Source of the DNA: a virus | Direction: 5' to 3' (one strand) | IMG/VR virus record: IMGVR_UViG_3300006754_000062 | Coordinates: 1-35,179 of that record | Length of the DNA stretch: 35,179 nt | Shown here: positions 1 through 35,179 of the stretch, one piece after another | Position numbering within the stretch: position 1 is the stretch's first letter | Layout: every line of letters starts with the position of its first letter | The notes under the pieces: model-generated | The model's input: only the letters and a program-made list of their open reading frames with translations | Databases searched by the model: none | Told to the model about the DNA's origin: nothing | Position numbers and translations under genes: made by a program

Positions 1-1469
1 ACCCACTTTGGAGGACATGCTCCATTAGCCTGAGTGGGATTAACAGGGTCTGATCCATCTGAGTTCCAAAACACTAAATCCCACCTATTAGGAACGCCTT
101 CAGTATATTCAGTTAAAGGTGCATATAAAGGGAAATTAGGACTTAATCCTTGGGCTCCCGGGACATGAAATATCTGTGCGGTCATATCTCCATTTATAAA
201 AGCATCTACTTGTGTGTCTTGCGGCTCAGTACACATTGTTTGTGGTTGAGCTGCTAGAATAGGGTATCCAAAAAAGTTTAATGTCCTAGGACAATTAACA
301 TTAATAACTACACTAAAGCCATTATTTCCGCTTGCACCACAAGCAAGACTCTGTAGTTTCATCATAGCCTGTGTCATACTTGGATTTGATTTTGGTAATA
401 CCGCAGTATACCAACCCCTATATCCTCCCTCTAAATCAGAATAGTTAGTGTTCTTTGTTAAGGTAGACAACTGTACTTGATCTCTAGTTACCGTTATGTC
501 TGCTGTCGGGCCTGCTTGCCATATATATTCATTAGCAACCGCACTATAAACCCACGTCCATGTTGGCTGAGCTGCATGAACTTGAGGATTAGCAATAACA
601 GGTATACTAGGAGCAGGAACAAACTCACCCGGACAATCAGTGCAACCAACAGGACTATACGCATCATAATTTGGCTGATTGTTAGGGACTTGTAAAAAGT
701 CTAACGCTGTACAGGCGGGTGCTATAAAAGGACTATAATAAATACCGGTCAATGTTGGTGGCGGCCCTGCACCAAATACACCTACTCCTCCTACATATAA
801 AAACTTAGTGTCGTCTACCAACCCATATCCCGGAACTCCGAGACCCGATGTTTGATCTCCGCCATAATTAAATCCTGCACCATCAGGCGGTTGATAAGTA
901 AGATTCCTTTGATATCCTCCATCAGGTGCTCCTAAGTAGGGAAAGTTTTGAATAGGAGCAGGAGCAACATTAGGAGTGCTTCCTGAAGCAGAGAAGTTGT
1001 TAGTGGATATAGTTATGTTTCCAAACGCATCTTCATCGTCTAATACTAATCCACACCCTGCACCATATTGATTTCTAAAATACACCCTTACAATAACCGC
1101 TCCTGTAGTACCTGCGCCTTCGCCTAAATTAATAGGTATCCGATATGTTCCACTAAGGTCTGTGCCCAATGGGACAACAGGGGGGTATATAGCATTGCTT
1201 TCAATCCTAATTGCCTGACTAGAATCCACACTACTACAAGGGGTAACACAACTAGGACAGTCTAAAGGTCCTTGCCCATTATTATTAACCGCACCACTCA
1301 ATGTTCCATATTGATTAGGAGCTACTCCCTGTACTGTTAGATACCTAACAATAGCACCGTCAGCATAATATCCCTGAGGAGCTACAGTAGTTAAAGCTAA
1401 ATCAGTAAACACACAAGTCGCTAAGGACAAGTTAGTTGCGTCTATGTAATATTCGGTTAATGTAGGCAT
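1..1469 (-). CDS. Tail or host-recognition protein, 3' end outside window
   Basis: An open frame begins at the ATG at 1469 and runs off the left edge without a stop (489 codons seen). It begins MPTLTEYYIDATNLSLATC. Residues ~5-80 carry a pattern I associate with phage tail and adhesin-like proteins: YYxDxxxLxxATxVFTDxxLTT, then APxGYYADGxIVR, then a paired-Cys segment CPSCVTPC. The rest is rich in Gly, Asn, Pro and Thr with scattered Cys, as expected of an extracellular beta-rich virion protein. The gene lies 17 nt downstream of the giant tail gene and is co-directional with it, so it is probably in the same late operon. A distal tail or receptor-binding role is inferred. The beta-rich, Cys-containing virion character is visible. 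Confidence 0.75.
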   Translation of the reverse strand, partial: MPTLTEYYIDATNLSLATCVFTDLALTTVAPQGYYADGAIVRYLTVQGVAPNQYGTLSGAVNNNGQGPLDCPSCVTPCSSVDSSQAIRIESNAIYPPVVPLGTDLSGTYRIPINLGEGAGTTGAVIVRVYFRNQYGAGCGLVLDDEDAFGNITISTNNFSASGSTPNVAPAPIQNFPYLGAPDGGYQRNLTYQPPDGAGFNYGGDQTSGLGVPGYGLVDDTKFLYVGGVGVFGAGPPPTLTGIYYSPFIAPACTALDFLQVPNNQPNYDAYSPVGCTDCPGEFVPAPSIPVIANPQVHAAQPTWTWVYSAVANEYIWQAGPTADITVTRDQVQLSTLTKNTNYSDLEGGYRGWYTAVLPKSNPSMTQAMMKLQSLACGASGNNGFSVVINVNCPRTLNFFGYPILAAQPQTMCTEPQDTQVDAFINGDMTAQIFHVPGAQGLSPNFPLYAPLTEYTEGVPNRWDLVFWNSDGSDPVNPTQANGACPPKW

Positions 1470-1486
1470 AGTCTATTTTTTTAATA

Positions 1487-4400
1487 TTAAGTACATGTTC
1501 CGGGAGTGTATGGCACAGTAGGCGTTCCACAATCTGTACAACCTACCCCATCACCACAGGATTGTACGGATATCTCTACAATACTATCCACTGTCATTCC
1601 CTCCTGAGGGAATTGGTTAGGATTAAAATAAGGGTAAGTGCTTGAGCATACTGTTATACAGCTCCCTTCCTCAAGACTAGAGTAAGCCGGAAGAGTGACT
1701 ATATCTGTTGCCGGTGCAGATCCCGGAGTGATAACCTCAAAATCATAGTCATACACAGCGTTTTTAGCTTTTAACTGATAACATGTATAATTACCTGCAC
1801 CACAGCTACAGTCACAACAAACACCCTCTAGTAAAGAGGATACTCCAATCGCTCCCGGATCATAGCATAACCACTCACTTTGTCTTTCTCTTATGTCAAC
1901 AACTATATATAAATTAGGGTCAGGATTAGGAGCTATAGGAGCAGGCATAGTAAACACCCCTCTATATTTTAATGCTCCACTAAGGGCAGGGACCCATACA
2001 TTGTTAATATCATCCCAACTAAAAAAATCTACTCCCGTAATTTGAGTGCTGTTAGCCAATAATGTTACCGCATCTTGTTGGTTAGTTCTGTCGTAATCAG
2101 TATTTGTTCTTAAATACCTTAAGCTATGTTTAGTTATATCGAAAATAAAGTTGGCAGTAGTTCCGAGTGCATTACCTCCGGGACCCAAAGACTGAACATC
2201 TACTATAATCTCCACTGTATCACCGGTCATAGGAGCTCCATTAGGTGCCCCCTGAGTTAATTGTTGCCATTGAGTATTATTCCATCCTCCACCGGCATTA
2301 AACCCAACGCCTCCCATACCGTCAGGAACATAAGGGTATTGAGGATAACCCAAAGCCCCTATTGGCGTTTGATAAATACTTTCTATATTACTAATAAGAC
2401 CTACAGGCCATGCCGATTCATATTCTACAACTTGTTGATTAATATTTCCTGTTAAGGTTGAAGTTTGCCATTGCCACGTAATAATAGGTGCCTGCAAGCA
2501 TAAAGCGTCAGGCCCATTGATTGGATCATAATAAGTAGCCACATTCTCTGCAGGACAGTTTCTTTGAGAGGTATATAAAACAGTATCTATATCTATAAGT
2601 GTGGGAGTGGCACAATCTAAAGTGCTGTTAATAGTAAATACACTTGCAGTATTAGGAGTTATAGTTACTGTCGCTGTAGTAGGAATAGCAGTAAGCTTGC
2701 TCCATGTTACGGTATTTGGAGGAGGTGGGTTTGATGTCAAGAGGATAGGTAATCCACCCGGCAATACAGAACTGTTGTTCCATTCTACCTGTATATATGC
2801 TTGAGTAACGCCCCCGGCAGCGGTAGGTGTAAGGTTAAAATTCCATATTACATCTCCCACTGCCCCTTCTCCATCTTCAGGAAATTCTACATAAAACACA
2901 ATAGGAGTTAAAGTTCCCTCTGTAGTAATCTCAAGAGGAGTTCCACAAGCTATAATATCTTGCTCTGTTTCAATGTCACTTATTACCACATCACATTCTC
3001 CCGGAGTAAAAAATATAGGTCGGTCTGTTAACGATACCACATACTCATTCATATAAGGATCAAACCCTCCAAGCTTTTGAGTGTATATATTAATAGATGA
3101 CGTTAACTCTCCGTTAAAAGCATCTCTAAACCAACTCCTCATTCCGTATTCTGATAATACCTGAAGCTGTTCATTTTGTGATGAAGAGCCTCTAAGGTTT
3201 AATACTGCTCCTCGTTTTTCGTCAATGAAAAATTTATCTAACCCAAACTCTACATAGCTCTCAGGATTATTACTAATACCATAACGCTCTGTTCTAGCTA
3301 TTTGTGTTCCTAAAACTTCAGGAACAGAAGCTACTGTACCACCACCTGAAGAGTCACTTAATAAATTCTTTCCTGCTAACACATACGATATCTTATCTTC
3401 CTGTAAAACAAGAACATCGGTATCTCTACCGCTAAGTATTTGCACCTTACCAAAGCTATCTTCTAGCGACTTCCAATTAACAAGACCTAAATTAAATTCA
3501 TTAGACTTATTAATATTGGTTTCATTATTAATTATTCCACTGTATGTAATATCAGCATATCGATGTGCCCTTCTGTAGTCCTCGTTAGCAGTTGCTGTTA
3601 CACGTTGACCTAATGAGAAATACCTTCCCGATAAAGAATCATTTACTTTATAGCTTTCCACTCCATTGCCAAATGCAAAGCAGTTGAAAAAAGATAAATT
3701 AAAAACTCCGGTTGTTCCTGTAACTGCTGTACCTACCACCTGACTTACATCGTTATTACCCGCAATACCTTGGTGAGATCCTGTTGTTACATCAATAGGG
3801 TATACATCAGAACCTTCGTACCATAAATCAGGGTTCGCAGGTTTCGCCGGCGTTTCAAATACTACTATCTCTTCTTTGAAGCTAATATCAAATGCACATT
3901 CAATTTTATTATTCTCACTATTTCCCCCTCCCGCACGAACTAAAAATTGTATTTCCCCACCCGCCATTACAGCCCACTGCAAGAATATAGTACATTCATT
4001 GGTATCACAATCATACTGTGGAAGAATCCACGCATTAGCAGGATTAGCCACCGGTGCAAGTAGTGGGTCGTAGTCAATAGTAACCCCACCCCCACACGCA
4101 CTATATAGCTGTTCTCCTTCACTTACCATATAAGCATGAACATTCATATCATTAAAGAGGGTGATGATATCAGGATATGTTTGGTCTGCTATAAATCTTT
4201 TATGAAACCTCCACTCTGCCTGACCTCCTACTCCTGAGCCCCCTACCGTTCCTTTTCTAAACCACCTTAATCCAATCTTCACAGAAGTTCCCTGAGGTAT
4301 ACTCATACCATAGGGTGGAGCTACATTTATATTATTAGGACCGCTCAGACCTCTATAGTTTAACGAAGGACAAATGTTGGCAACTAATTCTCCATCAGGA

Positions 4401-7243
4401 AGAATAGTAGATACAGAAGACGATTGTGTTACAGGTATTCCTGACACCGGATATAACGGTGAAACATTAGATGCGGTGTCAAAAGGAAAGTTTGCCATCT
4501 CCATATATACTCCCGCAGGAACATATAAGTTTTGATTAGTATTAGCAGGATCAGGGATAGTAATAAAGTTCGCCTCCTGAACTTCTTTTCTTAATACGGT
4601 GGCATATACACATGTTCCTACTGCGCCATTGGCATCAGTTTTTACTATAAGCTTATCTCCTGCCTCTACCTTTTGAGCGTTCTCTCCGTCTAATAAGAAA
4701 TAAGTTACTAGTGTTCCGGGAGTTGAACCGGTGGCAGCATTAGAAGAATTGTCGGGAGCGGTAAAAGAGTTTTTTGCATATATAGTCTCATACCCTTCTT
4801 CACTAGGCTTCATCGCAAATTTAAAATTTGTCGCCCATTGTGGAGCAGCCATGGTCGGAGGAATAATAATACGAGCTTGATTTACTTTATCTGACATAAA
4901 GCATGGAACAAAAAGATTACTTCCCGATTGACCTCCCTGAACTCCTCCCGAAAGTTGGTTACTTACTATTGGTGTAGTAGCTCTATTCCAATCGTCCATA
5001 TAAATGATTCCCACCTCATAACCTCTATTACTGTGTAGACTTTTGTTATCAGAAGCATTGACTATGTTTGCAGATATAGATATAAACTTAGGAACTACCA
5101 CAGCAAAACTCACTAATCCTGTAGATCCGTCAGGATTAATCGGATTCGCAGGAACATTAAGAGGAACATATACCATGGGATGTAGCCATAGTTTAAATTT
5201 AGTAGGATCATTAACCATAGCATCTGCACCGATAGCCATAGTCTCTGACCCCGAATCTCCCTGTGCGGGTCCTGTTGCCGGCGGCACTTCTGAAGCAGAC
5301 AGGTATTTATAAGTGCTTCCGATAAGTCCTGTTTGCATACTTAAGGCATATCGTGCATTAACAAGGTTGGTTAAATTATACCCACCATTTGTGCCTGATG
5401 CAACTGAAGCCTCTGCGTTAAAAGGTTGAGCAACAAAAGGACCTATAGCCGTTCCTGTTCCAAGTGCCTGCTGAAAATCAATACTTGACACCATCTCTGT
5501 AACATCAGCATAGTCTTGTGGTAGTGTCCAACTAAAATTTACGGTACTTCCATTTGCAAAAGGATTTGTGCTCGGTGGATTTCCCAAATACGTATTAAAA
5601 GCAAATGGTGGGACATTAGTCCATTGCCAAAAAGGGTTAGCCCGATCCATTTGAAAAGTTAAATTAAGAGTAGATCCTGCCGTTAATGGTATATCTGCAA
5701 AATCCATCTCTACTTCATTGTCCGGAATATTTAGATATGTTTGTCCATACACCTCTCTGTCTCCCGGGCCAAAAGTGGTGATAGCATTTTGAAACCCTAA
5801 CTCTTTAGAATCTAAAACAGTTTCATATATAGGATTAACAATAGCATCAAACTTGTTTACCAAATTATACTGTTCTTGATAATTACCATACATCAATCTA
5901 TTGCCCATAATAGTTTGTGCTTTAGCTACTATAGGAACATTATCATAAAGTCTAAGGATTTCATACTCAGGAAGCACAGTATAAACCTTGGTGTTATCAA
6001 AATTAATAGTATACGTACTATTATTAAGAAGACCTAATTGATTTTTATTAAATCGATCTATAATTTTAATCAGTGAAGTGTCGGAACTTTTAAACACCAC
6101 CTCAATATCTGTCACCAATCTATCTCCTGTTTCAAACAACACAGTTACTGCGTTGTATTTATTAATCATCCCCTCGTTTAAATCACTGTCTTGGCTATAG
6201 AAAAAAGGTTCAGTAGCAAAAGCGATTTCACTAAATGATGATAATGCAGAAAACTCTCCACCTTCATATCTATATCTAGTGGCAAAAGAAATCATTTTAT
6301 CTTCTATGTAATTTCTCTCCGTACCGTTGTTAATTAAAGTAATATTAGGGGAAGTGGTTGGTGGCTCTTTAATAACCATTATCTCTTTAGCTGTAAAGTT
6401 ATCACAACTTGTAGTGGGGTTTGTTTGTGGTGGCACAGGGGCACTGACCACAGGCTCTCCATATTGTTTAGTAACATCTATAACTCGTGGAGGGTTATGG
6501 TTGTCAGTAAAAAATAAAAAATTATCTATTAGATTAACCCCTGTAATTAAATTGTTGGGGTTGAAATTTAAAGTTGTATTCCATTGAGTGGTACAGGGAA
6601 TACAATCGTATACACTAATAATATGATATATCAAATTTTGACTGTTCACATTATAGGATAATATCATATCCATCCTATGTGTATTTTGATAAATAGTATA
6701 AGCAGTTCCCGGCGCAGCAAACATATCTCGTGATAAAACTAAGACGGTGTTACCTGTTATAGCAGTTACATAAGCAAAGTTAATAAATGGAGGAACTGTT
6801 CCATCCTCTACAACAATAGCTCCCACAACTGTTCCGTCAGTTTCAAAGGTAGCTCCTCCGTCTACTAACTCACTAGGAGATAAAGCTGTATTTGTTCCTG
6901 TAACAATCGCTGCTCCCAACGGAGCACCATCAGGATATGCCCCCATCCATGATGGGTCGTGAACAAACCAATAAATAGTTTCATTAGCTTCGTCTGCATA
7001 TTTACCTATACATGTAGCCGAAGGACTGAGAGGAGTGGAATAAGGATTTCCCGGCAGAGGGAAAGATATAGTAGGGGTAAGTTCAATGTTTCCTTTTGCA
7101 TTTTCAACTGAACCGATCTCTGAATTTTCTGTAGACCCAAGCCTTACATTTTGAGCATTGACATACTCTCCATTCTGAAGTAATCTTTCATCGATAGACT
7201 TATTCATTCTACCGGCCACAAAATTTCTTTGAGTCTTTGCCAT
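1487..7243 (-). CDS. Giant virion protein, tail stabilisation/muzzle-like
   Basis: A protein of 1918 residues and the longest gene in the window. The N-terminus (RNFVAGRMNKSIDERLL, then NVRLGSTENSEIGSVENAKG) matches a start I recognise from very large tail proteins of crAss-like and related podoviruses, annotated as stabilisation or muzzle proteins. Residues ~120-186 hold a small beta module also seen in the 334-residue connector and in the protein at 27300..27803. The central region is Asn/Gly/Thr/Pro-rich. The last ~130 residues are Cys-rich (CCDCSCGAGNYTC, then CGDGVGCTDCG), which suggests disulphides or metal binding. It follows the connector gene by 1 nt. A structural tail role is well supported by size, composition and position. 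The specific muzzle assignment is tentative. Confidence 0.8.
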   Translation of the reverse strand: MAKTQRNFVAGRMNKSIDERLLQNGEYVNAQNVRLGSTENSEIGSVENAKGNIELTPTISFPLPGNPYSTPLSPSATCIGKYADEANETIYWFVHDPSWMGAYPDGAPLGAAIVTGTNTALSPSELVDGGATFETDGTVVGAIVVEDGTVPPFINFAYVTAITGNTVLVLSRDMFAAPGTAYTIYQNTHRMDMILSYNVNSQNLIYHIISVYDCIPCTTQWNTTLNFNPNNLITGVNLIDNFLFFTDNHNPPRVIDVTKQYGEPVVSAPVPPQTNPTTSCDNFTAKEIMVIKEPPTTSPNITLINNGTERNYIEDKMISFATRYRYEGGEFSALSSFSEIAFATEPFFYSQDSDLNEGMINKYNAVTVLFETGDRLVTDIEVVFKSSDTSLIKIIDRFNKNQLGLLNNSTYTINFDNTKVYTVLPEYEILRLYDNVPIVAKAQTIMGNRLMYGNYQEQYNLVNKFDAIVNPIYETVLDSKELGFQNAITTFGPGDREVYGQTYLNIPDNEVEMDFADIPLTAGSTLNLTFQMDRANPFWQWTNVPPFAFNTYLGNPPSTNPFANGSTVNFSWTLPQDYADVTEMVSSIDFQQALGTGTAIGPFVAQPFNAEASVASGTNGGYNLTNLVNARYALSMQTGLIGSTYKYLSASEVPPATGPAQGDSGSETMAIGADAMVNDPTKFKLWLHPMVYVPLNVPANPINPDGSTGLVSFAVVVPKFISISANIVNASDNKSLHSNRGYEVGIIYMDDWNRATTPIVSNQLSGGVQGGQSGSNLFVPCFMSDKVNQARIIIPPTMAAPQWATNFKFAMKPSEEGYETIYAKNSFTAPDNSSNAATGSTPGTLVTYFLLDGENAQKVEAGDKLIVKTDANGAVGTCVYATVLRKEVQEANFITIPDPANTNQNLYVPAGVYMEMANFPFDTASNVSPLYPVSGIPVTQSSSVSTILPDGELVANICPSLNYRGLSGPNNINVAPPYGMSIPQGTSVKIGLRWFRKGTVGGSGVGGQAEWRFHKRFIADQTYPDIITLFNDMNVHAYMVSEGEQLYSACGGGVTIDYDPLLAPVANPANAWILPQYDCDTNECTIFLQWAVMAGGEIQFLVRAGGGNSENNKIECAFDISFKEEIVVFETPAKPANPDLWYEGSDVYPIDVTTGSHQGIAGNNDVSQVVGTAVTGTTGVFNLSFFNCFAFGNGVESYKVNDSLSGRYFSLGQRVTATANEDYRRAHRYADITYSGIINNETNINKSNEFNLGLVNWKSLEDSFGKVQILSGRDTDVLVLQEDKISYVLAGKNLLSDSSGGGTVASVPEVLGTQIARTERYGISNNPESYVEFGLDKFFIDEKRGAVLNLRGSSSQNEQLQVLSEYGMRSWFRDAFNGELTSSINIYTQKLGGFDPYMNEYVVSLTDRPIFFTPGECDVVISDIETEQDIIACGTPLEITTEGTLTPIVFYVEFPEDGEGAVGDVIWNFNLTPTAAGGVTQAYIQVEWNNSSVLPGGLPILLTSNPPPPNTVTWSKLTAIPTTATVTITPNTASVFTINSTLDCATPTLIDIDTVLYTSQRNCPAENVATYYDPINGPDALCLQAPIITWQWQTSTLTGNINQQVVEYESAWPVGLISNIESIYQTPIGALGYPQYPYVPDGMGGVGFNAGGGWNNTQWQQLTQGAPNGAPMTGDTVEIIVDVQSLGPGGNALGTTANFIFDITKHSLRYLRTNTDYDRTNQQDAVTLLANSTQITGVDFFSWDDINNVWVPALSGALKYRGVFTMPAPIAPNPDPNLYIVVDIRERQSEWLCYDPGAIGVSSLLEGVCCDCSCGAGNYTCYQLKAKNAVYDYDFEVITPGSAPATDIVTLPAYSSLEEGSCITVCSSTYPYFNPNQFPQEGMTVDSIVEISVQSCGDGVGCTDCGTPTVPYTPGTCT

Positions 7244-7244
7244 T

Positions 7245-8171
7245 TTATTTTATCCACTTATCCCTTCCTCGTAGATTCATAAGCAATCTACCCGGATGAA
7301 TATTACTAATTCTGATTTTTGCATTTCGTAACAAAGCACTCTTTTCTTTTCGTGCTCGTGATACTATATATTCTTGAACCCCAAGTCTTGATGATATAAT
7401 AGCGTATCGTATATAGGCATAAACAAATTCTTCAAATAATTTATTAACAGAAACCTCTCCATCATTTCCATTCGCCATACCATCTGAAACATATTCAAGG
7501 ATACATTCTTCATTGGCCATAGTAGAATCAAAATTAATAACACCCGCTTGCTTATCAATAGTAAATGTAGGATTAGCATTAGCTGTTTCTGTATTTAACC
7601 CAAAACGTGCTCGGCTATGGTAGTCAAAATACCACGCCCCATCACAGCAGTAACCATAAACCCCATTGAACATAGGATTATTCTTGTTTAAATAAATACT
7701 TTTTTTACTTCCCATGATTCTATCATGGTCTAGCCCTGAGTATTGAGGCATTAATATCTCTCCGTTTTGAGAAAATAATATCTTGCCGGTATCATCCTGT
7801 AAGTATTCATGAGCACTTGCCACCTGAATATTTTCTGTTAATGGCCTGATGTATCCGTCTTTATATAAAGATATCCTTACCCAATTAACATAATCCGATG
7901 GTAATATAAACCGTAATGCCACATCTACTGTTAACTGTAGAGCTTTTATTTCTTTAAACGCATCATAGTTCAATTCTTGTATTGCTCTCTTAGCGTGGAA
8001 CAACACCTTATATCTCTCTTCATTGTTAATGATATTATGATTATCATTATACATTAACATAAAGTTATTTACAATGTCTTGTAGTTTTACATACTGATAT
8101 GATCCCCAATTCTCATCTGTAGGAATCGTACCACTATTAGTGTAATATTGAAATTGAGATAAATACGTCAT
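7245..8171 (-). CDS. Tail connector/ring protein candidate (308 aa)
   Basis: A protein of 308 residues whose start overlaps the stop of the 334-residue gene by one base (TAATG), so translation is probably coupled. Residues ~25-75 are helical (QDIVNNFMLMYNDNHN, then KVLFHAKRAIQELN), followed by a beta-rich middle containing LPSDYVNWVRISLY. The C-terminus is basic and helical with YIRYAIISSRLGVQEYIV. In crAss-like and other podoviruses two or three proteins of this size lie between capsid and tail genes and form the head-tail ring stack, often annotated as tail tubular or ring proteins. Position, size and pairing agree with that. No catalytic motif is visible. Confidence 0.75.
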   Translation of the reverse strand: MTYLSQFQYYTNSGTIPTDENWGSYQYVKLQDIVNNFMLMYNDNHNIINNEERYKVLFHAKRAIQELNYDAFKEIKALQLTVDVALRFILPSDYVNWVRISLYKDGYIRPLTENIQVASAHEYLQDDTGKILFSQNGEILMPQYSGLDHDRIMGSKKSIYLNKNNPMFNGVYGYCCDGAWYFDYHSRARFGLNTETANANPTFTIDKQAGVINFDSTMANEECILEYVSDGMANGNDGEVSVNKLFEEFVYAYIRYAIISSRLGVQEYIVSRARKEKSALLRNAKIRISNIHPGRLLMNLRGRDKWIK

Positions 8172-9175
8172 TATTCTTCACTTTGTGTTTCGTTCATATC
8201 TTGTGTAGCTCCAAACTTATATATCTCTACTTCTCTAATTGACATTCCTGAGTATTGAAGTATAAGAGATATTAGATCTACCTGATTATCTTCAGGCACT
8301 TCAAAGTCTTGATAGTCAGGAGCACTTGCATTAAAGATTGGAGTTGATGCCACTAAGTTATATGTCCATTTAGGAGTTTTAGGATAACGTATATATTGAC
8401 AAATAACATCACCCTTTTTATTTATAGTTGATGGATATACGGTTGCTGTCTCTGACACCCCTTCGCTTAATACATAAGCAGGATAGGTTCTAGTAGGAGC
8501 AGTAAGCTGAGAACTTGTTAGATTAAATATTTTATATTGACTAACTTTTTCTACCTCAACTATATTGTTGGCATCATATATTCTATAGTCCTGCCCCACA
8601 TAAGGAATAGCACCTGTAGACATAATATCCGCACTCAAACTTAATTCAGACACTGAGTCTACTGCAGTAACATAAGCGGTTAGCATAGGGTCTGTAGGAG
8701 CTCCTATTGGACTTGTATTAACAACAATACTTCCCACCGGTGGAGACTCAGGAATACCCGGAGCGGTTATCACAAACTGATTTAACGTAGTATCTACAAG
8801 TTTGCCCGCAACTTCTGCGGTAGTTGTACCACTGTATAGCAACGTAGGATAGAAATATAATTTATTAACAAAGTAATAATCAAGAGGTAGATTGTAAAGG
8901 TTAGCTGTATTAGTAGTAGAGGCAGGTTGATCCAAAACCTGTGTCTTAGCAAAGATAGCTATATCTTGCTCTATGCCACTTTTTATATCAGCATACCCTA
9001 TCCCTGACTGCCTCATATTTTCTTTATTTATTTGATGATTATAAGAATAAAAGAAATCTTCAAATATAGAAAGTTGTGCTTGCGTAGCAAACAAGTTAAA
9101 GTCAGCAGGTGTTACATATCCATAATTATTTTTATTTAATACAGAGAGGACTGTACTATACACTTCATCAATCAT
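8171..9175 (-). CDS. Tail connector/ring protein candidate (334 aa)
   Basis: A protein of 334 residues. The N-terminus is helical (MIDEVYSTVLSVLNKNNYGY). The segment YVTPADFNLFATQAQLSIFE is a pattern I associate with small head-tail connector proteins of Bacteroidetes phages. Residues ~122-201 form an inserted beta module: KLVD, VGSIVVN, YVTAVDS, LSLSADI, YRIYD. It is shared with the giant tail protein and the 167-residue protein at 27300..27803. The gene has its own TATCTTTG promoter box only 4 nt before the ATG, so its message may be leaderless. It is the first gene of the tail block. The connector role is inferred from order and size. Confidence 0.75.
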   Translation of the reverse strand: MIDEVYSTVLSVLNKNNYGYVTPADFNLFATQAQLSIFEDFFYSYNHQINKENMRQSGIGYADIKSGIEQDIAIFAKTQVLDQPASTTNTANLYNLPLDYYFVNKLYFYPTLLYSGTTTAEVAGKLVDTTLNQFVITAPGIPESPPVGSIVVNTSPIGAPTDPMLTAYVTAVDSVSELSLSADIMSTGAIPYVGQDYRIYDANNIVEVEKVSQYKIFNLTSSQLTAPTRTYPAYVLSEGVSETATVYPSTINKKGDVICQYIRYPKTPKWTYNLVASTPIFNASAPDYQDFEVPEDNQVDLISLILQYSGMSIREVEIYKFGATQDMNETQSEE

Positions 9176-9179
9176 AAGA

Positions 9180-9187
9180 CAAAGATA
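9180..9187 (-). promoter_or_regulatory. Late-type promoter box TATCTTTG before the 334-aa connector
   Basis: Box ends 4 nt before the ATG at 9175; preceded by an A/T tract, with no TTTG at the usual -33 distance. Confidence 0.65.
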
Positions 9188-9213
9188 CTAAAAAAAGATA
9201 TATGGACAGAAAT

Positions 9214-9567
9214 TTAAGGGGGACAGCAAAACTGAGTAACGGCCACTGATCTAATACTAATAGGTTGTCCTGTAGGATTAAAACAATTAGGTAATTGTGT
9301 AGGCAAAGAAAAAACTTCACTCTCTCCACTTTGCAGTCTTTCTATTTGTTTAGTCAAAAAAGTTATCACACTATAATCTCCGGAAGCTAATGCATCCGAT
9401 AAAGTTAGTTCTGCCCGAACATTGCCGTGGTAAACTATCTCTACAGCACTAACACCATTTGGAATAATAGATACAATATTATCAGCACCCACAATTATTT
9501 CTGCCGACTTTGAACCTACTCCTGAAGCTGCATAAGCAGAGGTATTAACAATTAAATATTTAGACAT
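9214..9567 (-). CDS. Small virion-cluster paralogue F (117 aa)
   Basis: The last of nine consecutive ~100-125 residue proteins that begin M-[x]-[x]-[KRF]-[YF]-[LF]-x-[FIV]. It starts MSKYLIVNTSAYAAS. A beta-rich first half (DNIVSIIPN, then VEIVYHG) is followed by a helix (DALASGDYSVITFLTKQIERL). It diverges most at the C-terminus, which ends VAVTQFCCPP. It lies 1 nt after paralogue E and ahead of the connector gene. Position between capsid and connector genes suggests a virion component such as a decoration or fibre-base protein. No function can be read directly. Confidence 0.65.
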   Translation of the reverse strand: MSKYLIVNTSAYAASGVGSKSAEIIVGADNIVSIIPNGVSAVEIVYHGNVRAELTLSDALASGDYSVITFLTKQIERLQSGESEVFSLPTQLPNCFNPTGQPISIRSVAVTQFCCPP

Positions 9568-9568
9568 A

Positions 9569-9946
9569 TTAAGTTATCGTTATAGTTGATACTGAAACAT
9601 TAGCCCCTCCAATATCTACAAAGGGAATTGTTGAGGGGTATTGTCCTGTTGCAGGATCTTTAGGGCCACCGATAGTGGTCGCTTCCGCTACTGTCTCCCA
9701 ATCTTCTCCTGCAGTTGTTATGCTGTTATGGGCACTTGCAAATTTTTCTATAAACCAATTAGCCCATTTATATTCTTCTGCTATTACTACAGCTCTATTT
9801 AAAGTGATAGTAGCTTTCTTTCCATTGGAATAATAAATAAACAAAGTGGTTAGAGTATTTCTCGTGTCCTGCATAATTCCTACTATACCATCTACTGATA
9901 AGTATGTAGGATATCCTCCTGTTCCTATTATAAAATATCTTCCCAT
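9569..9946 (-). CDS. Small virion-cluster paralogue E (125 aa)
   Basis: A member of the nine-gene KYLRF family that starts MGRYFIIGTGGYPTYLSVDG. The family layout is visible: a short N-terminal strand, a second strand at DGIVGIMQD, a strand pair at TTLFIYYSNGKKATITLN, a helix at EEYKWANWFIEKFASA, and a C-terminal strand ending in TIT. A loop with a Gly/Pro stretch (GGPKDPATGQYPSTIPF) is unique to this copy. The TATCTTTG box ends 5 nt before the ATG and directly follows the terminator of paralogue D, so E and F form their own transcription unit. Role unknown. Confidence 0.65.
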   Translation of the reverse strand: MGRYFIIGTGGYPTYLSVDGIVGIMQDTRNTLTTLFIYYSNGKKATITLNRAVVIAEEYKWANWFIEKFASAHNSITTAGEDWETVAEATTIGGPKDPATGQYPSTIPFVDIGGANVSVSTITIT

Positions 9947-9951
9947 AACTA

Positions 9952-9959
9952 CAAAGATA
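9952..9959 (-). promoter_or_regulatory. Late-type promoter box TATCTTTG before paralogue E
   Basis: Box ends 5 nt before the ATG at 9946 and follows the terminator's T-run. No -33 TTTG. Confidence 0.65.
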
Positions 9960-9961
9960 AT

Positions 9962-9986
9962 AAAAAAAGGGGACTAATGTCCCCTT
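9962..9986 (-). terminator. Rho-independent terminator after paralogue D
   Basis: On the minus strand AAGGGGAC-ATTA-GTCCCCTT followed by a T-run. It separates paralogue D from the E-F unit. Confidence 0.9.
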
Positions 9987-10011
9987 CTTCACCTAAGTAG
10001 CGATTTAGCTA

Positions 10012-10338
10012 TTAAGCTAATGCAATACCTGTAATTTCAGCATCTGCACCTAAATTGTCAACTAAACCTACTAAACTAACATCATATCTAGGGTTAGTCC
10101 ATGAAGTTTGAAGAGCTGCAATTATAGAGTCCTGAACACGGTCTCTAGCTGATACATCATTAGCCGTAAAAGCTACCGCAAAAGTAATAGTTGCCACATC
10201 TGTTGCTGCATCAGAACCTGAGTAAGCAATAGTTACTGTTGTGGTGCTAGCTTGTTCAACGATTATAATACCGTCTACAGCTAATAATTGTGATGTTTCC
10301 CCTGTCGCTGTTATAGGGAATGATAAATACTTTTTCAT
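10012..10338 (-). CDS. Small virion-cluster paralogue D (108 aa)
   Basis: A member of the nine-gene family (MKKYLSFPITATGETSQLL). Strands at DGIIIVEQAS and TTVTIAYSGS are followed by the family helix at SARDRVQDSIIAALQTSW and a closing strand EITGIALA. It is rich in Ala/Thr/Val and low in charge. It has a separate promoter box (TATCTTTG at 10380-10387) and a ~40 nt leader containing the small hairpin GAGA-N4-TCTC. It is followed by a strong rho-independent terminator, so it may be expressed alone at high level, as decoration proteins often are. That role is inference. Confidence 0.65.
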   Translation of the reverse strand: MKKYLSFPITATGETSQLLAVDGIIIVEQASTTTVTIAYSGSDAATDVATITFAVAFTANDVSARDRVQDSIIAALQTSWTNPRYDVSLVGLVDNLGADAEITGIALA

Positions 10339-10379
10339 AATAAAAAAAATTGAAAAATTTTGTGAGACTATTCTCGCTA

Positions 10380-10387
10380 CAAAGATA
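10380..10387 (-). promoter_or_regulatory. Late-type promoter box TATCTTTG before paralogue D
   Basis: Box with ~41 nt leader to the ATG at 10338. No -33 TTTG. Confidence 0.65.
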
Positions 10388-10401
10388 ATAAAATATATTT
10401 A

Positions 10402-10701
10402 CTATGTAGAGATGATATCTCCAATAGCATACTTAGAAGGAATAGGGACATCAATAAAAACCTGAGTATAGGAAGTTTGCTCTGCTCTTATAATAGTATC
10501 GTTAATTATGTCTACCAAAGCTCCATCAAAATCAATACCATTAGCCCCATCTCTTTGAATGTTCCACTCTTCGCTTGCTGTTGCATAAGGAACCGAACTT
10601 GCGTGAATAGTGTTCACGTCAAACAACACCACTAGGTCACATGCATTTGCATTTAATATTCTATCTCCATTCGCTGTCTTAAATCTTAAATACTTAACCA
10701 T
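10402..10701 (-). CDS. Small virion-cluster paralogue A1 (99 aa)
   Basis: Type A member of the family and the third gene of the downstream copy of the duplicated C-B-A cassette. It starts MVKYLRFKTANGDRILNANA. Its counterpart A2 (11386..11694) shares KxLRFxTANGxRxLNxxAC near the start, FDVNxIH in the middle, a family helix with IINDTIIRAEQTSYT, and VDVPIPSKYAIGDII at the end (PSKYALQDLI in A2). The two A copies resemble each other far more than they resemble the adjacent B and C proteins. Function unknown; probably a virion protein from its position. Confidence 0.7.
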   Translation of the reverse strand: MVKYLRFKTANGDRILNANACDLVVLFDVNTIHASSVPYATASEEWNIQRDGANGIDFDGALVDIINDTIIRAEQTSYTQVFIDVPIPSKYAIGDIIST

Positions 10702-10705
10702 CTTA

Positions 10706-11014
10706 TTAAATTACTAAAGTCACTGAATCTATTATTACACCCGGGAAATCTACATCCACATACGATTTAGTATATCCTCCTTGACAGAGCTTCTCTATTG
10801 CATTAGTTATAACATTGCGAGTAGCCTGCTCATCAGCACTAAGACTCCCCCCTGAGGTAAGAATAAGGACCTTGGAACTAGCTGCCGACACGTTCTCTGA
10901 AAATAATAAATACATTCCGCCGGGGGCAGTAATTTCCATTATGCCTGATAAACTCTCAGCTTTTACTAATACCCTCCCTGTAGTAGTTGTATTAAATCTT
11001 AAAAACTTACTCAT
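10706..11014 (-). CDS. Small virion-cluster paralogue B1 (102 aa)
   Basis: Type B member, second gene of the downstream C-B-A copy. It starts MSKFLRFNTTTTGRVLVKAE. It pairs with B2 (11694..12008): both have a GxIEI/GIMEI strand, an N-terminal half with MYLLFSEN or VVIYFGAG, the helix ATRNVITNAIEKLCQGGYTK (B2: TRTRQIFHDALNKLYSTSYT), and a hydrophobic end (VIIDSVTLVI against VINGIVIIV). Spacings to A1 and C1 are 4 and 2 nt, so the genes are one operon. No motif for a known enzyme is present. Confidence 0.7.
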   Translation of the reverse strand: MSKFLRFNTTTTGRVLVKAESLSGIMEITAPGGMYLLFSENVSAASSKVLILTSGGSLSADEQATRNVITNAIEKLCQGGYTKSYVDVDFPGVIIDSVTLVI

Positions 11015-11016
11015 AT

Positions 11017-11382
11017 CTATGTGGCTCTTTGCACTTCAGTTAATACTAAATTAAATACAACACCTGCTGCCCCTAAAGGTATTTTAATCCCATCCGTAGT
11101 TCCTACATCTGCATATACATCATTGTTTCCTTCTGCACATAACTCGGTGATAATGTTCGAAACATGAGAGACTAACTCGTAACCTATAGCTCCTAGATCA
11201 GGAGTAAATGTTAAAAGTATTTGAAAATCTTTAGAGTCTCCATAAAAAAACACTAAGTCAAAATCTCCTCCTCCTGTATTATCAAAAGTTAGCGTTGTCA
11301 TTTTACTTACGTTAATAAGCACATGTTGCGCTGAAGCTGCCGGAGCAAGTGATGGGGAATAAAACCTTAGATACTTATTCAT
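11017..11382 (-). CDS. Small virion-cluster paralogue C1 (121 aa)
   Basis: Type C member, first gene of the downstream C-B-A copy. It starts MNKYLRFYSPSLAPAASAQH. It pairs with C2 (12011..12370): both contain a Gly-rich turn (NTGGGDFDLVFFYGD against NGGAGDTEIRFFMEP), the acidic/aromatic segment LTFTPDLGAIGYELV (C2: MSFAPAFDTEKWDFV), the helix SNIITELCAEGNNDVYADVG (C2: SNEIKDLCRTGNRNVVKDIG) and an extended C-terminal strand region. The C type is longer than A and B by an extra C-terminal hairpin. Role unknown. Confidence 0.7.
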   Translation of the reverse strand: MNKYLRFYSPSLAPAASAQHVLINVSKMTTLTFDNTGGGDFDLVFFYGDSKDFQILLTFTPDLGAIGYELVSHVSNIITELCAEGNNDVYADVGTTDGIKIPLGAAGVVFNLVLTEVQRAT

Positions 11383-11385
11383 TAT

Positions 11386-11694
11386 TTACGGATAGTTTAT
11401 TAAATCTTGAAGCGCATACTTGGAAGGAATCTCAACATCGACTACAGCCTCAGTATAAGAGCCTTCAGCCGCCTTTATAATAGCATCATTAATATATCCT
11501 ATCAGCTCGCCATCAAACGAATCACCGGTTGCGGCAACACGCTCAAGTTTTCTAACCACTAATGTACCGATAGTATTGGTGGGAACATATTCAAAATGTA
11601 TTTCATTTACATTAAACCTTTTAATAATAGTGCATGCCTCGACATTTAATAGTCTCACTCCATTAGCTGTATTAAATCTTAAAAACTTTATCAT
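11386..11694 (-). CDS. Small virion-cluster paralogue A2 (102 aa)
   Basis: Type A member, third gene of the upstream C-B-A copy. It starts MIKFLRFNTANGVRLLNVEA. It shares its beginning, its middle (FNVNEIH) and its end (VEIPSKYALQDLI) with A1, which lies three genes downstream. Its start codon overlaps the end of B2 by one base. Compared with A1 the loop around residues 45-65 differs, as expected of a surface-exposed variable segment in a duplicated virion protein. Confidence 0.7.
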   Translation of the reverse strand: MIKFLRFNTANGVRLLNVEACTIIKRFNVNEIHFEYVPTNTIGTLVVRKLERVAATGDSFDGELIGYINDAIIKAAEGSYTEAVVDVEIPSKYALQDLINYP

Positions 11695-12008
11695 TATACT
11701 ATTATTACTATACCGTTAATAACTGTATCAGGCCACTTTAATTCTACTATATTATTTGTATAACTCGTAGAGTATAATTTATTGAGCGCATCATGAAAGA
11801 TTTGTCGGGTTCGAGTCGCATTAGTTTGAACCGTTGAGCCTGCTCCAAAATATATTACAACATTACTCGTTCCATTAGGTTCTTCTAAACATGGTATAGT
11901 AACCTGTGTCTCACTATCAATTTCTATTAAGCCCACCCAATATTGAGCACTCAAAAGCATCTTCCCTTGGTTGTCTGTTTCTATTTCTAAAAACTTGTTA
12001 TCTATCAT
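11694..12008 (-). CDS. Small virion-cluster paralogue B2 (104 aa)
   Basis: Type B member, second gene of the upstream C-B-A copy. It starts MIDNKFLEIETDNQGKMLLS, with two extra residues before the KFL core. It matches B1 in the helix region and in the hydrophobic C-terminus (see B1). It lies 2 nt after C2 and overlaps A2 by one base, so the cassette is tightly coupled. No recognised domain. Confidence 0.7.
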   Translation of the reverse strand: MIDNKFLEIETDNQGKMLLSAQYWVGLIEIDSETQVTIPCLEEPNGTSNVVIYFGAGSTVQTNATRTRQIFHDALNKLYSTSYTNNIVELKWPDTVINGIVIIV

Positions 12009-12010
12009 AT

Positions 12011-12370
12011 CTATCCTCTATTTATATCTACAAAAGAACACTCATGTACAACACCCGAACTATCTTTCCAAGTAATAGTGCCTGTGCCTTCCACATCTCC
12101 AATATCTTTTACTACATTTCGGTTTCCTGTTCTACATAAATCCTTTATCTCATTACTAAGAAACTGAACAAAATCCCACTTCTCAGTATCAAAGGCGGGA
12201 GCGAAACTCATGGCTACATATTGACTATTGGTAGGCTCCATGAAAAACCTTATCTCTGTATCACCTGCTCCTCCATTATCGGCCTGTATAAAAGAGATAC
12301 GATTCACCGGCAAGAGGTAGTCTTGTATTGCCACCGGCGCAACGCCTCTAAATCTCAAATACTTTTTCAT
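12011..12370 (-). CDS. Small virion-cluster paralogue C2 (119 aa)
   Basis: Type C member and first gene of the array. I place the start at the ATG at 12370 (MKKYLRFRGVAPVAIQDYLL), because the longer frame begins with TTG inside the promoter region and every paralogue starts M-x-x-[KR]-[YF]-L. The TATCTTTG box (12377-12384) ends 6 nt before this ATG, which also favours the shorter form and a leaderless or near-leaderless message. It pairs with C1 along its length. It lies 25 nt downstream of the 249-residue gene. Confidence 0.7.
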   Translation of the reverse strand: MKKYLRFRGVAPVAIQDYLLPVNRISFIQADNGGAGDTEIRFFMEPTNSQYVAMSFAPAFDTEKWDFVQFLSNEIKDLCRTGNRNVVKDIGDVEGTGTITWKDSSGVVHECSFVDINRG

Positions 12371-12376
12371 AATAAA

Positions 12377-12384
12377 CAAAGATA
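12377..12384 (-). promoter_or_regulatory. Late-type promoter box TATCTTTG before paralogue C2
   Basis: Box ends 6 nt before the chosen ATG at 12370, preceded by a run of T. No -33 TTTG. Confidence 0.65.
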
Positions 12385-12394
12385 CGAAAAAAAA

Positions 12395-13144
12395 CTATTC
12401 GTTCTTGCTTAAGAGTTTTTCAAGAAGTTTTAATGATTCAATTCCATCGTCACTCTGTAGATGGGCAGACACAATCATATTGACATCTTCTCCCATAGGA
12501 GCTATAAGCATTCTTTTTTTGTTAGACTTGGTGTTGAAGTGGATCGCTCCCCCTTTCTTTTTCACCAACAGTCCTTCTTCAAAAAACTGCTGAACTCTTG
12601 ATTGATGTTTTAATTCAGGATCACTTACCACATTTAGAAATTCTTCCGGATAGGTTCTAGCATAAACTAATATATCTCTCTTTAATTCTGCTGTACTCAT
12701 CTTAGCCACGTTGTGATTAAACAAAACTCTTGAAATACTTTCCACCTGATCTAAGGATAATTGTCTTGCCTCTATTAAAGCATCTACTTCTATATTGAGT
12801 TGTTCTACGTGCTCTCCCGCATCTTTTTCTGAATCTAATCTTTCAAATCTTTTACCGTATAGGGGATGGTTTTCTAAAAACTGTTGTAATACTTGATTGG
12901 TCTTGGGTACTCTTAAAAATCCATCTTCAAAAATAATAGGTTCTAATACCACGTGCCCATCTTGTTCATCAACATAAATACTTTTTTGGTTACGAGCATA
13001 ACGAAGCTCTCTGTTTACTCCTGTCTCGTCATCAAAATGTAATAAGGGAAATCTGTTTGTGTGTCTTGTTGGCAGCATATAAGATAAAGGTGCTGCGTTC
13101 CTTGTTAGTCTGTAGGTTTTATCTACGAATTTTTCTGTTTTCAT
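12395..13144 (-). CDS. Conserved virion-cluster protein after MCP (249 aa)
   Basis: A protein of 249 residues, mostly alpha-helical and charged, downstream of the major capsid gene and separated from it by a strong terminator. N-terminal half: basic start (MKTEKFVDKTYRLTRN), then a beta segment SIYVDEQDGHVVLEPIIFEDG, then the helix NQVLQQFLENHPLYGKRFE. C-terminal half: helices and a winged-helix-like stretch QQFFEEGLLVKKKGGAIHFN. Proteins of this shape beside MCP genes in large phages are often uncharacterised structural or head-completion factors. I do not recognise an exact family. A transcriptional or DNA-binding role is an alternative because of the HTH-like C-terminus. Confidence 0.65.
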   Translation of the reverse strand: MKTEKFVDKTYRLTRNAAPLSYMLPTRHTNRFPLLHFDDETGVNRELRYARNQKSIYVDEQDGHVVLEPIIFEDGFLRVPKTNQVLQQFLENHPLYGKRFERLDSEKDAGEHVEQLNIEVDALIEARQLSLDQVESISRVLFNHNVAKMSTAELKRDILVYARTYPEEFLNVVSDPELKHQSRVQQFFEEGLLVKKKGGAIHFNTKSNKKRMLIAPMGEDVNMIVSAHLQSDDGIESLKLLEKLLSKNE

Positions 13145-13172
13145 TTTATTTAGATTTAATATAATTTATAAT

Positions 13173-13207
13173 AAAAAAGAAAAGGATGTCTCGTTGACGA
13201 GACACCC
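13173..13207 (-). terminator. Rho-independent terminator after the major capsid gene
   Basis: Read on the minus strand, a 10-bp stem (GGGTGTCTCG with CGAGACATCC, one G·U pair) with loop TCAA is followed by TTTTCTTTTTT. It lies 18 nt past the MCP stop. It would isolate the capsid gene from the 249-residue gene, as expected for a very highly expressed protein. Its core is the same TGTCTCG-N4-CGAGACA hairpin found three more times in the window. Confidence 0.9.
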
Positions 13208-13224
13208 TAATCTTTACATCAATA

Positions 13225-14688
13225 CTATTCTTGGAATAGAACAAAGTTGTTCGCACCCATAGTACAAACACATCTTTCTGATAAGAAGTTTACAGTCATC
13301 GCATCGATATTATCTGTCTTTGCGCCTCCTGCAGAACCTGTCAACCATGTTTTGTATCGTCTGTCTTCAGTTTCTGAAGCACGATATCTAACATGTAAGA
13401 AAGGTCGTTTTGCATTCTTACCTAAGATTTGGTCATAAACAGAAGTAGAACCTGCCGGTACTAATAATCCATTTACTCGACCTGAGCCTGCACCTGTTGG
13501 CAAACCACCTCGCATAGTTGGGTCATTTAAGTATTTCCAATCAGACTTGTAGAAGTCATATCCTCTTCGGAATCCTGTGAATCCTAGATTTAATGCCATC
13601 TCTTCATCATTATCGAAAAGACCATAAGACGTACCACCTGCACCATAAGAGTTTTGAGCTGCTAACATATCGTCAATATCAAAACCGAAGTTTCTGTCAA
13701 CGAATACAACATTCTCCTCAATAGCACCTTGGTTGTCTAGTCTACCAATGATCGCATCCCAATCAGCTAATGCTGTTGGATTACCACCACCCCAAACATT
13801 TCCTCTGTCTCCAACAACAAAGAACACACCTTCGGAACCCATAAAGTTTGCTGTAGCTGCACCTGATAGATTTTCTGCCGGTACTGCCTCAATCATCGAT
13901 GTCTCAAGATAGTCGTCAAAACGTAATCTTGTTTCATGCTCTGATTTTAGATACCATAGGAATCCTGAAGCACCATCTTCTGTGCTAACTTCAATCCATC
14001 CGATTTGAGCCATATCAGAACCACTAACCTCGTAAGTATCTTTTAAGATGATAGGATTATTTTTAAATATATAATCATCAGCTTCTAAAGACCCTACCAT
14101 TCCCGGAGTTCCTTTTCTAAACTCTGAACCGTAGATAAAGATAGTTGTATCAGCGTTACCTGCACCTGTACCTGCTGCTACCTGACCACCCGCTTCGTAG
14201 TAGTCTACAGTAAATGTAGTAGCTGTAGGAACAGCAGTAACAATACCTTTGTTGCTACCTGCACCATTATTAAAGACAATCATTACTGTTTGCCCTACTC
14301 TAATTGATATTTGGTTAGCAGCATTGTATGCTGTTGCCGGAGTAGTAACAATACCTGCACCACCTGCCGGAAATGCACTATCATTCACTGTCCATGTTGC
14401 CTGATTTACTCCTGCTATCGCCACTGTACCACACTGTGTAAACTTAGTATGTAACCGTCCTTGTTCTGCCCATTTTATTTGGTCAGAAATAGAAGGTAAT
14501 TCTGCACCTACTAATCTCAAGAACGATGAGATTGTTCGGTTGCCGTATCTTTCAAATTCCTTTTCATAAGTATCGGGTAGATACTGATTCAAGAAATCGA
14601 AATTCGTAATATAATTGCTAATCGTCGGGGTCTGCGTACTGCTTGGCTGTAAGTCAAAACCCGGCGTAGCTAACATTGAACCTGCCAT
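13225..14688 (-). CDS. Major capsid protein (HK97-fold, crAss-like type)
   Basis: A protein of 487 residues. The start MAGSMLATPGFDLQPSSTQT is followed by NFDFLNQYLPDTYEKEFERY and GNRTISSFLRLVGAELP, a run I recognise from MCPs of marine Bacteroidetes and crAss-like phages. Residues ~85-185 are a Gly/Ala/Thr-rich beta insertion (VGQTVMIVFNNG, GIVTAV, FTVDYYEAGG) that probably forms a surface domain. The second half is typical HK97-fold P-domain-like sequence. It follows the scaffold candidate by 29 nt and ends in a strong terminator. Order terminase-portal-scaffold-MCP supports the call. This is the most likely client of the phage chaperonin, which is inference. Confidence 0.9.
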   Translation of the reverse strand: MAGSMLATPGFDLQPSSTQTPTISNYITNFDFLNQYLPDTYEKEFERYGNRTISSFLRLVGAELPSISDQIKWAEQGRLHTKFTQCGTVAIAGVNQATWTVNDSAFPAGGAGIVTTPATAYNAANQISIRVGQTVMIVFNNGAGSNKGIVTAVPTATTFTVDYYEAGGQVAAGTGAGNADTTIFIYGSEFRKGTPGMVGSLEADDYIFKNNPIILKDTYEVSGSDMAQIGWIEVSTEDGASGFLWYLKSEHETRLRFDDYLETSMIEAVPAENLSGAATANFMGSEGVFFVVGDRGNVWGGGNPTALADWDAIIGRLDNQGAIEENVVFVDRNFGFDIDDMLAAQNSYGAGGTSYGLFDNDEEMALNLGFTGFRRGYDFYKSDWKYLNDPTMRGGLPTGAGSGRVNGLLVPAGSTSVYDQILGKNAKRPFLHVRYRASETEDRRYKTWLTGSAGGAKTDNIDAMTVNFLSERCVCTMGANNFVLFQE

Positions 14689-14717
14689 AATTTTCTAATT
14701 TTTAAATTTTTTAATAC

Positions 14718-15851
14718 TTATTTTCTTTTTGCACTTTTTATTTTCAATCCTCTCCCTGAGTTTTCACTCAGTGATCGAATCTTCATGCCCCCTTTCGTTG
14801 CCACTTCAGGAGCTGTTCGCTCAGACATATTTATATTTTTAGTCTTACGCATAACATCTTCTGTTCCTGACGACTTACCTTGCTCATAAAAAAACTGAGC
14901 AAACTTTTCAGGGTTCATCGCAATAGCTAAAGCTCTATGGTATCCTCCCGCATCCTTCAGTAGTCCGTCTGACCCTATAAATCTATTTATAAAATTATAA
15001 GGTGTAGACTGCAACTTCTTAAGTTCAGCCGGTGAGCCCGGAGAATATGTTAATGATGTATCACCCATTTTAAATTCAAAACCTTTGAACTCTTGGTTAA
15101 ATAAATCATCGGTCTTTTTTACAAACCAATCTCTTTTTTTGAGATTCTCCTGCTCAAGAGTTTTAGACTCTTGCAAGTATTGCCTATAAGCTTTGAGTTC
15201 TTCTGAATCGCTTTCAGAAATGGCATCCGTTCTTGACTCAAGGGGTTGCTTATAATATTTCTTTTGCTCTGCAAAATATTTTTTAGCTTTAGCAATAGCT
15301 TTTTTCTTTGCTAATTTGATTTTTCTAATCTCTGCTTCATCATGGTCTTCTTCATTGTGTTGATAATCCTGCATTAAAACATTTATATCTTCACTATCAA
15401 GACCATCTTCCGTAGAGACTAAATACTCTCTTAGCAAACTGTCGGAATCCATGTCTTCAAAGTTTCTGTTTAATTTAACATAGTCTTCGAACCCACGGCC
15501 CGTTTCTTGTTTATACTTTAAATAAGCAGAAACATCTTCAGGCAACTCACCCGATTCTTTTCGCTCTGCCAATAATTCATCTACAGAATTTATCTGCTTA
15601 TTGTATCTTTTGTTAATATGTGAAAGAACGTCTTCTTCAGTTAATTCAGTGGGTTGTTCCTCTTGTTGCTCACGAACCTCTTCTTTAACTTCTTCTTGTT
15701 TAACTTCTTCTTGTTCTACTGTCTCTTGTGGAGCTTCAGCAGTTATTTCTTCAGCGTTAGTTTTTTCTTCATGCTTATCAAGCAATTCTTGCTCTAACTG
15801 TTGTGATGATTTTTCACCCGCACCATCAACGGCTCTTACTTTTATTTCCAT
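14718..15851 (-). CDS. Scaffolding protein candidate
   Basis: A protein of 377 residues, very rich in Glu/Lys/Gln. Residues ~25-75 are strongly acidic (runs such as EEVKQEEVKEEVREQQEEQP) and ~125-230 are predicted long helices or coiled coil. The C-terminus is short and basic (GRGLKIKSAKRK), the usual capsid-binding feature of scaffold proteins. It sits between portal and MCP, the classic scaffold position. A promoter box TAACTTTG lies 17 nt upstream of the start, so scaffold and MCP may have their own transcript. No protease motif is evident, so any maturation protease would be elsewhere. Confidence 0.8.
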   Translation of the reverse strand: MEIKVRAVDGAGEKSSQQLEQELLDKHEEKTNAEEITAEAPQETVEQEEVKQEEVKEEVREQQEEQPTELTEEDVLSHINKRYNKQINSVDELLAERKESGELPEDVSAYLKYKQETGRGFEDYVKLNRNFEDMDSDSLLREYLVSTEDGLDSEDINVLMQDYQHNEEDHDEAEIRKIKLAKKKAIAKAKKYFAEQKKYYKQPLESRTDAISESDSEELKAYRQYLQESKTLEQENLKKRDWFVKKTDDLFNQEFKGFEFKMGDTSLTYSPGSPAELKKLQSTPYNFINRFIGSDGLLKDAGGYHRALAIAMNPEKFAQFFYEQGKSSGTEDVMRKTKNINMSERTAPEVATKGGMKIRSLSENSGRGLKIKSAKRK

Positions 15852-15868
15852 TAGATTATATTTTTATA

Positions 15869-15876
15869 CAAAGTTA
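15869..15876 (-). promoter_or_regulatory. Promoter box TAACTTTG before scaffold-MCP
   Basis: TAnnTTTG form, 17 nt before the scaffold ATG at 15851. A TTG lies about 15 nt further upstream. Confidence 0.55.
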
Positions 15877-15902
15877 ATAAATTTTTTAACACAATTTAGA
15901 CA

Positions 15903-18365
15903 CTACCTCGGTTCAAACTCTGACATATCAAATCCGTCTAAGCTATCCTCATTTGACTCAAACATCTTTGCTGTAGTTGTTTGTTCAAAATTTTCAGGAG
16001 GTAGGTTATTTTTTCTTTGACTTATGAGTTTACTCTGCTGAGTGTTCTGTTGGTTTATTCTTTCCGCTTTAGCAAATTCTCTTTGATCTTCTCTCTGCTG
16101 TAATGCTCTCTCCGATGTGTCTCTTAATTGCATGTTATAACCAAACTCTTTATCCATAAGTTGAGACTTTAACATAGCCTCCTGTTTCATCTTCTCTATT
16201 TCAAAAGCAATCTCTGCTTGCTTTATTTTCATCTTCGATTGAGTTTCTGCTTCCATCTTTTGCATTGCCGCTTGTGCAGCCATCTGCTGACTCTGTTGGT
16301 TTATCTGAGCTTGAGCTTGCATCTTCATCATTTCCTGTTGCTCATCCTTTTCTTCTTTCTTTCTTCTTTTAAGTTTTAAAAGCTGATTGGCAAGTTTTAA
16401 ATTTCTAACCTCTCGTATATCAATAGCATCTTCTAAATTAATATCTTGTTTAGATAAAGCCATTTGTATGTTTTGTTCCAACTGAGCTTTCTCTTCTTCA
16501 TCAGGAGACACGTCAATAAAAATACCGAAGTCATATAGGTATAAATCTTTTGTGTCATTTAATATTGAAACATTATATTTTCCTATTTGATTTACAAAAT
16601 TTTCTTTAAAGTCAGAATACTCTAATATGTCCCCTACCCTATAAGACAATGCTTCTGCTAGACTTCTGTAGATAAATAAACTTCCATCTAATATATGCCT
16701 AGTCGCAGTATTAGAATTTAATGCAGCTAACTTCTGAATACCAACTAAAGAATTAGGATCAGGCGTGCTACCGTCTCTCGCTTCATTTAAGCCGGTTACA
16801 GCCCTAATCATGTTAAGATAATGATTATAGTTACCAATTAACATTTGCGTTTTGCTAGCTCCTGAATTAGAGGTTAGCTGAGTAATTGGAACTTTACCTT
16901 GGTTATAGTCTCCATCTTGAGTATAGCTTCTACCTATCACACTACCTGTTTGAAAATATAATCTCAACGCATCTTCGGGATTGTAAGCATTTCCTGTTCC
17001 TAGGTCTACTTCATTTAATCCGTCTGCATCAATAAACACACCGTCCGGTACAACTCGTGATATAACTTGTTGAAGTTTTAAATGAGTAATCTGAATTAAG
17101 TCAGCAAAAGGAATCATTCGTCTTACCAATGACTCAATAACACCCTTATACATTCTAGGAGCAACAGCAATATAATTAGGAATAGCATATTGATTAGCCG
17201 ACTTAGGTCTTACCATATTCTCTTCCAACTCCCACTTTAAAATAATATTAGTTCCCATAACCATTACGCCGGTATACCACACGTCAATAGTTTTTTCTAC
17301 CTTCTCAAAATTCCCTTCTTCCATCATTTCTTCAGGTGGATCGAATTGATCATCTTTCTCTATCATTTTTTCATTACCATTCTCATTAACCTTCTTCTTA
17401 TAAACAAACTTCTTTGTTGTTTTATAATTAAAATACATAACGGTAGCTGTATCTCTATAGAACATAGAGTCTTGATACATTTGGGCTGTATTAAAATAGT
17501 CATACCAACTTTGACTGTATTGAGATATTTCTTTTAAATCCTCGTTAGTTAGAGTTGGGTCTATTTTCTTTAGCTCAATAATGGGTAATGTCTTTATTTC
17601 ACCCCAATAAAAACAATCTTTAAAGTGTGGGTCTTCAGTGTAACTATATACCACATTAGCAGGATCAACATATTCTACGTTTACCCCGTCTCCTAATTGA
17701 AAGTTATGTTTAGCTACAGCAATTCCCAATACTGTTAAGTCATAATCAAATCTCTTTCTTAGGTCTACATATTTATTATTATCTAATAAAGTGTTAATAG
17801 CCTCCTCTTGAGCTATCTCAATAGCGGGCTTATAGTTAAGTTGCATATATAAGGATAGCTCTTCATCTGAAGCAGGAAGCTCGTTAGGATCCATAGAGTA
17901 AGGGTTAACACCCCCCCTCTTTTGTATAATATCAAGAACAGGTTTCGCAACCATCTGTCCCTCTATCATTCTTTGATAGGTGCTTCGCTTAGATTGAGAA
18001 ATAGCATCTTGAGCATAAGCATCTACTTTAAATAATCTATCAGACATTCCATTAACTACAATGTCAACAAACTTAGGAAGTATAGGAACAGGGGTCCAAT
18101 CTAAATTAAGATAAGATAAGTCTCCATCAATAGCTAATTCGTTTTTGTATTTACCTATTGATTGCTCTCCACGAGCATATAATCTTAACCTATTATATTC
18201 TCCCCATTGATTATAGAATCTACAGCTATTACTGTCTTTGCGAAACCATTCGTATTGTATAGCCTGACCTATTTGAAGCCCAAACTCATCAGTAGCTTTT
18301 TCTGCATCTGAAACAAATTGACTTGGAAACCCTGAGGCTTGTATGTTTATTTTTATATCTTTCAT
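15903..18365 (-). CDS. Portal protein (crAss-like type, 820 aa)
   Basis: A protein of 820 residues whose ATG overlaps the TerL stop (ATGA). The N-terminal half has a helical start and DGDLSYLNLDWTPVPILPKF, typical of the large portal proteins of crAss-like phages. The centre contains EYVDPANVVYSYTEDPHFKD and the long stem-like helix around VRRMIPFADLIQITHLKLQQ. Residues ~670-790 are Gln-rich and charged coiled coil (QQEMMKMQAQAQINQQSQQM), matching the long C-terminal barrel/crown of podovirus portals. It lies between TerL and scaffold. Length and order fit the family well. Confidence 0.9.
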   Translation of the reverse strand: MKDIKINIQASGFPSQFVSDAEKATDEFGLQIGQAIQYEWFRKDSNSCRFYNQWGEYNRLRLYARGEQSIGKYKNELAIDGDLSYLNLDWTPVPILPKFVDIVVNGMSDRLFKVDAYAQDAISQSKRSTYQRMIEGQMVAKPVLDIIQKRGGVNPYSMDPNELPASDEELSLYMQLNYKPAIEIAQEEAINTLLDNNKYVDLRKRFDYDLTVLGIAVAKHNFQLGDGVNVEYVDPANVVYSYTEDPHFKDCFYWGEIKTLPIIELKKIDPTLTNEDLKEISQYSQSWYDYFNTAQMYQDSMFYRDTATVMYFNYKTTKKFVYKKKVNENGNEKMIEKDDQFDPPEEMMEEGNFEKVEKTIDVWYTGVMVMGTNIILKWELEENMVRPKSANQYAIPNYIAVAPRMYKGVIESLVRRMIPFADLIQITHLKLQQVISRVVPDGVFIDADGLNEVDLGTGNAYNPEDALRLYFQTGSVIGRSYTQDGDYNQGKVPITQLTSNSGASKTQMLIGNYNHYLNMIRAVTGLNEARDGSTPDPNSLVGIQKLAALNSNTATRHILDGSLFIYRSLAEALSYRVGDILEYSDFKENFVNQIGKYNVSILNDTKDLYLYDFGIFIDVSPDEEEKAQLEQNIQMALSKQDINLEDAIDIREVRNLKLANQLLKLKRRKKEEKDEQQEMMKMQAQAQINQQSQQMAAQAAMQKMEAETQSKMKIKQAEIAFEIEKMKQEAMLKSQLMDKEFGYNMQLRDTSERALQQREDQREFAKAERINQQNTQQSKLISQRKNNLPPENFEQTTTAKMFESNEDSLDGFDMSEFEPR

Positions 18366-20566
18366 CGTATTAATGTACTTAATCTCCCTGTATTAGTATA
18401 CCTTGCAAAGTTAACACTTATTTTTGATTGTTTCTTTTGAGGTGAATAGAGGTGACGTTGAATGGCCATGATAGCTAATCCCGAGCTAATAGTTGCGTCA
18501 TGTCTAGTTCTACTTGTTATGTCAAATCTTGCCCAATCTTCTAAAGTTTTAGAAAACAACATCATACCCATTTCATCAGAAGGTCGGTACGTAGATTCAA
18601 GATCTAGCCCTACATGCTTTTCAATATAAGACTCTACTGCTGCCGCATGTGCTTGCTTTATATCTTCTGAAGTATTTGGTATACCTCCTAATTCTTTTTC
18701 TGACTTAGAAAGTTTTGCTCTATGTTTGTCCGGCCTGTTCATCGAGAAACCTCTATACCCCCTATTCTTTAAATGATAAAGTAATCTAGGTTTATTATTC
18801 TCAACTAGAATGGGCATTCCATAAAACACACAGGCCATTAATACTTCCTCAAAAAATATCTCTGCCGTTTGAGGTCGTGCAATATATTCTAAAAAGAACT
18901 GATTGCTTGGAGCTTCTTCCATACTAAATGTAGTCAATCCATGTAGAGCTCCGTTTGAACCACCCCCACCTACTGTTCCTGATATATCATAAGAGTCACA
19001 ACCAAACGCACCTATGTGGTCATTTCCCGGAAATTTCATTCCGTTTCTTTCTATAACATTATTCTGTAAATGTTTAGGAGGACTCCAACTAATTAAAAAC
19101 CTTCCCCTTTTATTCGGTGTCCATATAACTTTACTATCTTTAATTCCATTAGCCCACGAAAAAGAACCTCGTGTTAAAAAATGTTCAGGGATTAAAGAAT
19201 CATTATAATCTATTTGTTGATATATCTTAGTTAAATTAAATAAAGATGATTTACTCTCATCTCTAAATGCATGAGACTCTGTTCTTGGAAACTGTCGATA
19301 AAATTCATTCAGAGCATCAGCATCATTTTTTAACGAATCAACCTCTGCTTCCCAATAATCAATAGCTCCATTACGTATCCATTCACCATCAACTCCTTTT
19401 ACTTTTTCCTGTGGCTTACGAAATACAGGCTGTCCATAGACATCTATAAACCCTTCCATATTATACTCCATAGGAATAAATAAAGAATACAATCCACTTT
19501 TAGTTTGTCCATTTGCATTTCGTGAAGACAAACTAGAATCTTCAAATAGTTTCTTGAAATTTTCCCCACCTTTACTTAGTGCATTAGAGGTAGAACCCAT
19601 CATACATTTACCAATAATCTTACTACCTAATCGTAAACAGGTCTTGGTTACTCTCCAATTATTTAAGATGTTATTAGGCTTTATCCATTTACCACTTTCA
19701 TCGTGAACTAACAATAATAATTTCTCCCCATCATAAGAGTTATCGTCAGTGTTCTTCCAATCAATAGTAGTATCTAAACCTAATAGCTCATCATTGGTTG
19801 TGTCATACATATTCTTCTTAGTAATCTTAGCCGCCGGAACTCTAAAGGCTAATTCAGTTTTAGGTTTATCCATCCCATCTTGGATAGGTTTGAAAAAGAA
19901 TGGTAATCGATTTGATATAGGAACAACCTTGTCTGTAAACATTTTCTTTGCATCTGATCCGGTCTTAGATAATACCCCCACTCTTGAATCTTTTGCTAAT
20001 GTTCCAATATTAACACACTCTGAAGAACCCATATAAGAAAATCCTGAACGTCTAATTTTTAAATAAGTCATTCCAAAACATCTTGAGTCCGCCTTACACG
20101 CTTCCCAAAATAAAAAGAATATTCTATTAGCCTCACGATAATCAGGATACCCTACATCAATACTTGTCCATTGAAGATACATATAATGAGCCCCTGTTAT
20201 ATAGGTAGTAACTCCTTTATTAATAAACCATTCCCCGTACTCTCTTTTATCAAACTCTCCCTCAATATAATCTACCCACCTATTCTTAAAAGCAGAGTCC
20301 ATTGTGTTCCATTGAAAGATAGAGTTGATTTTAGAAAGCTGTTTAGGTAGCTCGTGACGTTGCCAATATTGTTTATCTTTAGGAGTTTTCTTTTTAGGCT
20401 TAATATACAAGGGAAGACCTATTCTTAATCCTGAGACATCTATAATATCTCCAACCTTTCCTGACTTAGAGATATTAACGAAGTCATACTTTTCATTATA
20501 CCCATACTTCCATGAAGAAGCTTTATTCTTTCGTGATAAAACTCCCTTGGGAATATAATCTTGCAT
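18362..20566 (-). CDS. terL: Terminase large subunit (packaging ATPase-nuclease)
   Basis: A protein of 734 residues from the ATG at 20566 (MQDYIPKGVLSRKNK). A longer frame begins with TTG at 20644 but lies inside the upstream gene, so I reject it. The ATPase half has a deviant Walker A around residues 172-177 (RRSGFS), Walker B at ~283-290 (LLLLVHDE, with D289 E290) and a coupling motif GSTSN at ~324-328. The nuclease half has an RNase H-like acidic set: D524 in GAFGCDSYD, E589 in PILVENN, and D690 in RTRHDATIS. It couples ATP hydrolysis to DNA translocation at the portal. The long form and motif variants are those of crAss-like TerL. Confidence 0.93.
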   Translation of the reverse strand: MQDYIPKGVLSRKNKASSWKYGYNEKYDFVNISKSGKVGDIIDVSGLRIGLPLYIKPKKKTPKDKQYWQRHELPKQLSKINSIFQWNTMDSAFKNRWVDYIEGEFDKREYGEWFINKGVTTYITGAHYMYLQWTSIDVGYPDYREANRIFFLFWEACKADSRCFGMTYLKIRRSGFSYMGSSECVNIGTLAKDSRVGVLSKTGSDAKKMFTDKVVPISNRLPFFFKPIQDGMDKPKTELAFRVPAAKITKKNMYDTTNDELLGLDTTIDWKNTDDNSYDGEKLLLLVHDESGKWIKPNNILNNWRVTKTCLRLGSKIIGKCMMGSTSNALSKGGENFKKLFEDSSLSSRNANGQTKSGLYSLFIPMEYNMEGFIDVYGQPVFRKPQEKVKGVDGEWIRNGAIDYWEAEVDSLKNDADALNEFYRQFPRTESHAFRDESKSSLFNLTKIYQQIDYNDSLIPEHFLTRGSFSWANGIKDSKVIWTPNKRGRFLISWSPPKHLQNNVIERNGMKFPGNDHIGAFGCDSYDISGTVGGGGSNGALHGLTTFSMEEAPSNQFFLEYIARPQTAEIFFEEVLMACVFYGMPILVENNKPRLLYHLKNRGYRGFSMNRPDKHRAKLSKSEKELGGIPNTSEDIKQAHAAAVESYIEKHVGLDLESTYRPSDEMGMMLFSKTLEDWARFDITSRTRHDATISSGLAIMAIQRHLYSPQKKQSKISVNFARYTNTGRLSTLIR

Positions 20567-20579
20567 AAGAGTATATAAT

Positions 20580-20861
20580 TTATTTTGATCTTCTTTCCGC
20601 AAATCCTTGTTTTGTTTGTGTTTTATCTGCACCCTTGCTTGCAATCTCTAAGCTCTCTTCTTCAGAATCTATTCTATTTAATATTTCAAAAGCATCAAAG
20701 ATGGCTAGCTTTTTAGTCGCCGCAGCATTTTTTAATCTATCCGCAGCCAACTCATCTTCAGGGTCAGGTTTTATAATTTCTTCTTTAGCAACTTTAATTA
20801 ATTGTCTAACCGCTTTCCTTCCGGCTTTTATAATTTCTAATTTTATTTCTTTTGAATCCAT
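20580..20861 (-). CDS. Small helical protein before TerL (terminase small-subunit candidate)
   Basis: A protein of 93 residues from the ATG at 20861 (MDSKEIKLEIIKAGRKAVRQ). The upstream extension reads into the neighbouring gene and is rejected. The sequence is all-helical and charged, with ADRLKNAAATKKLAIFDAFE and a following acidic run DSEEESLE. It ends 13 nt before TerL. A short helical DNA-binding or oligomerising protein here is the natural candidate for the terminase small subunit. I see no clear helix-turn-helix, so the call rests on position. Confidence 0.6.
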   Translation of the reverse strand: MDSKEIKLEIIKAGRKAVRQLIKVAKEEIIKPDPEDELAADRLKNAAATKKLAIFDAFEILNRIDSEEESLEIASKGADKTQTKQGFAERRSK

Positions 20862-20874
20862 ATTGTTTTTAATT

Positions 20875-21441
20875 TTATAGAACCACCGGTATTTGATGGT
20901 CATATATTCTATACAACAACTCTCCATCTACCTTAAATTCATATTCCATATTAGGATTAAACATAACTCTATCACCTTTCTTTACTCCTTGTTTTTTTAA
21001 ATACTCATTAGGGTATTTCATCTCACCTACCAATGGCTCAAACCTAACATTCTTATGAAAATGATAATCCTGTTTAGTAGGAATGGGTTTAATAAAACAA
21101 TACCTATCATAAGGTTTCCATTCACCGTCTTGCTTATAAAGAAAGAATTGTTCGCCATCAATTAAAAAGGTGTTCTCTCTAAAGAAACTCCTTCCACTTT
21201 TCTGTCTACCATACATATCATTATAATATTTAAAAACATTATGATGAACCAATAAAGTATCCCCCTTCTTTATAGGACCTTTATACCTCAGGGGAGTTTC
21301 AATTACTATAGCTTCCCTATTAGAAAACTTATGGTCTTCTTCCGAAGAGCTTACTAAAAACTCAACACCTCCTATATTTTTTTTATTAGCATACCGTTGA
21401 TTCCCTACCGGTTGTACTAAAAAGTCTGTTGGTGATTTCAT
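20875..21441 (-). CDS. Tandem GroES-like protein (two fused cpn10-type barrels)
   Basis: A protein of 188 residues. Residues 1-108 align by eye to a GroES barrel: strand FLVQPVG, a loop ending in IGGVEFLV (compare GGIVL of GroES mobile loops), REAIVIETP, then KKGDTLLVHHNVFKY, then FLIDGEQFFLYKQD. Residues ~109-188 repeat the pattern without a mobile loop: DRYCFIKPI, VKKGDRVMFNPNMEYEFKVD, then GELLYRIYDHQIPVVL, which mirrors the end of GroES. It overlaps the neighbouring 73-residue gene by 4 nt (ATGA) and lies just upstream of the terminase genes. A co-chaperonin or assembly role is inferred. The tandem fold is a pattern judgement and would be settled by structure prediction. Confidence 0.7.
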   Translation of the reverse strand: MKSPTDFLVQPVGNQRYANKKNIGGVEFLVSSSEEDHKFSNREAIVIETPLRYKGPIKKGDTLLVHHNVFKYYNDMYGRQKSGRSFFRENTFLIDGEQFFLYKQDGEWKPYDRYCFIKPIPTKQDYHFHKNVRFEPLVGEMKYPNEYLKKQGVKKGDRVMFNPNMEYEFKVDGELLYRIYDHQIPVVL

Positions 21442-21659
21442 TCAAAATATATATTATATTCTACCGAGATAGGCATAGTGTCTGTGAACTCTTTCCACAA
21501 TACAACCTCTCCCTTTTTTTCTATCCAAATACGAATTGACCCACCTTCATTTTTAATTAGGTGTATGTTGTGTGAGCCGTTCAACACCTCTTGCCCTACA
21601 ATGTAGTGCATTGCCCCTGACTTATAATCAGGTCCTACTGAAATTTTTCTTATATCCAT
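21438..21659 (-). CDS. Conserved small phage protein (73 aa)
   Basis: A protein of 73 residues. It begins MDIRKISVGPDYKSGAMHYI and continues VGQEVLNGSHNIHLIK, an all-beta pattern I recognise as a recurring small protein in marine phages, usually located near terminase or fibre genes. No enzyme motif or membrane segment. It overlaps the tandem GroES-like gene by 4 nt, so the two are probably translated together. Function unknown. Confidence 0.7.
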   Translation of the reverse strand: MDIRKISVGPDYKSGAMHYIVGQEVLNGSHNIHLIKNEGGSIRIWIEKKGEVVLWKEFTDTMPISVEYNIYFE

Positions 21660-21661
21660 TT

Positions 21662-22279
21662 TTATAAAATATTATTTATCATATACATTAATTCTATTTC
21701 CCAATACCCTTCTCCTACTATCCATCCCGGGTTTGAACCTACATTAGGATGAAGAGCAATATTATTAAAAAAGTTGTTTTGAGATTGAGTAGTGTAGTTA
21801 TAGCTTGACCCGCCGGTTCGTGCTAATCGGGTTACTTGAGTTGTAGTGCTAGTAAACTCATTTTGAGTCATTGGAGGAAAAAATGGGTTTGTAGAAAATG
21901 CTGCTGCCGTAGGATAATATCCACTTAGACTTAACTCTTCCGCCGCACCCACCACAAAAGGATTAGCAGGATTAGTGACTACATTTTTAAACGTGTTCAT
22001 CCATCGGGCCATTACAGTATACCATTCTTGCACTCCCAACATGGGAAGTAAGAAAATAGGATTACCATAAGAAGAAGCTAATATCTGAGCCTCACTAATA
22101 ATAAATTTCTCTATCTTCCAAGGACAAATAGCTTTGCATTGCAAATCTCCCAACCGTATGTTTTTAGTTTTGCGACTTCCTCCATCGGAACTTATCAGCT
22201 TATCATCTTTTATTAAAACCTCTTGCCTTTCGGCAAGCATACTAATATGTATCTCATCATTCTTATGTAGAGTAGTCAT
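21662..22279 (-). CDS. Fibre-like virion protein Y2
   Basis: A protein of 205 residues, second Y-type member of the duplicated X-Y cassette. The N-terminal ~45 residues (HISMLAERQEVLIKDDKLI, then KTKNIRLGDL) follow the anchor pattern of the whole group: short Ser/Ile strand, DxLIGTD-like turn, TKNF-like strand. The rest is beta-rich and aromatic, with VVTNPANPFVVGAAEELSLS and a closing GWIVGEGYWEIELMY that is almost the same in Y1. It is probably a short virion fibre or appendage subunit with a shared virion-binding N-terminus and a variable outer part. That role is inference. Confidence 0.7.
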   Translation of the reverse strand: MTTLHKNDEIHISMLAERQEVLIKDDKLISSDGGSRKTKNIRLGDLQCKAICPWKIEKFIISEAQILASSYGNPIFLLPMLGVQEWYTVMARWMNTFKNVVTNPANPFVVGAAEELSLSGYYPTAAAFSTNPFFPPMTQNEFTSTTTQVTRLARTGGSSYNYTTQSQNNFFNNIALHPNVGSNPGWIVGEGYWEIELMYMINNIL

Positions 22280-22281
22280 CC

Positions 22282-22884
22282 TTAGAAGCTAAATAGTTGA
22301 TAGGTAAATTGAAATTTCATTGGCATAGTTCCTTGAACAGAATCACTTCCTGCAGGCAACACTCCCATTAACATAGCTTTATTAGCATCGGCAAGGCTGC
22401 CTGTAATTTGTCCTGTCGCCGGACAAGCAAAACTCTGAGTACAAAAACTTCTACCATCATAAAAAAATACAGGGACCATTGCATAAAGTTCTAGGCCGCT
22501 CATCCAAGGAGTTGCTCCCACCATTCCTGTTCCATCGTCAAGACCTATTACAAGCTCACTTAACCCCCCATAAGTATATTGAGTTGGAGGAGCTAAATTC
22601 GGATTCAGTTGCCCGTAGCTAGATATCGTAATTTGTAAAGGAATAATAACCACATTATTTCCTTGGGCAGGAAGTAGCACTAAAGGTTTTGTTTTTATAT
22701 TTCTAAGAATAGTAGGGTCATCAATATAGTGTTCTATATATCTCCATCCCCACACATAACTAAATACATCTTCTACTTTAAAGTTCTTAGTTAAATTAGG
22801 AGGTGAAGAATTTGCTTCAGTCCCCACCAATAGCTCATCACCTGTGATATTGGTATCTATATTGTATGTACTTATTTTTGCCAT
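22282..22884 (-). CDS. Fibre-like virion protein X2
   Basis: A protein of 200 residues, second X-type member. It starts MAKISTYNIDTNITGDELLV and continues NLTKNFKVEDV, the anchor pattern. The middle (TKPLVLLPAQGNNVVIIPLQ) corresponds to the X1 segment TTPFQLVPAPGLNKVVSAL, and the ends match (MPMKFQFTYQLFSF against RPVKVMLQYQILDF). The outer part has an insertion with three Cys not found in X1. It lies 1-2 nt from its neighbours on both sides. Confidence 0.7.
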   Translation of the reverse strand: MAKISTYNIDTNITGDELLVGTEANSSPPNLTKNFKVEDVFSYVWGWRYIEHYIDDPTILRNIKTKPLVLLPAQGNNVVIIPLQITISSYGQLNPNLAPPTQYTYGGLSELVIGLDDGTGMVGATPWMSGLELYAMVPVFFYDGRSFCTQSFACPATGQITGSLADANKAMLMGVLPAGSDSVQGTMPMKFQFTYQLFSF

Positions 22885-22885
22885 A

Positions 22886-23518
22886 TTATACTAACATTTC
22901 GCTTTCTCTATACATTAATTCAACTTGCCAATAACCATCTCCTGCTATCCATCCCGGAGCTCCTACTATATGCGGCCCTAAAGCAATAGCAGTTGATTGA
23001 CTCGTAGGGAGAGCATCATCCCATTGAGTAAAGGTGGTTATCTGTGACACTCCAAACGGATCCCACCTCACCATCTGAGTGGTAGGGTTCGTTATTTCAC
23101 TTTGGGTTAAGTCTTTAAAGGGTGCATTATTCCACCAACCCCCGGCCATTAAATTCCAATATCCTAGTTTTAAATCATCTCCTGCGCCACACACAAAAGG
23201 GTTGGCAGGATCAGTAACAACATTAATAAACATATTAGCAAATATAGGACTAAACTCATAAAACTTATTCAAGCCTAACGATGGCAATAAGATAACCGGA
23301 CTAGCAATACTCGTTGCTAAAACTTGCCCTTTTGAAATAGTAAACTTTCCTATCTTCCATGGATTTAAAGCATACTCTCTCAAATCTCGAGGAAAAAAAT
23401 TCTTTGTCTTTAAAGTATCCTCATCTGTTCCTATCAATTTATCAAATGCCACCACTTCCTCCGTAAGAGTAGCAAGCATGCTAATATGGACCTTTTCATC
23501 TTCATGCGTAGTTGTCAT
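22886..23518 (-). CDS. Fibre-like virion protein Y1
   Basis: A protein of 210 residues, first Y-type member. Anchor: KVHISMLATLTEEVVAFDKL, IGTD, KTKNF. Then a Trp/Phe-rich beta body (KIGKFTISKGQVLATSIASP, VTDPANPFVCGAGDDLKLG) and a C-terminal GWIAGDGYWQVELMY. Its start overlaps the X1 stop by 4 nt. The body also resembles the X type in the segment LLPSLGLNKFYEF (X1: LVPAPGLNKVVSAL), so X and Y are probably old paralogues of one fold. Confidence 0.7.
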   Translation of the reverse strand: MTTTHEDEKVHISMLATLTEEVVAFDKLIGTDEDTLKTKNFFPRDLREYALNPWKIGKFTISKGQVLATSIASPVILLPSLGLNKFYEFSPIFANMFINVVTDPANPFVCGAGDDLKLGYWNLMAGGWWNNAPFKDLTQSEITNPTTQMVRWDPFGVSQITTFTQWDDALPTSQSTAIALGPHIVGAPGWIAGDGYWQVELMYRESEMLV

Positions 23519-24069
23519 ACTCCAAAGTCTAAGATTTGATACTGCAACATTACCTTTACCGGACGAGTCCCTTTAGTAGCATCTACCCCCCCAAACGCAC
23601 CAAACTGAAAGGGTAAATTATACTGAGAGGAATTATAAAGAAAAGCAGGAACACATCCTGTAGGATAATAACCATAACTCTGTCTAGTTGCTGCATTTAA
23701 AGGACCAAGACTATTTACCCAAAGAGTGCTATATACTCCACCGCCTCCATCAAGACCTGCCTGAATATTTGAACTTCCAAAATCATAATCATCCCCACCC
23801 CCTGTGCTCACCGACATAAATAAAGCACTAACAACTTTATTTAAACCGGGTGCAGGAACTAATTGAAATGGGGTTGTTGCAAGAGCACGAATAACAGCAA
23901 CATCTGTTATAACATACTCTACAGTCTGATACCCATTCATATAATCTACAAGCTTATCTACAGAAAAGTTTTTAGTTAAATTAGGTAGGGTAGAATTACT
24001 GTCCGTCCCTACCAACAAATCATCTCCATGGATATTGTTGTCTATATTATATGTGCTAATCTTGGCCAT
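23515..24069 (-). CDS. Fibre-like virion protein X1
   Basis: A protein of 184 residues, first X-type member. It starts MAKISTYNIDNNIHGDDLLV and continues NLTKNFSVDKL. The body is Gly/Ser/Tyr-rich (SVSTGGGDDYDFGSSNIQAG), and it closes with TRPVKVMLQYQILDFGV. The same first 10 residues recur in X2. It lies 1 nt after the mini-fibre gene. It is probably a short surface appendage subunit; this is inferred from the shared anchor and beta-rich body. Confidence 0.7.
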   Translation of the reverse strand: MAKISTYNIDNNIHGDDLLVGTDSNSTLPNLTKNFSVDKLVDYMNGYQTVEYVITDVAVIRALATTPFQLVPAPGLNKVVSALFMSVSTGGGDDYDFGSSNIQAGLDGGGGVYSTLWVNSLGPLNAATRQSYGYYPTGCVPAFLYNSSQYNLPFQFGAFGGVDATKGTRPVKVMLQYQILDFGV

Positions 24070-24070
24070 C

Positions 24071-24322
24071 CTAGAATGTTGATGTAGCCACTCTCCTCCA
24101 TGTATTGGTTGCTATACAGATATACAAATAATTTACATCCGCCGCAATCTGCCCTTTTATTCCCGGGTCGCTATCAGAAGCAGGAACAGTTCCTGCATTT
24201 ATTAATTCTGCAATCTTATCGAAAACAAAACTCTTAGTTGCAAAACCATCCTCTACATCTGTTCCAACAACATAGTCTGTCATTGTTGGATCAACGGCGG
24301 TATATGTACTTATTTTAGGCAT
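24071..24322 (-). CDS. Mini-fibre protein, anchor plus tip motif (83 aa)
   Basis: A protein of 83 residues. The N-terminus MPKISTYTAVDPTMTDYVVG, TD, ATKSFVFDKIAELI is the anchor of the X/Y proteins. The C-terminus GIKGQIAADVNYLYICIATN followed by TWRRVATSTF is a motif I know from the ends of many phage fibre-type proteins. The protein is therefore little more than a virion anchor joined to a tip segment, and may be the minimal ancestor or a deleted relative of X and Y. Its start lies 8 nt inside the preceding coiled-coil gene. Confidence 0.75.
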   Translation of the reverse strand: MPKISTYTAVDPTMTDYVVGTDVEDGFATKSFVFDKIAELINAGTVPASDSDPGIKGQIAADVNYLYICIATNTWRRVATSTF

Positions 24323-24575
24323 CTTTACTTACTTTTAATGTTGGCTCTTGTTTTGTTACTTCTCCTGTTTCTAAATTAATCCTCGCATCCTTTCCGTATT
24401 TATCCAATAACTTTTGTTCTTCAGAAACAAAGACTTCTTTTAGTTGACTAATAAATCCTTTAAGCTGCTCTTGATGTAATACAGCATCAGCTAACTTTAC
24501 TTTAGCTTGGTTGAACTCAGTTAATTTTTTTCTTAAAGAAGTTAATTCTTCTTTGCTTAATTTCTTTTTACTCAT
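24315..24575 (-). CDS. Coiled-coil protein of unknown function (86 aa)
   Basis: A protein of 86 residues, almost entirely predicted coiled coil (KKKLSKEELTSLRKKLTEFN onward). The C-terminus has YGKDARINLETGEV, a pattern I recall in small coiled-coil proteins of other large phages. A TATCTTTG promoter box lies 26 nt upstream of the start (24602-24609), making it the first gene of the fibre and terminase block. No membrane segment or enzymatic motif. Confidence 0.7.
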   Translation of the reverse strand: MSKKKLSKEELTSLRKKLTEFNQAKVKLADAVLHQEQLKGFISQLKEVFVSEEQKLLDKYGKDARINLETGEVTKQEPTLKVSKDA

Positions 24576-24601
24576 TTTAATTTTATTTTAATATTATAAT
24601 A

Positions 24602-24609
24602 CAAAGATA
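24602..24609 (-). promoter_or_regulatory. Late-type promoter box TATCTTTG before the coiled-coil and fibre block
   Basis: Box with 26 nt leader to the ATG at 24575. No -33 TTTG. Confidence 0.65.
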
Positions 24610-24621
24610 GTTATTTTTTTA

Positions 24622-25017
24622 TTAATCCTTTTTTTGGTGAGAACCTCCGAAGAAAAAATCGACAACCGTATTGACCTTAGCTGACATAGCTCCGAAGATT
24701 GTAGAGATAAAACTTATTTCAAACTCCCCTAAATTTATATCTCCTGTCACAAAATATCTAAACATAATAAAGCTTAAAACAAAATAAGCCATAGTAAATA
24801 CAGTTGCTAATATCTTTTGAATAGAAGCGTCATCGCTATACATTTCTCGTGCACTCTTTCGATCTTCTACTTCGAGTTCAAAGATTTCTTTTTCATGAGT
24901 TTTCAATAAAGCTTCAAGTCTCTCTTTGGCTGTCGCTCTTTCTTCATCTGTTGTAATTACCTCGTCTAATATGGAAGAGGCATTACCTATCAGGGTTTTA
25001 ATTATCTTCTTAATCAT
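24622..25017 (-). CDS. Holin candidate (3TM-type)
   Basis: A protein of 131 residues. The N-terminal ~60 residues are amphipathic and charged (TTDEERATAKERLEALLKTH). Two clear hydrophobic stretches lie at ~67-90 (IQKILATVFTMAYFVLSFIM) and ~100-123, and the protein ends FFFGGSHQKKD, a positively charged tail. This layout and ending match the phage 3TM holin group. It overlaps the M15 peptidase gene by 4 nt, so holin and endolysin are translated together. Role: timed permeabilisation of the inner membrane. Confidence 0.8.
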   Translation of the reverse strand: MIKKIIKTLIGNASSILDEVITTDEERATAKERLEALLKTHEKEIFELEVEDRKSAREMYSDDASIQKILATVFTMAYFVLSFIMFRYFVTGDINLGEFEISFISTIFGAMSAKVNTVVDFFFGGSHQKKD

Positions 25018-25493
25018 AATGATTTATATTCTTTTAATTCTTTATATTTAGTTTTATTATCATCATCTTTATACGCCACCAACACTTCTCTTCTATTGTC
25101 ACACACCTTCCAACTTAAATGAATCCAAGCGGGATTAGAAGGATGGCCAAATTCTAAAATACATTGGTCAAAGTCTAAATCTAAATCTATAAGTGCGTCA
25201 TATATTTTCCTATTATCCATTCTATTGTTATGCACATATTGACAATCAACCGCTTCATAACGACAATGCTGAGAGTTAAGGCTTCCACCAATAGCTGCAT
25301 TTATATCCGCAGACCTATACCCTGACGTTATTCTTATTGGCCCTATCTTATCTCTAATAGGCTGCACTAAAGAATTTACCATCATAGTTAACTTATGAAC
25401 CCCATCGGTAGTAGGCTCATTTTTAATCCCCAACCTTAGCCCCACATTACTACGGGTTAGCTCTTGTAGGGTGAAATTCTTTGACAATCTCAT
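25014..25493 (-). CDS. M15 family peptidase, endolysin
   Basis: A protein of 159 residues of the Peptidase_M15 type (D-Ala-D-Ala/L-Ala-D-Glu carboxypeptidase or endopeptidase fold). N-terminus KNFTLQELTRSNVGLRLGI. Then RITSGYRSADINAAIGG. The zinc and catalytic residues are visible: H76 and D83 in SQHCRYEAVD, E114 in CILEFG, and H125 in AWIHLSW. It has no signal peptide, so it needs the adjacent holin to reach the peptidoglycan. It overlaps both neighbours by 4 nt in the order thioredoxin-like, peptidase, holin. Confidence 0.9.
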   Translation of the reverse strand: MRLSKNFTLQELTRSNVGLRLGIKNEPTTDGVHKLTMMVNSLVQPIRDKIGPIRITSGYRSADINAAIGGSLNSQHCRYEAVDCQYVHNNRMDNRKIYDALIDLDLDFDQCILEFGHPSNPAWIHLSWKVCDNRREVLVAYKDDDNKTKYKELKEYKSL

Positions 25494-25816
25494 TCAAATC
25501 TTTTTAGATAAACACTATCGACTACATGTTGTATATCTCTAATAGAACACGTAAGCTGCATCATTATATTAGCCTCATATCTTTTTATCTCTTCCTCATC
25601 TTCAAAGACAATAACTGTAGGCACAGATTTTATTTTATGTTTCTCTTGTAATTGTTGATTGTGACAAATAACAACATAATCTTTATCGCATTCTTTTAAT
25701 GCGCTTATATCAAAATTATTATCTTCATTCCAATTACTATTGAAATGAGAAACCGTTACCTGACTATAAGAAAAATAACCTAAGCTAGTTAGCAATATTA
25801 TTATAAAGCCTTTCAT
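25490..25816 (-). CDS. Exported thioredoxin-like protein without CxxC
   Basis: A protein of 108 residues. Residues 1-19 form a signal peptide (MKGFIIILLTSLGYFSYSQ). The mature part looks like a thioredoxin-fold fragment: KDYVVICHN, then LQEKHKIKSVPTVIVFEDEE with a Val-Pro-Thr cis-proline, then IKRYEANIMMQL. The redox CxxC is absent. Cys residues are at ~43, 51 and 90 but not paired as CxxC. It overlaps the spanin-like gene upstream by 32 nt and the endolysin downstream by 4 nt. Its position in the lysis block suggests a periplasmic helper of lysis or envelope remodelling, which is inference. Confidence 0.7.
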   Translation of the reverse strand: MKGFIIILLTSLGYFSYSQVTVSHFNSNWNEDNNFDISALKECDKDYVVICHNQQLQEKHKIKSVPTVIVFEDEEEIKRYEANIMMQLTCSIRDIQHVVDSVYLKRFE

Positions 25817-26066
25817 CTATTTTATCAATTTTTTTCTCTATCTTCTCAAGTCTTTCTGCATTAGACATAATGGTGCTTCTAATTAATTCATCTTTTAACT
25901 GAAACTCTTTTTCAGTTAAAGGAAGTATAGGAAGTTCTTTAGCTTCTTCAATATCTGCTTTTAATGTAAAATAAGTAGCTGATAGAGATAAAAAAAATCC
26001 AATAACCAAAGCGATGGTTTTAATATCCACCGTGAGGTTGGTATGTTCATTAATAACTTTTGACAT
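25785..26066 (-). CDS. Membrane-anchored coiled-coil protein, inner-spanin-like
   Basis: A protein of 93 residues. One membrane helix at ~16-34 (KTIALVIGFFLSLSATYFT) is followed by a charged periplasmic region with coiled coil at ~58-88 (SNAERLEKIEKKIDKIDERL). This is the layout of inner-membrane spanins, which span the periplasm to help outer-membrane disruption. The overlapping downstream gene is exported but has no lipobox, so a canonical outer spanin partner is not seen. The outer-membrane barrel gene lies 2 nt upstream. Confidence 0.6.
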   Translation of the reverse strand: MSKVINEHTNLTVDIKTIALVIGFFLSLSATYFTLKADIEEAKELPILPLTEKEFQLKDELIRSTIMSNAERLEKIEKKIDKIDERLYNNIAN

Positions 26067-26068
26067 AG

Positions 26069-27115
26069 TTATAATATTAAAAAGTTAATACCTGCGTTTA
26101 CTGATTGTTGGATTCTATTAAAATAGTTTAAATAACTTACTTCTGAATAAACAGATAATGACCGTGTTAATTTATAATTAAAAATTAATCCATAATCATA
26201 ATCATGAGTTGTAGTAGAATAATTACTTAACTCATAGTTTTTAAAGAAGTAATTTATGTATGCTAAGATAAACAATTTATCCCAATGTTTATAATAAGAT
26301 ATTCCCATCACATTAGCGAGACTGTTTTGATTACCTTGCTCTGATACCCAATCTTGATTGTAGTCTGCAACTAGTTGACTATAATGGTTTTGAAAAACTG
26401 CAGAAGAGTTAGTTATAGTATCCCCCGCTTCATTTGTCCATATTGTAATAGCCTGCTCCCATCTGTCAAAATATCCGTTATTATTTCCATCAATCCAACT
26501 AGATTCATAGCTATACCCTAATTGAGATGATACATCTCGAAAGTCATTATAATTAGGGAAGTCGATTTTAAAAGCATTAATACCATATACCGGATGATTT
26601 CGCAATACCACTCCTAAAGTTAATCGTAGATTTTTAAAATCTTTTTTTACTCTTAAGTCAAGGGAATTATATTTTAAATCAACGTAACCATTTTGTGAAG
26701 ACTGAATCTTACTTACATAATGCTCTCCCACTCTCCTTAACCACATATCTCTATTCACATACTCTGTGCCCCTGTCTTTTATTTTCTCATACTGAAACAA
26801 ATACTCAAAACCCCCTAGTGGAGATCGATGCATAGACGCATTCTTTTCTATGCCGTCATAATAAAACTTAGGTTTTTTCTCAAACTTATACCGGCTTATC
26901 TTCTTTACTCCAATGTGATACCTATAGTTAGCACCAAACTGATTGGTAGTTTCTATAAGGTTACCATTAGAATACTCATAAGTCTCTATGGGTTGCATGG
27001 TAGAATTTAAACTAACCCCACCATATACAGTAGCATACTTATATATTTGGGCAGTAGATATATTGCTTACAAAAAAAAGCACTACCATGAGTGCTTTAAT
27101 TATTAATTTATTCAT
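26069..27115 (-). CDS. Phage-encoded outer-membrane beta-barrel candidate
   Basis: A protein of 348 residues. A signal peptide (residues 1-23, VVLFFVSNISTAQ) has the TAQ-type end common in Bacteroidetes. The mature part is rich in Tyr/Asn/Ser with alternating hydrophobic strands, such as LRLTLGVVLR, KLFILAYINYFF, YDYGLIFNYKL and SVNAGINFLIL at the very end, as in outer-membrane barrels. Residues 209-220 (DGNNNGYFDRWE) fit a 12-residue EF-hand-type calcium loop exactly. Its start overlaps the stop of the 42-residue basic gene. Possible roles are superinfection exclusion, receptor masking or outer-membrane destabilisation at lysis; none is proven by the sequence. Confidence 0.75.
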   Translation of the reverse strand: MNKLIIKALMVVLFFVSNISTAQIYKYATVYGGVSLNSTMQPIETYEYSNGNLIETTNQFGANYRYHIGVKKISRYKFEKKPKFYYDGIEKNASMHRSPLGGFEYLFQYEKIKDRGTEYVNRDMWLRRVGEHYVSKIQSSQNGYVDLKYNSLDLRVKKDFKNLRLTLGVVLRNHPVYGINAFKIDFPNYNDFRDVSSQLGYSYESSWIDGNNNGYFDRWEQAITIWTNEAGDTITNSSAVFQNHYSQLVADYNQDWVSEQGNQNSLANVMGISYYKHWDKLFILAYINYFFKNYELSNYSTTTHDYDYGLIFNYKLTRSLSVYSEVSYLNYFNRIQQSVNAGINFLIL

Positions 27116-27240
27116 CGTCCTTGACCTCTATATTTTTTTATATAATTATCAGTTCCTTTCTTATGAGACGTTTTGCTTTTGGCATGCCTCTTGTGTTTGG
27201 GGGTTGCTTCGGGAATGTAAGTCAAAACTTTTTTTACCAT
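27112..27240 (-). CDS. Tiny basic protein (42 aa)
   Basis: MVKKVLTYIPEATPKHKRHA continues to a Lys/Arg-rich end KKYRGQGR. The stop overlaps the start of the barrel gene (ATGA). The KxYRGQGR ending is a pattern I recall from tiny basic proteins of marine phages. A nucleic acid-binding or packaged internal protein is possible but unproven. A second, overlapping frame on the same strand (27161..27298) competes with it. Confidence 0.65.
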   Translation of the reverse strand: MVKKVLTYIPEATPKHKRHAKSKTSHKKGTDNYIKKYRGQGR

Positions 27241-27298
27241 TCTTTATTGTGTACTTTAATTTAATCTTCTTACCAAATGTTGTTGTAGTCTTCCACAT
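27161..27298 (-). CDS. Possible tiny protein overlapping the 42-aa gene (45 aa)
   Basis: An open frame from the ATG at 27298 (MWKTTTTFGKKIKLKYTIKN). It begins 2 nt after the upstream 167-residue gene ends and fills the gap before the 42-residue gene, then overlaps that gene by 80 nt in another frame. The first half reads like a real small beta protein; the second half may be an out-of-frame shadow. Either a genuine overlapping pair or a chance frame. Confidence 0.35.
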   Translation of the reverse strand: MWKTTTTFGKKIKLKYTIKNGKKSFDLHSRSNPQTQEACQKQNVS

Positions 27299-27299
27299 A

Positions 27300-27803
27300 T
27301 TAAGCAAAGGTAGCTGTTCCTTCTAATCCCGCCGGATTTCCTGTTCTAGGAATACGGACCGCTTGAACCGGAGCTGACTCTCCAATTGACAGAGAATAAG
27401 TTACTATATCACCACCTGCAGTTTCAATTATAATCTGTTGCGCACCTCCGAGTATAGGACCTGTGTCCGGGGCATTAAATGTAAATAAAAACGGACGTAG
27501 CTGTGATATTCTAAATACTCTATAGTCGTTACCAAGAACGAAGATGTTATCTGTAAGAGATAAGGTGGTGTCACCATCCACTGCCGTTACATCTGTTATT
27601 TGACTAGTTGTGTCGTTATAAACAATATCCCCTACAGCGATATTGTACTGAGTGAATCTTGCCCCTATATCTATTAATTTAGTAGGGGCCGCAGCGGTTG
27701 TTGTTCCACCATGAACCAAAGAGGCCGGGTTAGGAGTAGGGCGGTCATCGTCAGCAATAACAGCTATAGCCCTTGATCCTTGAAAGTTTGATAGTGTTGT
27801 CAT
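27300..27803 (-). CDS. Virion-like protein with shared beta module (167 aa)
   Basis: A protein of 167 residues. Residues ~42-99 are the same small beta module found in the giant tail protein and the 334-residue connector: KLIDIGARF, VGDIVYND, ITDVTAVD, TTLSLTDNIF, GNDYRVF. The N-terminus (SNFQGSRAIAVIADDDRPTP) and C-terminus (VQAVRIPRTGNPAGLEGTAT) are short extended segments. It has no membrane helix and no catalytic motif. It sits among tiny proteins, away from the capsid genes, and starts by ATGA overlap with the 55-residue gene. Probably a minor virion or decoration protein. Confidence 0.65.
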   Translation of the reverse strand: MTTLSNFQGSRAIAVIADDDRPTPNPASLVHGGTTTAAAPTKLIDIGARFTQYNIAVGDIVYNDTTSQITDVTAVDGDTTLSLTDNIFVLGNDYRVFRISQLRPFLFTFNAPDTGPILGGAQQIIIETAGGDIVTYSLSIGESAPVQAVRIPRTGNPAGLEGTATFA

Positions 27804-27967
27804 TTCTTTTCTTGTTGTTTATAAGGGAACACTCTGTTTAAAGCCTGCCTACGTTTGCCACAGCCACAATCTTTTCCTGTAGCTTTAGCAACAGCATCTA
27901 CTACTTTTTTAATTCCTGTCCCTTGAGTTATTTTATGTATTGTATCTCCGAGTCCTTTCGATTCCAT
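27800..27967 (-). CDS. Small protein with CGCGKRR motif (55 aa)
   Basis: MESKGLGDTIHKITQGTGIK leads to a helix KKVVDAVAKATGK, then DCGCGKRRQALNRVFPYK. The paired-Cys/basic motif followed by LNxxFPY is one I recall in tiny phage proteins, perhaps metal-binding or a nucleic acid contact. Start overlaps the stop of the 60-residue gene (TAATG); stop overlaps the next start (ATGA). Confidence 0.7.
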   Translation of the reverse strand: MESKGLGDTIHKITQGTGIKKVVDAVAKATGKDCGCGKRRQALNRVFPYKQQEKK

Positions 27968-28149
27968 TAGCATGTACATTTTTTACAAGTGTTTCCCATT
28001 CTAAATCCAAAGTTTAATACTACAAATTTGCAGCACCTCCTTGAAACATCACCCTTTATTTCTAATAAAGTTAATCCTCCTAATCTACACTCTAGTTTAA
28101 TTTTGTCCCATTGTCTTGCATTTGATGCAAAGTAATTTATAAATTTCAT
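27967..28149 (-). CDS. Small Cys-rich basic protein (60 aa)
   Basis: MKFINYFASNARQWDKIKLE continues to RRCCKFVVLNFGFRMGN and ends TCKKCTC. Six Cys (CC and CKKCTC, plus one near residue 21) in 60 residues suggest a small zinc-binding or disulphide-bonded protein. The stop overlaps the next ATG (TAATG) and the start overlaps the previous stop (ATGA), so it is locked into the operon. Confidence 0.6.
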   Translation of the reverse strand: MKFINYFASNARQWDKIKLECRLGGLTLLEIKGDVSRRCCKFVVLNFGFRMGNTCKKCTC

Positions 28150-28310
28150 TTCTTTTTTCTTTTTTTCGCCATGTTCTTAAATGTCATGGCTAGGTTATAT
28201 GCCTTAGAACCTTTAGGGCATGTACGACTACCTAACTTGCTACCCGTACACTTACCCTTAGTTCCTCTTTTCTTTATAGACTTGGTGGCCTTTTGTATCC
28301 AATTAGCCAT
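28146..28310 (-). CDS. Tiny basic protein (54 aa)
   Basis: MANWIQKATKSIKKRGTKGK, then CTGSKLGSRTCPKGSKAYNL, ending in KKRKKK. Very basic with two Cys; the pattern KGKCTGSKxGSxTCPxGSKxYNLAxTF is one I associate with small proteins of marine phages. ATGA and TAATG overlaps on both sides support expression. Function unknown; DNA-condensing or virion-internal roles are plausible. Confidence 0.7.
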   Translation of the reverse strand: MANWIQKATKSIKKRGTKGKCTGSKLGSRTCPKGSKAYNLAMTFKNMAKKRKKK

Positions 28311-28507
28311 TACTTTCTAATATTTTTAGAGTTTCTTTCTTTAACTCCTTCATACTTCATATTATGGTCTCCACCATAAGAGTGATCGTATATTTTTTTA
28401 GACATCGCCTTAGACTCATCTCGTCTGTCTTTTAAAGATTGCTTATGCTTTCCTCTATGTTTCATTCCTAAAGACTCATCTAGTCTTGCGTTATATCCTT
28501 GTTTCAT
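28310..28507 (-). CDS. Small charged protein (65 aa)
   Basis: MKQGYNARLDESLGMKHRGK, then KQSLKDRRDESKAMSKK and DHSYGGDHNMKYEGVKE. Highly hydrophilic and basic, with no membrane segment and probably disordered. The DESLGxRHRGKHxQSxxDRRDESKAM pattern is one I recall from marine phage small-protein clusters. Overlaps its downstream neighbour by one base. Confidence 0.7.
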   Translation of the reverse strand: MKQGYNARLDESLGMKHRGKHKQSLKDRRDESKAMSKKIYDHSYGGDHNMKYEGVKERNSKNIRK

Positions 28508-28508
28508 C

Positions 28509-28619
28509 TTAATATTTTTTTTTGTTGGTTACTTTTTTATTTTTCTTTTTAGCATAAGCCTTAGCCTGTGCCTTACCCTTCGTGGTATATGAAAACTTTT
28601 TTTTTCCTACTGTAGGCAT
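28509..28619 (-). CDS. Tiny Lys-rich protein (36 aa)
   Basis: MPTVGKKKFSYTTKGKAQAK followed by a Lys/Ala/Asn helix. VGKKKFxYTxKGKAxAKxxAKK is a recurring start in tiny phage proteins. A TATCTTTG box lies 19 nt upstream, so this is probably the first gene of the tiny-protein operon. Possibly a histone-like or packaged basic peptide; unproven. Confidence 0.65.
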   Translation of the reverse strand: MPTVGKKKFSYTTKGKAQAKAYAKKKNKKVTNKKKY

Positions 28620-28638
28620 AAGTTTAAATATTTAACTA

Positions 28639-28646
28639 CAAAGATA
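28639..28646 (-). promoter_or_regulatory. Late-type promoter box TATCTTTG before the tiny-protein operon
   Basis: Box with 19 nt leader to the ATG at 28619. No -33 TTTG. Confidence 0.65.
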
Positions 28647-28657
28647 ACAAAAAATAA

Positions 28658-28804
28658 TTAATCTTCCTTTTCCTTTTTCTTAGGAGTAAGAGAACTTCTC
28701 CATGTATGAAACTTACCCAAACCGGTTAACCCTGTTTTTTGCTTAGTAGTTTTTTTCATTCCCTTAATAAGGGACTTAATTAATGACATTGAATCTTTGC
28801 TCAT
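28658..28804 (-). CDS. Tiny basic protein (48 aa)
   Basis: MSKDSMSLIKSLIKGMKKTT, then TGLTGLGKFHTWRSSLTPKK, with a charged end. It has an own promoter-like TAAATTTG box 18 nt upstream (28823-28830) in the divergent gap facing the winged-helix gene. No recognisable domain. Confidence 0.6.
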   Translation of the reverse strand: MSKDSMSLIKSLIKGMKKTTKQKTGLTGLGKFHTWRSSLTPKKKEKED

Positions 28805-28844
28805 AGTTTTGTATCTTTATCACAAATTTACTAAAATTATTTAT

Positions 28845-29276
28845 ATGAATCGAGATTACCTAAAGTATTGGAGGGTTATTAGTTATTTTATAAAATCAAA
28901 ATACAACCTCAAACAAGCTGAACTAGATACACTTTTATTTTTAAATTCAGAATCATATTTCTCTAAAGAAAAGTTTAAAGAGTTTAACGAGCTTCTTAGT
29001 TGGAACAAAAGAAGATTTGATATTCTCCTTAGAGATGGATGGATAGAAGTGTTTAGAAAAAGATCAGGCGTACATAAAACTTTATATCAACTGTCTTATA
29101 AATCACAAAGAGTTTTAAAATCTATCTACGATAAACTAGAAGGAACAGAGATTCCCGATAGCCAACACAATCCTATGTTCCATAGGAACGTCTCATATAC
29201 TGATAAGGTATATAGGAATATGATAAAAGAAATGAATAAAACTATAAGACAACAACGACATTCTTCTCAAGAATAA
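28845..29276 (+). CDS. Winged-helix (MarR-like) regulator candidate
   Basis: A protein of 143 residues from the ATG at 28845 (MNRDYLKYWRVISYFIKSKY). The longer frame begins upstream with a hydrophobic, AT-rich stretch that I treat as untranslated. The layout is winged-helix: KYNLKQAELDTLLFLNSE, FSKEKFKEFNELLSWNKRRF as the recognition region, then the wing DGWIEVFRKRSG with HKTLYQLSYKSQRV, and a C-terminal NVSYTDKVYRNMIKEMNKTI. This is a pattern I recall as conserved in phages of marine flavobacteria. It is the only plus-strand gene inside the minus-strand block, divergent from the tiny basic genes and convergent with groES, whose 3' end it overlaps by 35 nt. Probably a transcription switch. 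Confidence 0.75.
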   Translation: MNRDYLKYWRVISYFIKSKYNLKQAELDTLLFLNSESYFSKEKFKEFNELLSWNKRRFDILLRDGWIEVFRKRSGVHKTLYQLSYKSQRVLKSIYDKLEGTEIPDSQHNPMFHRNVSYTDKVYRNMIKEMNKTIRQQRHSSQE

Positions 29277-29499
29277 TAGTATACTGCTCGTTATTTATCA
29301 TAACAGTATTCCCTGAGCCTTTATCATAGTATATAATATCATCAGTCTTTATAACCTCAACATCATTACCCGGTTTTATAACTTTACCTTTCTGATATCT
29401 GAATCCGCTTACATCTTCTTTAGATAATAACAACCCACCTTTGGTGGTTACTTGTTCTTCTATCTTATTAATTATAATATATTTTCCTATTGCTTTCAT
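29242..29499 (-). CDS. groES: Phage GroES co-chaperonin, roof loop missing
   Basis: A protein of 85 residues, shorter than the usual ~95-97. N-terminal strand MKAIGKYIIINKIEE; mobile loop at ~14-30 with the hydrophobic GroEL-binding tripeptide in KGGLLLSKE; then YQKGKVIKPGNDVEVIKTDD. The ~10-residue roof hairpin found between these strands in bacterial GroES is absent. The barrel closes with IIYYDKGSG, TVMINNEQYTIILEKN and a hydrophobic end VVVVL. It caps the GroEL ring during folding. The ATG overlaps the groEL stop by 4 nt, and groES is downstream of groEL, the reverse of the usual bacterial order. It is the likely partner of the adjacent phage GroEL. Confidence 0.9.
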   Translation of the reverse strand: MKAIGKYIIINKIEEQVTTKGGLLLSKEDVSGFRYQKGKVIKPGNDVEVIKTDDIIYYDKGSGNTVMINNEQYTIILEKNVVVVL

Positions 29500-31106
29500 T
29501 CTGTGTCGTATGAACGTGCCATAGTTACAATGGCATCAGTGCTTAATATAGTTACAGCTACAGAGACAGCATTTTGTAATGCACTCTTAGTAACTTTCAT
29601 AGGGTCAATAACACCCATCTTAATAAGGTCTCCGTATTTCTCAGACTTAATATCATACCCATAACCCGATTCCATTCCTGTATTATATATCTTACATGGA
29701 TTCAGTCCGGCATTATGAAGTATTTGATTAAGAGGAGCTGTCATTGCTTTAGATAAAATTGCGGAAGCAATTTTTTGCGAAAGAGTTTTCCCTTTTGTCA
29801 TCACTCCATTATTGGCAACCTCCTGTAATGCTAACCCTGAGCCGGGTAATATACCTTCGGTAAGTGCTGAACGAACTGCACACACAGCATCATCAACCCT
29901 GTCATACAACTCTTTTTGTTCTAGGTCAGTATTCCCTCCCACATATATAACACCCACACCACCGGTAAGTGAAGCGATACGTGACATGATAAACTCTCTC
30001 TCAGTTTTATTATTAGATAGCTTATGCGATCCCCATAGCTCTTCTACTCTTTTATTAATCTCCTCAGTGTTCTCTCTTTCGGACGAGAGGATGATACTAG
30101 AGTCTCGCCCAACTATCACCTTGGCCGCTCTCCCTAAGTCGGAGAAGTTTATAACACTCAAATCATCCCCTGTCTTTTCTGAGAAGTAGGTTGCTCCTAC
30201 TGACAATGCTATATCTTGCATTAACTCATGTTGCTTGTATCCAAAGTTAGGTGGCTGTATAACACATATCTTTAAATTCCTTTTCATCACATTAGCCGCT
30301 AATGTGTTTAATACATTATTAGCACAAGGAGAAATAATAAATAAAGACTTGTTGTCAGATATAATTGGTTTTAGAATCTCCTCGATGTTTAAGATATTAT
30401 TTATCTCAGCATCACAAACAAGAATATAAGGATTATCTAAAATACACTCATCTTTCTTTTGGTTATTAATAAACAAAGGATTTGAATAACCCCTATCAAC
30501 CTTTATACCATCGGTACTCTCATAATAAGTCTCAGTACCTTGGGCTTTCTCGACAGTAACAATACCATTCTTACCTACCTCATTGTAGATTTTAGATATG
30601 ATGTCACCAATAACAGGATCATTATTGGCTGAGATAGTAGCTACACTTTTTAATTTTGATTTGGTTACAGGCTTACTCTTCTTCTTTAACTCCCTAACAA
30701 CCTCATTGGTAATATTAACTAACTCTCTTAAAACCTCAGTCTTATTATGCTTAGGATTTTTTTCAAACATCTCCATAGCACACTTAACAATAGCCTCAGT
30801 TAATACAATCGCTGTCGTTGTTCCATCACCCGCAGTAGTAGCGGTTCTATCCGCCGCCTCTTTCATCATCCTAACCGCAAGGTTTTCCACAGGGTCCATC
30901 AAGTCAATAGACTTAGCCACAGTAACACCGTCTTTAGTTACTGTTAAACTATGTGTATGATGAGGTGATTCTATAAGGACCGTATTTCCACTCGGACCAA
31001 GGGTGCTCTTTACAGCAGTAGATATTTTATTTATTCCCCTTATTAATTTATCCCTTCCTTCTTTTCCAAAGTTTAACTCCTTTGGTGAGTATCCTGTTTG
31101 ATTCAT
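29496..31106 (-). CDS. groEL: Phage chaperonin GroEL
   Basis: A full-length protein of 536 residues (E. coli 548). Equatorial ATP site: STLGPSGNTVL at ~34-44, KDG with D59 (as D52), AGDGTTTA with D94 (as D87), and RVDDAV with D406 (as D398), so all catalytic acids are present. The usual GGG after ~residue 420 is GSG (ILPGSGLAL). The apical domain is complete (DRGYSNPLFINNQK, NILNIEEILKPII, then ANVMKRNLKICVIQPPNFGY). The C-terminus ends MARSYDTE with no GGM repeats. A TTTG-N20-TATATTTG promoter lies in front. Predicted to fold phage or host proteins under ATP control, probably including the capsid protein. Confidence 0.95.
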   Translation of the reverse strand: MNQTGYSPKELNFGKEGRDKLIRGINKISTAVKSTLGPSGNTVLIESPHHTHSLTVTKDGVTVAKSIDLMDPVENLAVRMMKEAADRTATTAGDGTTTAIVLTEAIVKCAMEMFEKNPKHNKTEVLRELVNITNEVVRELKKKSKPVTKSKLKSVATISANNDPVIGDIISKIYNEVGKNGIVTVEKAQGTETYYESTDGIKVDRGYSNPLFINNQKKDECILDNPYILVCDAEINNILNIEEILKPIISDNKSLFIISPCANNVLNTLAANVMKRNLKICVIQPPNFGYKQHELMQDIALSVGATYFSEKTGDDLSVINFSDLGRAAKVIVGRDSSIILSSERENTEEINKRVEELWGSHKLSNNKTEREFIMSRIASLTGGVGVIYVGGNTDLEQKELYDRVDDAVCAVRSALTEGILPGSGLALQEVANNGVMTKGKTLSQKIASAILSKAMTAPLNQILHNAGLNPCKIYNTGMESGYGYDIKSEKYGDLIKMGVIDPMKVTKSALQNAVSVAVTILSTDAIVTMARSYDTE

Positions 31107-31129
31107 GTTTATTAAATTTTATTATACAG

Positions 31130-31161
31130 CAAATATAACAATTATTTTATAATGACACAAA
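31130..31161 (-). promoter_or_regulatory. groEL-groES promoter (TTTG-N20-TATATTTG)
   Basis: On the minus strand TTTG (31158-31161) and TATATTTG (31130-31137) are separated by 20 nt, the known Bacteroidetes -33/-7 form. The groEL ATG is 23 nt past the -7 box. Near the upstream TCGACA repeat array. Confidence 0.8.
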
Positions 31162-31242
31162 TGTCGTTTTTATCTCTCCCTATATATATATATATTCTTT
31201 ACTACTATATTATTTTTTCTCCACAAAAAACTGAACTTATTT

Positions 31243-31332
31243 TCGACATTTTCGACACTAGTCCTGATTATCAATAAGTTAGCTATTTAAAATCGACACT
31301 AAATCGACACTACTAATGTCAATAATCGACAT
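31243..31332 (+). repeat. Five TCGACA repeats (operator or iteron array)
   Basis: TCGACA occurs at 31243, 31252, 31293, 31304 and 31326, all in the same orientation. Three copies extend to TCGACACTA, and two of these form a perfect 11-bp tandem AATCGACACTA (31291-31312). The last copy also makes the inverted repeat ATGTC-N7-GACAT (31316-31332). Start offsets (0, 9, 50, 61, 83) are close to whole helical turns. The array lies in the divergent gap between groEL and the rightward small genes, so it could be an operator for both, or an origin. Confidence 0.7.
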
Positions 31333-31374
31333 ATCTCTTAACATATAGGTAACATTAGAGTTGTATATTGTAGT

Positions 31375-31443
31375 ATGAAAATAGATATAACAAACTTATT
31401 ATACATTTTGATTATGATTTTTATTTTTATCTTTGGAGTATAA
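31375..31443 (+). CDS. Single-helix membrane micropeptide (22 aa)
   Basis: Frame MKIDITNLLYILIMIFIFIF followed by GV and stop. It is one hydrophobic helix. The stop shares its last A with the next ATG (TAATG), which supports translation of both. Function unknown. It could also be just a leader peptide coupling translation of the following gene. Confidence 0.5.
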   Translation: MKIDITNLLYILIMIFIFIFGV

Positions 31444-31610
31444 TGCCTACTTATAAAAAGATTATAAAGATTTCTCAAAAAGAATATGATAGACTTACAA
31501 AAGACTACTCATATATATTTGACTTATATATGTCAGACCATCAACACTATGTTATAGGAATAAAAGAAGACCTTAAAGCAGCAGGAGTAGATATGCCTTC
31601 ACCTTATTAA
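31443..31610 (+). CDS. Small protein of unknown function (55 aa)
   Basis: MPTYKKIIKISQKEYDRLTK, then DLYMSDHQHYVIGIKEDLKA. Mixed charged, with a helix, and no recognised motif. Coupled to the micropeptide upstream by TAATG overlap. Followed by the terminator-like hairpin at 31620. First gene pair of the rightward early-type region. Confidence 0.65.
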   Translation: MPTYKKIIKISQKEYDRLTKDYSYIFDLYMSDHQHYVIGIKEDLKAAGVDMPSPY

Positions 31611-31636
31611 ATAAGAAAAGGGAGCATATAGCTCCC
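31611..31636 (-). terminator. Hairpin between convergent small genes
   Basis: GGGAGC-ATATA-GCTCCC (31620-31636). On the minus strand it is followed by CTTTTCTTAT, so it fits a terminator for the 59-residue gene. On the plus strand the downstream side is not T-rich. Confidence 0.7.
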
Positions 31637-31664
31637 TGATCCATCATCAAACAAAGGGTAATTG

Positions 31665-31844
31665 TTATAACTTACCGAACATTTCTCTCATCATCTTTTT
31701 ATCCTCAGATAACTCGATACCGTCCGCTATTTGTCTTACTAGCTTTGCGCCTTTAAACTCAGCCCTTAGCCTACATGCTTTTGAAATTCCTGACTCTAGT
31801 TCAGGTCTCGGTGTGGGTAGCCCACCTACGTAATCCATATCCAT
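31665..31844 (-). CDS. Small protein of unknown function (59 aa)
   Basis: MDMDYVGGLPTPRPELESGI, then SKACRLRAEFKGAKLVRQIA, ending in MMREMFGKL. Helical and charged. It has its own promoter (TTG-N17-TATATTTG, 31862-31889) 17 nt upstream and the hairpin terminator 28 nt past its stop, so it is a single-gene transcription unit. No recognised domain. Confidence 0.65.
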   Translation of the reverse strand: MDMDYVGGLPTPRPELESGISKACRLRAEFKGAKLVRQIADGIELSEDKKMMREMFGKL

Positions 31845-31861
31845 AACTTAAAGTGTTTCTA

Positions 31862-31889
31862 CAAATATACAAAATTTTATTAGATACAA
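31862..31889 (-). promoter_or_regulatory. Promoter of the 59-aa gene
   Basis: TTG (31887-31889) and TATATTTG (31862-31869) on the minus strand, 17 nt apart; the ATG at 31844 is 17 nt further on. Confidence 0.7.
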
Positions 31890-32204
31890 GGAACTGATGG
31901 GTTATATATAGATATGAGCAAACACATACAGAATAGAAAACGATTATTTTTTTATAGGGGGGGTTATGTTTTTTTATAATTTGGTTGCAATTTTTTGACT
32001 TTTCCAATTGTCTCGTCAACGATACATCTTGCCACCTGTTACCCCTTGCAAGATTGCCCCCGTACCCCGTACCCGTTGCACCTGTTACGCTATTACAGGC
32101 ACACAGATGGAGGATTATACCCCCGAACAAAACAAAAAGAATAAACATTCTTACACCTTTTTAATCTGTTAACTGACTGATAATGAAAAAAATATATAAT
32201 TTCT
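31890..32204. other. Intergenic region with GC-rich repeat patch
   Basis: No convincing gene. It contains a run of seven or more G at 31957-31963, an imperfect copy of the TGTCTCG hairpin (32009-32026), and a GC-rich patch (about 32026-32100) in very AT-rich DNA. The patch holds the direct repeat CACCTGTTAC (32033-32042 and 32079-32088), the inverted repeat ATCTTGC/GCAAGAT (32026-32032, 32048-32054), and GTACCCCGTACCC. It could be a structured RNA, an origin or a regulatory element. Confidence 0.5.
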
Positions 32205-32234
32205 TTTGTATATTGTCTAAAAATCGTATATTTG
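32205..32234 (+). promoter_or_regulatory. Early promoter P1 (TTTG-N18-TATATTTG)
   Basis: TTTG (32205-32208) and TATATTTG (32227-32234). The core GTCTAAnnnTCGTATATTTGTAG recurs at promoter P2 (33230-33251). It drives the 231-residue gene through a ~155 nt leader. The leader has a hairpin AAAC-(A)-AGGG-GAAA-CCCT-GTTT (32241-32261) and the TGTCTCG hairpin. Confidence 0.8.
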
Positions 32235-32335
32235 TAGGACAAACAAGGGGAAACCCTGTTTATATTTGTTCTTTGACTTACTGAAAAAATTGATTTAATT
32301 ATAGAGGGAAACCTATATAATAACAATTTCCTAAT

Positions 32336-32355
32336 TTGTCTCGTTAGCGAGACAA
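32336..32355. repeat. Perfect hairpin TTGTCTCG-TTAG-CGAGACAA
   Basis: A perfect 8-bp stem with a 4-nt loop in the leader of the 231-residue gene, 42 nt before its ATG. Same stem as at 13187, 32009 (one mismatch) and 33345, with a different loop each time. Not followed by a T-tract here, so it is not a simple terminator. Confidence 0.8.
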
Positions 32356-32396
32356 TAAATAACTAAAAAATTAACTAAAATTTAAAATTTATTATT

Positions 32397-33092
32397 ATGG
32401 AAAACTCAATTATAAAGAATCTAAATTCAAGCGAAAGAGCATTTTTTAACATTACTAAAGTTAAGCGAGTGGTAAACCTTGAGAAAATAGGACAATTAAA
32501 ACAAGATATTGAGAACAGGCAAACAAGTTTGTTCGAGTCATCTGTTGAGATGTCCAAAATCGTTAACAAGGCGTACAAATGGTTTAAAACTGCTGAAAGC
32601 AAAGAAGCTAGAAAGGAGCACGGAATCGAATTAACTTTGGCTGAATTTGGTACAAAGGGGTTCGGATATTCTCGAAGCCAATTTAATAAACTCAAAACAA
32701 TGGGGCAAAATATCGAAGATGATGCAAAAAATTGGAAAAAAGAATATAACGACAGAGTGAAAAGCGAACGAGAAAGCGGAGAAAATCCTCAATTAAGTAT
32801 TGAGGGGTTTAATTCCTTTGTTAGAAGTGAGAAGGCGACAGGGGGAAGTTCACCACTTGCACAGACTCGAAGCACAGGAAACACTAAAAACGTGTTTACC
32901 TGTACTGCTCAAGCTGATTTTATTGACGGATTGACTAGAAATTTTGCGTTAAGAATAACGCCAAACGGAGAAGTTAAGACCTCAAACAGTCAGCAGGAAT
33001 TACAAAAGGTTGTTAAATTCATTAAGGAAGCAATGAGAAGCGAAGCACAAAGAATCGCACAAGCTGAACTAATGAACGCTGAAACCGAATAG
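32397..33092 (+). CDS. Early-type protein of unknown function (231 aa)
   Basis: A protein of 231 residues. N-terminal ~150 residues are helical and charged: SERAFFNITKVKRVVNLEKI, EMSKIVNKAYKWFK, then FGYSRSQFNKLKTMGQNIED, a helix-turn-helix-like stretch. A hydrophilic linker follows (KATGGSSPLAQTRSTGNTKN). The C-terminal ~65 residues (VFTCTAQADFIDGLTRNFAL, then EAMRSEAQRIAQAEL) form a separate small domain. Base composition is higher in GC than its neighbours. It has its own promoter, a long structured leader and a strong terminator, so it is an independent unit, possibly a regulator, replication or partition-type DNA-binding protein. No family recognised. Confidence 0.75.
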   Translation: MENSIIKNLNSSERAFFNITKVKRVVNLEKIGQLKQDIENRQTSLFESSVEMSKIVNKAYKWFKTAESKEARKEHGIELTLAEFGTKGFGYSRSQFNKLKTMGQNIEDDAKNWKKEYNDRVKSERESGENPQLSIEGFNSFVRSEKATGGSSPLAQTRSTGNTKNVFTCTAQADFIDGLTRNFALRITPNGEVKTSNSQQELQKVVKFIKEAMRSEAQRIAQAELMNAETE

Positions 33093-33107
33093 AGATTAAA
33101 ACCATTA

Positions 33108-33138
33108 AAAAGGGGGCTAAATAGCCCCTTTTTTTTTG
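33108..33138 (+). terminator. Rho-independent terminator
   Basis: GGGGCT-AAAT-AGCCCC (33113-33128) flanked by A-tract and a run of nine or more T, starting 16 nt after the stop of the 231-residue gene. Confidence 0.93.
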
Positions 33139-33164
33139 CCCTTTTTTTGATCCTGTACTATAAT

Positions 33165-33201
33165 AATTAAGTGCAAGCCAATTAATGAAGTGTAAGCCAA
33201 T
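33165..33201 (+). repeat. 18-bp near-direct repeat
   Basis: AATTAAGTGCAAGCCAAT (33165-33182) and AATGAAGTGTAAGCCAAT (33184-33201), two mismatches, period 19. They lie just upstream of promoter P2, where an activator or repressor could bind. Confidence 0.7.
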
Positions 33202-33217
33202 AATACCCCTTTAATAG

Positions 33218-33249
33218 TTTGGTAGTGTCGTCTAATTGTCGTATATTTG
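33218..33249 (+). promoter_or_regulatory. Early promoter P2 (TTTG-N20-TATATTTG)
   Basis: TTTG (33218-33221) and TATATTTG (33242-33249), 20 nt apart, in a core almost the same as P1. It is followed directly by the hairpin and U-tract at 33263-33345. Confidence 0.8.
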
Positions 33250-33254
33250 TAGTA

Positions 33255-33345
33255 TAACAAATGAGGGTAGAATGTATGATTAACATAGCTATTAATAAGG
33301 GGTTATTATTAATTACATCTCATACATTTTACCTCTTTGTTTTTT
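33255..33345 (+). ncRNA. Candidate small RNA or attenuator leader
   Basis: Downstream of P2, arms 33263-33279 and 33320-33335 pair over 16 positions (one G bulge, one G·U), enclosing a second stem ATTAATAA/TTATTAAT (33291-33298, 33306-33313). The structure is followed at once by TTTGTTTTTT (33336-33345). A transcript starting near 33255 would thus end after ~90 nt as a long hairpin, or be attenuated before the micro-ORFs. No open frame of useful length lies in it. Confidence 0.55.
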
Positions 33346-33362
33346 GTCTCGTCGGCGAGACA
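33345..33362. repeat. Hairpin TGTCTCG-TCGG-CGAGACA
   Basis: A perfect 7-bp stem that directly follows the U-tract at 33336. Same stem as at 13187 and 32337. The ~87 nt between it and the micro-ORF at 33450 show no gene. Confidence 0.8.
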
Positions 33363-33449
33363 TTTAGTTTAAATTTTTGTTGGTTCGGGTTGTGTTGTTC
33401 GCTTGGGGATGGGCAATATAACTCGTACTAACTTTTAAAAGCTTAGAAT

Positions 33450-33515
33450 ATGGAATTTATAATTTTAATACTAATATGGATAACAGTAAAAATAGCAGAG
33501 CAACACGCTATATAA
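33450..33515 (+). CDS. Single-helix membrane micropeptide (21 aa)
   Basis: MEFIILILIWITVKIAEQHA followed by I and stop. One hydrophobic helix. It overlaps the next frame by 40 nt. Low certainty because of its length, but the start context (AATATGGA) matches other plus-strand genes. Confidence 0.4.
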   Translation: MEFIILILIWITVKIAEQHAI

Positions 33516-33631
33516 ATCAAGATAAAGAAGATAGAATCAATCAACTATCTTTAATTATTCACAATGCCAGAATATATGGTGTTGAGGTTAAACAAGAATG
33601 GTTAAACGAATTAAACGAATTAAGCCAATGA
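33476..33631 (+). CDS. Small charged protein (51 aa)
   Basis: MDNSKNSRATRYINQDKEDR, then INQLSLIIHNARIYGVEVKQ. Helical and hydrophilic. The stop overlaps the next ATG (ATGA at 33628), which supports it. Function unknown. Confidence 0.55.
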   Translation: MDNSKNSRATRYINQDKEDRINQLSLIIHNARIYGVEVKQEWLNELNELSQ

Positions 33632-33789
33632 TTACAGACTTAAACAAAATAGTAAGAAAAGTACACGAATATCAACATGGACTTGGAAATAAAAAGGTAT
33701 TGGAAAAGGACTTTAAGAAAGTGTACGCAAAAATAGAATCGTTAATGGACGATCTTGAAAAAATAATCTATAAAAACAAATACTTATGA
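33628..33789 (+). CDS. Small helical protein (53 aa)
   Basis: I choose the ATG at 33628 because it overlaps the preceding stop (ATGA). An in-frame ATG at 33598 would add ten residues inside the upstream gene. MITDLNKIVRKVHEYQHGLG, then a Lys/Asp/Glu helix to the end. The stop overlaps the next ATG. Function unknown. Confidence 0.6.
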   Translation: MITDLNKIVRKVHEYQHGLGNKKVLEKDFKKVYAKIESLMDDLEKIIYKNKYL

Positions 33790-34190
33790 AATACTTAACA
33801 GAATATATGGAAGCCAAGCAAGACAAACTATTCAAAAAGCATAGTGTGTTTTTTGCATTTAACGACGATCAATTTGAAGAGGGCATGAAGAAGCACTCTA
33901 TATCATCTAAAACCAAACTAACTTCATTAGGCAGTGGAATGTATTGCCCAAAGGTTGAAGCGAAAGAGTTTGTAGGAGAGCATTTAAAGGTATACGAGCA
34001 ATGTATACGGCAAGATGTGAGAGAAAATGGAAAGAAACGGATAGCACTAAGAGAGTTGGCTAACCACGAATGTTTTTGGACAGGCACGATTCATGATTGT
34101 GTGGAGAAGTTAGCAGACTATCCGATAAGTGAAAAATTAATCCTGCAAGTTTATAGAGACAACTATAAAGAGCAGACAAAACATTTTTAA
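33786..34190 (+). CDS. Conserved-type phage protein of unknown function (134 aa)
   Basis: A protein of 134 residues. It begins MKYLTEYMEAKQDKLFKKHS and VFFAFNDDQFEEGMKKH, then TSLGSGMYCPKVEAKEF and ALRELANHECFWTGTIHDCV. The FFAFxxxQFEEG start with a later ANHExFWTG segment is one I associate with small early proteins of Bacteroidetes phages. Alpha/beta, no membrane segment. It starts by ATGA overlap. Function unknown. Confidence 0.7.
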   Translation: MKYLTEYMEAKQDKLFKKHSVFFAFNDDQFEEGMKKHSISSKTKLTSLGSGMYCPKVEAKEFVGEHLKVYEQCIRQDVRENGKKRIALRELANHECFWTGTIHDCVEKLADYPISEKLILQVYRDNYKEQTKHF

Positions 34191-34192
34191 TT

Positions 34193-34321
34193 ATGGAATT
34201 ACAAGACTTATATATCTTTTATCTTAAAAATTGTATAGATGAAGATAAGAACGAAATACCTTTATCTTATAAAGAATGGGTGCTTAATCATGGGAAACAA
34301 GAAATAGAATTTAATAAATAA
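34193..34321 (+). CDS. Tiny acidic protein (42 aa)
   Basis: MELQDLYIFYLKNCIDEDKN, then PLSYKEWVLNHGKQEIE. Its ATG lies 3 nt after the previous stop, in the ATTATGGA context common to plus-strand genes here. Function unknown. Confidence 0.55.
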   Translation: MELQDLYIFYLKNCIDEDKNEIPLSYKEWVLNHGKQEIEFNK

Positions 34322-34333
34322 ACTTATAAAGTT

Positions 34334-34411
34334 ATGATTTCAGAAATACTAATAATCGTAGGGATATACTGCATATTATTTGTAATGTGTAGCAATGTAA
34401 TTAATAAATAA
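34334..34411 (+). CDS. Single-helix membrane micropeptide (25 aa)
   Basis: MISEILIIVGIYCILFVMCS followed by NVINK. One hydrophobic helix with two Cys. Third micropeptide of this kind on the plus strand. Low certainty because of length. Confidence 0.45.
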   Translation: MISEILIIVGIYCILFVMCSNVINK

Positions 34412-34417
34412 TAAAAT

Positions 34418-34543
34418 ATGGAAGAAGTATTAAAAAAATTAAGAGAATTAAGGGATAACACCCCGTGCAATGAAGATTCGGAAGGGTATTGTGGGTGTGA
34501 GAAGTTTGATGAAATAATTGATATGATAATAAATAATAACTAA
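34418..34543 (+). CDS. Tiny protein with Cys cluster (41 aa)
   Basis: MEEVLKKLRELRDNTPCNED, then SEGYCGCEKFDEIIDMI. The C-x(9)-CGC arrangement may bind a metal. Start context AATATGGA matches its neighbours. Function unknown. Confidence 0.5.
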   Translation: MEEVLKKLRELRDNTPCNEDSEGYCGCEKFDEIIDMIINNN

Positions 34544-34558
34544 ATAAATTTTAAAACT

Positions 34559-34948
34559 ATGGGTAGATACTATTCAGGCGATATAGACGGAAAGTTTTGG
34601 TTCGCCGTACAAAGCAGTGATTGTGCAGACCGATTTGGCTCTGCAGGTACACAAAATTATTTAAACTATTGGTTTGATGAAAGCCATATAGAAGAAATAA
34701 AAGATGAGATTAAGCAAATCAAAAAGAACATTGGAAAGAAAGAGATGAAGCTGATGGATAAATTCTTCAAAGAAAACAATGGGTATAATGATGAAATGTT
34801 AATTGAGTTTTTTGAGAAAGAGGGCTGTCCTAAAGATAGCAGGGATATTAAATATATGCTAGAAGAATATGCAGATTTGGGAATGGGGAAAAAGATATTA
34901 AAGTGTGTTAAAGATCAGGGAGAGTGTTCATTTGAAGCAGAATTATAA
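34559..34948 (+). CDS. Phage protein of unknown function (129 aa)
   Basis: A protein of 129 residues. It begins MGRYYSGDIDGKFWFAVQSS and DCADRFGSAGTQNYLNYWF, a start I recall from uncharacterised early proteins of other phages. Then a charged coiled coil (HIEEIKDEIKQIKKNIGKKE) and a helical C-terminus with five Cys in the whole chain. No catalytic site recognised. Confidence 0.7.
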   Translation: MGRYYSGDIDGKFWFAVQSSDCADRFGSAGTQNYLNYWFDESHIEEIKDEIKQIKKNIGKKEMKLMDKFFKENNGYNDEMLIEFFEKEGCPKDSRDIKYMLEEYADLGMGKKILKCVKDQGECSFEAEL

Positions 34949-34975
34949 TGTAAAAGAAATATAAATAAATAAATT

Positions 34976-35170
34976 ATGGATAAGAAAATAACAACAGACT
35001 TAGGAAGTCAAATAAAAAGCTATATAAGGTGGTATCAAGAAGATTGTACAGACCCACACGATGAATTAGAATGGTTAATTAATCTTGTAATAGATAGTGG
35101 TGGTAAACAAAAAGATGAGATGATACAAGTGTTAGAAGATAATTATAATTGGTGCAAATCAAATAAATAA
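34976..35170 (+). CDS. Small helical protein (64 aa)
   Basis: MDKKITTDLGSQIKSYIRWY, then DPHDELEWLINLVIDSGGKQ. Helical and acidic. The upstream AAATAAATAAATT is the A/T-rich start context used by this gene block. Function unknown. Confidence 0.6.
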   Translation: MDKKITTDLGSQIKSYIRWYQEDCTDPHDELEWLINLVIDSGGKQKDEMIQVLEDNYNWCKSNK

Positions 35171-35174
35171 AATT

Positions 35175-35179
35175 ATGGA
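35175..35179 (+). CDS. Start of a further gene, cut by the window edge
   Basis: Only ATGGA is seen, preceded by AAATAAATAAAATT, the same context as the genes just upstream. Inferred from context alone. Confidence 0.35.

Follow-up and report, generated by a model that had tools for sequence, protein, structure and literature searches.

Nine paralogous small-protein genes at a cassette-exchange locus in the head-neck operon of a podovirus related to Pervagoviridae

The analyzed window (the whole stretch of DNA under study, a single virus record of 35,179 bases) carries nine adjacent related genes on the minus strand, at 9214-12370, in the order C1-B1-A1-C2-B2-A2-D-E-F. They are embedded in a podovirus head-neck operon, and the features of the region, in order of descending coordinates, are as follows.

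18362-20644, minus strand: terminase, member of the podovirus head-neck operon
15903-18365, minus strand: P22-like portal, member of the podovirus head-neck operon
13225..14688, minus strand: major capsid protein (MCP), PHROG 13704 "virion structural protein"; homolog annotated as MCP in Cellulophaga phage Calle_1
12395..13144, minus strand: 249-aa gene, function unassigned; upstream border of the locus in relatives
12377..12384, minus strand: TATCTTTG (TAnnTTTG -7 box) before C1
11383..12370, minus strand: extra cassette C1-B1-A1, 988 bp, spanning the C1 ATG to the position immediately before the C2 ATG; absent from sister L095
12011..12370, minus strand: C1, 119 aa, first gene of the extra cassette; family profile E 6e-19
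11694..12008, minus strand: B1, 104 aa; family profile E 1.5e-21
11386..11694, minus strand: A1, 102 aa; one-base overlap with B1
11017..11382, minus strand: C2, 121 aa; ortholog of the single C in four sister phages, 80-81% identity
10706..11014, minus strand: B2, 102 aa; 88% to the four sisters
10402..10701, minus strand: A2, 99 aa; 92% to the four sisters
10380..10387, minus strand: TATCTTTG before D
10012..10338, minus strand: D, 108 aa, widespread lone type; replaced by module X-Y in sister L094
9963..9990, minus strand: terminator-like hairpin between D and E
9952..9959, minus strand: TATCTTTG before E
9569..9946, minus strand: E, 125 aa, first gene of module E-F; matches the family profile; 96-98% in sisters
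9214..9567, minus strand: F, 117 aa; matches the family profile; 91-92% in sisters
9180..9187, minus strand: TATCTTTG before the neck gene, at the downstream border of the locus
8171..9175, minus strand: neck-position virion protein (PHROG 14543), downstream border of the locus

In this operon a 377-aa protein is encoded between the portal and MCP genes (minus strand), and the array is followed by two neck-position virion proteins and then by a 1918-aa tail protein that matches the crassvirus muzzle family PF25731. The MCP assignment is based on gene order and on the Calle_1 annotation. MCP identity to named relatives amounts to 62% for MW202828, 52% for Maribacter phage Panino, 45% for the Flavobacterium elemo phages and 39% for Cellulophaga phages phi38:1 and Calle (Pervagoviridae), and the homologs of MCP, portal and GroES share order and PHROGs with phi38:1, Calle and the elemo phages. 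By these sequence comparisons the window virus appears to be a flavobacterial podovirus related to Pervagoviridae, and we do not place it in the family. A proteomic study of phi38:1 lists, in its available text, "gp067 putative major capsid protein" (PMC13288928), which would correspond to GenBank gp093 if the numbering is reversed.

The proposal of the initial annotation that the nine adjacent genes encode relatives is borne out by a single profile HMM that matches all nine of them, and all nine match again with another family alignment. Seven seed members score from 2e-16 to 6e-28 against the family profile, and E and F, which are outside the seed, still match it (2.6e-4 and 1.2e-5, respectively); chance resemblance was considered and rejected. 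The start motif given at that time, M-x-x-[KR]-[YF]-L, has to be corrected to M-x-[KR]-[YF]-[LF], with one residue between M and K/R; E has F instead of L, and B1 has two extra residues (MIDNKFL). For C1, the open reading frame listing gives a TTG start (12379), and the C proteins of the sisters align at the ATG at 12370.

No family above cutoff was found for any of the nine proteins in Pfam, PHROGs, NCBIfam or PADLOC, and a search of 50,697 phage records with three D-type queries and C2 yielded no relative (one chance-level match at E 9). The available text of the literature on Pervagoviridae/Callevirus, NIOZ-UU157 and decoration-protein cassettes, including PMC8776804, contains no description of the locus that we could find. 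Since no database family, no relative among phage records and no literature description were found, the nine genes appear to represent a new protein family, in an accessory virion locus of a known kind.

The first six genes of the array form C-B-A followed by C-B-A. In the pairwise BLASTP matrix of the nine proteins, C1/C2 (30% identity, E 2e-17), B1/B2 (24%, 2e-13) and A1/A2 (48%, 5e-31) are all mutual best matches in collinear order, and the top cross-type pair, A1/B2, scores 3e-5. Thus, the originally noted repeat of a three-gene unit stands, and a matrix in which these pairs are not mutual best, named then as grounds for dismissing it, was not obtained. The accompanying suggestion that a whole segment had been duplicated holds only insofar as the three-gene unit exists twice; the extra set is not a recent copy of its neighbor, and both sets are far older than the split between the window and its sisters. 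Four sister contigs (L089, L093, L094 and L095) each carry one C-B-A with 80-92% identity to C2-B2-A2; next comes D or, in L094, X-Y, and then E and F. The sisters are 98% and 95% identical to the window in MCP (in the two with MCP present) and 97-98% in the neck protein. Identity between the two sets (30/24/48% for C/B/A) vs. that to sister orthologs (81/88/92%) does not fit a recent tandem duplication. In the maximum-likelihood tree the topologies are (C1,(C2,sister)), (B1,(B2,sister)) and (A1,(A2,sister)), all starred, and in a more distant contig, L092 (MCP 84%), C is 62% identical to C2. Because the sister orthologs and the L092 C are closer than the copies are to each other, the C/B/A copies predate both the window-sister and the L092 splits, and the trees put the origin of C1-B1-A1 before the separation of the window from its sisters.

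Between L095 and the window, the DNA match extends across the promoter spacer into C, where it stops after 21 nt, and it resumes at C2. Since a start motif is repeated at this junction, we considered whether the metagenome contig might be misassembled here; this is rejected as barely credible, given that the repeat is inexact (21 nt with several mismatches), that the inserted genes are intact and have diverged from all copies found, and that their spacing and overlaps are those of real genes. A biological alternative is that both C-B-A sets arose by tandem duplication within this phage lineage and that the sisters later lost the first set, an origin in keeping with the head-to-tail order, the mutual best matches and the identical tree shape of all three genes. 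We regard it as possible and on balance doubtful, considering that it has to accommodate 30/24/48% identity between sets vs. 81/88/92% in sisters, that it needs a loss, and that at the neighboring site D was replaced directly by a different module. Had a diverged set come from another phage, one event would suffice, but no donor was found, as scans of viral contigs with A1 and with C1 returned no close relatives. The corresponding scan with A2 matched the four sisters only, and a match from a single-protein scan, L096, proved to be an unrelated contig and was left out. Neither GC nor GC3 marks C1-B1-A1 as foreign, except for a slightly higher GC3 in C1. The extra set is best read from these sequence relationships as a probable old, divergent cassette residing at an exchange site, rather than a fresh copy of its neighbor.

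That such a site exists was established by a survey of contigs comprising the best 80 of 599 confirmed by MCP, 80 of 131 confirmed by a D-type gene, and the sisters fetched with C and B. Contigs L085-L088, L090, L091, L096, L097 and L108 (duplicates, window fragments or unrelated) were left out before counting. Both flanking genes are present in 152 contigs, of which 78 were fetched with array-gene queries and 74 constitute the MCP-based set; the latter includes four annotated phage records and a near-duplicate, L071, which was left out of the MCP tree. All 160 family genes in these 152 contigs, among the matches listed, are located in the interval bounded by the 249-aa gene and the neck gene; the F-like third gene of L001 (added by hand for module typing only) and a 562-aa protein of L070 were missed by the profile and are outside the 160. 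Copy number among the matches listed varies broadly, with 0 copies in 34 contigs, 1 in 103, 2 in 7, 3 in 3, 6 in 3, 7 in 1 and 9 in 1. For the MCP-based set (74 contigs, from the best 80 of 599) the corresponding numbers are 34 without a copy, 29 with one, 7 with two, 3 with three and 1, the window, with nine.

Comparison of close relatives reveals the exchange directly. L002 (0 copies) and L004 (1 copy) have identical MCPs and flanks of 97% and 89% identity that meet at the stop of the 249-aa gene, and BLASTN breakpoints define three further empty/filled pairs with near-identical flanks (L020/L023, L076/L077 and L027/L029). Between L095 and L094, the two sides of which are 95% and 99.5% identical, D gives way to X-Y, with breakpoints at the start codon and immediately past the stop. 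Thus, in six pairs (including L095/window) near-identical flanks enclose a different insert or none, and the site is a cassette-exchange locus. The small proteins may also differ strongly between otherwise close phages, as in L023 and L030 (MCP 98%, 249-aa protein 98%, small protein 30%). The MCP tree (74 rows, 40 of them carriers) requires no fewer than 15 switches between presence and absence, and on it the window and L095 join L001 (D+E-F) and then L008 (one lone gene), as if cassettes had accreted stepwise along this branch. The identity of the small proteins correlates with that of MCP (0.38), of the 249-aa protein (0.35) and of the neck protein (0.10, a column spoiled by often partial neck matches), and a partner is not indicated.

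The family is absent from phi38:1, elemoF, Panino and MW202828, and the flanking genes join directly in the cultured phages elemoF, phi38:1 and Calle_1, as well as in MW202828. Because the flanks join directly in cultured phages, viable particles in this group appear to form without the family; it is lacking from 34 of the 74 contigs of the MCP-based set (best 80 of 599), and a carrier might still depend on it.

Clustering of multi-copy contigs resolves the inserts into ordered modules of constant order, observed among the matches listed in 5 contigs (C-B-A), 7 contigs (K-L, two of them near-identical), 4 contigs (X-Y) and 6 contigs (E-F). For the 103 single-copy contigs among the matches listed, the best-matching type is D/L in 94, K in 8 (26-32% identity) and the L185 type in 1; since 74 of them came via the D-type query, the independent part of this count is the 29 of the MCP-based set. 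Types A, B, C, E, F, X and Y are the best match in none of these 103 contigs among the matches listed, and for this reason they behave as partners. K-like genes standing alone in 8 of the 103 weaken an obligate K-L pairing.

The modules largely coincide with putative transcription units. TAnnTTTG is reported as the -7 box of flavobacterial sigma-A promoters (available text of PMC9723704). Of 118 first genes, 113 have this box in the 80 nt preceding them, and none of 27 within-module spacers contains it. Counted strictly inside the intergenic spacer, it precedes 66 of 118 first genes, and it is present in the last 60 nt of 59 of 116 longer spacers vs. 6.6 expected from shuffles. The box also precedes the neck gene in 150 of 152 contigs among the matches listed. 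Sigma-70 type promoters in the region are at chance level (17 found, 17.4 expected).

An AlphaFold2 model of D (pLDDT 93, pTM 0.84) predicts five strands followed by a helix and a further two strands. Foldseek found no match to this model in PDB (best E 3.1), and a profile search of PDB chain sequences gave no sequence match to any chain (nothing below E 1.8). Ten matches with E < 0.001 were found in BFVD (best E 4e-17; lengths from 91 to 546 aa among the rows listed), the named ones belonging to uncultured viruses. These proteins (A0A516LYE6, A0A516LU06, A0A218MM70 and others), as well as A0A7S9STV3 of Virus NIOZ-UU157, share the predicted fold of D and are uncharacterised. VIA-align 2 aligned the D model with PH/PTB/FERM-F3 domains at Z up to 4.8 (3ulc: Z 4.8, rmsd 4.3, 71 residues), which we take as a lead; a Z of 4.8 is too weak for a shared PH/PTB fold to be claimed for D. 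Crassvirus gp36 is not among the rows of this alignment list, an absence to which no meaning attaches.

Some relatives are considerably longer. The 504-aa and 562-aa proteins of L070 and the 280-aa protein of L063 begin with the first strand of the family, and the 504- and 280-aa proteins retain the N-terminal M-x-[KN]-[YF] strand as well as the C-terminal half, separated by an insert; their profile matches cover residues 423-506 of 508 and 178-256 of 288 (open frames), respectively. In the 562-aa protein, not matched by the profile, the C-terminal end is alike by eye only. Residues 160-295 of the 504-aa model align with CBM22, CBM4 and CBM29 modules (Z 7-8), a fold assignment that is a lead only because mean pLDDT is 56, and about 66 in the matched domain. 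The models agree with, and do not prove, inserts that are glycan-binding jelly rolls.

Considered together, these features lead us to favor, with some reservation, a role of the array as accessory virion-surface proteins, probably for capsid decoration, swapped as transcription-unit cassettes. The surface role suggested in the initial annotation receives partial support: it is in keeping with a locus inside the head-neck operon, with apparent dispensability, with low charge and with the inserted jelly-roll-like domains, and the location of family members on the virion is what we infer from these features. With respect to charge, K+R content is 6.9% in the nine genes and 6.0% in the MCP, neck and muzzle-like proteins vs. 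11.3% in upstream genes.

Phage moron genes, which carry their own promoter and terminator, are inserted between operon genes and are gained and lost, offer a different precedent. The products could act inside the infected cell (in anti-defence, superinfection exclusion or host takeover) and be encoded by moron-like accessory genes parked in a structural operon, as the own promoter boxes and terminator-like hairpins, the frequent gain, loss and swap, and the high divergence and small size of the proteins would all allow. We judge this unlikely: wherever both flanks are present, the genes occupy a single fixed site within the head-neck operon, long members contain jelly-roll-like insertions, and the charge make-up resembles that of virion proteins. 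Moreover, unlike morons in general, the profile-found insertions at this site belong to one protein family and include ordered paralog sets. The lack of PADLOC matches for the nine refers to defence, the subject of the PADLOC models, rather than to anti-defence.

A location at the neck or tail barrel, with the proteins serving as ring adaptors rather than on the head surface, would be in line with a locus directly upstream of neck-position genes and with the paralogous ring proteins that build the crassvirus tail barrel (available text of PMC10172136). Adaptors, however, should be needed for tail assembly, and the 34 of 74 MCP-set contigs (best 80 of 599) without a copy, together with copy number and type that vary between near-identical phages, render this assignment decidedly improbable.

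The favored surface-decoration reading has partial counterparts in known systems. As reviewed in the available text of PMC7602432, viral decoration proteins are accessory, often small and bound to the capsid surface; some carry extra Ig-like domains, and some are dispensable for infectivity. Swapping of multi-gene paralog cassettes as transcription units is unmentioned in the same portion of that review. According to the available text of PMC10172136, the auxiliary capsid protein gp36 (AUX) of the crassvirus phi-crAss001 binds the capsid through a PH-like domain into which a second domain is inserted, and the head fibres gp21/gp29 represent two types in two kinds of hexon pocket. The long relatives described here appear to follow the same plan as gp36, a split fold with an insert, and the best structural neighbors of the D model are, weakly (Z 4.8), PH/PTB/FERM-F3 domains; in contrast to gp36, one capsid protein in that source, the present family comprises from 0 to 9 apparently dispensable paralogs in swappable cassettes. 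By analogy, it may be conjectured that a multi-type set of small proteins could serve several quasi-equivalent sites.

A more specific version of this reading, which we advance tentatively and hold at somewhat less than an even chance, is a modular, swappable surface display in phages of marine flavobacteria, with a capsid-docking fold, cassettes of 1-3 genes, hetero-oligomer sets exchanged whole and grafted glycan-binding jelly rolls; the make-up of the surface would thereby vary among phages on an unchanged capsid. Under the broader surface-decoration reading favored above, the array would be an exchangeable accessory part of the virion-assembly operon, with each cassette a putative transcription unit in which a TAnnTTTG promoter box and a short leader precede one to three small genes. 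At the one site that the capsid-linked 249-aa gene and the neck gene delimit, cassettes enter, leave and replace each other, probably via homologous recombination within conserved edge sequences, namely the leader, the start-codon sequence (ATGAAnAAnTAT...) and the terminator/promoter. One small alpha/beta fold, common to all, probably docks on the assembled head or head-neck surface, with an outward face formed by variable loops or, where relatives are long, by whole jelly-roll-like domains that follow the first strand as inserts; these outward parts may bind glycans or shield the particle. The types found in fixed sets (C-B-A, X-Y, E-F and probably K-L) would probably assemble together, and in the window a divergent second C-B-A ahead of the resident set would provide six partners plus D, E and F.

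If this interpretation is true, abundant marine phages would be able to alter what they display without changing the capsid gene, and ordered sets of paralogs would move between phages. The family would also represent a natural collection of small display scaffolds accepting whole domains in one loop. Finally, the hetero-complex idea of the initial annotation would become testable, as types belonging to fixed sets should not assemble singly.

Downstream of the promoter box, an inverted repeat (GAGAATAGTCTC) is conserved in the leaders preceding the single-gene type D and module X-Y, the two-gene unit that replaces D in the sister phage L094. The leaders lie at the following positions:

8515-8577, leader in sister phage L095
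1794-1856, leader in L094
10339-10401, leader in the window

The D and X leaders are 76% identical, yet the genes behind them are of different types.

Further genes of the window phage are:

1487-7243 (-), 1918-aa tail protein matching the crassvirus muzzle family PF25731
20875-21441 (-), GroES-like co-chaperonin
25014-25493 (-), endolysin-like peptidase M15
29496-31106 (-), GroEL chaperonin

The PF25731 match scores 27.7 bits, barely over the family's cutoff of 27 (E 1e-6); it hints that phages of this group have a crass-like tail tip. The GroES-like and GroEL genes, both present in the window phage, are separated by 8 kb.

The major capsid protein was also found in MAG bins (L184-L198) labelled Aenigmatarchaeota, Woesearchaeota, Aliivibrio and Maricaulis, as well as Bacteroidetes; these are probably misbinned phage contigs.

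In one compared contig (L072, 2624-3860), the interval between the 249-aa gene and the neck gene is occupied, instead of by family genes, by a 411-aa ORF, the C-terminus of which we take to resemble a type IX secretion sorting domain of the gliding-motility type. In Maribacter phage Panino (L082, 11333-12436), the same interval holds five unrelated, annotated small ORFs, and the site may therefore take non-family genes as well.

Follow-up and report, generated by a model that had tools for sequence, protein, structure and literature searches.

A tandem Cpn10 protein encoded beside the terminase gene in phages of Bacteroidota

Genes around the tandem ORF

The window, that is, the whole stretch of 35,179 nucleotides analyzed here, is a 35-kb viral record from a relative of the flavobacterial podovirus-like phages, and its source virus infects Bacteroidota bacteria. 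Positions 20875-21441 are filled by an ATG-started ORF of 188 aa on the minus strand, and stops occur throughout the plus strand. Relatives are encoded along its whole length, and the 73-member alignment contains invariant columns in the N-half and C-half alike; hence, the ORF is not a chance reading frame. An earlier note had described the product as two successive cpn10-type units encoded beside the terminase, and had counted three GroES-like barrels in this phage. The relevant genes are as follows.

20875..21441, minus strand: tandem Cpn10 (double GroES) protein, 188 aa, whole ORF (PHROG 13932, AlphaFold, CPN20 match)
21438..21659, minus strand: 73-aa protein, its gene immediately upstream and sharing 4 bases with the tandem ORF; no Pfam or PHROG family match
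20580..20927, minus strand: 115-aa ORF between the tandem gene and TerL (ORF list)
18362..20644, minus strand: terminase large subunit, TerL (phrog_6681, 7e-176)
15903..18365, minus strand: portal protein (phrog_6547, 1.8e-146)
13225..14688, minus strand: virion structural protein, probable major capsid protein (phrog_13704, 1.3e-96)
29242..29499, minus strand: single GroES, 85 aa, third barrel (Pfam Cpn10, 2.7e-10, 40.6 bits)
29496..31106, minus strand: phage GroEL, 536 aa (Pfam Cpn60_TCP1, 7.1e-54)

Both the neighboring TerL and the separate GroES bore out the earlier description. The phage GroEL aligns over its full length to solved GroELs and keeps the equivalent of GroEL D398, and the single GroES is eight residues short in the part that forms the roof of GroES. 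The GroES and GroEL genes overlap at 29496-29499, and the tandem gene and the 73-aa gene likewise overlap by 4 bases. The real start of the 115-aa ORF is probably further in; a similar-sized gene occupies its place in MW202828 and phi19:3 and is absent in Panino, elemovirus, and phi38:1. Across 176 loci with at least 1.5 kb of downstream sequence, TerL starts no more than 1.2 kb downstream of the tandem gene in 175 and about 1.45 kb downstream in the remaining one. A homologue of the 73-aa protein, possibly a partner of the tandem protein, is encoded directly upstream in 167 of the 176.

Elsewhere in the window, nine small minus-strand ORFs of 99-125 aa lie at 9214-12379 between the head and tail genes, and several of them are paralogous (for example, 10402-10701 and 11386-11694, 48% identity). 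At 21662-24069, also on the minus strand, there are two alternating duplicated gene pairs, of 205/210 aa (43% identity) and 200/184 aa (37% identity), probably tail or fibre related.

The tandem gene sits among virion genes, and its product might be supposed to be a structural component of the virion that has taken on a GroES-like fold. We consider this most improbable: virion MS/MS of phi40:1 listed the portal, capsid, tail, and other proteins encoded on either side, but not gp88-gp90, of which gp89 is the tandem protein (one data set, in which absence is not proof). In phi38:1, GroEL is produced in infected cells and was also detected in a virion preparation (PMC13288928).

Fold and anatomy of the two halves

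The profile of PHROG 13932 ("co-chaperonin GroES"), a family that includes phi19:3 gp101, phi38:1 gp89, and elemovirus gp30, covers residues 1-180 of the window protein (1.9e-23), which is therefore a member of this family. Pfam Cpn10 (PF00166, curated cut-off 21.1 bits) matched only the C-half when the whole protein was searched, with a score under the cut-off (E 0.0084, 16.6 bits), and the C-half searched alone also stayed under it (E 0.003). The C-halves of relatives exceeded the cut-off (phi19:3, 34.2 bits; phi38:1, 25.4 bits). Pfam found no Cpn10 match in the N-half, where the top matches were unrelated and under the cut-off, and none of the N-halves tested passed. The single-GroES profile PHROG 3188 matched the N-half of an elemovirus member at 3e-4, and the phi19:3 N-half gave a weak profile score of 12.1 bits against a shuffled maximum of 7.6. 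The identity of the N-half thus rests on its fold together with weak profile scores. The earlier note had proposed searching the two halves separately; profile-profile comparison with GroES supported the C-half (probability 84), whereas the N-half was weak (26). The two halves compared with each other gave only 3, so an internal duplication cannot be shown from sequence. In short, the C-half is clearly Cpn10 in relatives by sequence and the N-half is so mainly by fold.

AlphaFold, supplied with an alignment of 72 IMG/VR relatives, predicted two Cpn10-type barrels for the whole chain (pLDDT 87.6, pTM 0.79); neither another fold nor an unrelated family emerged. When the whole model was compared with the PDB by Foldseek, the top match was 7ekq_R (E 1.3e-4), followed by GroES chains. 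This chain is the Chlamydomonas CPN20 co-chaperonin subunit, a tandem Cpn10 found in a ClpP complex. VIA-align superposed it on 161 residues at 4.2 A (Z 10.4), spanning model residues 1-188. With this match and with both halves Cpn10-like, the predicted protein has the head-to-tail pair of Cpn10 units that characterizes Cpn20; the earlier note had likewise read two successive units. Because the whole model matches CPN20 over residues 1-188, the prediction suggests that the two barrels may be placed roughly as ring neighbors. In BFVD, the model matched the phi18:3 cpn10 protein (3.7e-14).

The predicted C-half matched GroES over 79 residues (Z 9.5, rmsd 2.4 A), and the N-half modeled alone (pLDDT 88.3) matched it at Z 8.0 and 3.1 A. 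For the N-half, the top 16 PDB rows were exclusively Cpn10, gp31, or CPN20 chains at Z 6.1-8.0; values of 6-8 are attainable through common architecture, and the weight lies in Cpn10 filling all the top rows. The best rows outside the Cpn10 family reached 4.8 for the C-half and 5.5 for the N-half (dehydrogenase GroES-like domains, 5.5 and below). In the predicted models, both halves thus have the Cpn10 beta-barrel fold. Their parts are located as follows.

21127..21441, minus strand: N-terminal barrel, residues 1-105 (modeled alone; top 16 PDB rows)
21316..21405, minus strand: N-barrel segment resembling a mobile loop, residues 13-42, GG-V-E-F-L-V occupying 24-30 (low model confidence, conservation)
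21169..21237, minus strand: extra N-barrel hairpin, residues 69-91, right after invariant H66-H67-N68 (conservation, predicted strands)
20878..21120, minus strand: C-terminal barrel, residues 108-188, with a shortened loop at 122-133 (GroES match; Pfam E 0.003)

The earlier note had pointed to a mobile-loop-like IGGVEFLV in one unit and none in the other, and this agrees with our analysis. IGGVEFLV corresponds to residues 23-30, within the stretch that AlphaFold modeled with the least confidence (residues 21-40, mean pLDDT 69 and 68). Between P11 and V46, the N-barrel carries a 34-residue segment with G-G-[IV]-[ED]-[FL]-[IVL], in which 100% of 73 relatives have a hydrophobic residue at position 28 and 97% have one at position 29. 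From its residues, this segment is similar to the mobile loop of GroES (G-G-I-V-L), except that E or D, an acidic residue, takes the place of V in the I-V-L of GroES. In the C-barrel, P119-G139 encloses 14-20 residues, mostly 18, without a conserved tripeptide. By our own reading, this loop is shorter than in GroES, and the window protein thus differs from Cpn20, which has a mobile loop in both units. The phi19:3 stretch LIYIPEDNKEK aligns to GGIVLPDTAKEK of T. thermophilus, so that the C-barrel loop seems intact too in phi19:3 and the ancestral tandem form may have had two loops. The GroES-like ending VKKGDRVMFNP...DHQIPVVL forms the C-terminus, again as described before.

H66, H67, N68, and G78 are invariant in the 73 relatives, and HHN with the following hairpin (predicted strands 72-74, 80-82, and 86-88) is the most conserved part of the N-barrel. 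By hand comparison, the N-barrel is about 18 residues longer than GroES at this hairpin, which together with H66-H67-N68 lies near the position of the GroES D-G-Y-G turn. We take that turn to face the folding chamber, and a role of HHN and the hairpin in client contact is our guess on this ground.

Distribution and company of the tandem gene

By tblastn, relatives were found in 85 phage records, covering Flavobacterium elemoviruses, Cellulophaga Callevirus and Baltivirus, Maribacter Panino, and MW202828. Two scans of IMG/VR found relatives encoded in at least 596 and at least 560 stretches. In a relative with 98% identity (8001-8520 of its stretch), the tandem gene is broken into two parts in different frames, one coding for residues 1-140 and the other for 153-188, which is a frameshift or sequencing error.

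A cellular home of the gene was considered and rejected. The 23 bacterial loci all lie in metagenome bins of mixed taxonomy and are TerL-linked wherever there is room to see; they are therefore phage sequence. A tandem locus of this phage type is also found at about 866-882 kb in the 1.05-Mb record CP070801.1, titled as a Candidatus Aenigmatarchaeota chromosome; there, phage DNA has likely been misjoined or misbinned. Four metagenome bins with tandem loci also hold several Cpn10 matches in open frames of 130-216 aa, especially the Maricaulis bin (142-160 aa), suggesting other extended GroES forms.

Of the records sampled, 25 were selected for having the tandem gene: 20 carry both GroEL and GroES, two carry GroES without GroEL (phi19:3 and phi13:2), and three, which are fragments of 50-54 kb, carry neither. 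Thus, a single GroES is present in every sampled tandem record that is not a fragment, and only one genus is without phage GroEL. All 15 records chosen by the single GroES carry GroEL, and 14 carry the tandem gene; the apparent exception was dismissed, as that record ends inside TerL. Gundel_1, in which a related portal and TerL are kept, lacks GroES, GroEL, and the tandem gene alike. With GroES and the tandem gene but no phage GroEL, phi19:3 and phi13:2 are a natural case for use of host GroEL. The phi19:3 gene set would also suit a regulatory role, in which the protein would cap or slow the host GroEL, or else a protease ring, instead of aiding folding; CPN20, the top structural match, sits on ClpP in 7ekq, and few loops could mean weak or partial capping. 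Most members, however, encode their own GroEL, which points to productive folding, and we regard such a role as very unlikely.

Protein distances of the tandem protein track those of GroEL (r 0.93) and the portal (r 0.92) about equally, so that no partner is singled out; for the portal, a partial r of 0.69 remains after removing TerL. This remaining correlation is compatible with a morphogenesis factor that has given up cooperation with GroEL and acts instead on the terminase, the portal, or capsid assembly, where its barrels would provide a scaffold or a docking module. The nearly constant TerL and 73-aa neighbors point the same way, as do the lost C-barrel loop, the diverged N-loop, and the fact that the most conserved stretch, HHN with the hairpin, is not a GroES feature. 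We nevertheless hold this explanation to be unlikely: Gundel_1 has TerL and portal but is without all three of tandem, GroES, and GroEL, the N-barrel retains a low-confidence segment that resembles a loop, and the distances follow GroEL equally well. The earlier note had left the choice between a lid and assembly away from GroEL. Since the tandem gene keeps company with GroES and GroEL, the lid is better supported and the latter is less likely.

A proposed GroEL lid and its known counterparts

The gene set and the fold together make a component of the GroEL lid, of whatever stoichiometry, the best reading and a probable one; the set of GroEL, GroES, and tandem genes, the lack of all three in Gundel_1, and the absence of gp89 from the phi40:1 virion list speak for it. 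The two Cpn10 barrels fused head to tail would help close the GroEL chamber, here that of the phage GroEL, over clients that would be late head-morphogenesis proteins. The mobile-loop-like segment of the N-barrel would dock on the GroEL apical domain, and the C-barrel, its loop lost, would fill a ring position without docking. T4 gp31 and gp23 are the precedent for a capsid protein as folding client; from this and the gene position, the capsid protein appears the natural candidate client. On the other side, the tandem gene lies with TerL, several kb from GroEL and GroES in a different gene block, and the missing Pfam match of the N-half and the acidic residue in its loop would count against a lid role.

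Two barrels per chain cannot sum to seven; the likeliest ring would thus consist of three tandem chains and one single phage GroES, giving seven barrels and four docking loops. We propose this specific arrangement tentatively. The single phage GroES alone could build a full heptamer, and the count of four is suggestive only, as a lid of four tandem chains would give four loops as well. In chloroplasts, active rings can be built from Cpn10 and Cpn20 together, a combination that C. reinhardtii requires, and a minimum of about four working GroES subunits of seven is quoted in an Arabidopsis study (PMC4242682, PMC5780408). A stronger form, more doubtful still, would make the lid of three tandem chains and one single GroES obligate: the plastid solution to the seven-fold problem would have evolved independently, with loops at the four-loop minimum and three loop-free barrels offering a client-specific chamber-facing surface.

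A lid of tandem chains only is a possible alternative, though less likely than not: the chamber would be closed either by four chains, of which one barrel stays outside the ring, or by three chains that leave a gap, and the single GroES would serve a separate general GroEL cycle. This would amount to a late, client-specific lid swap, and as a variant of the lid reading it shares part of the probability given to the best explanation. In T4 infection, gp31 replaces GroES. The separate encoding of the tandem and GroES genes fits a tandem-only lid, and homo-oligomers of Cpn20 function with seven-fold chaperonins (PMC4242682, PMC5780408). Against it, a single GroES accompanies the tandem gene in every non-fragment record, even where phage GroEL is lacking, which hints that both are needed.

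The link to GroES was already known from PHROG 13932 and from several GenBank names (co-chaperonin GroES/cpn10). Within the literature searched, which excluded most subscription journals, no text was found on the tandem build in phages, the one-loop state, or the link with a single GroES. The protein looks like a real, widespread phage counterpart of Cpn20. To our knowledge, co-chaperonins of the tandem kind have been described in plastids and apicoplasts; if hundreds of Bacteroidota phages encode one too, this would be a second occurrence, and it would show independently how a lid with an even number of barrels can fit a seven-fold chaperonin. There is a natural series, from phi19:3, which lacks phage GroEL and has two segments resembling loops, through the window lineage with one loop and its own GroEL, to Gundel_1 with none; it makes directly testable how many loops a lid requires and whether lids select their clients. 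Material exists, since tandem genes also occur in cultured phages.

Like Cpn20 (Cpn21) of chloroplasts and apicoplasts, its top structural match over both barrels, the window protein joins a pair of Cpn10 barrels head to tail within some 190 residues and coexists with single Cpn10s and Cpn60. In contrast to Cpn20, it is viral, with very low sequence identity to Cpn20 (19% on aligned residues), has lost the mobile loop of the C-barrel in this lineage, carries the extra conserved N-barrel hairpin, and is encoded with terminase; active oligomers with GroEL, like those of Cpn20 with Cpn60, may be expected from genomic co-occurrence. T4 gp31 is likewise a phage co-chaperonin of the GroES type, whose fold both halves match (Z 6.7-7.3), and has the link to head assembly that we propose for the tandem protein. 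However, gp31 is a single barrel that forms a homo-heptamer and uses host GroEL, whereas the phage tandem consists of two fused barrels and usually comes with phage GroEL and a single GroES. The single phage GroES (PHROG 3188) shares the fold and the genomes, but it is one 85-aa barrel with a clear G-G-L-L-L loop, and its gene adjoins GroEL. From the other members of PHROG 13932, which occupy the same place before TerL, the window protein is no different in kind, although the family name mentions neither the tandem build nor the lost loop.

Follow-up and report, generated by a model that had tools for sequence, protein, structure and literature searches.

Proteins that pair a conserved N-terminal anchor with an exchangeable tip are already known, as are loci that encode several receptor-binding proteins, from the accounts of Klebsiella phages and the Ackermannviridae (PMC8262889; PMC11414711). 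Klebsiella phage receptor-binding proteins are N-terminally anchored and modular, with a conserved N-terminal structural module and a variable C-terminal specificity module, and the proteins described here are like them in this respect (PMC8262889). The Klebsiella proteins are depolymerases (PMC8262889), however, whereas those described here are mostly stand-alone proteins of ~200 amino acids (aa), arranged in tandem as A-B-A-B together with a mini protein, and the two are likened by architecture. In the Ackermannviridae a branched tail-spike complex is encoded by a locus with several receptor-binding proteins, for which gene duplication has been suggested as the origin, and the spikes bind each other via Gp10-like XD domains (PMC11414711). 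Pfam and PHROG scans of our A and B proteins found no such domain at E ≤ 0.1, although remote homology could escape these scans. Some Ackermannviridae phages keep a spike without a receptor-binding domain, which is comparable to the mini protein of our locus (PMC11414711). The head fibres gp21 and gp29 and the tail fibre gp22 of PhicrAss001 likewise combine short N-terminal docking peptides (residues 1-38, 1-58, and 1-26) with outer parts, and form two fibre types for two pockets (PMC10172136), but they gave no sequence match to our anchor. In the literature searched, mostly below full text, we found neither the present anchor family, nor a five-gene array of small proteins, nor a natural exchange of a full fibre for a mini.

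The window, the whole 35,179-base stretch analysed here, is the metagenomic IMG/VR record IMGVR_UViG_3300006754_000062. Relatives of its portal and terminase are found in Elemovirus, in Cellulophaga phages (Callevirus among them), and in Maribacter phage Panino, and its nearest named record is MW202828 (74% in the terminase large subunit, TerL). The host of Elemovirus is Flavobacterium sp. BAL314, and Calle is podovirus-like by electron microscopy (PMC8776804). Five minus-strand open reading frames (ORFs), arranged head to tail, occupy 21662-24322 in the transcript order Z, A1, B1, A2, and B2, where A stands for the KISTY and B for the HISML type of anchor. Z (24071..24322; 83 aa) is a mini-fibre in which the anchor (residues 1-38) is followed by a 40-aa hairpin-like end (YLYICIATNTWRRV). 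A1 (23515..24069; 184 aa), an anchor with a predicted beta-sandwich tip, and B1 (22886..23518; 210 aa), a longer anchor with a beta-rich tip, are the conserved copies. The second copies, A2 (22282..22884; 200 aa) and B2 (21662..22279; 205 aa), have variable tips, and the anchor of B2 is the weakest. The genes occupy a slot between the lysis module and the terminase: holin and M15 peptidase genes precede an 86-aa gene, L86 (24315..24575), at the left slot edge, and the five genes are followed by a 73-aa gene, R74 (21438..21659), at the right edge, an adjoining gene for a 188-aa GroES-like protein (20875..21441; phrog_13932, E 1.9e-23), and TerL (18362..20644; phrog_6681, E 7e-176). The two edge genes, the GroES-like gene, and TerL are on the minus strand. 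The stretch 29242-31106 carries a GroEL gene (phrog_5725) and, next to it in the position of a GroES, an 85-aa gene; the GroES-like 188-aa protein by the terminase is a separate one. Elsewhere, a 348-aa protein (26069-27115) has, by eye, a signal-peptide-like start and a barrel-like end and no PHROG match, and a 167-aa protein (27300-27803) has a weak tail fibre PHROG match (E 0.02).

The original prediction, made from the DNA letters and their translations, was that these five consecutive genes share an N-terminal anchor, and this is what we find: a conserved anchor of ~41 residues, or 50 in the B type, is common to proteins whose outer parts differ. A test profile of 88 anchors from other contigs, with the window, its close relatives, and B-type rows excluded, recovered A1 (66.7 bits), A2 (61.7), Z (44.4), B1 (25.0), and B2 (17.9), and none of the remaining window ORFs up to E = 10. 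A shuffle control covering four of the genes (all but A2) gave 0 of 2000 shuffles at the observed score for each of Z, A1, B1, and B2, the best shuffle reaching 13.3 bits. The B anchors are clearly more distant than the A anchors from the broad anchor family, and B2 is the most decayed, with ISSD replacing GTD and TKNI replacing TKNF. Nonetheless, the broad anchor profile matched the B anchors in a profile-profile comparison with a probability of 96.7% (E 4e-10), a comparison of the kind on which the prediction had staked itself; a direct A-versus-B comparison, with just 6 and 7 rows from this phage group, gave a weaker 37% (E 3.5e-4), and this narrow form of the check would by itself have left the shared anchor in doubt. 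The proposed X1-Y1-X2-Y2 order corresponds to A1-B1-A2-B2, with 40% identity between A1 and A2 and 44% between B1 and B2. The fifth gene had been described as an anchor plus a known fibre-end motif, and the end of Z indeed matches a tail protein family, phrog_17312 (E 1.2e-10, profile positions 753-792 of 792). A1, B1, A2, and B2 hit no Pfam or PHROG family at E ≤ 0.1. A tblastn search with A1 and B1 yielded no match in 50,697 phage records, and no relatives were found when bacterial and archaeal genome contigs were scanned with the A family. When PDB sequences were searched with Z and with the profiles of A, B, and the anchor, nothing was accepted as real; lectin matches to the A profile (E 0.03) were not accepted and designed beta-trefoil matches to Z (E 5e-4) were judged to be chance.

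The slot was surveyed in relatives with TerL as the reference gene and L86 and R74 as markers, taking the best 80 of 599 loci; 11 of these were without the right marker and 19 without the left flank gene, and 50 cover the slot. Anchored genes are present in 26 of the covered slots and absent from 24. One anchored gene is found in 24 of the occupied slots, two in L129, and three in L014, and the smallest product is 83 aa long, the largest 1542 aa. In 7 of the 26 the sole anchored gene is a mini of 83-92 aa (L096, L133, L142, L145, L147, L155, and L158). In L106, L112, and L115 the slot is empty, with the two markers 3 nt apart. Since an anchored gene is missing from 24 of the 50 covered slots, three of which have nothing between the markers, the slot is not essential across the wider group. 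Among named phages, MW202828 has one 648-aa protein with the same anchor at the slot, Calle has two anchored genes there, and Elemovirus has gp37 (157 aa, E 1e-18) and gp36 (398 aa, E 5e-18). Anchored genes are also found in Cellulophaga phage phi38:1 (gp087, named ‘putative tail protein', E 4e-12; gp085, E 3e-6) and in Maribacter phage Panino (CDS94 only, E 2e-7). Elemovirus and phi38:1 resemble the window in having the same anchor profile at the same place by the GroES-like gene and TerL, but they have two genes rather than A-B pairs, and the phi38:1 tips are far longer than those of the window. At the slot, the cultured Elemovirus records (68, all from one host) share no less than 99% identity and so offer practically no variation to relate to host range. 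Upstream of M15, sister-group contigs have as many as three fibre-like genes with another N-terminal piece (MATTKI...LPSGTTAxRPxSPxxGExRYNTT...W). This piece occurs in 15 loci, 7 of them also with KIS anchors; loci with it include L094, L101, L102, L109, L110, L121, L135, and L166. The idea that this second anchor type equals the hairpin at the Z end was rejected (hhalign probability 1%).

The A-B doubling is old. A1 and A2 group as one clade (97/94) in a 16-protein tree, as do B1 and B2 (100/98), with long branches outside the two clades. Contig L004 carries its own orthologues of B1, A2, and B2, and the doubling is therefore older than the split from L004, which rules out a recent duplication. 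A single Z-A-B set is found in L014, L015, and L016, and in L014 it lies at the same slot. One old event from A-B to A-B-A-B fits both the tree and the L014 set, and we can only infer the ancestral gene order because the A and B of L014 have diverged strongly and their branches are long. It had been proposed that this system adds receptor-binding proteins by cassette duplication; this one event bears out part of the proposal, but duplication is not the main mode, with a single anchored gene in nearly all occupied slots and diversity that lies mainly in replaced tips. The longest run of anchored ORFs is five and is confined to this phage group among 119 loci with an anchored ORF, several of which are the same contig or the window itself.

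Comparisons of DNA between contigs show that the outer part is exchanged between related phages. L124 and L125 are 90-100% identical upstream and over the anchor, 35-58% in the tip, and 87-100% in the downstream genes. L162 and L158 are mostly 83-100% identical in the flanks and 92-100% in the anchor, yet the former has a 205-aa fibre and the latter an 85-aa mini. Together with the recovery of all five genes by the anchor profile, these two swaps, in which the tips are unrelated, support the predicted retention of a common docking piece behind differing outer parts. The third case is that of A2 and B2 in the window and contig L005, which are 91-100% identical over Z, A1, B1, and the A2 anchor and 97-99% beyond B2, against 62-78% in the A2 and B2 tips, with the B2 anchor in between (88-92%); divergence inside the cassette is limited to these two tips. 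At the protein level A1 is 97% identical, while the A2 tip is at 63% against 98% for its anchor and the B2 tip at 65% against 92% for its first 50 residues. Fourfold sites differ at 38 of 85 positions in the two tips after residue 50, against 22 of 260 in the 73-aa gene and the remainder of the cassette (Fisher p 1.2e-12); a TerL stretch differs at 32 of 151. Because silent sites also changed, import of tip DNA by recombination is likelier than amino-acid selection alone, and the A2 and B2 tips were probably acquired in this way. These three are the clearest examples: among 108 contig pairs whose anchors agree at 34 or more of 40 positions, tip identity was below 30% in 2, 30-60% in 12, 60-90% in 35, and above 90% in 59; as these identities are mostly high, most pairs are simply close relatives. 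L005 also encodes a 161-aa protein (325-810) with an IPxGTKFxGVDP start like that of the Elemovirus tail fibre gp53, for which no counterpart was found in the window ORF list, and a frame change at 8638-9160 splits its GroES-like gene into two overlapping ORFs, perhaps through an assembly error.

Overall, the five genes probably fill the virion-fibre slot of a short-tailed (podovirus-like) Bacteroidetes-type phage. The anchor would plug into a common docking site on the particle, most likely the tail fibre hub, the exposed beta-sandwich tip would meet the host cell surface and bind receptors, and the products would be trimeric fibres. Attachment to the tail rather than the capsid is likely in our estimation and is favoured because the same anchor occurs in longer, tail-fibre-like proteins. 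In the phi38:1 protein gp085 an S74 endosialidase chaperone scores above the Pfam cut-off and there are matches to tail-fibre PHROGs, and gp087 has a tail PHROG match. Directly after the anchor of gp085 (L170 4785-7715), residues 49-72 show a weak match to Fibritin_C (foldon; E 5e-4), below the Pfam cut-off. Across 99 non-redundant anchored proteins 48 PHROGs were matched, and the 25 of these listed include tail fibre, tail spike, tail, minor tail, and virion structural names for a few members; an HNH endonuclease name was given to 2 of the 99 among the matches listed. Pfam found YadA_head in 3, S74 in 1, BppL_N in 1, and three other families in 1 each, and the majority of the 99 had unnamed families only, or none among the matches listed. 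Alternatively, the proteins could be capsid decorations or head fibres, with the anchor in a capsid pocket and a jelly-roll tip on the head, like cement trimers or the PhicrAss001 head fibres. AlphaFold monomers of A2 (pLDDT 66.2, pTM 0.62, 11 rows) and B1 (pLDDT 62.6, pTM 0.63, 8 rows) show, at low confidence, a beta-sandwich tip, and the solved folds nearest to both are capsid cement chains: the top four VIA-align matches of B1 are phage capsid/cement chains (8h89_J, Z 8.2; 7dou_4, 7.2; 7eel_H, 6.1; 7dn2_1, 6.0), all of which are within the top five for A2 (6.8, 6.3, 6.3, and 6.4, respectively). In addition, the 97-aa PhicrAss001 head fibre, which docks by residues 1-38 in a hexon pocket, and the 122-aa one (1-58) are near mini Z in size (PMC10172136). 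However, by VIA-align's own note Z values under about 8 are common for such models, and Foldseek gave no PDB match to either model at E ≤ 0.001. In a search of BFVD with the A2 model, 28 matches passed E ≤ 0.001, and almost all of them are phage proteins that are unnamed or uncharacterised. The anchor profile, moreover, recognised 0 of 9 crAss001 proteins tested, gp21, gp22, and gp29 among them (best E 0.03; gp21 absent at E ≤ 100, gp29 at E 6), and the long relatives with the same anchor resemble tail fibres. We therefore consider a head location unlikely. A correspondence between the Z hairpin end and the N-terminal docking part of crAss001 gp21 was rejected, with E 0.24 only.

A role outside the virion, such as one on the infected cell's surface, is a thought prompted by the adjoining lysis module and by a virion location that is itself deduced, but it is very improbable given that Pfam and PHROG scans of the five found no family of that kind, that no signal peptide was seen by eye, and that the anchored relatives are fibre-like. 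A point against the virion-fibre reading is that the anchored genes of Elemovirus and phi38:1 have no structural label in their records, though the portal has one. The variation of A2 and B2 could also be read as relaxed constraint on decaying duplicates rather than tip exchange, as the B2 anchor is the weakest and the A2 and B2 tips diverge fastest. Against this, the reading frames are unbroken in the window, L005, L002, L011, and L004, the tips have dN below dS (0.30/0.85 and 0.25/0.73), and silent-site divergence leaps just past the anchor, a pattern that lost constraint would not produce by itself; decay is thus a decidedly unlikely explanation.

If the genes do fill a virion-fibre slot, a constant anchor would let tips change without refitting the particle. 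A1-B1 would then be a constant pair and A2-B2 a fast-changing pair, a distinction drawn from one close comparison (two contigs with identical cassette proteins), and mini Z would be a stub occupying docking sites. A more elaborate and rather doubtful extension is a mixed fibre coat, in which the A and B anchors fit two docking sites, as in the crAss001 head fibres, so that A and B together make up the true unit, one that was duplicated whole; one pair would be held constant and the other re-tipped by recombination at the anchor border, with the mini as an interchangeable blank when no tip is wanted. The anchor and the slot edges together provide an easy marker for fibre tips in a large, mostly uncultured podovirus group related to flavobacterial phages. 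Natural tip swaps in this group break at the anchor end, and the exchange of a full fibre for a mini with the anchor retained suggests a design that includes a blank docking protein.

Follow-up and report, generated by a model that had tools for sequence, protein, structure and literature searches.

The groEL and groES genes and their surroundings

The stretch of DNA analysed here, called the window throughout, is a virus record of 35,179 bases; as relatives that carry these genes are up to 55-65 kb long, it was treated as a fragment. Its minus strand carries groEL (29496..31106), which encodes a Group I chaperonin of 536 amino acids, followed by groES (29242..29499), which encodes a single-domain co-chaperonin of 85 amino acids. 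Both products were matched by Pfam above the curated cut-offs, GroEL by PF00118 (Cpn60_TCP1) over residues 28-529 (E = 7e-54) and GroES by PF00166 (Cpn10; E = 2.7e-10), and GroEL was in addition matched by PHROG 5725 (E = 3e-134). The TGA stop codon of groEL overlaps the ATG of groES at 29496-29499 on the minus strand. An initial annotation of this DNA had described just such a complete pair, with groEL first and a 4-nt overlap, and both open reading frames were found where it had placed them. It had also credited GroEL with all three catalytic acids, and the equivalents of E. coli D52, D87 and D398 were indeed identified in the window and in 82 of 82 members of its clade. The same 82 proteins keep T30, the GTTT at 88-91, S151 and D495; the letters at the catalytic/ATP, ring-ring and lid-contact positions used here and below agree with the E. 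coli sequence. By both profile and ATP site, the window protein belongs with the Group I chaperonins (GroEL/Cpn60).

Judged from its sequence, the small GroES is a Cpn10. Its mobile loop, TKGGLLL, aligns with SAGGIVL of E. coli and has the two glycines followed by hydrophobic residues, while the roof hairpin of E. coli GroES is absent from the alignment. A length of 85 amino acids was found in 45 of the 54 GroES proteins of the clade.

The pair is not a chance occurrence, since it is conserved in many relatives and since the differences between the groEL genes of the window and of one relative (L001) number 91/56/244 by codon position. The 4-nt overlap was considered as a hallmark of the lineage and rejected: among 79 relatives with both genes, 20 have an overlap (by exactly 4 nt in just 9), while the genes are 0-60 nt apart in 4 and farther apart in 55, the greatest distance being 2,095 nt.

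The initial annotation had assigned the pair a promoter of the form TTTG-N20-TATATTTG, and an exact match to this promoter-like motif, which is of the Bacteroidetes type, does lie upstream of groEL, at 31130..31161 on the minus strand. In the window alone the motif is weak evidence, with 4 exact matches against 1.43 expected and at least 4 in 7 of 100 shuffles, and its support comes from the comparison over relatives only. There it was enriched upstream of groEL, being found at 22 of 79 loci, compared with 0.68 on average in shuffles and with 13 hits among 400 stretches drawn at random from these loci. A sigma-70 scan of the region was at background (22 found, 18.9 in shuffles). Two further promoter-like TTTG-N-TATATTTG sites are present at 32205-32234 (+) and 33218-33249 (+), in gaps upstream of plus-strand ORFs.

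A convergent ORF of 159 amino acids (28797..29276, plus strand; phrog_17028) overlaps the 3' end of groES and is a possible regulator. A homologue adjoins groES in all 76 loci compared and extends over the 3' end of groES in 69 of them, so that an antisense or regulatory link to groES is possible. The gene at the same place in Podoviridae sp. ctfjg026 (MW202828) is labelled repressor. Elsewhere on the minus strand, the ORF at 13225..14688 encodes a virion structural protein (PHROG 13704, E = 1e-96), the one that the initial annotation took for the major capsid protein (MCP); it is a candidate client only. The 1,918-amino-acid protein encoded at 1487-7243 (-) weakly matches the muzzle protein of Crassvirus (PF25731, E = 9.8e-7), a hint of a remote tie to crAss-like phages.

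Gene order and descent of the pair

In a search of IMG/VR, 80 loci were retained out of 538 relatives. In 79 of these 80 viral loci the two genes share a strand, with groES downstream, the exception (L020) having no groES detected within 1.5 kb beyond groEL. The cellular sample gave 62 matches in the 61 genomes searched; loci were examined for 30 of the 62, and in these Bacteroidota loci groES was upstream of groEL in 30 of 30. The pair is intact and long inherited in phages, and it runs in the opposite order to that of bacteria, as the initial annotation had it. The arrangement was also counted for 212 GroELs, with eight loci (L081, L179, L180, L182, L183, L191, L232 and L238) left out as copies or truncated. 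The cellular loci, 30 in number, had groES first. The phage rows, which include five MAG contigs and L184, had groEL first in 129 cases, groES first in 8 and no detected groES in 45; this last count is an upper bound, as a distant GroES may be missed and as the GroES profile used did not detect the weak Cpn10 located directly upstream in MW202566 (L094). L184, from a genome (G002) that also holds the Bacteroidetes MAG contig L175, carries a further groEL-first pair inside the phage branch and is probably another phage contig.

A quick maximum-likelihood tree with a midpoint root was constructed from 96 of the 212 GroELs, all less than 78% identical to each other; its long branches (L083, L085, L093, L095 and others) are placed unsurely. 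One branch (SH-aLRT 96) held 46 of the 47 groEL-first rows, and two changes were needed to account for gene order on the tree. The phylogenetic check proposed in the initial annotation was carried out for GroEL, and it put the window inside a phage branch of 36 rows with support 100. The nearest cellular GroEL examined was 39% identical to that of the window. Together, the order counts, the tree and this distance indicate that the groEL-first order is a long-standing trait of a single phage lineage. The lineage is of the podovirus type, with genomes of 55-65 kb, and infects Bacteroidota, and its chaperonin has long been inherited within phages.

Recent capture of a host groE operon, or misassembly of the contig, is extremely improbable. 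The initial annotation had named near-identity within one host genus, with the host gene order nearby, as the sign of such an event; neither was found. The only observation in favour of capture is that a few close relatives sit in bacterial MAGs, but these matches are short contigs in unrelated bins: a search of genome contigs gave 7 loci, all on short MAG contigs, which were interpreted as binned phage DNA. Capture and misassembly were rejected on the order, reversed with respect to 30 of 30 Bacteroidota loci, on the 39% identity, on the tree and on the neighbours of the pair, which are the same in 76 of 76 relatives.

The suggestion that such a pair is unusual among phages, or new, did not survive comparison. 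The same order occurs in isolated Elemovirus phages, in Maribacter phage Panino and in the assembled genome MW202828; it is lineage-wide, already annotated in isolated phages, and ordinary for the lineage. According to Marine et al. in 2017 (ISME J), the order of the two genes reportedly follows GroEL phylogeny. That some phages carry both groEL and groES was stated in 2020 (PMC7185714). The Elemovirus phages of Flavobacterium sp. BAL314 (NC_055852), with genomes of ~60 kb, have groEL and then groES as in the window, with a 1-nt overlap; they differ in a GroEL only 37% identical to that of the window and in a pair oriented opposite to the packaging genes. MW202828 belongs to the same clade as the window, with identities of 57% for GroEL, 51% for GroES and 74% for the terminase large subunit (TerL). 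In contrast, the Callevirus phages phi38:1 and Calle (Pervagoviridae), which also have GroEL and GroES, show the bacterial order, groES-ORF-groEL, near the DNA polymerase gene (L083, L088, L307).

A tandem GroES-like gene beside the terminase gene

A second co-chaperonin-like gene, overlooked in the initial annotation, is located in the packaging module at 20875..21441 on the minus strand and encodes a tandem (two-domain) GroES-like protein of 188 amino acids. The earlier description of a complete matched pair stands as regards completeness, but there is more than a pair. The tandem gene is followed by the TerL gene (18362..20644, minus strand; PHROG 6681, E = 7e-176), which is listed with a TTG start although the true start may differ. 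Just upstream, and overlapping it by 4 nt, is an ORF of 73 amino acids (21438..21659, minus strand) with a homologue in 98 of 105 tandem loci.

Two GroES folds, arranged head to tail, are predicted for the tandem protein by structure modelling. In the window, the Pfam Cpn10 search gave a second, below-cut-off match at 20887-21030, within the 188-amino-acid ORF, and PHROG 13932 ('co-chaperonin GroES') covered residues 1-180 (E = 1.9e-23). An AlphaFold2 model made from a 38-sequence alignment had a pLDDT of 81 and a pTM of 0.76. Its best match in the PDB was Chlamydomonas Cpn20, a tandem double GroES (Foldseek E = 2.3e-5), represented by chain 7ekq_R from a ClpP complex; in VIA-align the two gave a Z of 10.2 over 161 residues with an rmsd of 4.6, the match spanning model residues 1-188. 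The second domain alone (107-188) gave a Z of 9.2 against GroES, with an rmsd of 2.4 over 79 residues. The model of the homologue from an isolated Flavobacterium phage of the elemo type, ~30% identical to the window protein, had the same best match, again along its whole length (E = 6.5e-5, Z = 10.1, 152 residues), and is not fully independent, because its alignment also held window-type sequences. In a Foldseek search of viral models, the annotated 'Chaperonin cpn10' of Cellulophaga phage phi18:3, of 200 amino acids, was matched over its full length.

At the level of sequence the two halves behaved differently. Pfam Cpn10 matched the second domain in phi19:3 (E = 1.6e-7) and phi38:1 (2e-6), and an i-E of 0.01 was passed by the second half in 51 of 63 tandem proteins but by the first half in 1 of 63. 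The best scores of the first half were 8.6 bits in phi19:3 and 7.4 in the elemo type, and shuffles reach 7.7. In hhalign the first half gave 12.5% and the second half 68% against GroES, and the two halves aligned with each other at a probability of 1%, which is no sequence proof of a repeat. A PDB search with a profile of the tandem alignment returned GroES chains only, at E = 0.19. Being hardly detectable by sequence, the first domain is proposed from the models, the Cpn20 match and a loop of its own. This GroES-like loop reads IGGVEFLV in the window, SNGLILN in the elemo type and TESGLEL in phi19:3, and in the alignment no clear GG-hydrophobic mobile loop was seen in the second domain. The motif HHN at residues 66-68, which starts a long conserved loop, is invariant in 33 of 33 aligned tandem proteins, the elemo and Callevirus types included.

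Chloroplasts also have single (Cpn10) and tandem (Cpn20) forms of GroES together, as the window phage seems to, and Cpn20 was the best fold match of both models. A Cpn20 has a GroEL-binding mobile loop in both domains, whereas in the phage tandem protein the loop is clear only in the first. Given this one-sided loop and an identity to chloroplast Cpn20 of 11-18%, the protein is described here as Cpn20-shaped and was not filed in the plant family. Tandem GroES is called chloroplast-specific in PMC5780408, and among the titles and abstracts of the open-licence literature no description of tandem GroES in phages was found; in deposited records the genes are labelled cpn10 or GroES.

The tandem gene was present in 23 of 24 GroEL-picked records of at least 55 kb of the window's clade, in 3 of 3 elemo-type and in 2 of 2 Callevirus GroEL-bearing records; among other GroEL-bearing records a match was found in 2 of 13, one of these partial and weak. 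Conversely, records picked by the tandem gene had GroEL in 11 of 13 cases and in 7 of 7 of those of at least 60 kb. Pairwise identities of GroEL, GroES and the tandem protein correlate over 25 genomes, for which shared ancestry alone may suffice. The homologue in MW202828, 60% identical to the window protein, is labelled hypothetical, while the Elemovirus phages have a homologous TerL and a tandem gene annotated as co-chaperonin GroES or cpn10. In Callevirus the tandem gene likewise adjoins TerL, and 'chaperonin cpn10' is listed as a core gene of the family Pervagoviridae in PMC8776804. Baltivirus phi19:3 (Pachyviridae) resembles the window in having a small GroES and a tandem GroES upstream of TerL, but no GroEL was found in its whole genome at E up to 10. 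From phi19:3 it follows that the tandem protein needs no phage GroEL, and the occurrence across records, with phi19:3, makes the tandem gene the more constant part while GroEL comes and goes.

This distribution bears on whether the tandem protein is a lid at all. It may be GroES-like in fold and yet act in head assembly or packaging, for example as a substitute for a small terminase or as a scaffold-like ring, leaving a chaperonin of GroEL and the small GroES; we regard this as possible, though doubtful. Of the 105 loci long enough to show it, 92 have the tandem gene upstream of TerL, and the gene tracks the TerL family more closely than GroEL. In a phage collection the window TerL found 87 records, the tandem protein 77 and the phi19:3-type tandem 8 more; the tandem records fit inside the TerL set by host counts (not accession by accession), leaving two Tenacibaculum records, in one of which no tandem gene was seen near TerL. 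The absence of GroEL from phi19:3 agrees with a function outside the chaperonin, as does the fact that the most conserved part of the protein, the HHN loop, is not a GroES feature. However, a GroES-like loop is retained in the first domain, the closest fold is that of a true co-chaperonin, and phi19:3, which encodes a small GroES, could work with the GroEL of its host.

GroEL ring contacts and the proposed chaperonin

The ring-ring contact residues of E. coli GroEL, A109, R452, E461, S463 and V464, are at positions conserved in hosts and varying freely in the clade. In a comparison of 55 clade and 24 host sequences (less than 90% identity), the entropy of these columns was on average 2.57 bits higher in the clade than in hosts, and that of host-conserved columns taken at random 0.51 bits higher. 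Out of 20,000 draws, a fraction of 0.0 reached 2.57, and of 0.0001 when equatorial columns only were drawn. None of the 82 clade GroELs has the GGM tail, which is present in 22 of 30 hosts. In the groove for substrate and lid, all 82 have E in place of L234 and A in place of V264, and all 82 keep L237 and F204. The clade GroEL has kept its ATPase site and lost constraint at the ring-ring contacts. Its residues suggest that it is probably mostly single-ring, and the altered groove would be consistent with a client range of its own.

A conventional double-ring GroEL with a GroES lid, special in gene order only, with the contact variation due to fast phage evolution, is unlikely to be the whole account. 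The Pfam and PHROG matches and the intact ATP site would suit it, and the clade is more variable than hosts over all columns (mean entropy 0.96 versus 0.64). Against it, the ring-ring columns far exceed the random host-conserved background, the GGM tail is missing throughout the clade, and a gene for a predicted tandem co-chaperonin is present. Even so, part of the group may have kept the double ring, since all 14 elemo-type GroELs still have R or K at position 452. The chaperonins of phiEL, OBP and AR9 are, like that of the window, phage GroEL homologues, and ring separation or single rings are reported for them; they are also reported to work without a co-chaperonin, whereas the window has groES directly downstream of groEL. 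The phiEL chaperonin is described in PMC7185714 as forming double rings despite altered contacts, which counts against the single-ring reading of the clade GroEL.

The explanation that we favour, and consider likely, is a long-inherited three-part phage chaperonin, made of a GroEL leaning to the single ring, the small GroES and a Cpn20-like tandem lid, that folds head proteins. The GroEL barrel would bind unfolded phage proteins and ATP, and would act mainly as a single ring. The chamber might be closed by the small roof-less GroES, by the tandem protein or by both, perhaps with three tandem proteins and one single GroES supplying the seven domains of a mixed lid. Chlamydomonas likewise arrives at seven domains by combining single with tandem forms (PMC5780408). 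The substrates would be head proteins made late in infection. To our knowledge, T4 has neither a GroEL nor a tandem form. Its gp31 is presented in PMC5780408 as a phage co-chaperonin used for capsid protein folding, and this analogy, with the position of the tandem gene beside the terminase gene, makes head proteins likely clients. Virion proteins had already been suggested as clients in the initial annotation, and by the same analogy they would fit. For phi38:1, mass spectrometry has revealed GroEL peptides in infected cells as well as in free virions (PMC13288928), with GroEL and a putative capsid protein as the two methylated phi38:1 proteins of free virions; the virion GroEL is possibly carry-over, as the virions came from lysates. 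More tentatively, and with the odds against it, the three-part chaperonin might be unlike any described outside plastids, a single-ring GroEL with a mixed seven-domain lid whose one-sided loop, with the invariant HHN, would form an asymmetric chamber for head proteins.

The interest of the locus seems to lie in a predicted Cpn20-like tandem co-chaperonin in a phage, together with a GroEL that seems past the double-ring state. A phage lineage with single and tandem GroES, and with GroEL in most branches and none in phi19:3, is a natural experiment that bears on why lids use fused domains and on whether the seven-fold symmetry of the lid matters; since Elemovirus and Callevirus relatives have been isolated, the question is open to genetics. 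A further suggestion from the lineage is that genomes of only ~60 kb can sustain a full folding machine through long periods, an argument for phage clients so demanding that they exceed the capacity of the host chaperonin.

Follow-up and report, generated by a model that had tools for sequence, protein, structure and literature searches.

Several described systems bear on the locus examined here. In E. coli, GraL is a terminated small RNA derived from the greA leader (PMC6829880). Cluster O mycobacteriophages carry a 17-bp palindrome, TGTTCGG-N3-CCGAACA, with 34 copies in Corndog, the function of which was unknown and for which the authors suggested a dimeric regulator (PMC4351075), and Cluster K mycobacteriophages carry start-associated inverted repeats, the consensus of which differs between subclusters (PMC3203893). 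Hammerheads are also known from phage intergenic regions (PMC3088659). In the portions available to us, the open-access literature on such phages held no recognized lineage-specific palindromes, nor hammerhead motifs beside them.

We analysed a 35,179-base virus record, IMGVR_UViG_3300006754_000062 (hereafter, the window), with phage genes on its - strand, among them groEL and those for the large terminase and the portal. A stretch with a promoter and hairpins was identified between orf32397, which ends at 33092, and a set of very small genes that starts at approximately 33451. The features of this region, together with one distant copy of the palindrome discussed below, are as follows (G001 is IMGVR_UViG_3300037847_004738, the only close relative found).

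32205-32234, +: second early promoter, before orf32397 (pattern match)
32338-32353, +: palindrome copy in the orf32397 leader
32397-33092, +: orf32397, candidate palindrome-reading regulator (from position and weak structural likeness)
33112-33137, +: terminator-like hairpin and T-run closing orf32397, GGGGGCTAAATAGCCCC then TTTTTTTTT, kept in G001
33218-33249, +: early promoter of the Bacteroidetes -33/-7 form, TTTG, 20-nt spacer and TATATTTG (predicted from sequence)
33256-33341, +: H1, a long stem-loop of 86 nt at the putative transcript 5' end (fold z-score; kept in G001)
33336-33345, +: U-tract TTTGTTTTTT, possible early termination site, identical in G001
33346-33361, +: H2, GTCTCGTCGGCGAGAC, a copy of the 16-bp palindrome GTCTCG-N4-CGAGAC, with further copies in the window and G001
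33379-33432, +: H3, third leader hairpin, which folds in the window and in G001
33451-33516, +: putative first micro-ORF, 21 aa, hydrophobic (translated by eye)
33476-33631, +: first gene listed for the micro-gene operon (51 aa), its G001 protein 96% identical
13188-13203, -: palindrome copy before gene 12395-13144, with an extended stem and then a U-rich tract

Compared with the accounts cited above, the layout is GraL-like, in that a promoter is followed by a leader hairpin terminator at which some transcripts would end as a small RNA while some read through. GraL was demonstrated by Northern blots and reporters, whereas termination is inferred here, and the transcript would open with H1, a long stem-loop. 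The H2 family resembles the Cluster O palindromes in having perfectly matching inverted arms around a short, variable centre and many copies per genome, many of them in short intergenic gaps, some within genes, and concentrated in one genome arm. In contrast to the single sequence per cluster in Cluster O, the arms here vary between lineages of one phage family, fewer copies are present (3-12 perfect), one conserved gene often has a copy upstream of it, and many copies are neighboured by hammerhead-like or tRNA-like motifs. The Cluster O sequence itself is absent (GTCTCG arms flank a centre of 4 nt here), and the likeness is thus one of kind, not of family. As in Cluster K, inverted repeats with differing consensus lie upstream of early or non-structural gene starts, whereas the 13-bp start-associated sequence and the imperfect 17-bp arms of the Cluster K repeats were not seen here.

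At roughly even odds (probability of about 0.5), the site is an early promoter followed by the structured leader of an accessory micro-gene operon. Transcription would start near 33256, which would place H1 at the very 5' end of a strongly folded, probably untranslated leader of about 195 nt, preceding an operon of very small phage genes. At H1 and the U-tract, part of the transcripts would terminate early, which would free a stable ~90-nt RNA and reduce the expression of the micro-genes; a phage regulator, of which the adjacent orf32397 product is the best candidate, would bind H2, and H3 would structure the remaining leader before the first start codon. At the level of sequence, the promoter form, the three successive hairpins, which are conserved in one relative, the interrupted reading frame and the membership of H2 in a dispersed palindrome family with lineage-specific arms are established.

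With its TTTG / TATATTTG layout, the promoter has the form that PMC7366714 quotes for the main promoter of Bacteroidetes, and it differs from the G001 stretch by only 2 substitutions in 43 columns. The window holds 6 matches to the motif, whereas 50 mononucleotide shuffles gave a mean of 1.8 and a maximum of 7, and the motif on its own is weak evidence. The case is strengthened by the recurrence, as judged by eye, of an extended form (TTTGG..TGTC..TCGTATATTTG-like) before early genes of related phages. The first-pass annotation had claimed a full early promoter here, with a hairpin no more than ~15 nt beyond it; the Bacteroidetes form was indeed present at 33218-33249, and H1 was found to begin 6 nt after it.

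The 125-nt segment containing H1 and H2 (33256-33380) folds at -32.9 kcal/mol, compared with a shuffle mean of -17.9 (z-score of -5.24), and none of 200 shuffles was as stable. H1 alone is not extreme: 5 of 1,470 A/T-rich windows (90 nt, G+C at most 0.33) were as stable, H1 itself being counted among them. Where a 73-nt double hairpin had been described, we found one long stem with an inner stem, of about 86 nt in total, and the U-tract that had also been reported was confirmed as TTTGTTTTTT at 33336-33345. H1 has a longer loop than is usual for an intrinsic terminator, and a terminator consensus scan listed H2 and not H1, since the scan permits loops of only 3-8 nt. A search of the window against Rfam release 15 at gathering thresholds gave no match; the best sub-threshold match over H1, spanning 33247-33348, was SpF43_sRNA (RF02436), with 26.4 bits against a gathering score of 70 and an E value of 0.0028 in a 401-base search. 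This family is likewise a long single stem-loop of similar length, a likeness of shape only.

Comparison with G001 gave 167 differences over 1,795 aligned columns. The longest identical run, of 109 nt (33273-33381), covers the H1 loop, its 3' arm, the U-tract, H2 and the tail; the probability of such a run is 0.0033 under a uniform placement of differences, a value to be taken as a guide only because the neighbouring genes differ in rate (4-14%). The whole 220-nt leader folded with a z-score of -5.8 in the window and -7.2 in G001, with twelve substitutions between the two. In the consensus fold of both sequences, which has an advantage in this count as it was fitted to both, all eight paired substitutions keep a standard pair, in every case via G-U, and four are unpaired; in the window's own fold, eight of ten paired substitutions keep pairing and two break a pair, and 9% of random substitution sets break as few. 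Only 3.3% of 1,500 random sets matched the stability of the consensus fold and 2.5% of 1,500 were as stable in a single fold as G001, while four random substitutions in the H1 5' arm left H1 as stable in 4.2% of 4,000 trials. Because random substitutions so rarely keep folds as stable, the leader structure is probably under selection. H3 carries six substitutions in the two-sequence fold, five of them paired and pair-keeping, with one unpaired substitution at 33409 and one at 33427. In the covariation check that had been proposed for the stem, pairing is kept in G001 via G-U; the changes in the pairs of H1 and H3 between the window and G001 are all one-sided and wobble-compatible, with no two-sided change. 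No two-sided covariation of H1 could be shown from this one relative, since no further H1 homologue was found. After H3 (33428-33450), a CUAAC sequence pairs either with the H3 5' strand or with UUAG just downstream, and the G001 changes at 33427 and 33442 strengthen the CUAAC-UUAG pairing; a switch between two folds involving CUAAC is conceivable from these pairings.

An ATG frame of 56 aa (33261-33431) crosses H1 in the window, contrary to the earlier statement that the site has no open frame. This frame is not conserved, however: the change of G to A at 33382 creates a TAG at codon 41 in G001. The stop codon breaks the sole frame through H1, and 33261-33431 is therefore probably not coding, so that this reading was dropped. 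The interval originally delimited, 33218-33362, does contain the promoter, H1, the U-tract and H2, but H3 extends the structure beyond it.

Homologues of H1 were sought widely. BLASTN of 251- and 383-nt stretches over 83 loci gave good matches to the loci of G001 and the window's own locus only, and the weaker rows (E value of 0.001 and above) were promoter stretches and chance matches. An H1 covariance model, run on 52 sources (875,303 bases) and 67 sources (664,224 bases), found only the window and L084; the remaining rows were reverse complements of these two or chance-level matches (E values of 2.7-3.7). These searches omitted duplicate loci of G001 and the window, as well as L018 and L037, each of which is near-identical to L015 or L035 by its appearance in the match tables. 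Exact patterns occurred in G001 only among viral contigs and in none of the genome contigs, scanning the viral contigs with a promoter pattern returned 13 stretches, and BLASTN against phages and plasmids gave nothing meaningful, with three weak phage rows at E values of 0.06-0.2. Among these 13 stretches, the sole comparable start-proximal stem besides that of G001 was that of L088/L091, which was not counted, its 3' side resembling a second promoter. H1 is known from the window and G001 only.

Among the readings of this site, a leader with conditional termination is favoured because its layout resembles the leader of orf32397 (32205-32397). H1 and its U-tract do lie in the interval from the promoter to the micro-genes, all on one strand. 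The attenuation of the micro-ORF operon, offered by the first-pass annotation as its second choice, is accordingly the version that gained, through the order of promoter, 5' hairpin, palindrome and ATG shared with that leader. Its first choice fared less well: the parts of an independent RNA of ~90 nt are present and the fold is kept in G001, but H2 is not specific to this RNA. A short RNA of ~90 nt is possible on the sequence features. If it formed from an independent small RNA gene, nearly all transcripts would stop at the U-tract, the RNA would act in trans and the micro-genes would use another promoter. This is a doubtful reading, for which one can cite the site's own promoter, the stable fold with its paired 5' end, the U-tract, the lack of a conserved frame, and an H1 loop and 3' arm that are unchanged in G001 while the 5' arm has changed; against it, the micro-genes have the same orientation and begin only ~105 nt downstream, where no second promoter of this form is clear, the neighbouring gene has a similar leader order, and the H1 3' arm found no pairing site elsewhere in the window within 3 mismatches and hence no target there. 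It is improbable that the hairpins serve solely to protect the 5' end of an ordinary mRNA, with no early termination; H1 would contain the first nucleotides of the transcript and the leader following the promoter at 32205 also has a start-proximal hairpin, as protection would predict, yet a ten-nt U-tract at the base of H1 is unneeded for protection and is unchanged in G001. A structure that arose by chance in A/T-rich DNA, or a short protein-coding stretch in place of an RNA element, is very unlikely, since the 56-aa frame and the other equally stable hairpins in A/T-rich phage DNA are outweighed by the codon 41 stop in G001, the failure of all 200 shuffles to fold as well and the 109-nt identical run. 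Conditional termination at H1, if true, would give both a short RNA and control of the micro-genes. On its own, H1 would be a further candidate for a structured leader or a small RNA.

The locus is of broader interest because of H2, which belongs to a palindrome set that varies in sequence across a phage family with its symmetry kept. The TGTCTCG hairpin that had been noted as part of the RNA is present at 33346-33361, but proved to be a dispersed palindrome and not an element specific to this RNA. Perfect copies of GTCTCG-N4-CGAGAC number 3 in the window and 4 in G001, against a shuffle maximum of 2, and a degenerate copy at 32010-32025 of the window (GTCTCGTCAACGATAC) is one arm position off. 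An unbiased count of 16-nt inverted repeats per locus gave a standout arm in many of these phages. Significance was assessed on 14 records, whole or in large part, with 20 dinucleotide shuffles each: the top 6-nt arm occurred in 3-12 copies in 11 of the 14 phage records, above every shuffle (maximum of 2), and G020, G022 and G023 had no standout arm over shuffles. The arms differ by lineage, with GTCTCG in the window and G001 and GTGTCT/GTGTCG, GTGTAC, GTGCAC, GTTCAC or TTCCGA elsewhere; the shorter loci also have the arms GTATC, CAGTC and TGGTC. As the arms vary while the symmetry is kept, what reads such sites becomes directly testable.

Most perfect copies in the 11 records (53 of 70) lie outside frames of at least 70 aa, a space that makes up 14.6% of bases; with cut-offs of 45 and 100 aa, the counts were 46 and 57 of 70, respectively. 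In several phages, copies in varying synonymous forms lie within the coding sequence of groEL as well (for example L035 6650, L018 6656 and L045 6656), possibly as a coincidence of the encoded protein. Given its symmetric centre, the palindrome may be a DNA site for a dimer. Against this reading stands a mild bias of the transcript-strand centre: after 16 near-identical copies were dropped, 93 sites were kept, of which 79 were intergenic, and among 39 intergenic early sites of the GTGTC class the centre was TCAA/TCAG in 18, TTGA in 6 and another sequence in 15. For copies deviating in one arm, a visual count on the transcript strand gave about 5 G-U pairs and 4 A-C pairs. The idea that H2 is simply a terminator hairpin was rejected as a general explanation, since among the window and G001 copies with flanks read a good U-tract follows only the copy at 13188.

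The candidate reader of the palindrome is orf32397, the leader of which consists, in order, of the promoter at 32205-32234, a start-proximal hairpin, the palindrome at 32338 and the ATG at 32397. The family profile matched 38 homologues in the loci, and a repeated palindrome of the same phage was found within 320 nt upstream in 20 of 39 rows, which include near-identical rows and, for L084, cover 44 nt only. The window's protein had no Pfam match. Its AlphaFold2 model (mean pLDDT of 89.5) gave no Foldseek match at an E value of 0.001 or below, and a profile search of solved structures returned chance-level rows only. VIA-align scores were weak (best Z of 4.3), with residues of about 43-111 aligning with sigma factors, an archaeal transcription factor and DNA-bound ParB. 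On account of this weak alignment with DNA-binding proteins, the product is a candidate DNA-binding regulator of the palindrome, and no more; its link with the palindrome rests on position and weak structural likeness.

In 15 relatives with printed downstream sequence, the orf32397 homologue is mostly followed directly by another gene, a homologue of which lies further along in G001 (L084 8794-9804, by eye). The promoter with its hairpins and micro-genes has the appearance of an additional early unit placed between the two. The third gene of the micro-operon (33786-34190) matches Pfam DUF7659 with an E value of 3e-27 and has distant homologues in Vibrio and Pseudoalteromonas phages.

In related phages, motifs of the form CTGATGA, stem II and CGAAA, which resemble hammerhead cores, were detected in 25 rows across the loci, a number that counts redundant loci. 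At some ten separate sites, judged by eye, such a core follows the palindrome directly, with fitting stems I and III, in the leaders of early genes. A search of L002, L037, L004, L007, L024 and L009 at Rfam gathering thresholds gave 0 matches, and the motifs thus rest on our own pattern and not on a family match. A pattern of acceptor stem and T arm gave 5 rows, and none in mononucleotide shuffles; these tRNA-like minihelices have no anticodon arm, several adjoin a palindrome, and visual inspection added a few with acceptors of six pairs. ARAGORN reported no tRNA at these minihelices, which are possibly processing sites of early mRNAs, judging from their sequence. The positions are as follows.

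L035/L037 4237 and 3220; L004 4053; L015/L018 2748-2750; L023 963, -: hammerhead-like sites beside a palindrome, first set
L033 989; L041 253; L045 2937; L055 3319; L062 4083, -: hammerhead-like sites beside a palindrome, second set
L070 2300; L035/L037 637; L053 4063; L017 3178, -: tRNA-like minihelices
L024/L027 near 3290; L045 near 3990; L070 near 3880, -: tRNA-like minihelices seen by eye

Both kinds of motif beside palindromes are leads. The link with the hammerhead-like motifs, if true, would suggest how early phage mRNAs are split into separately regulated pieces. Taken jointly, and tentatively, these observations could describe a groEL-carrying phage family with Bacteroidetes-type promoters, in which early genes would be controlled by lineage-specific 16-bp palindromes. 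These would co-evolve with a conserved helix-turn-helix-like regulator of the orf32397 family, often with its own upstream copy. In the phage studied here, the palindrome would be built into an H1-H2-H3 leader that also releases a small RNA, and in sister phages its position beside a hammerhead-like motif, which would cleave itself, or a tRNA-like minihelix would tie binding or folding to a cut site in early mRNA; this combined reading is, as a whole, unlikely to hold in every part. In one locus, L073, seven hammerhead-core matches were found within about 3 kb (821-3830, - strand).
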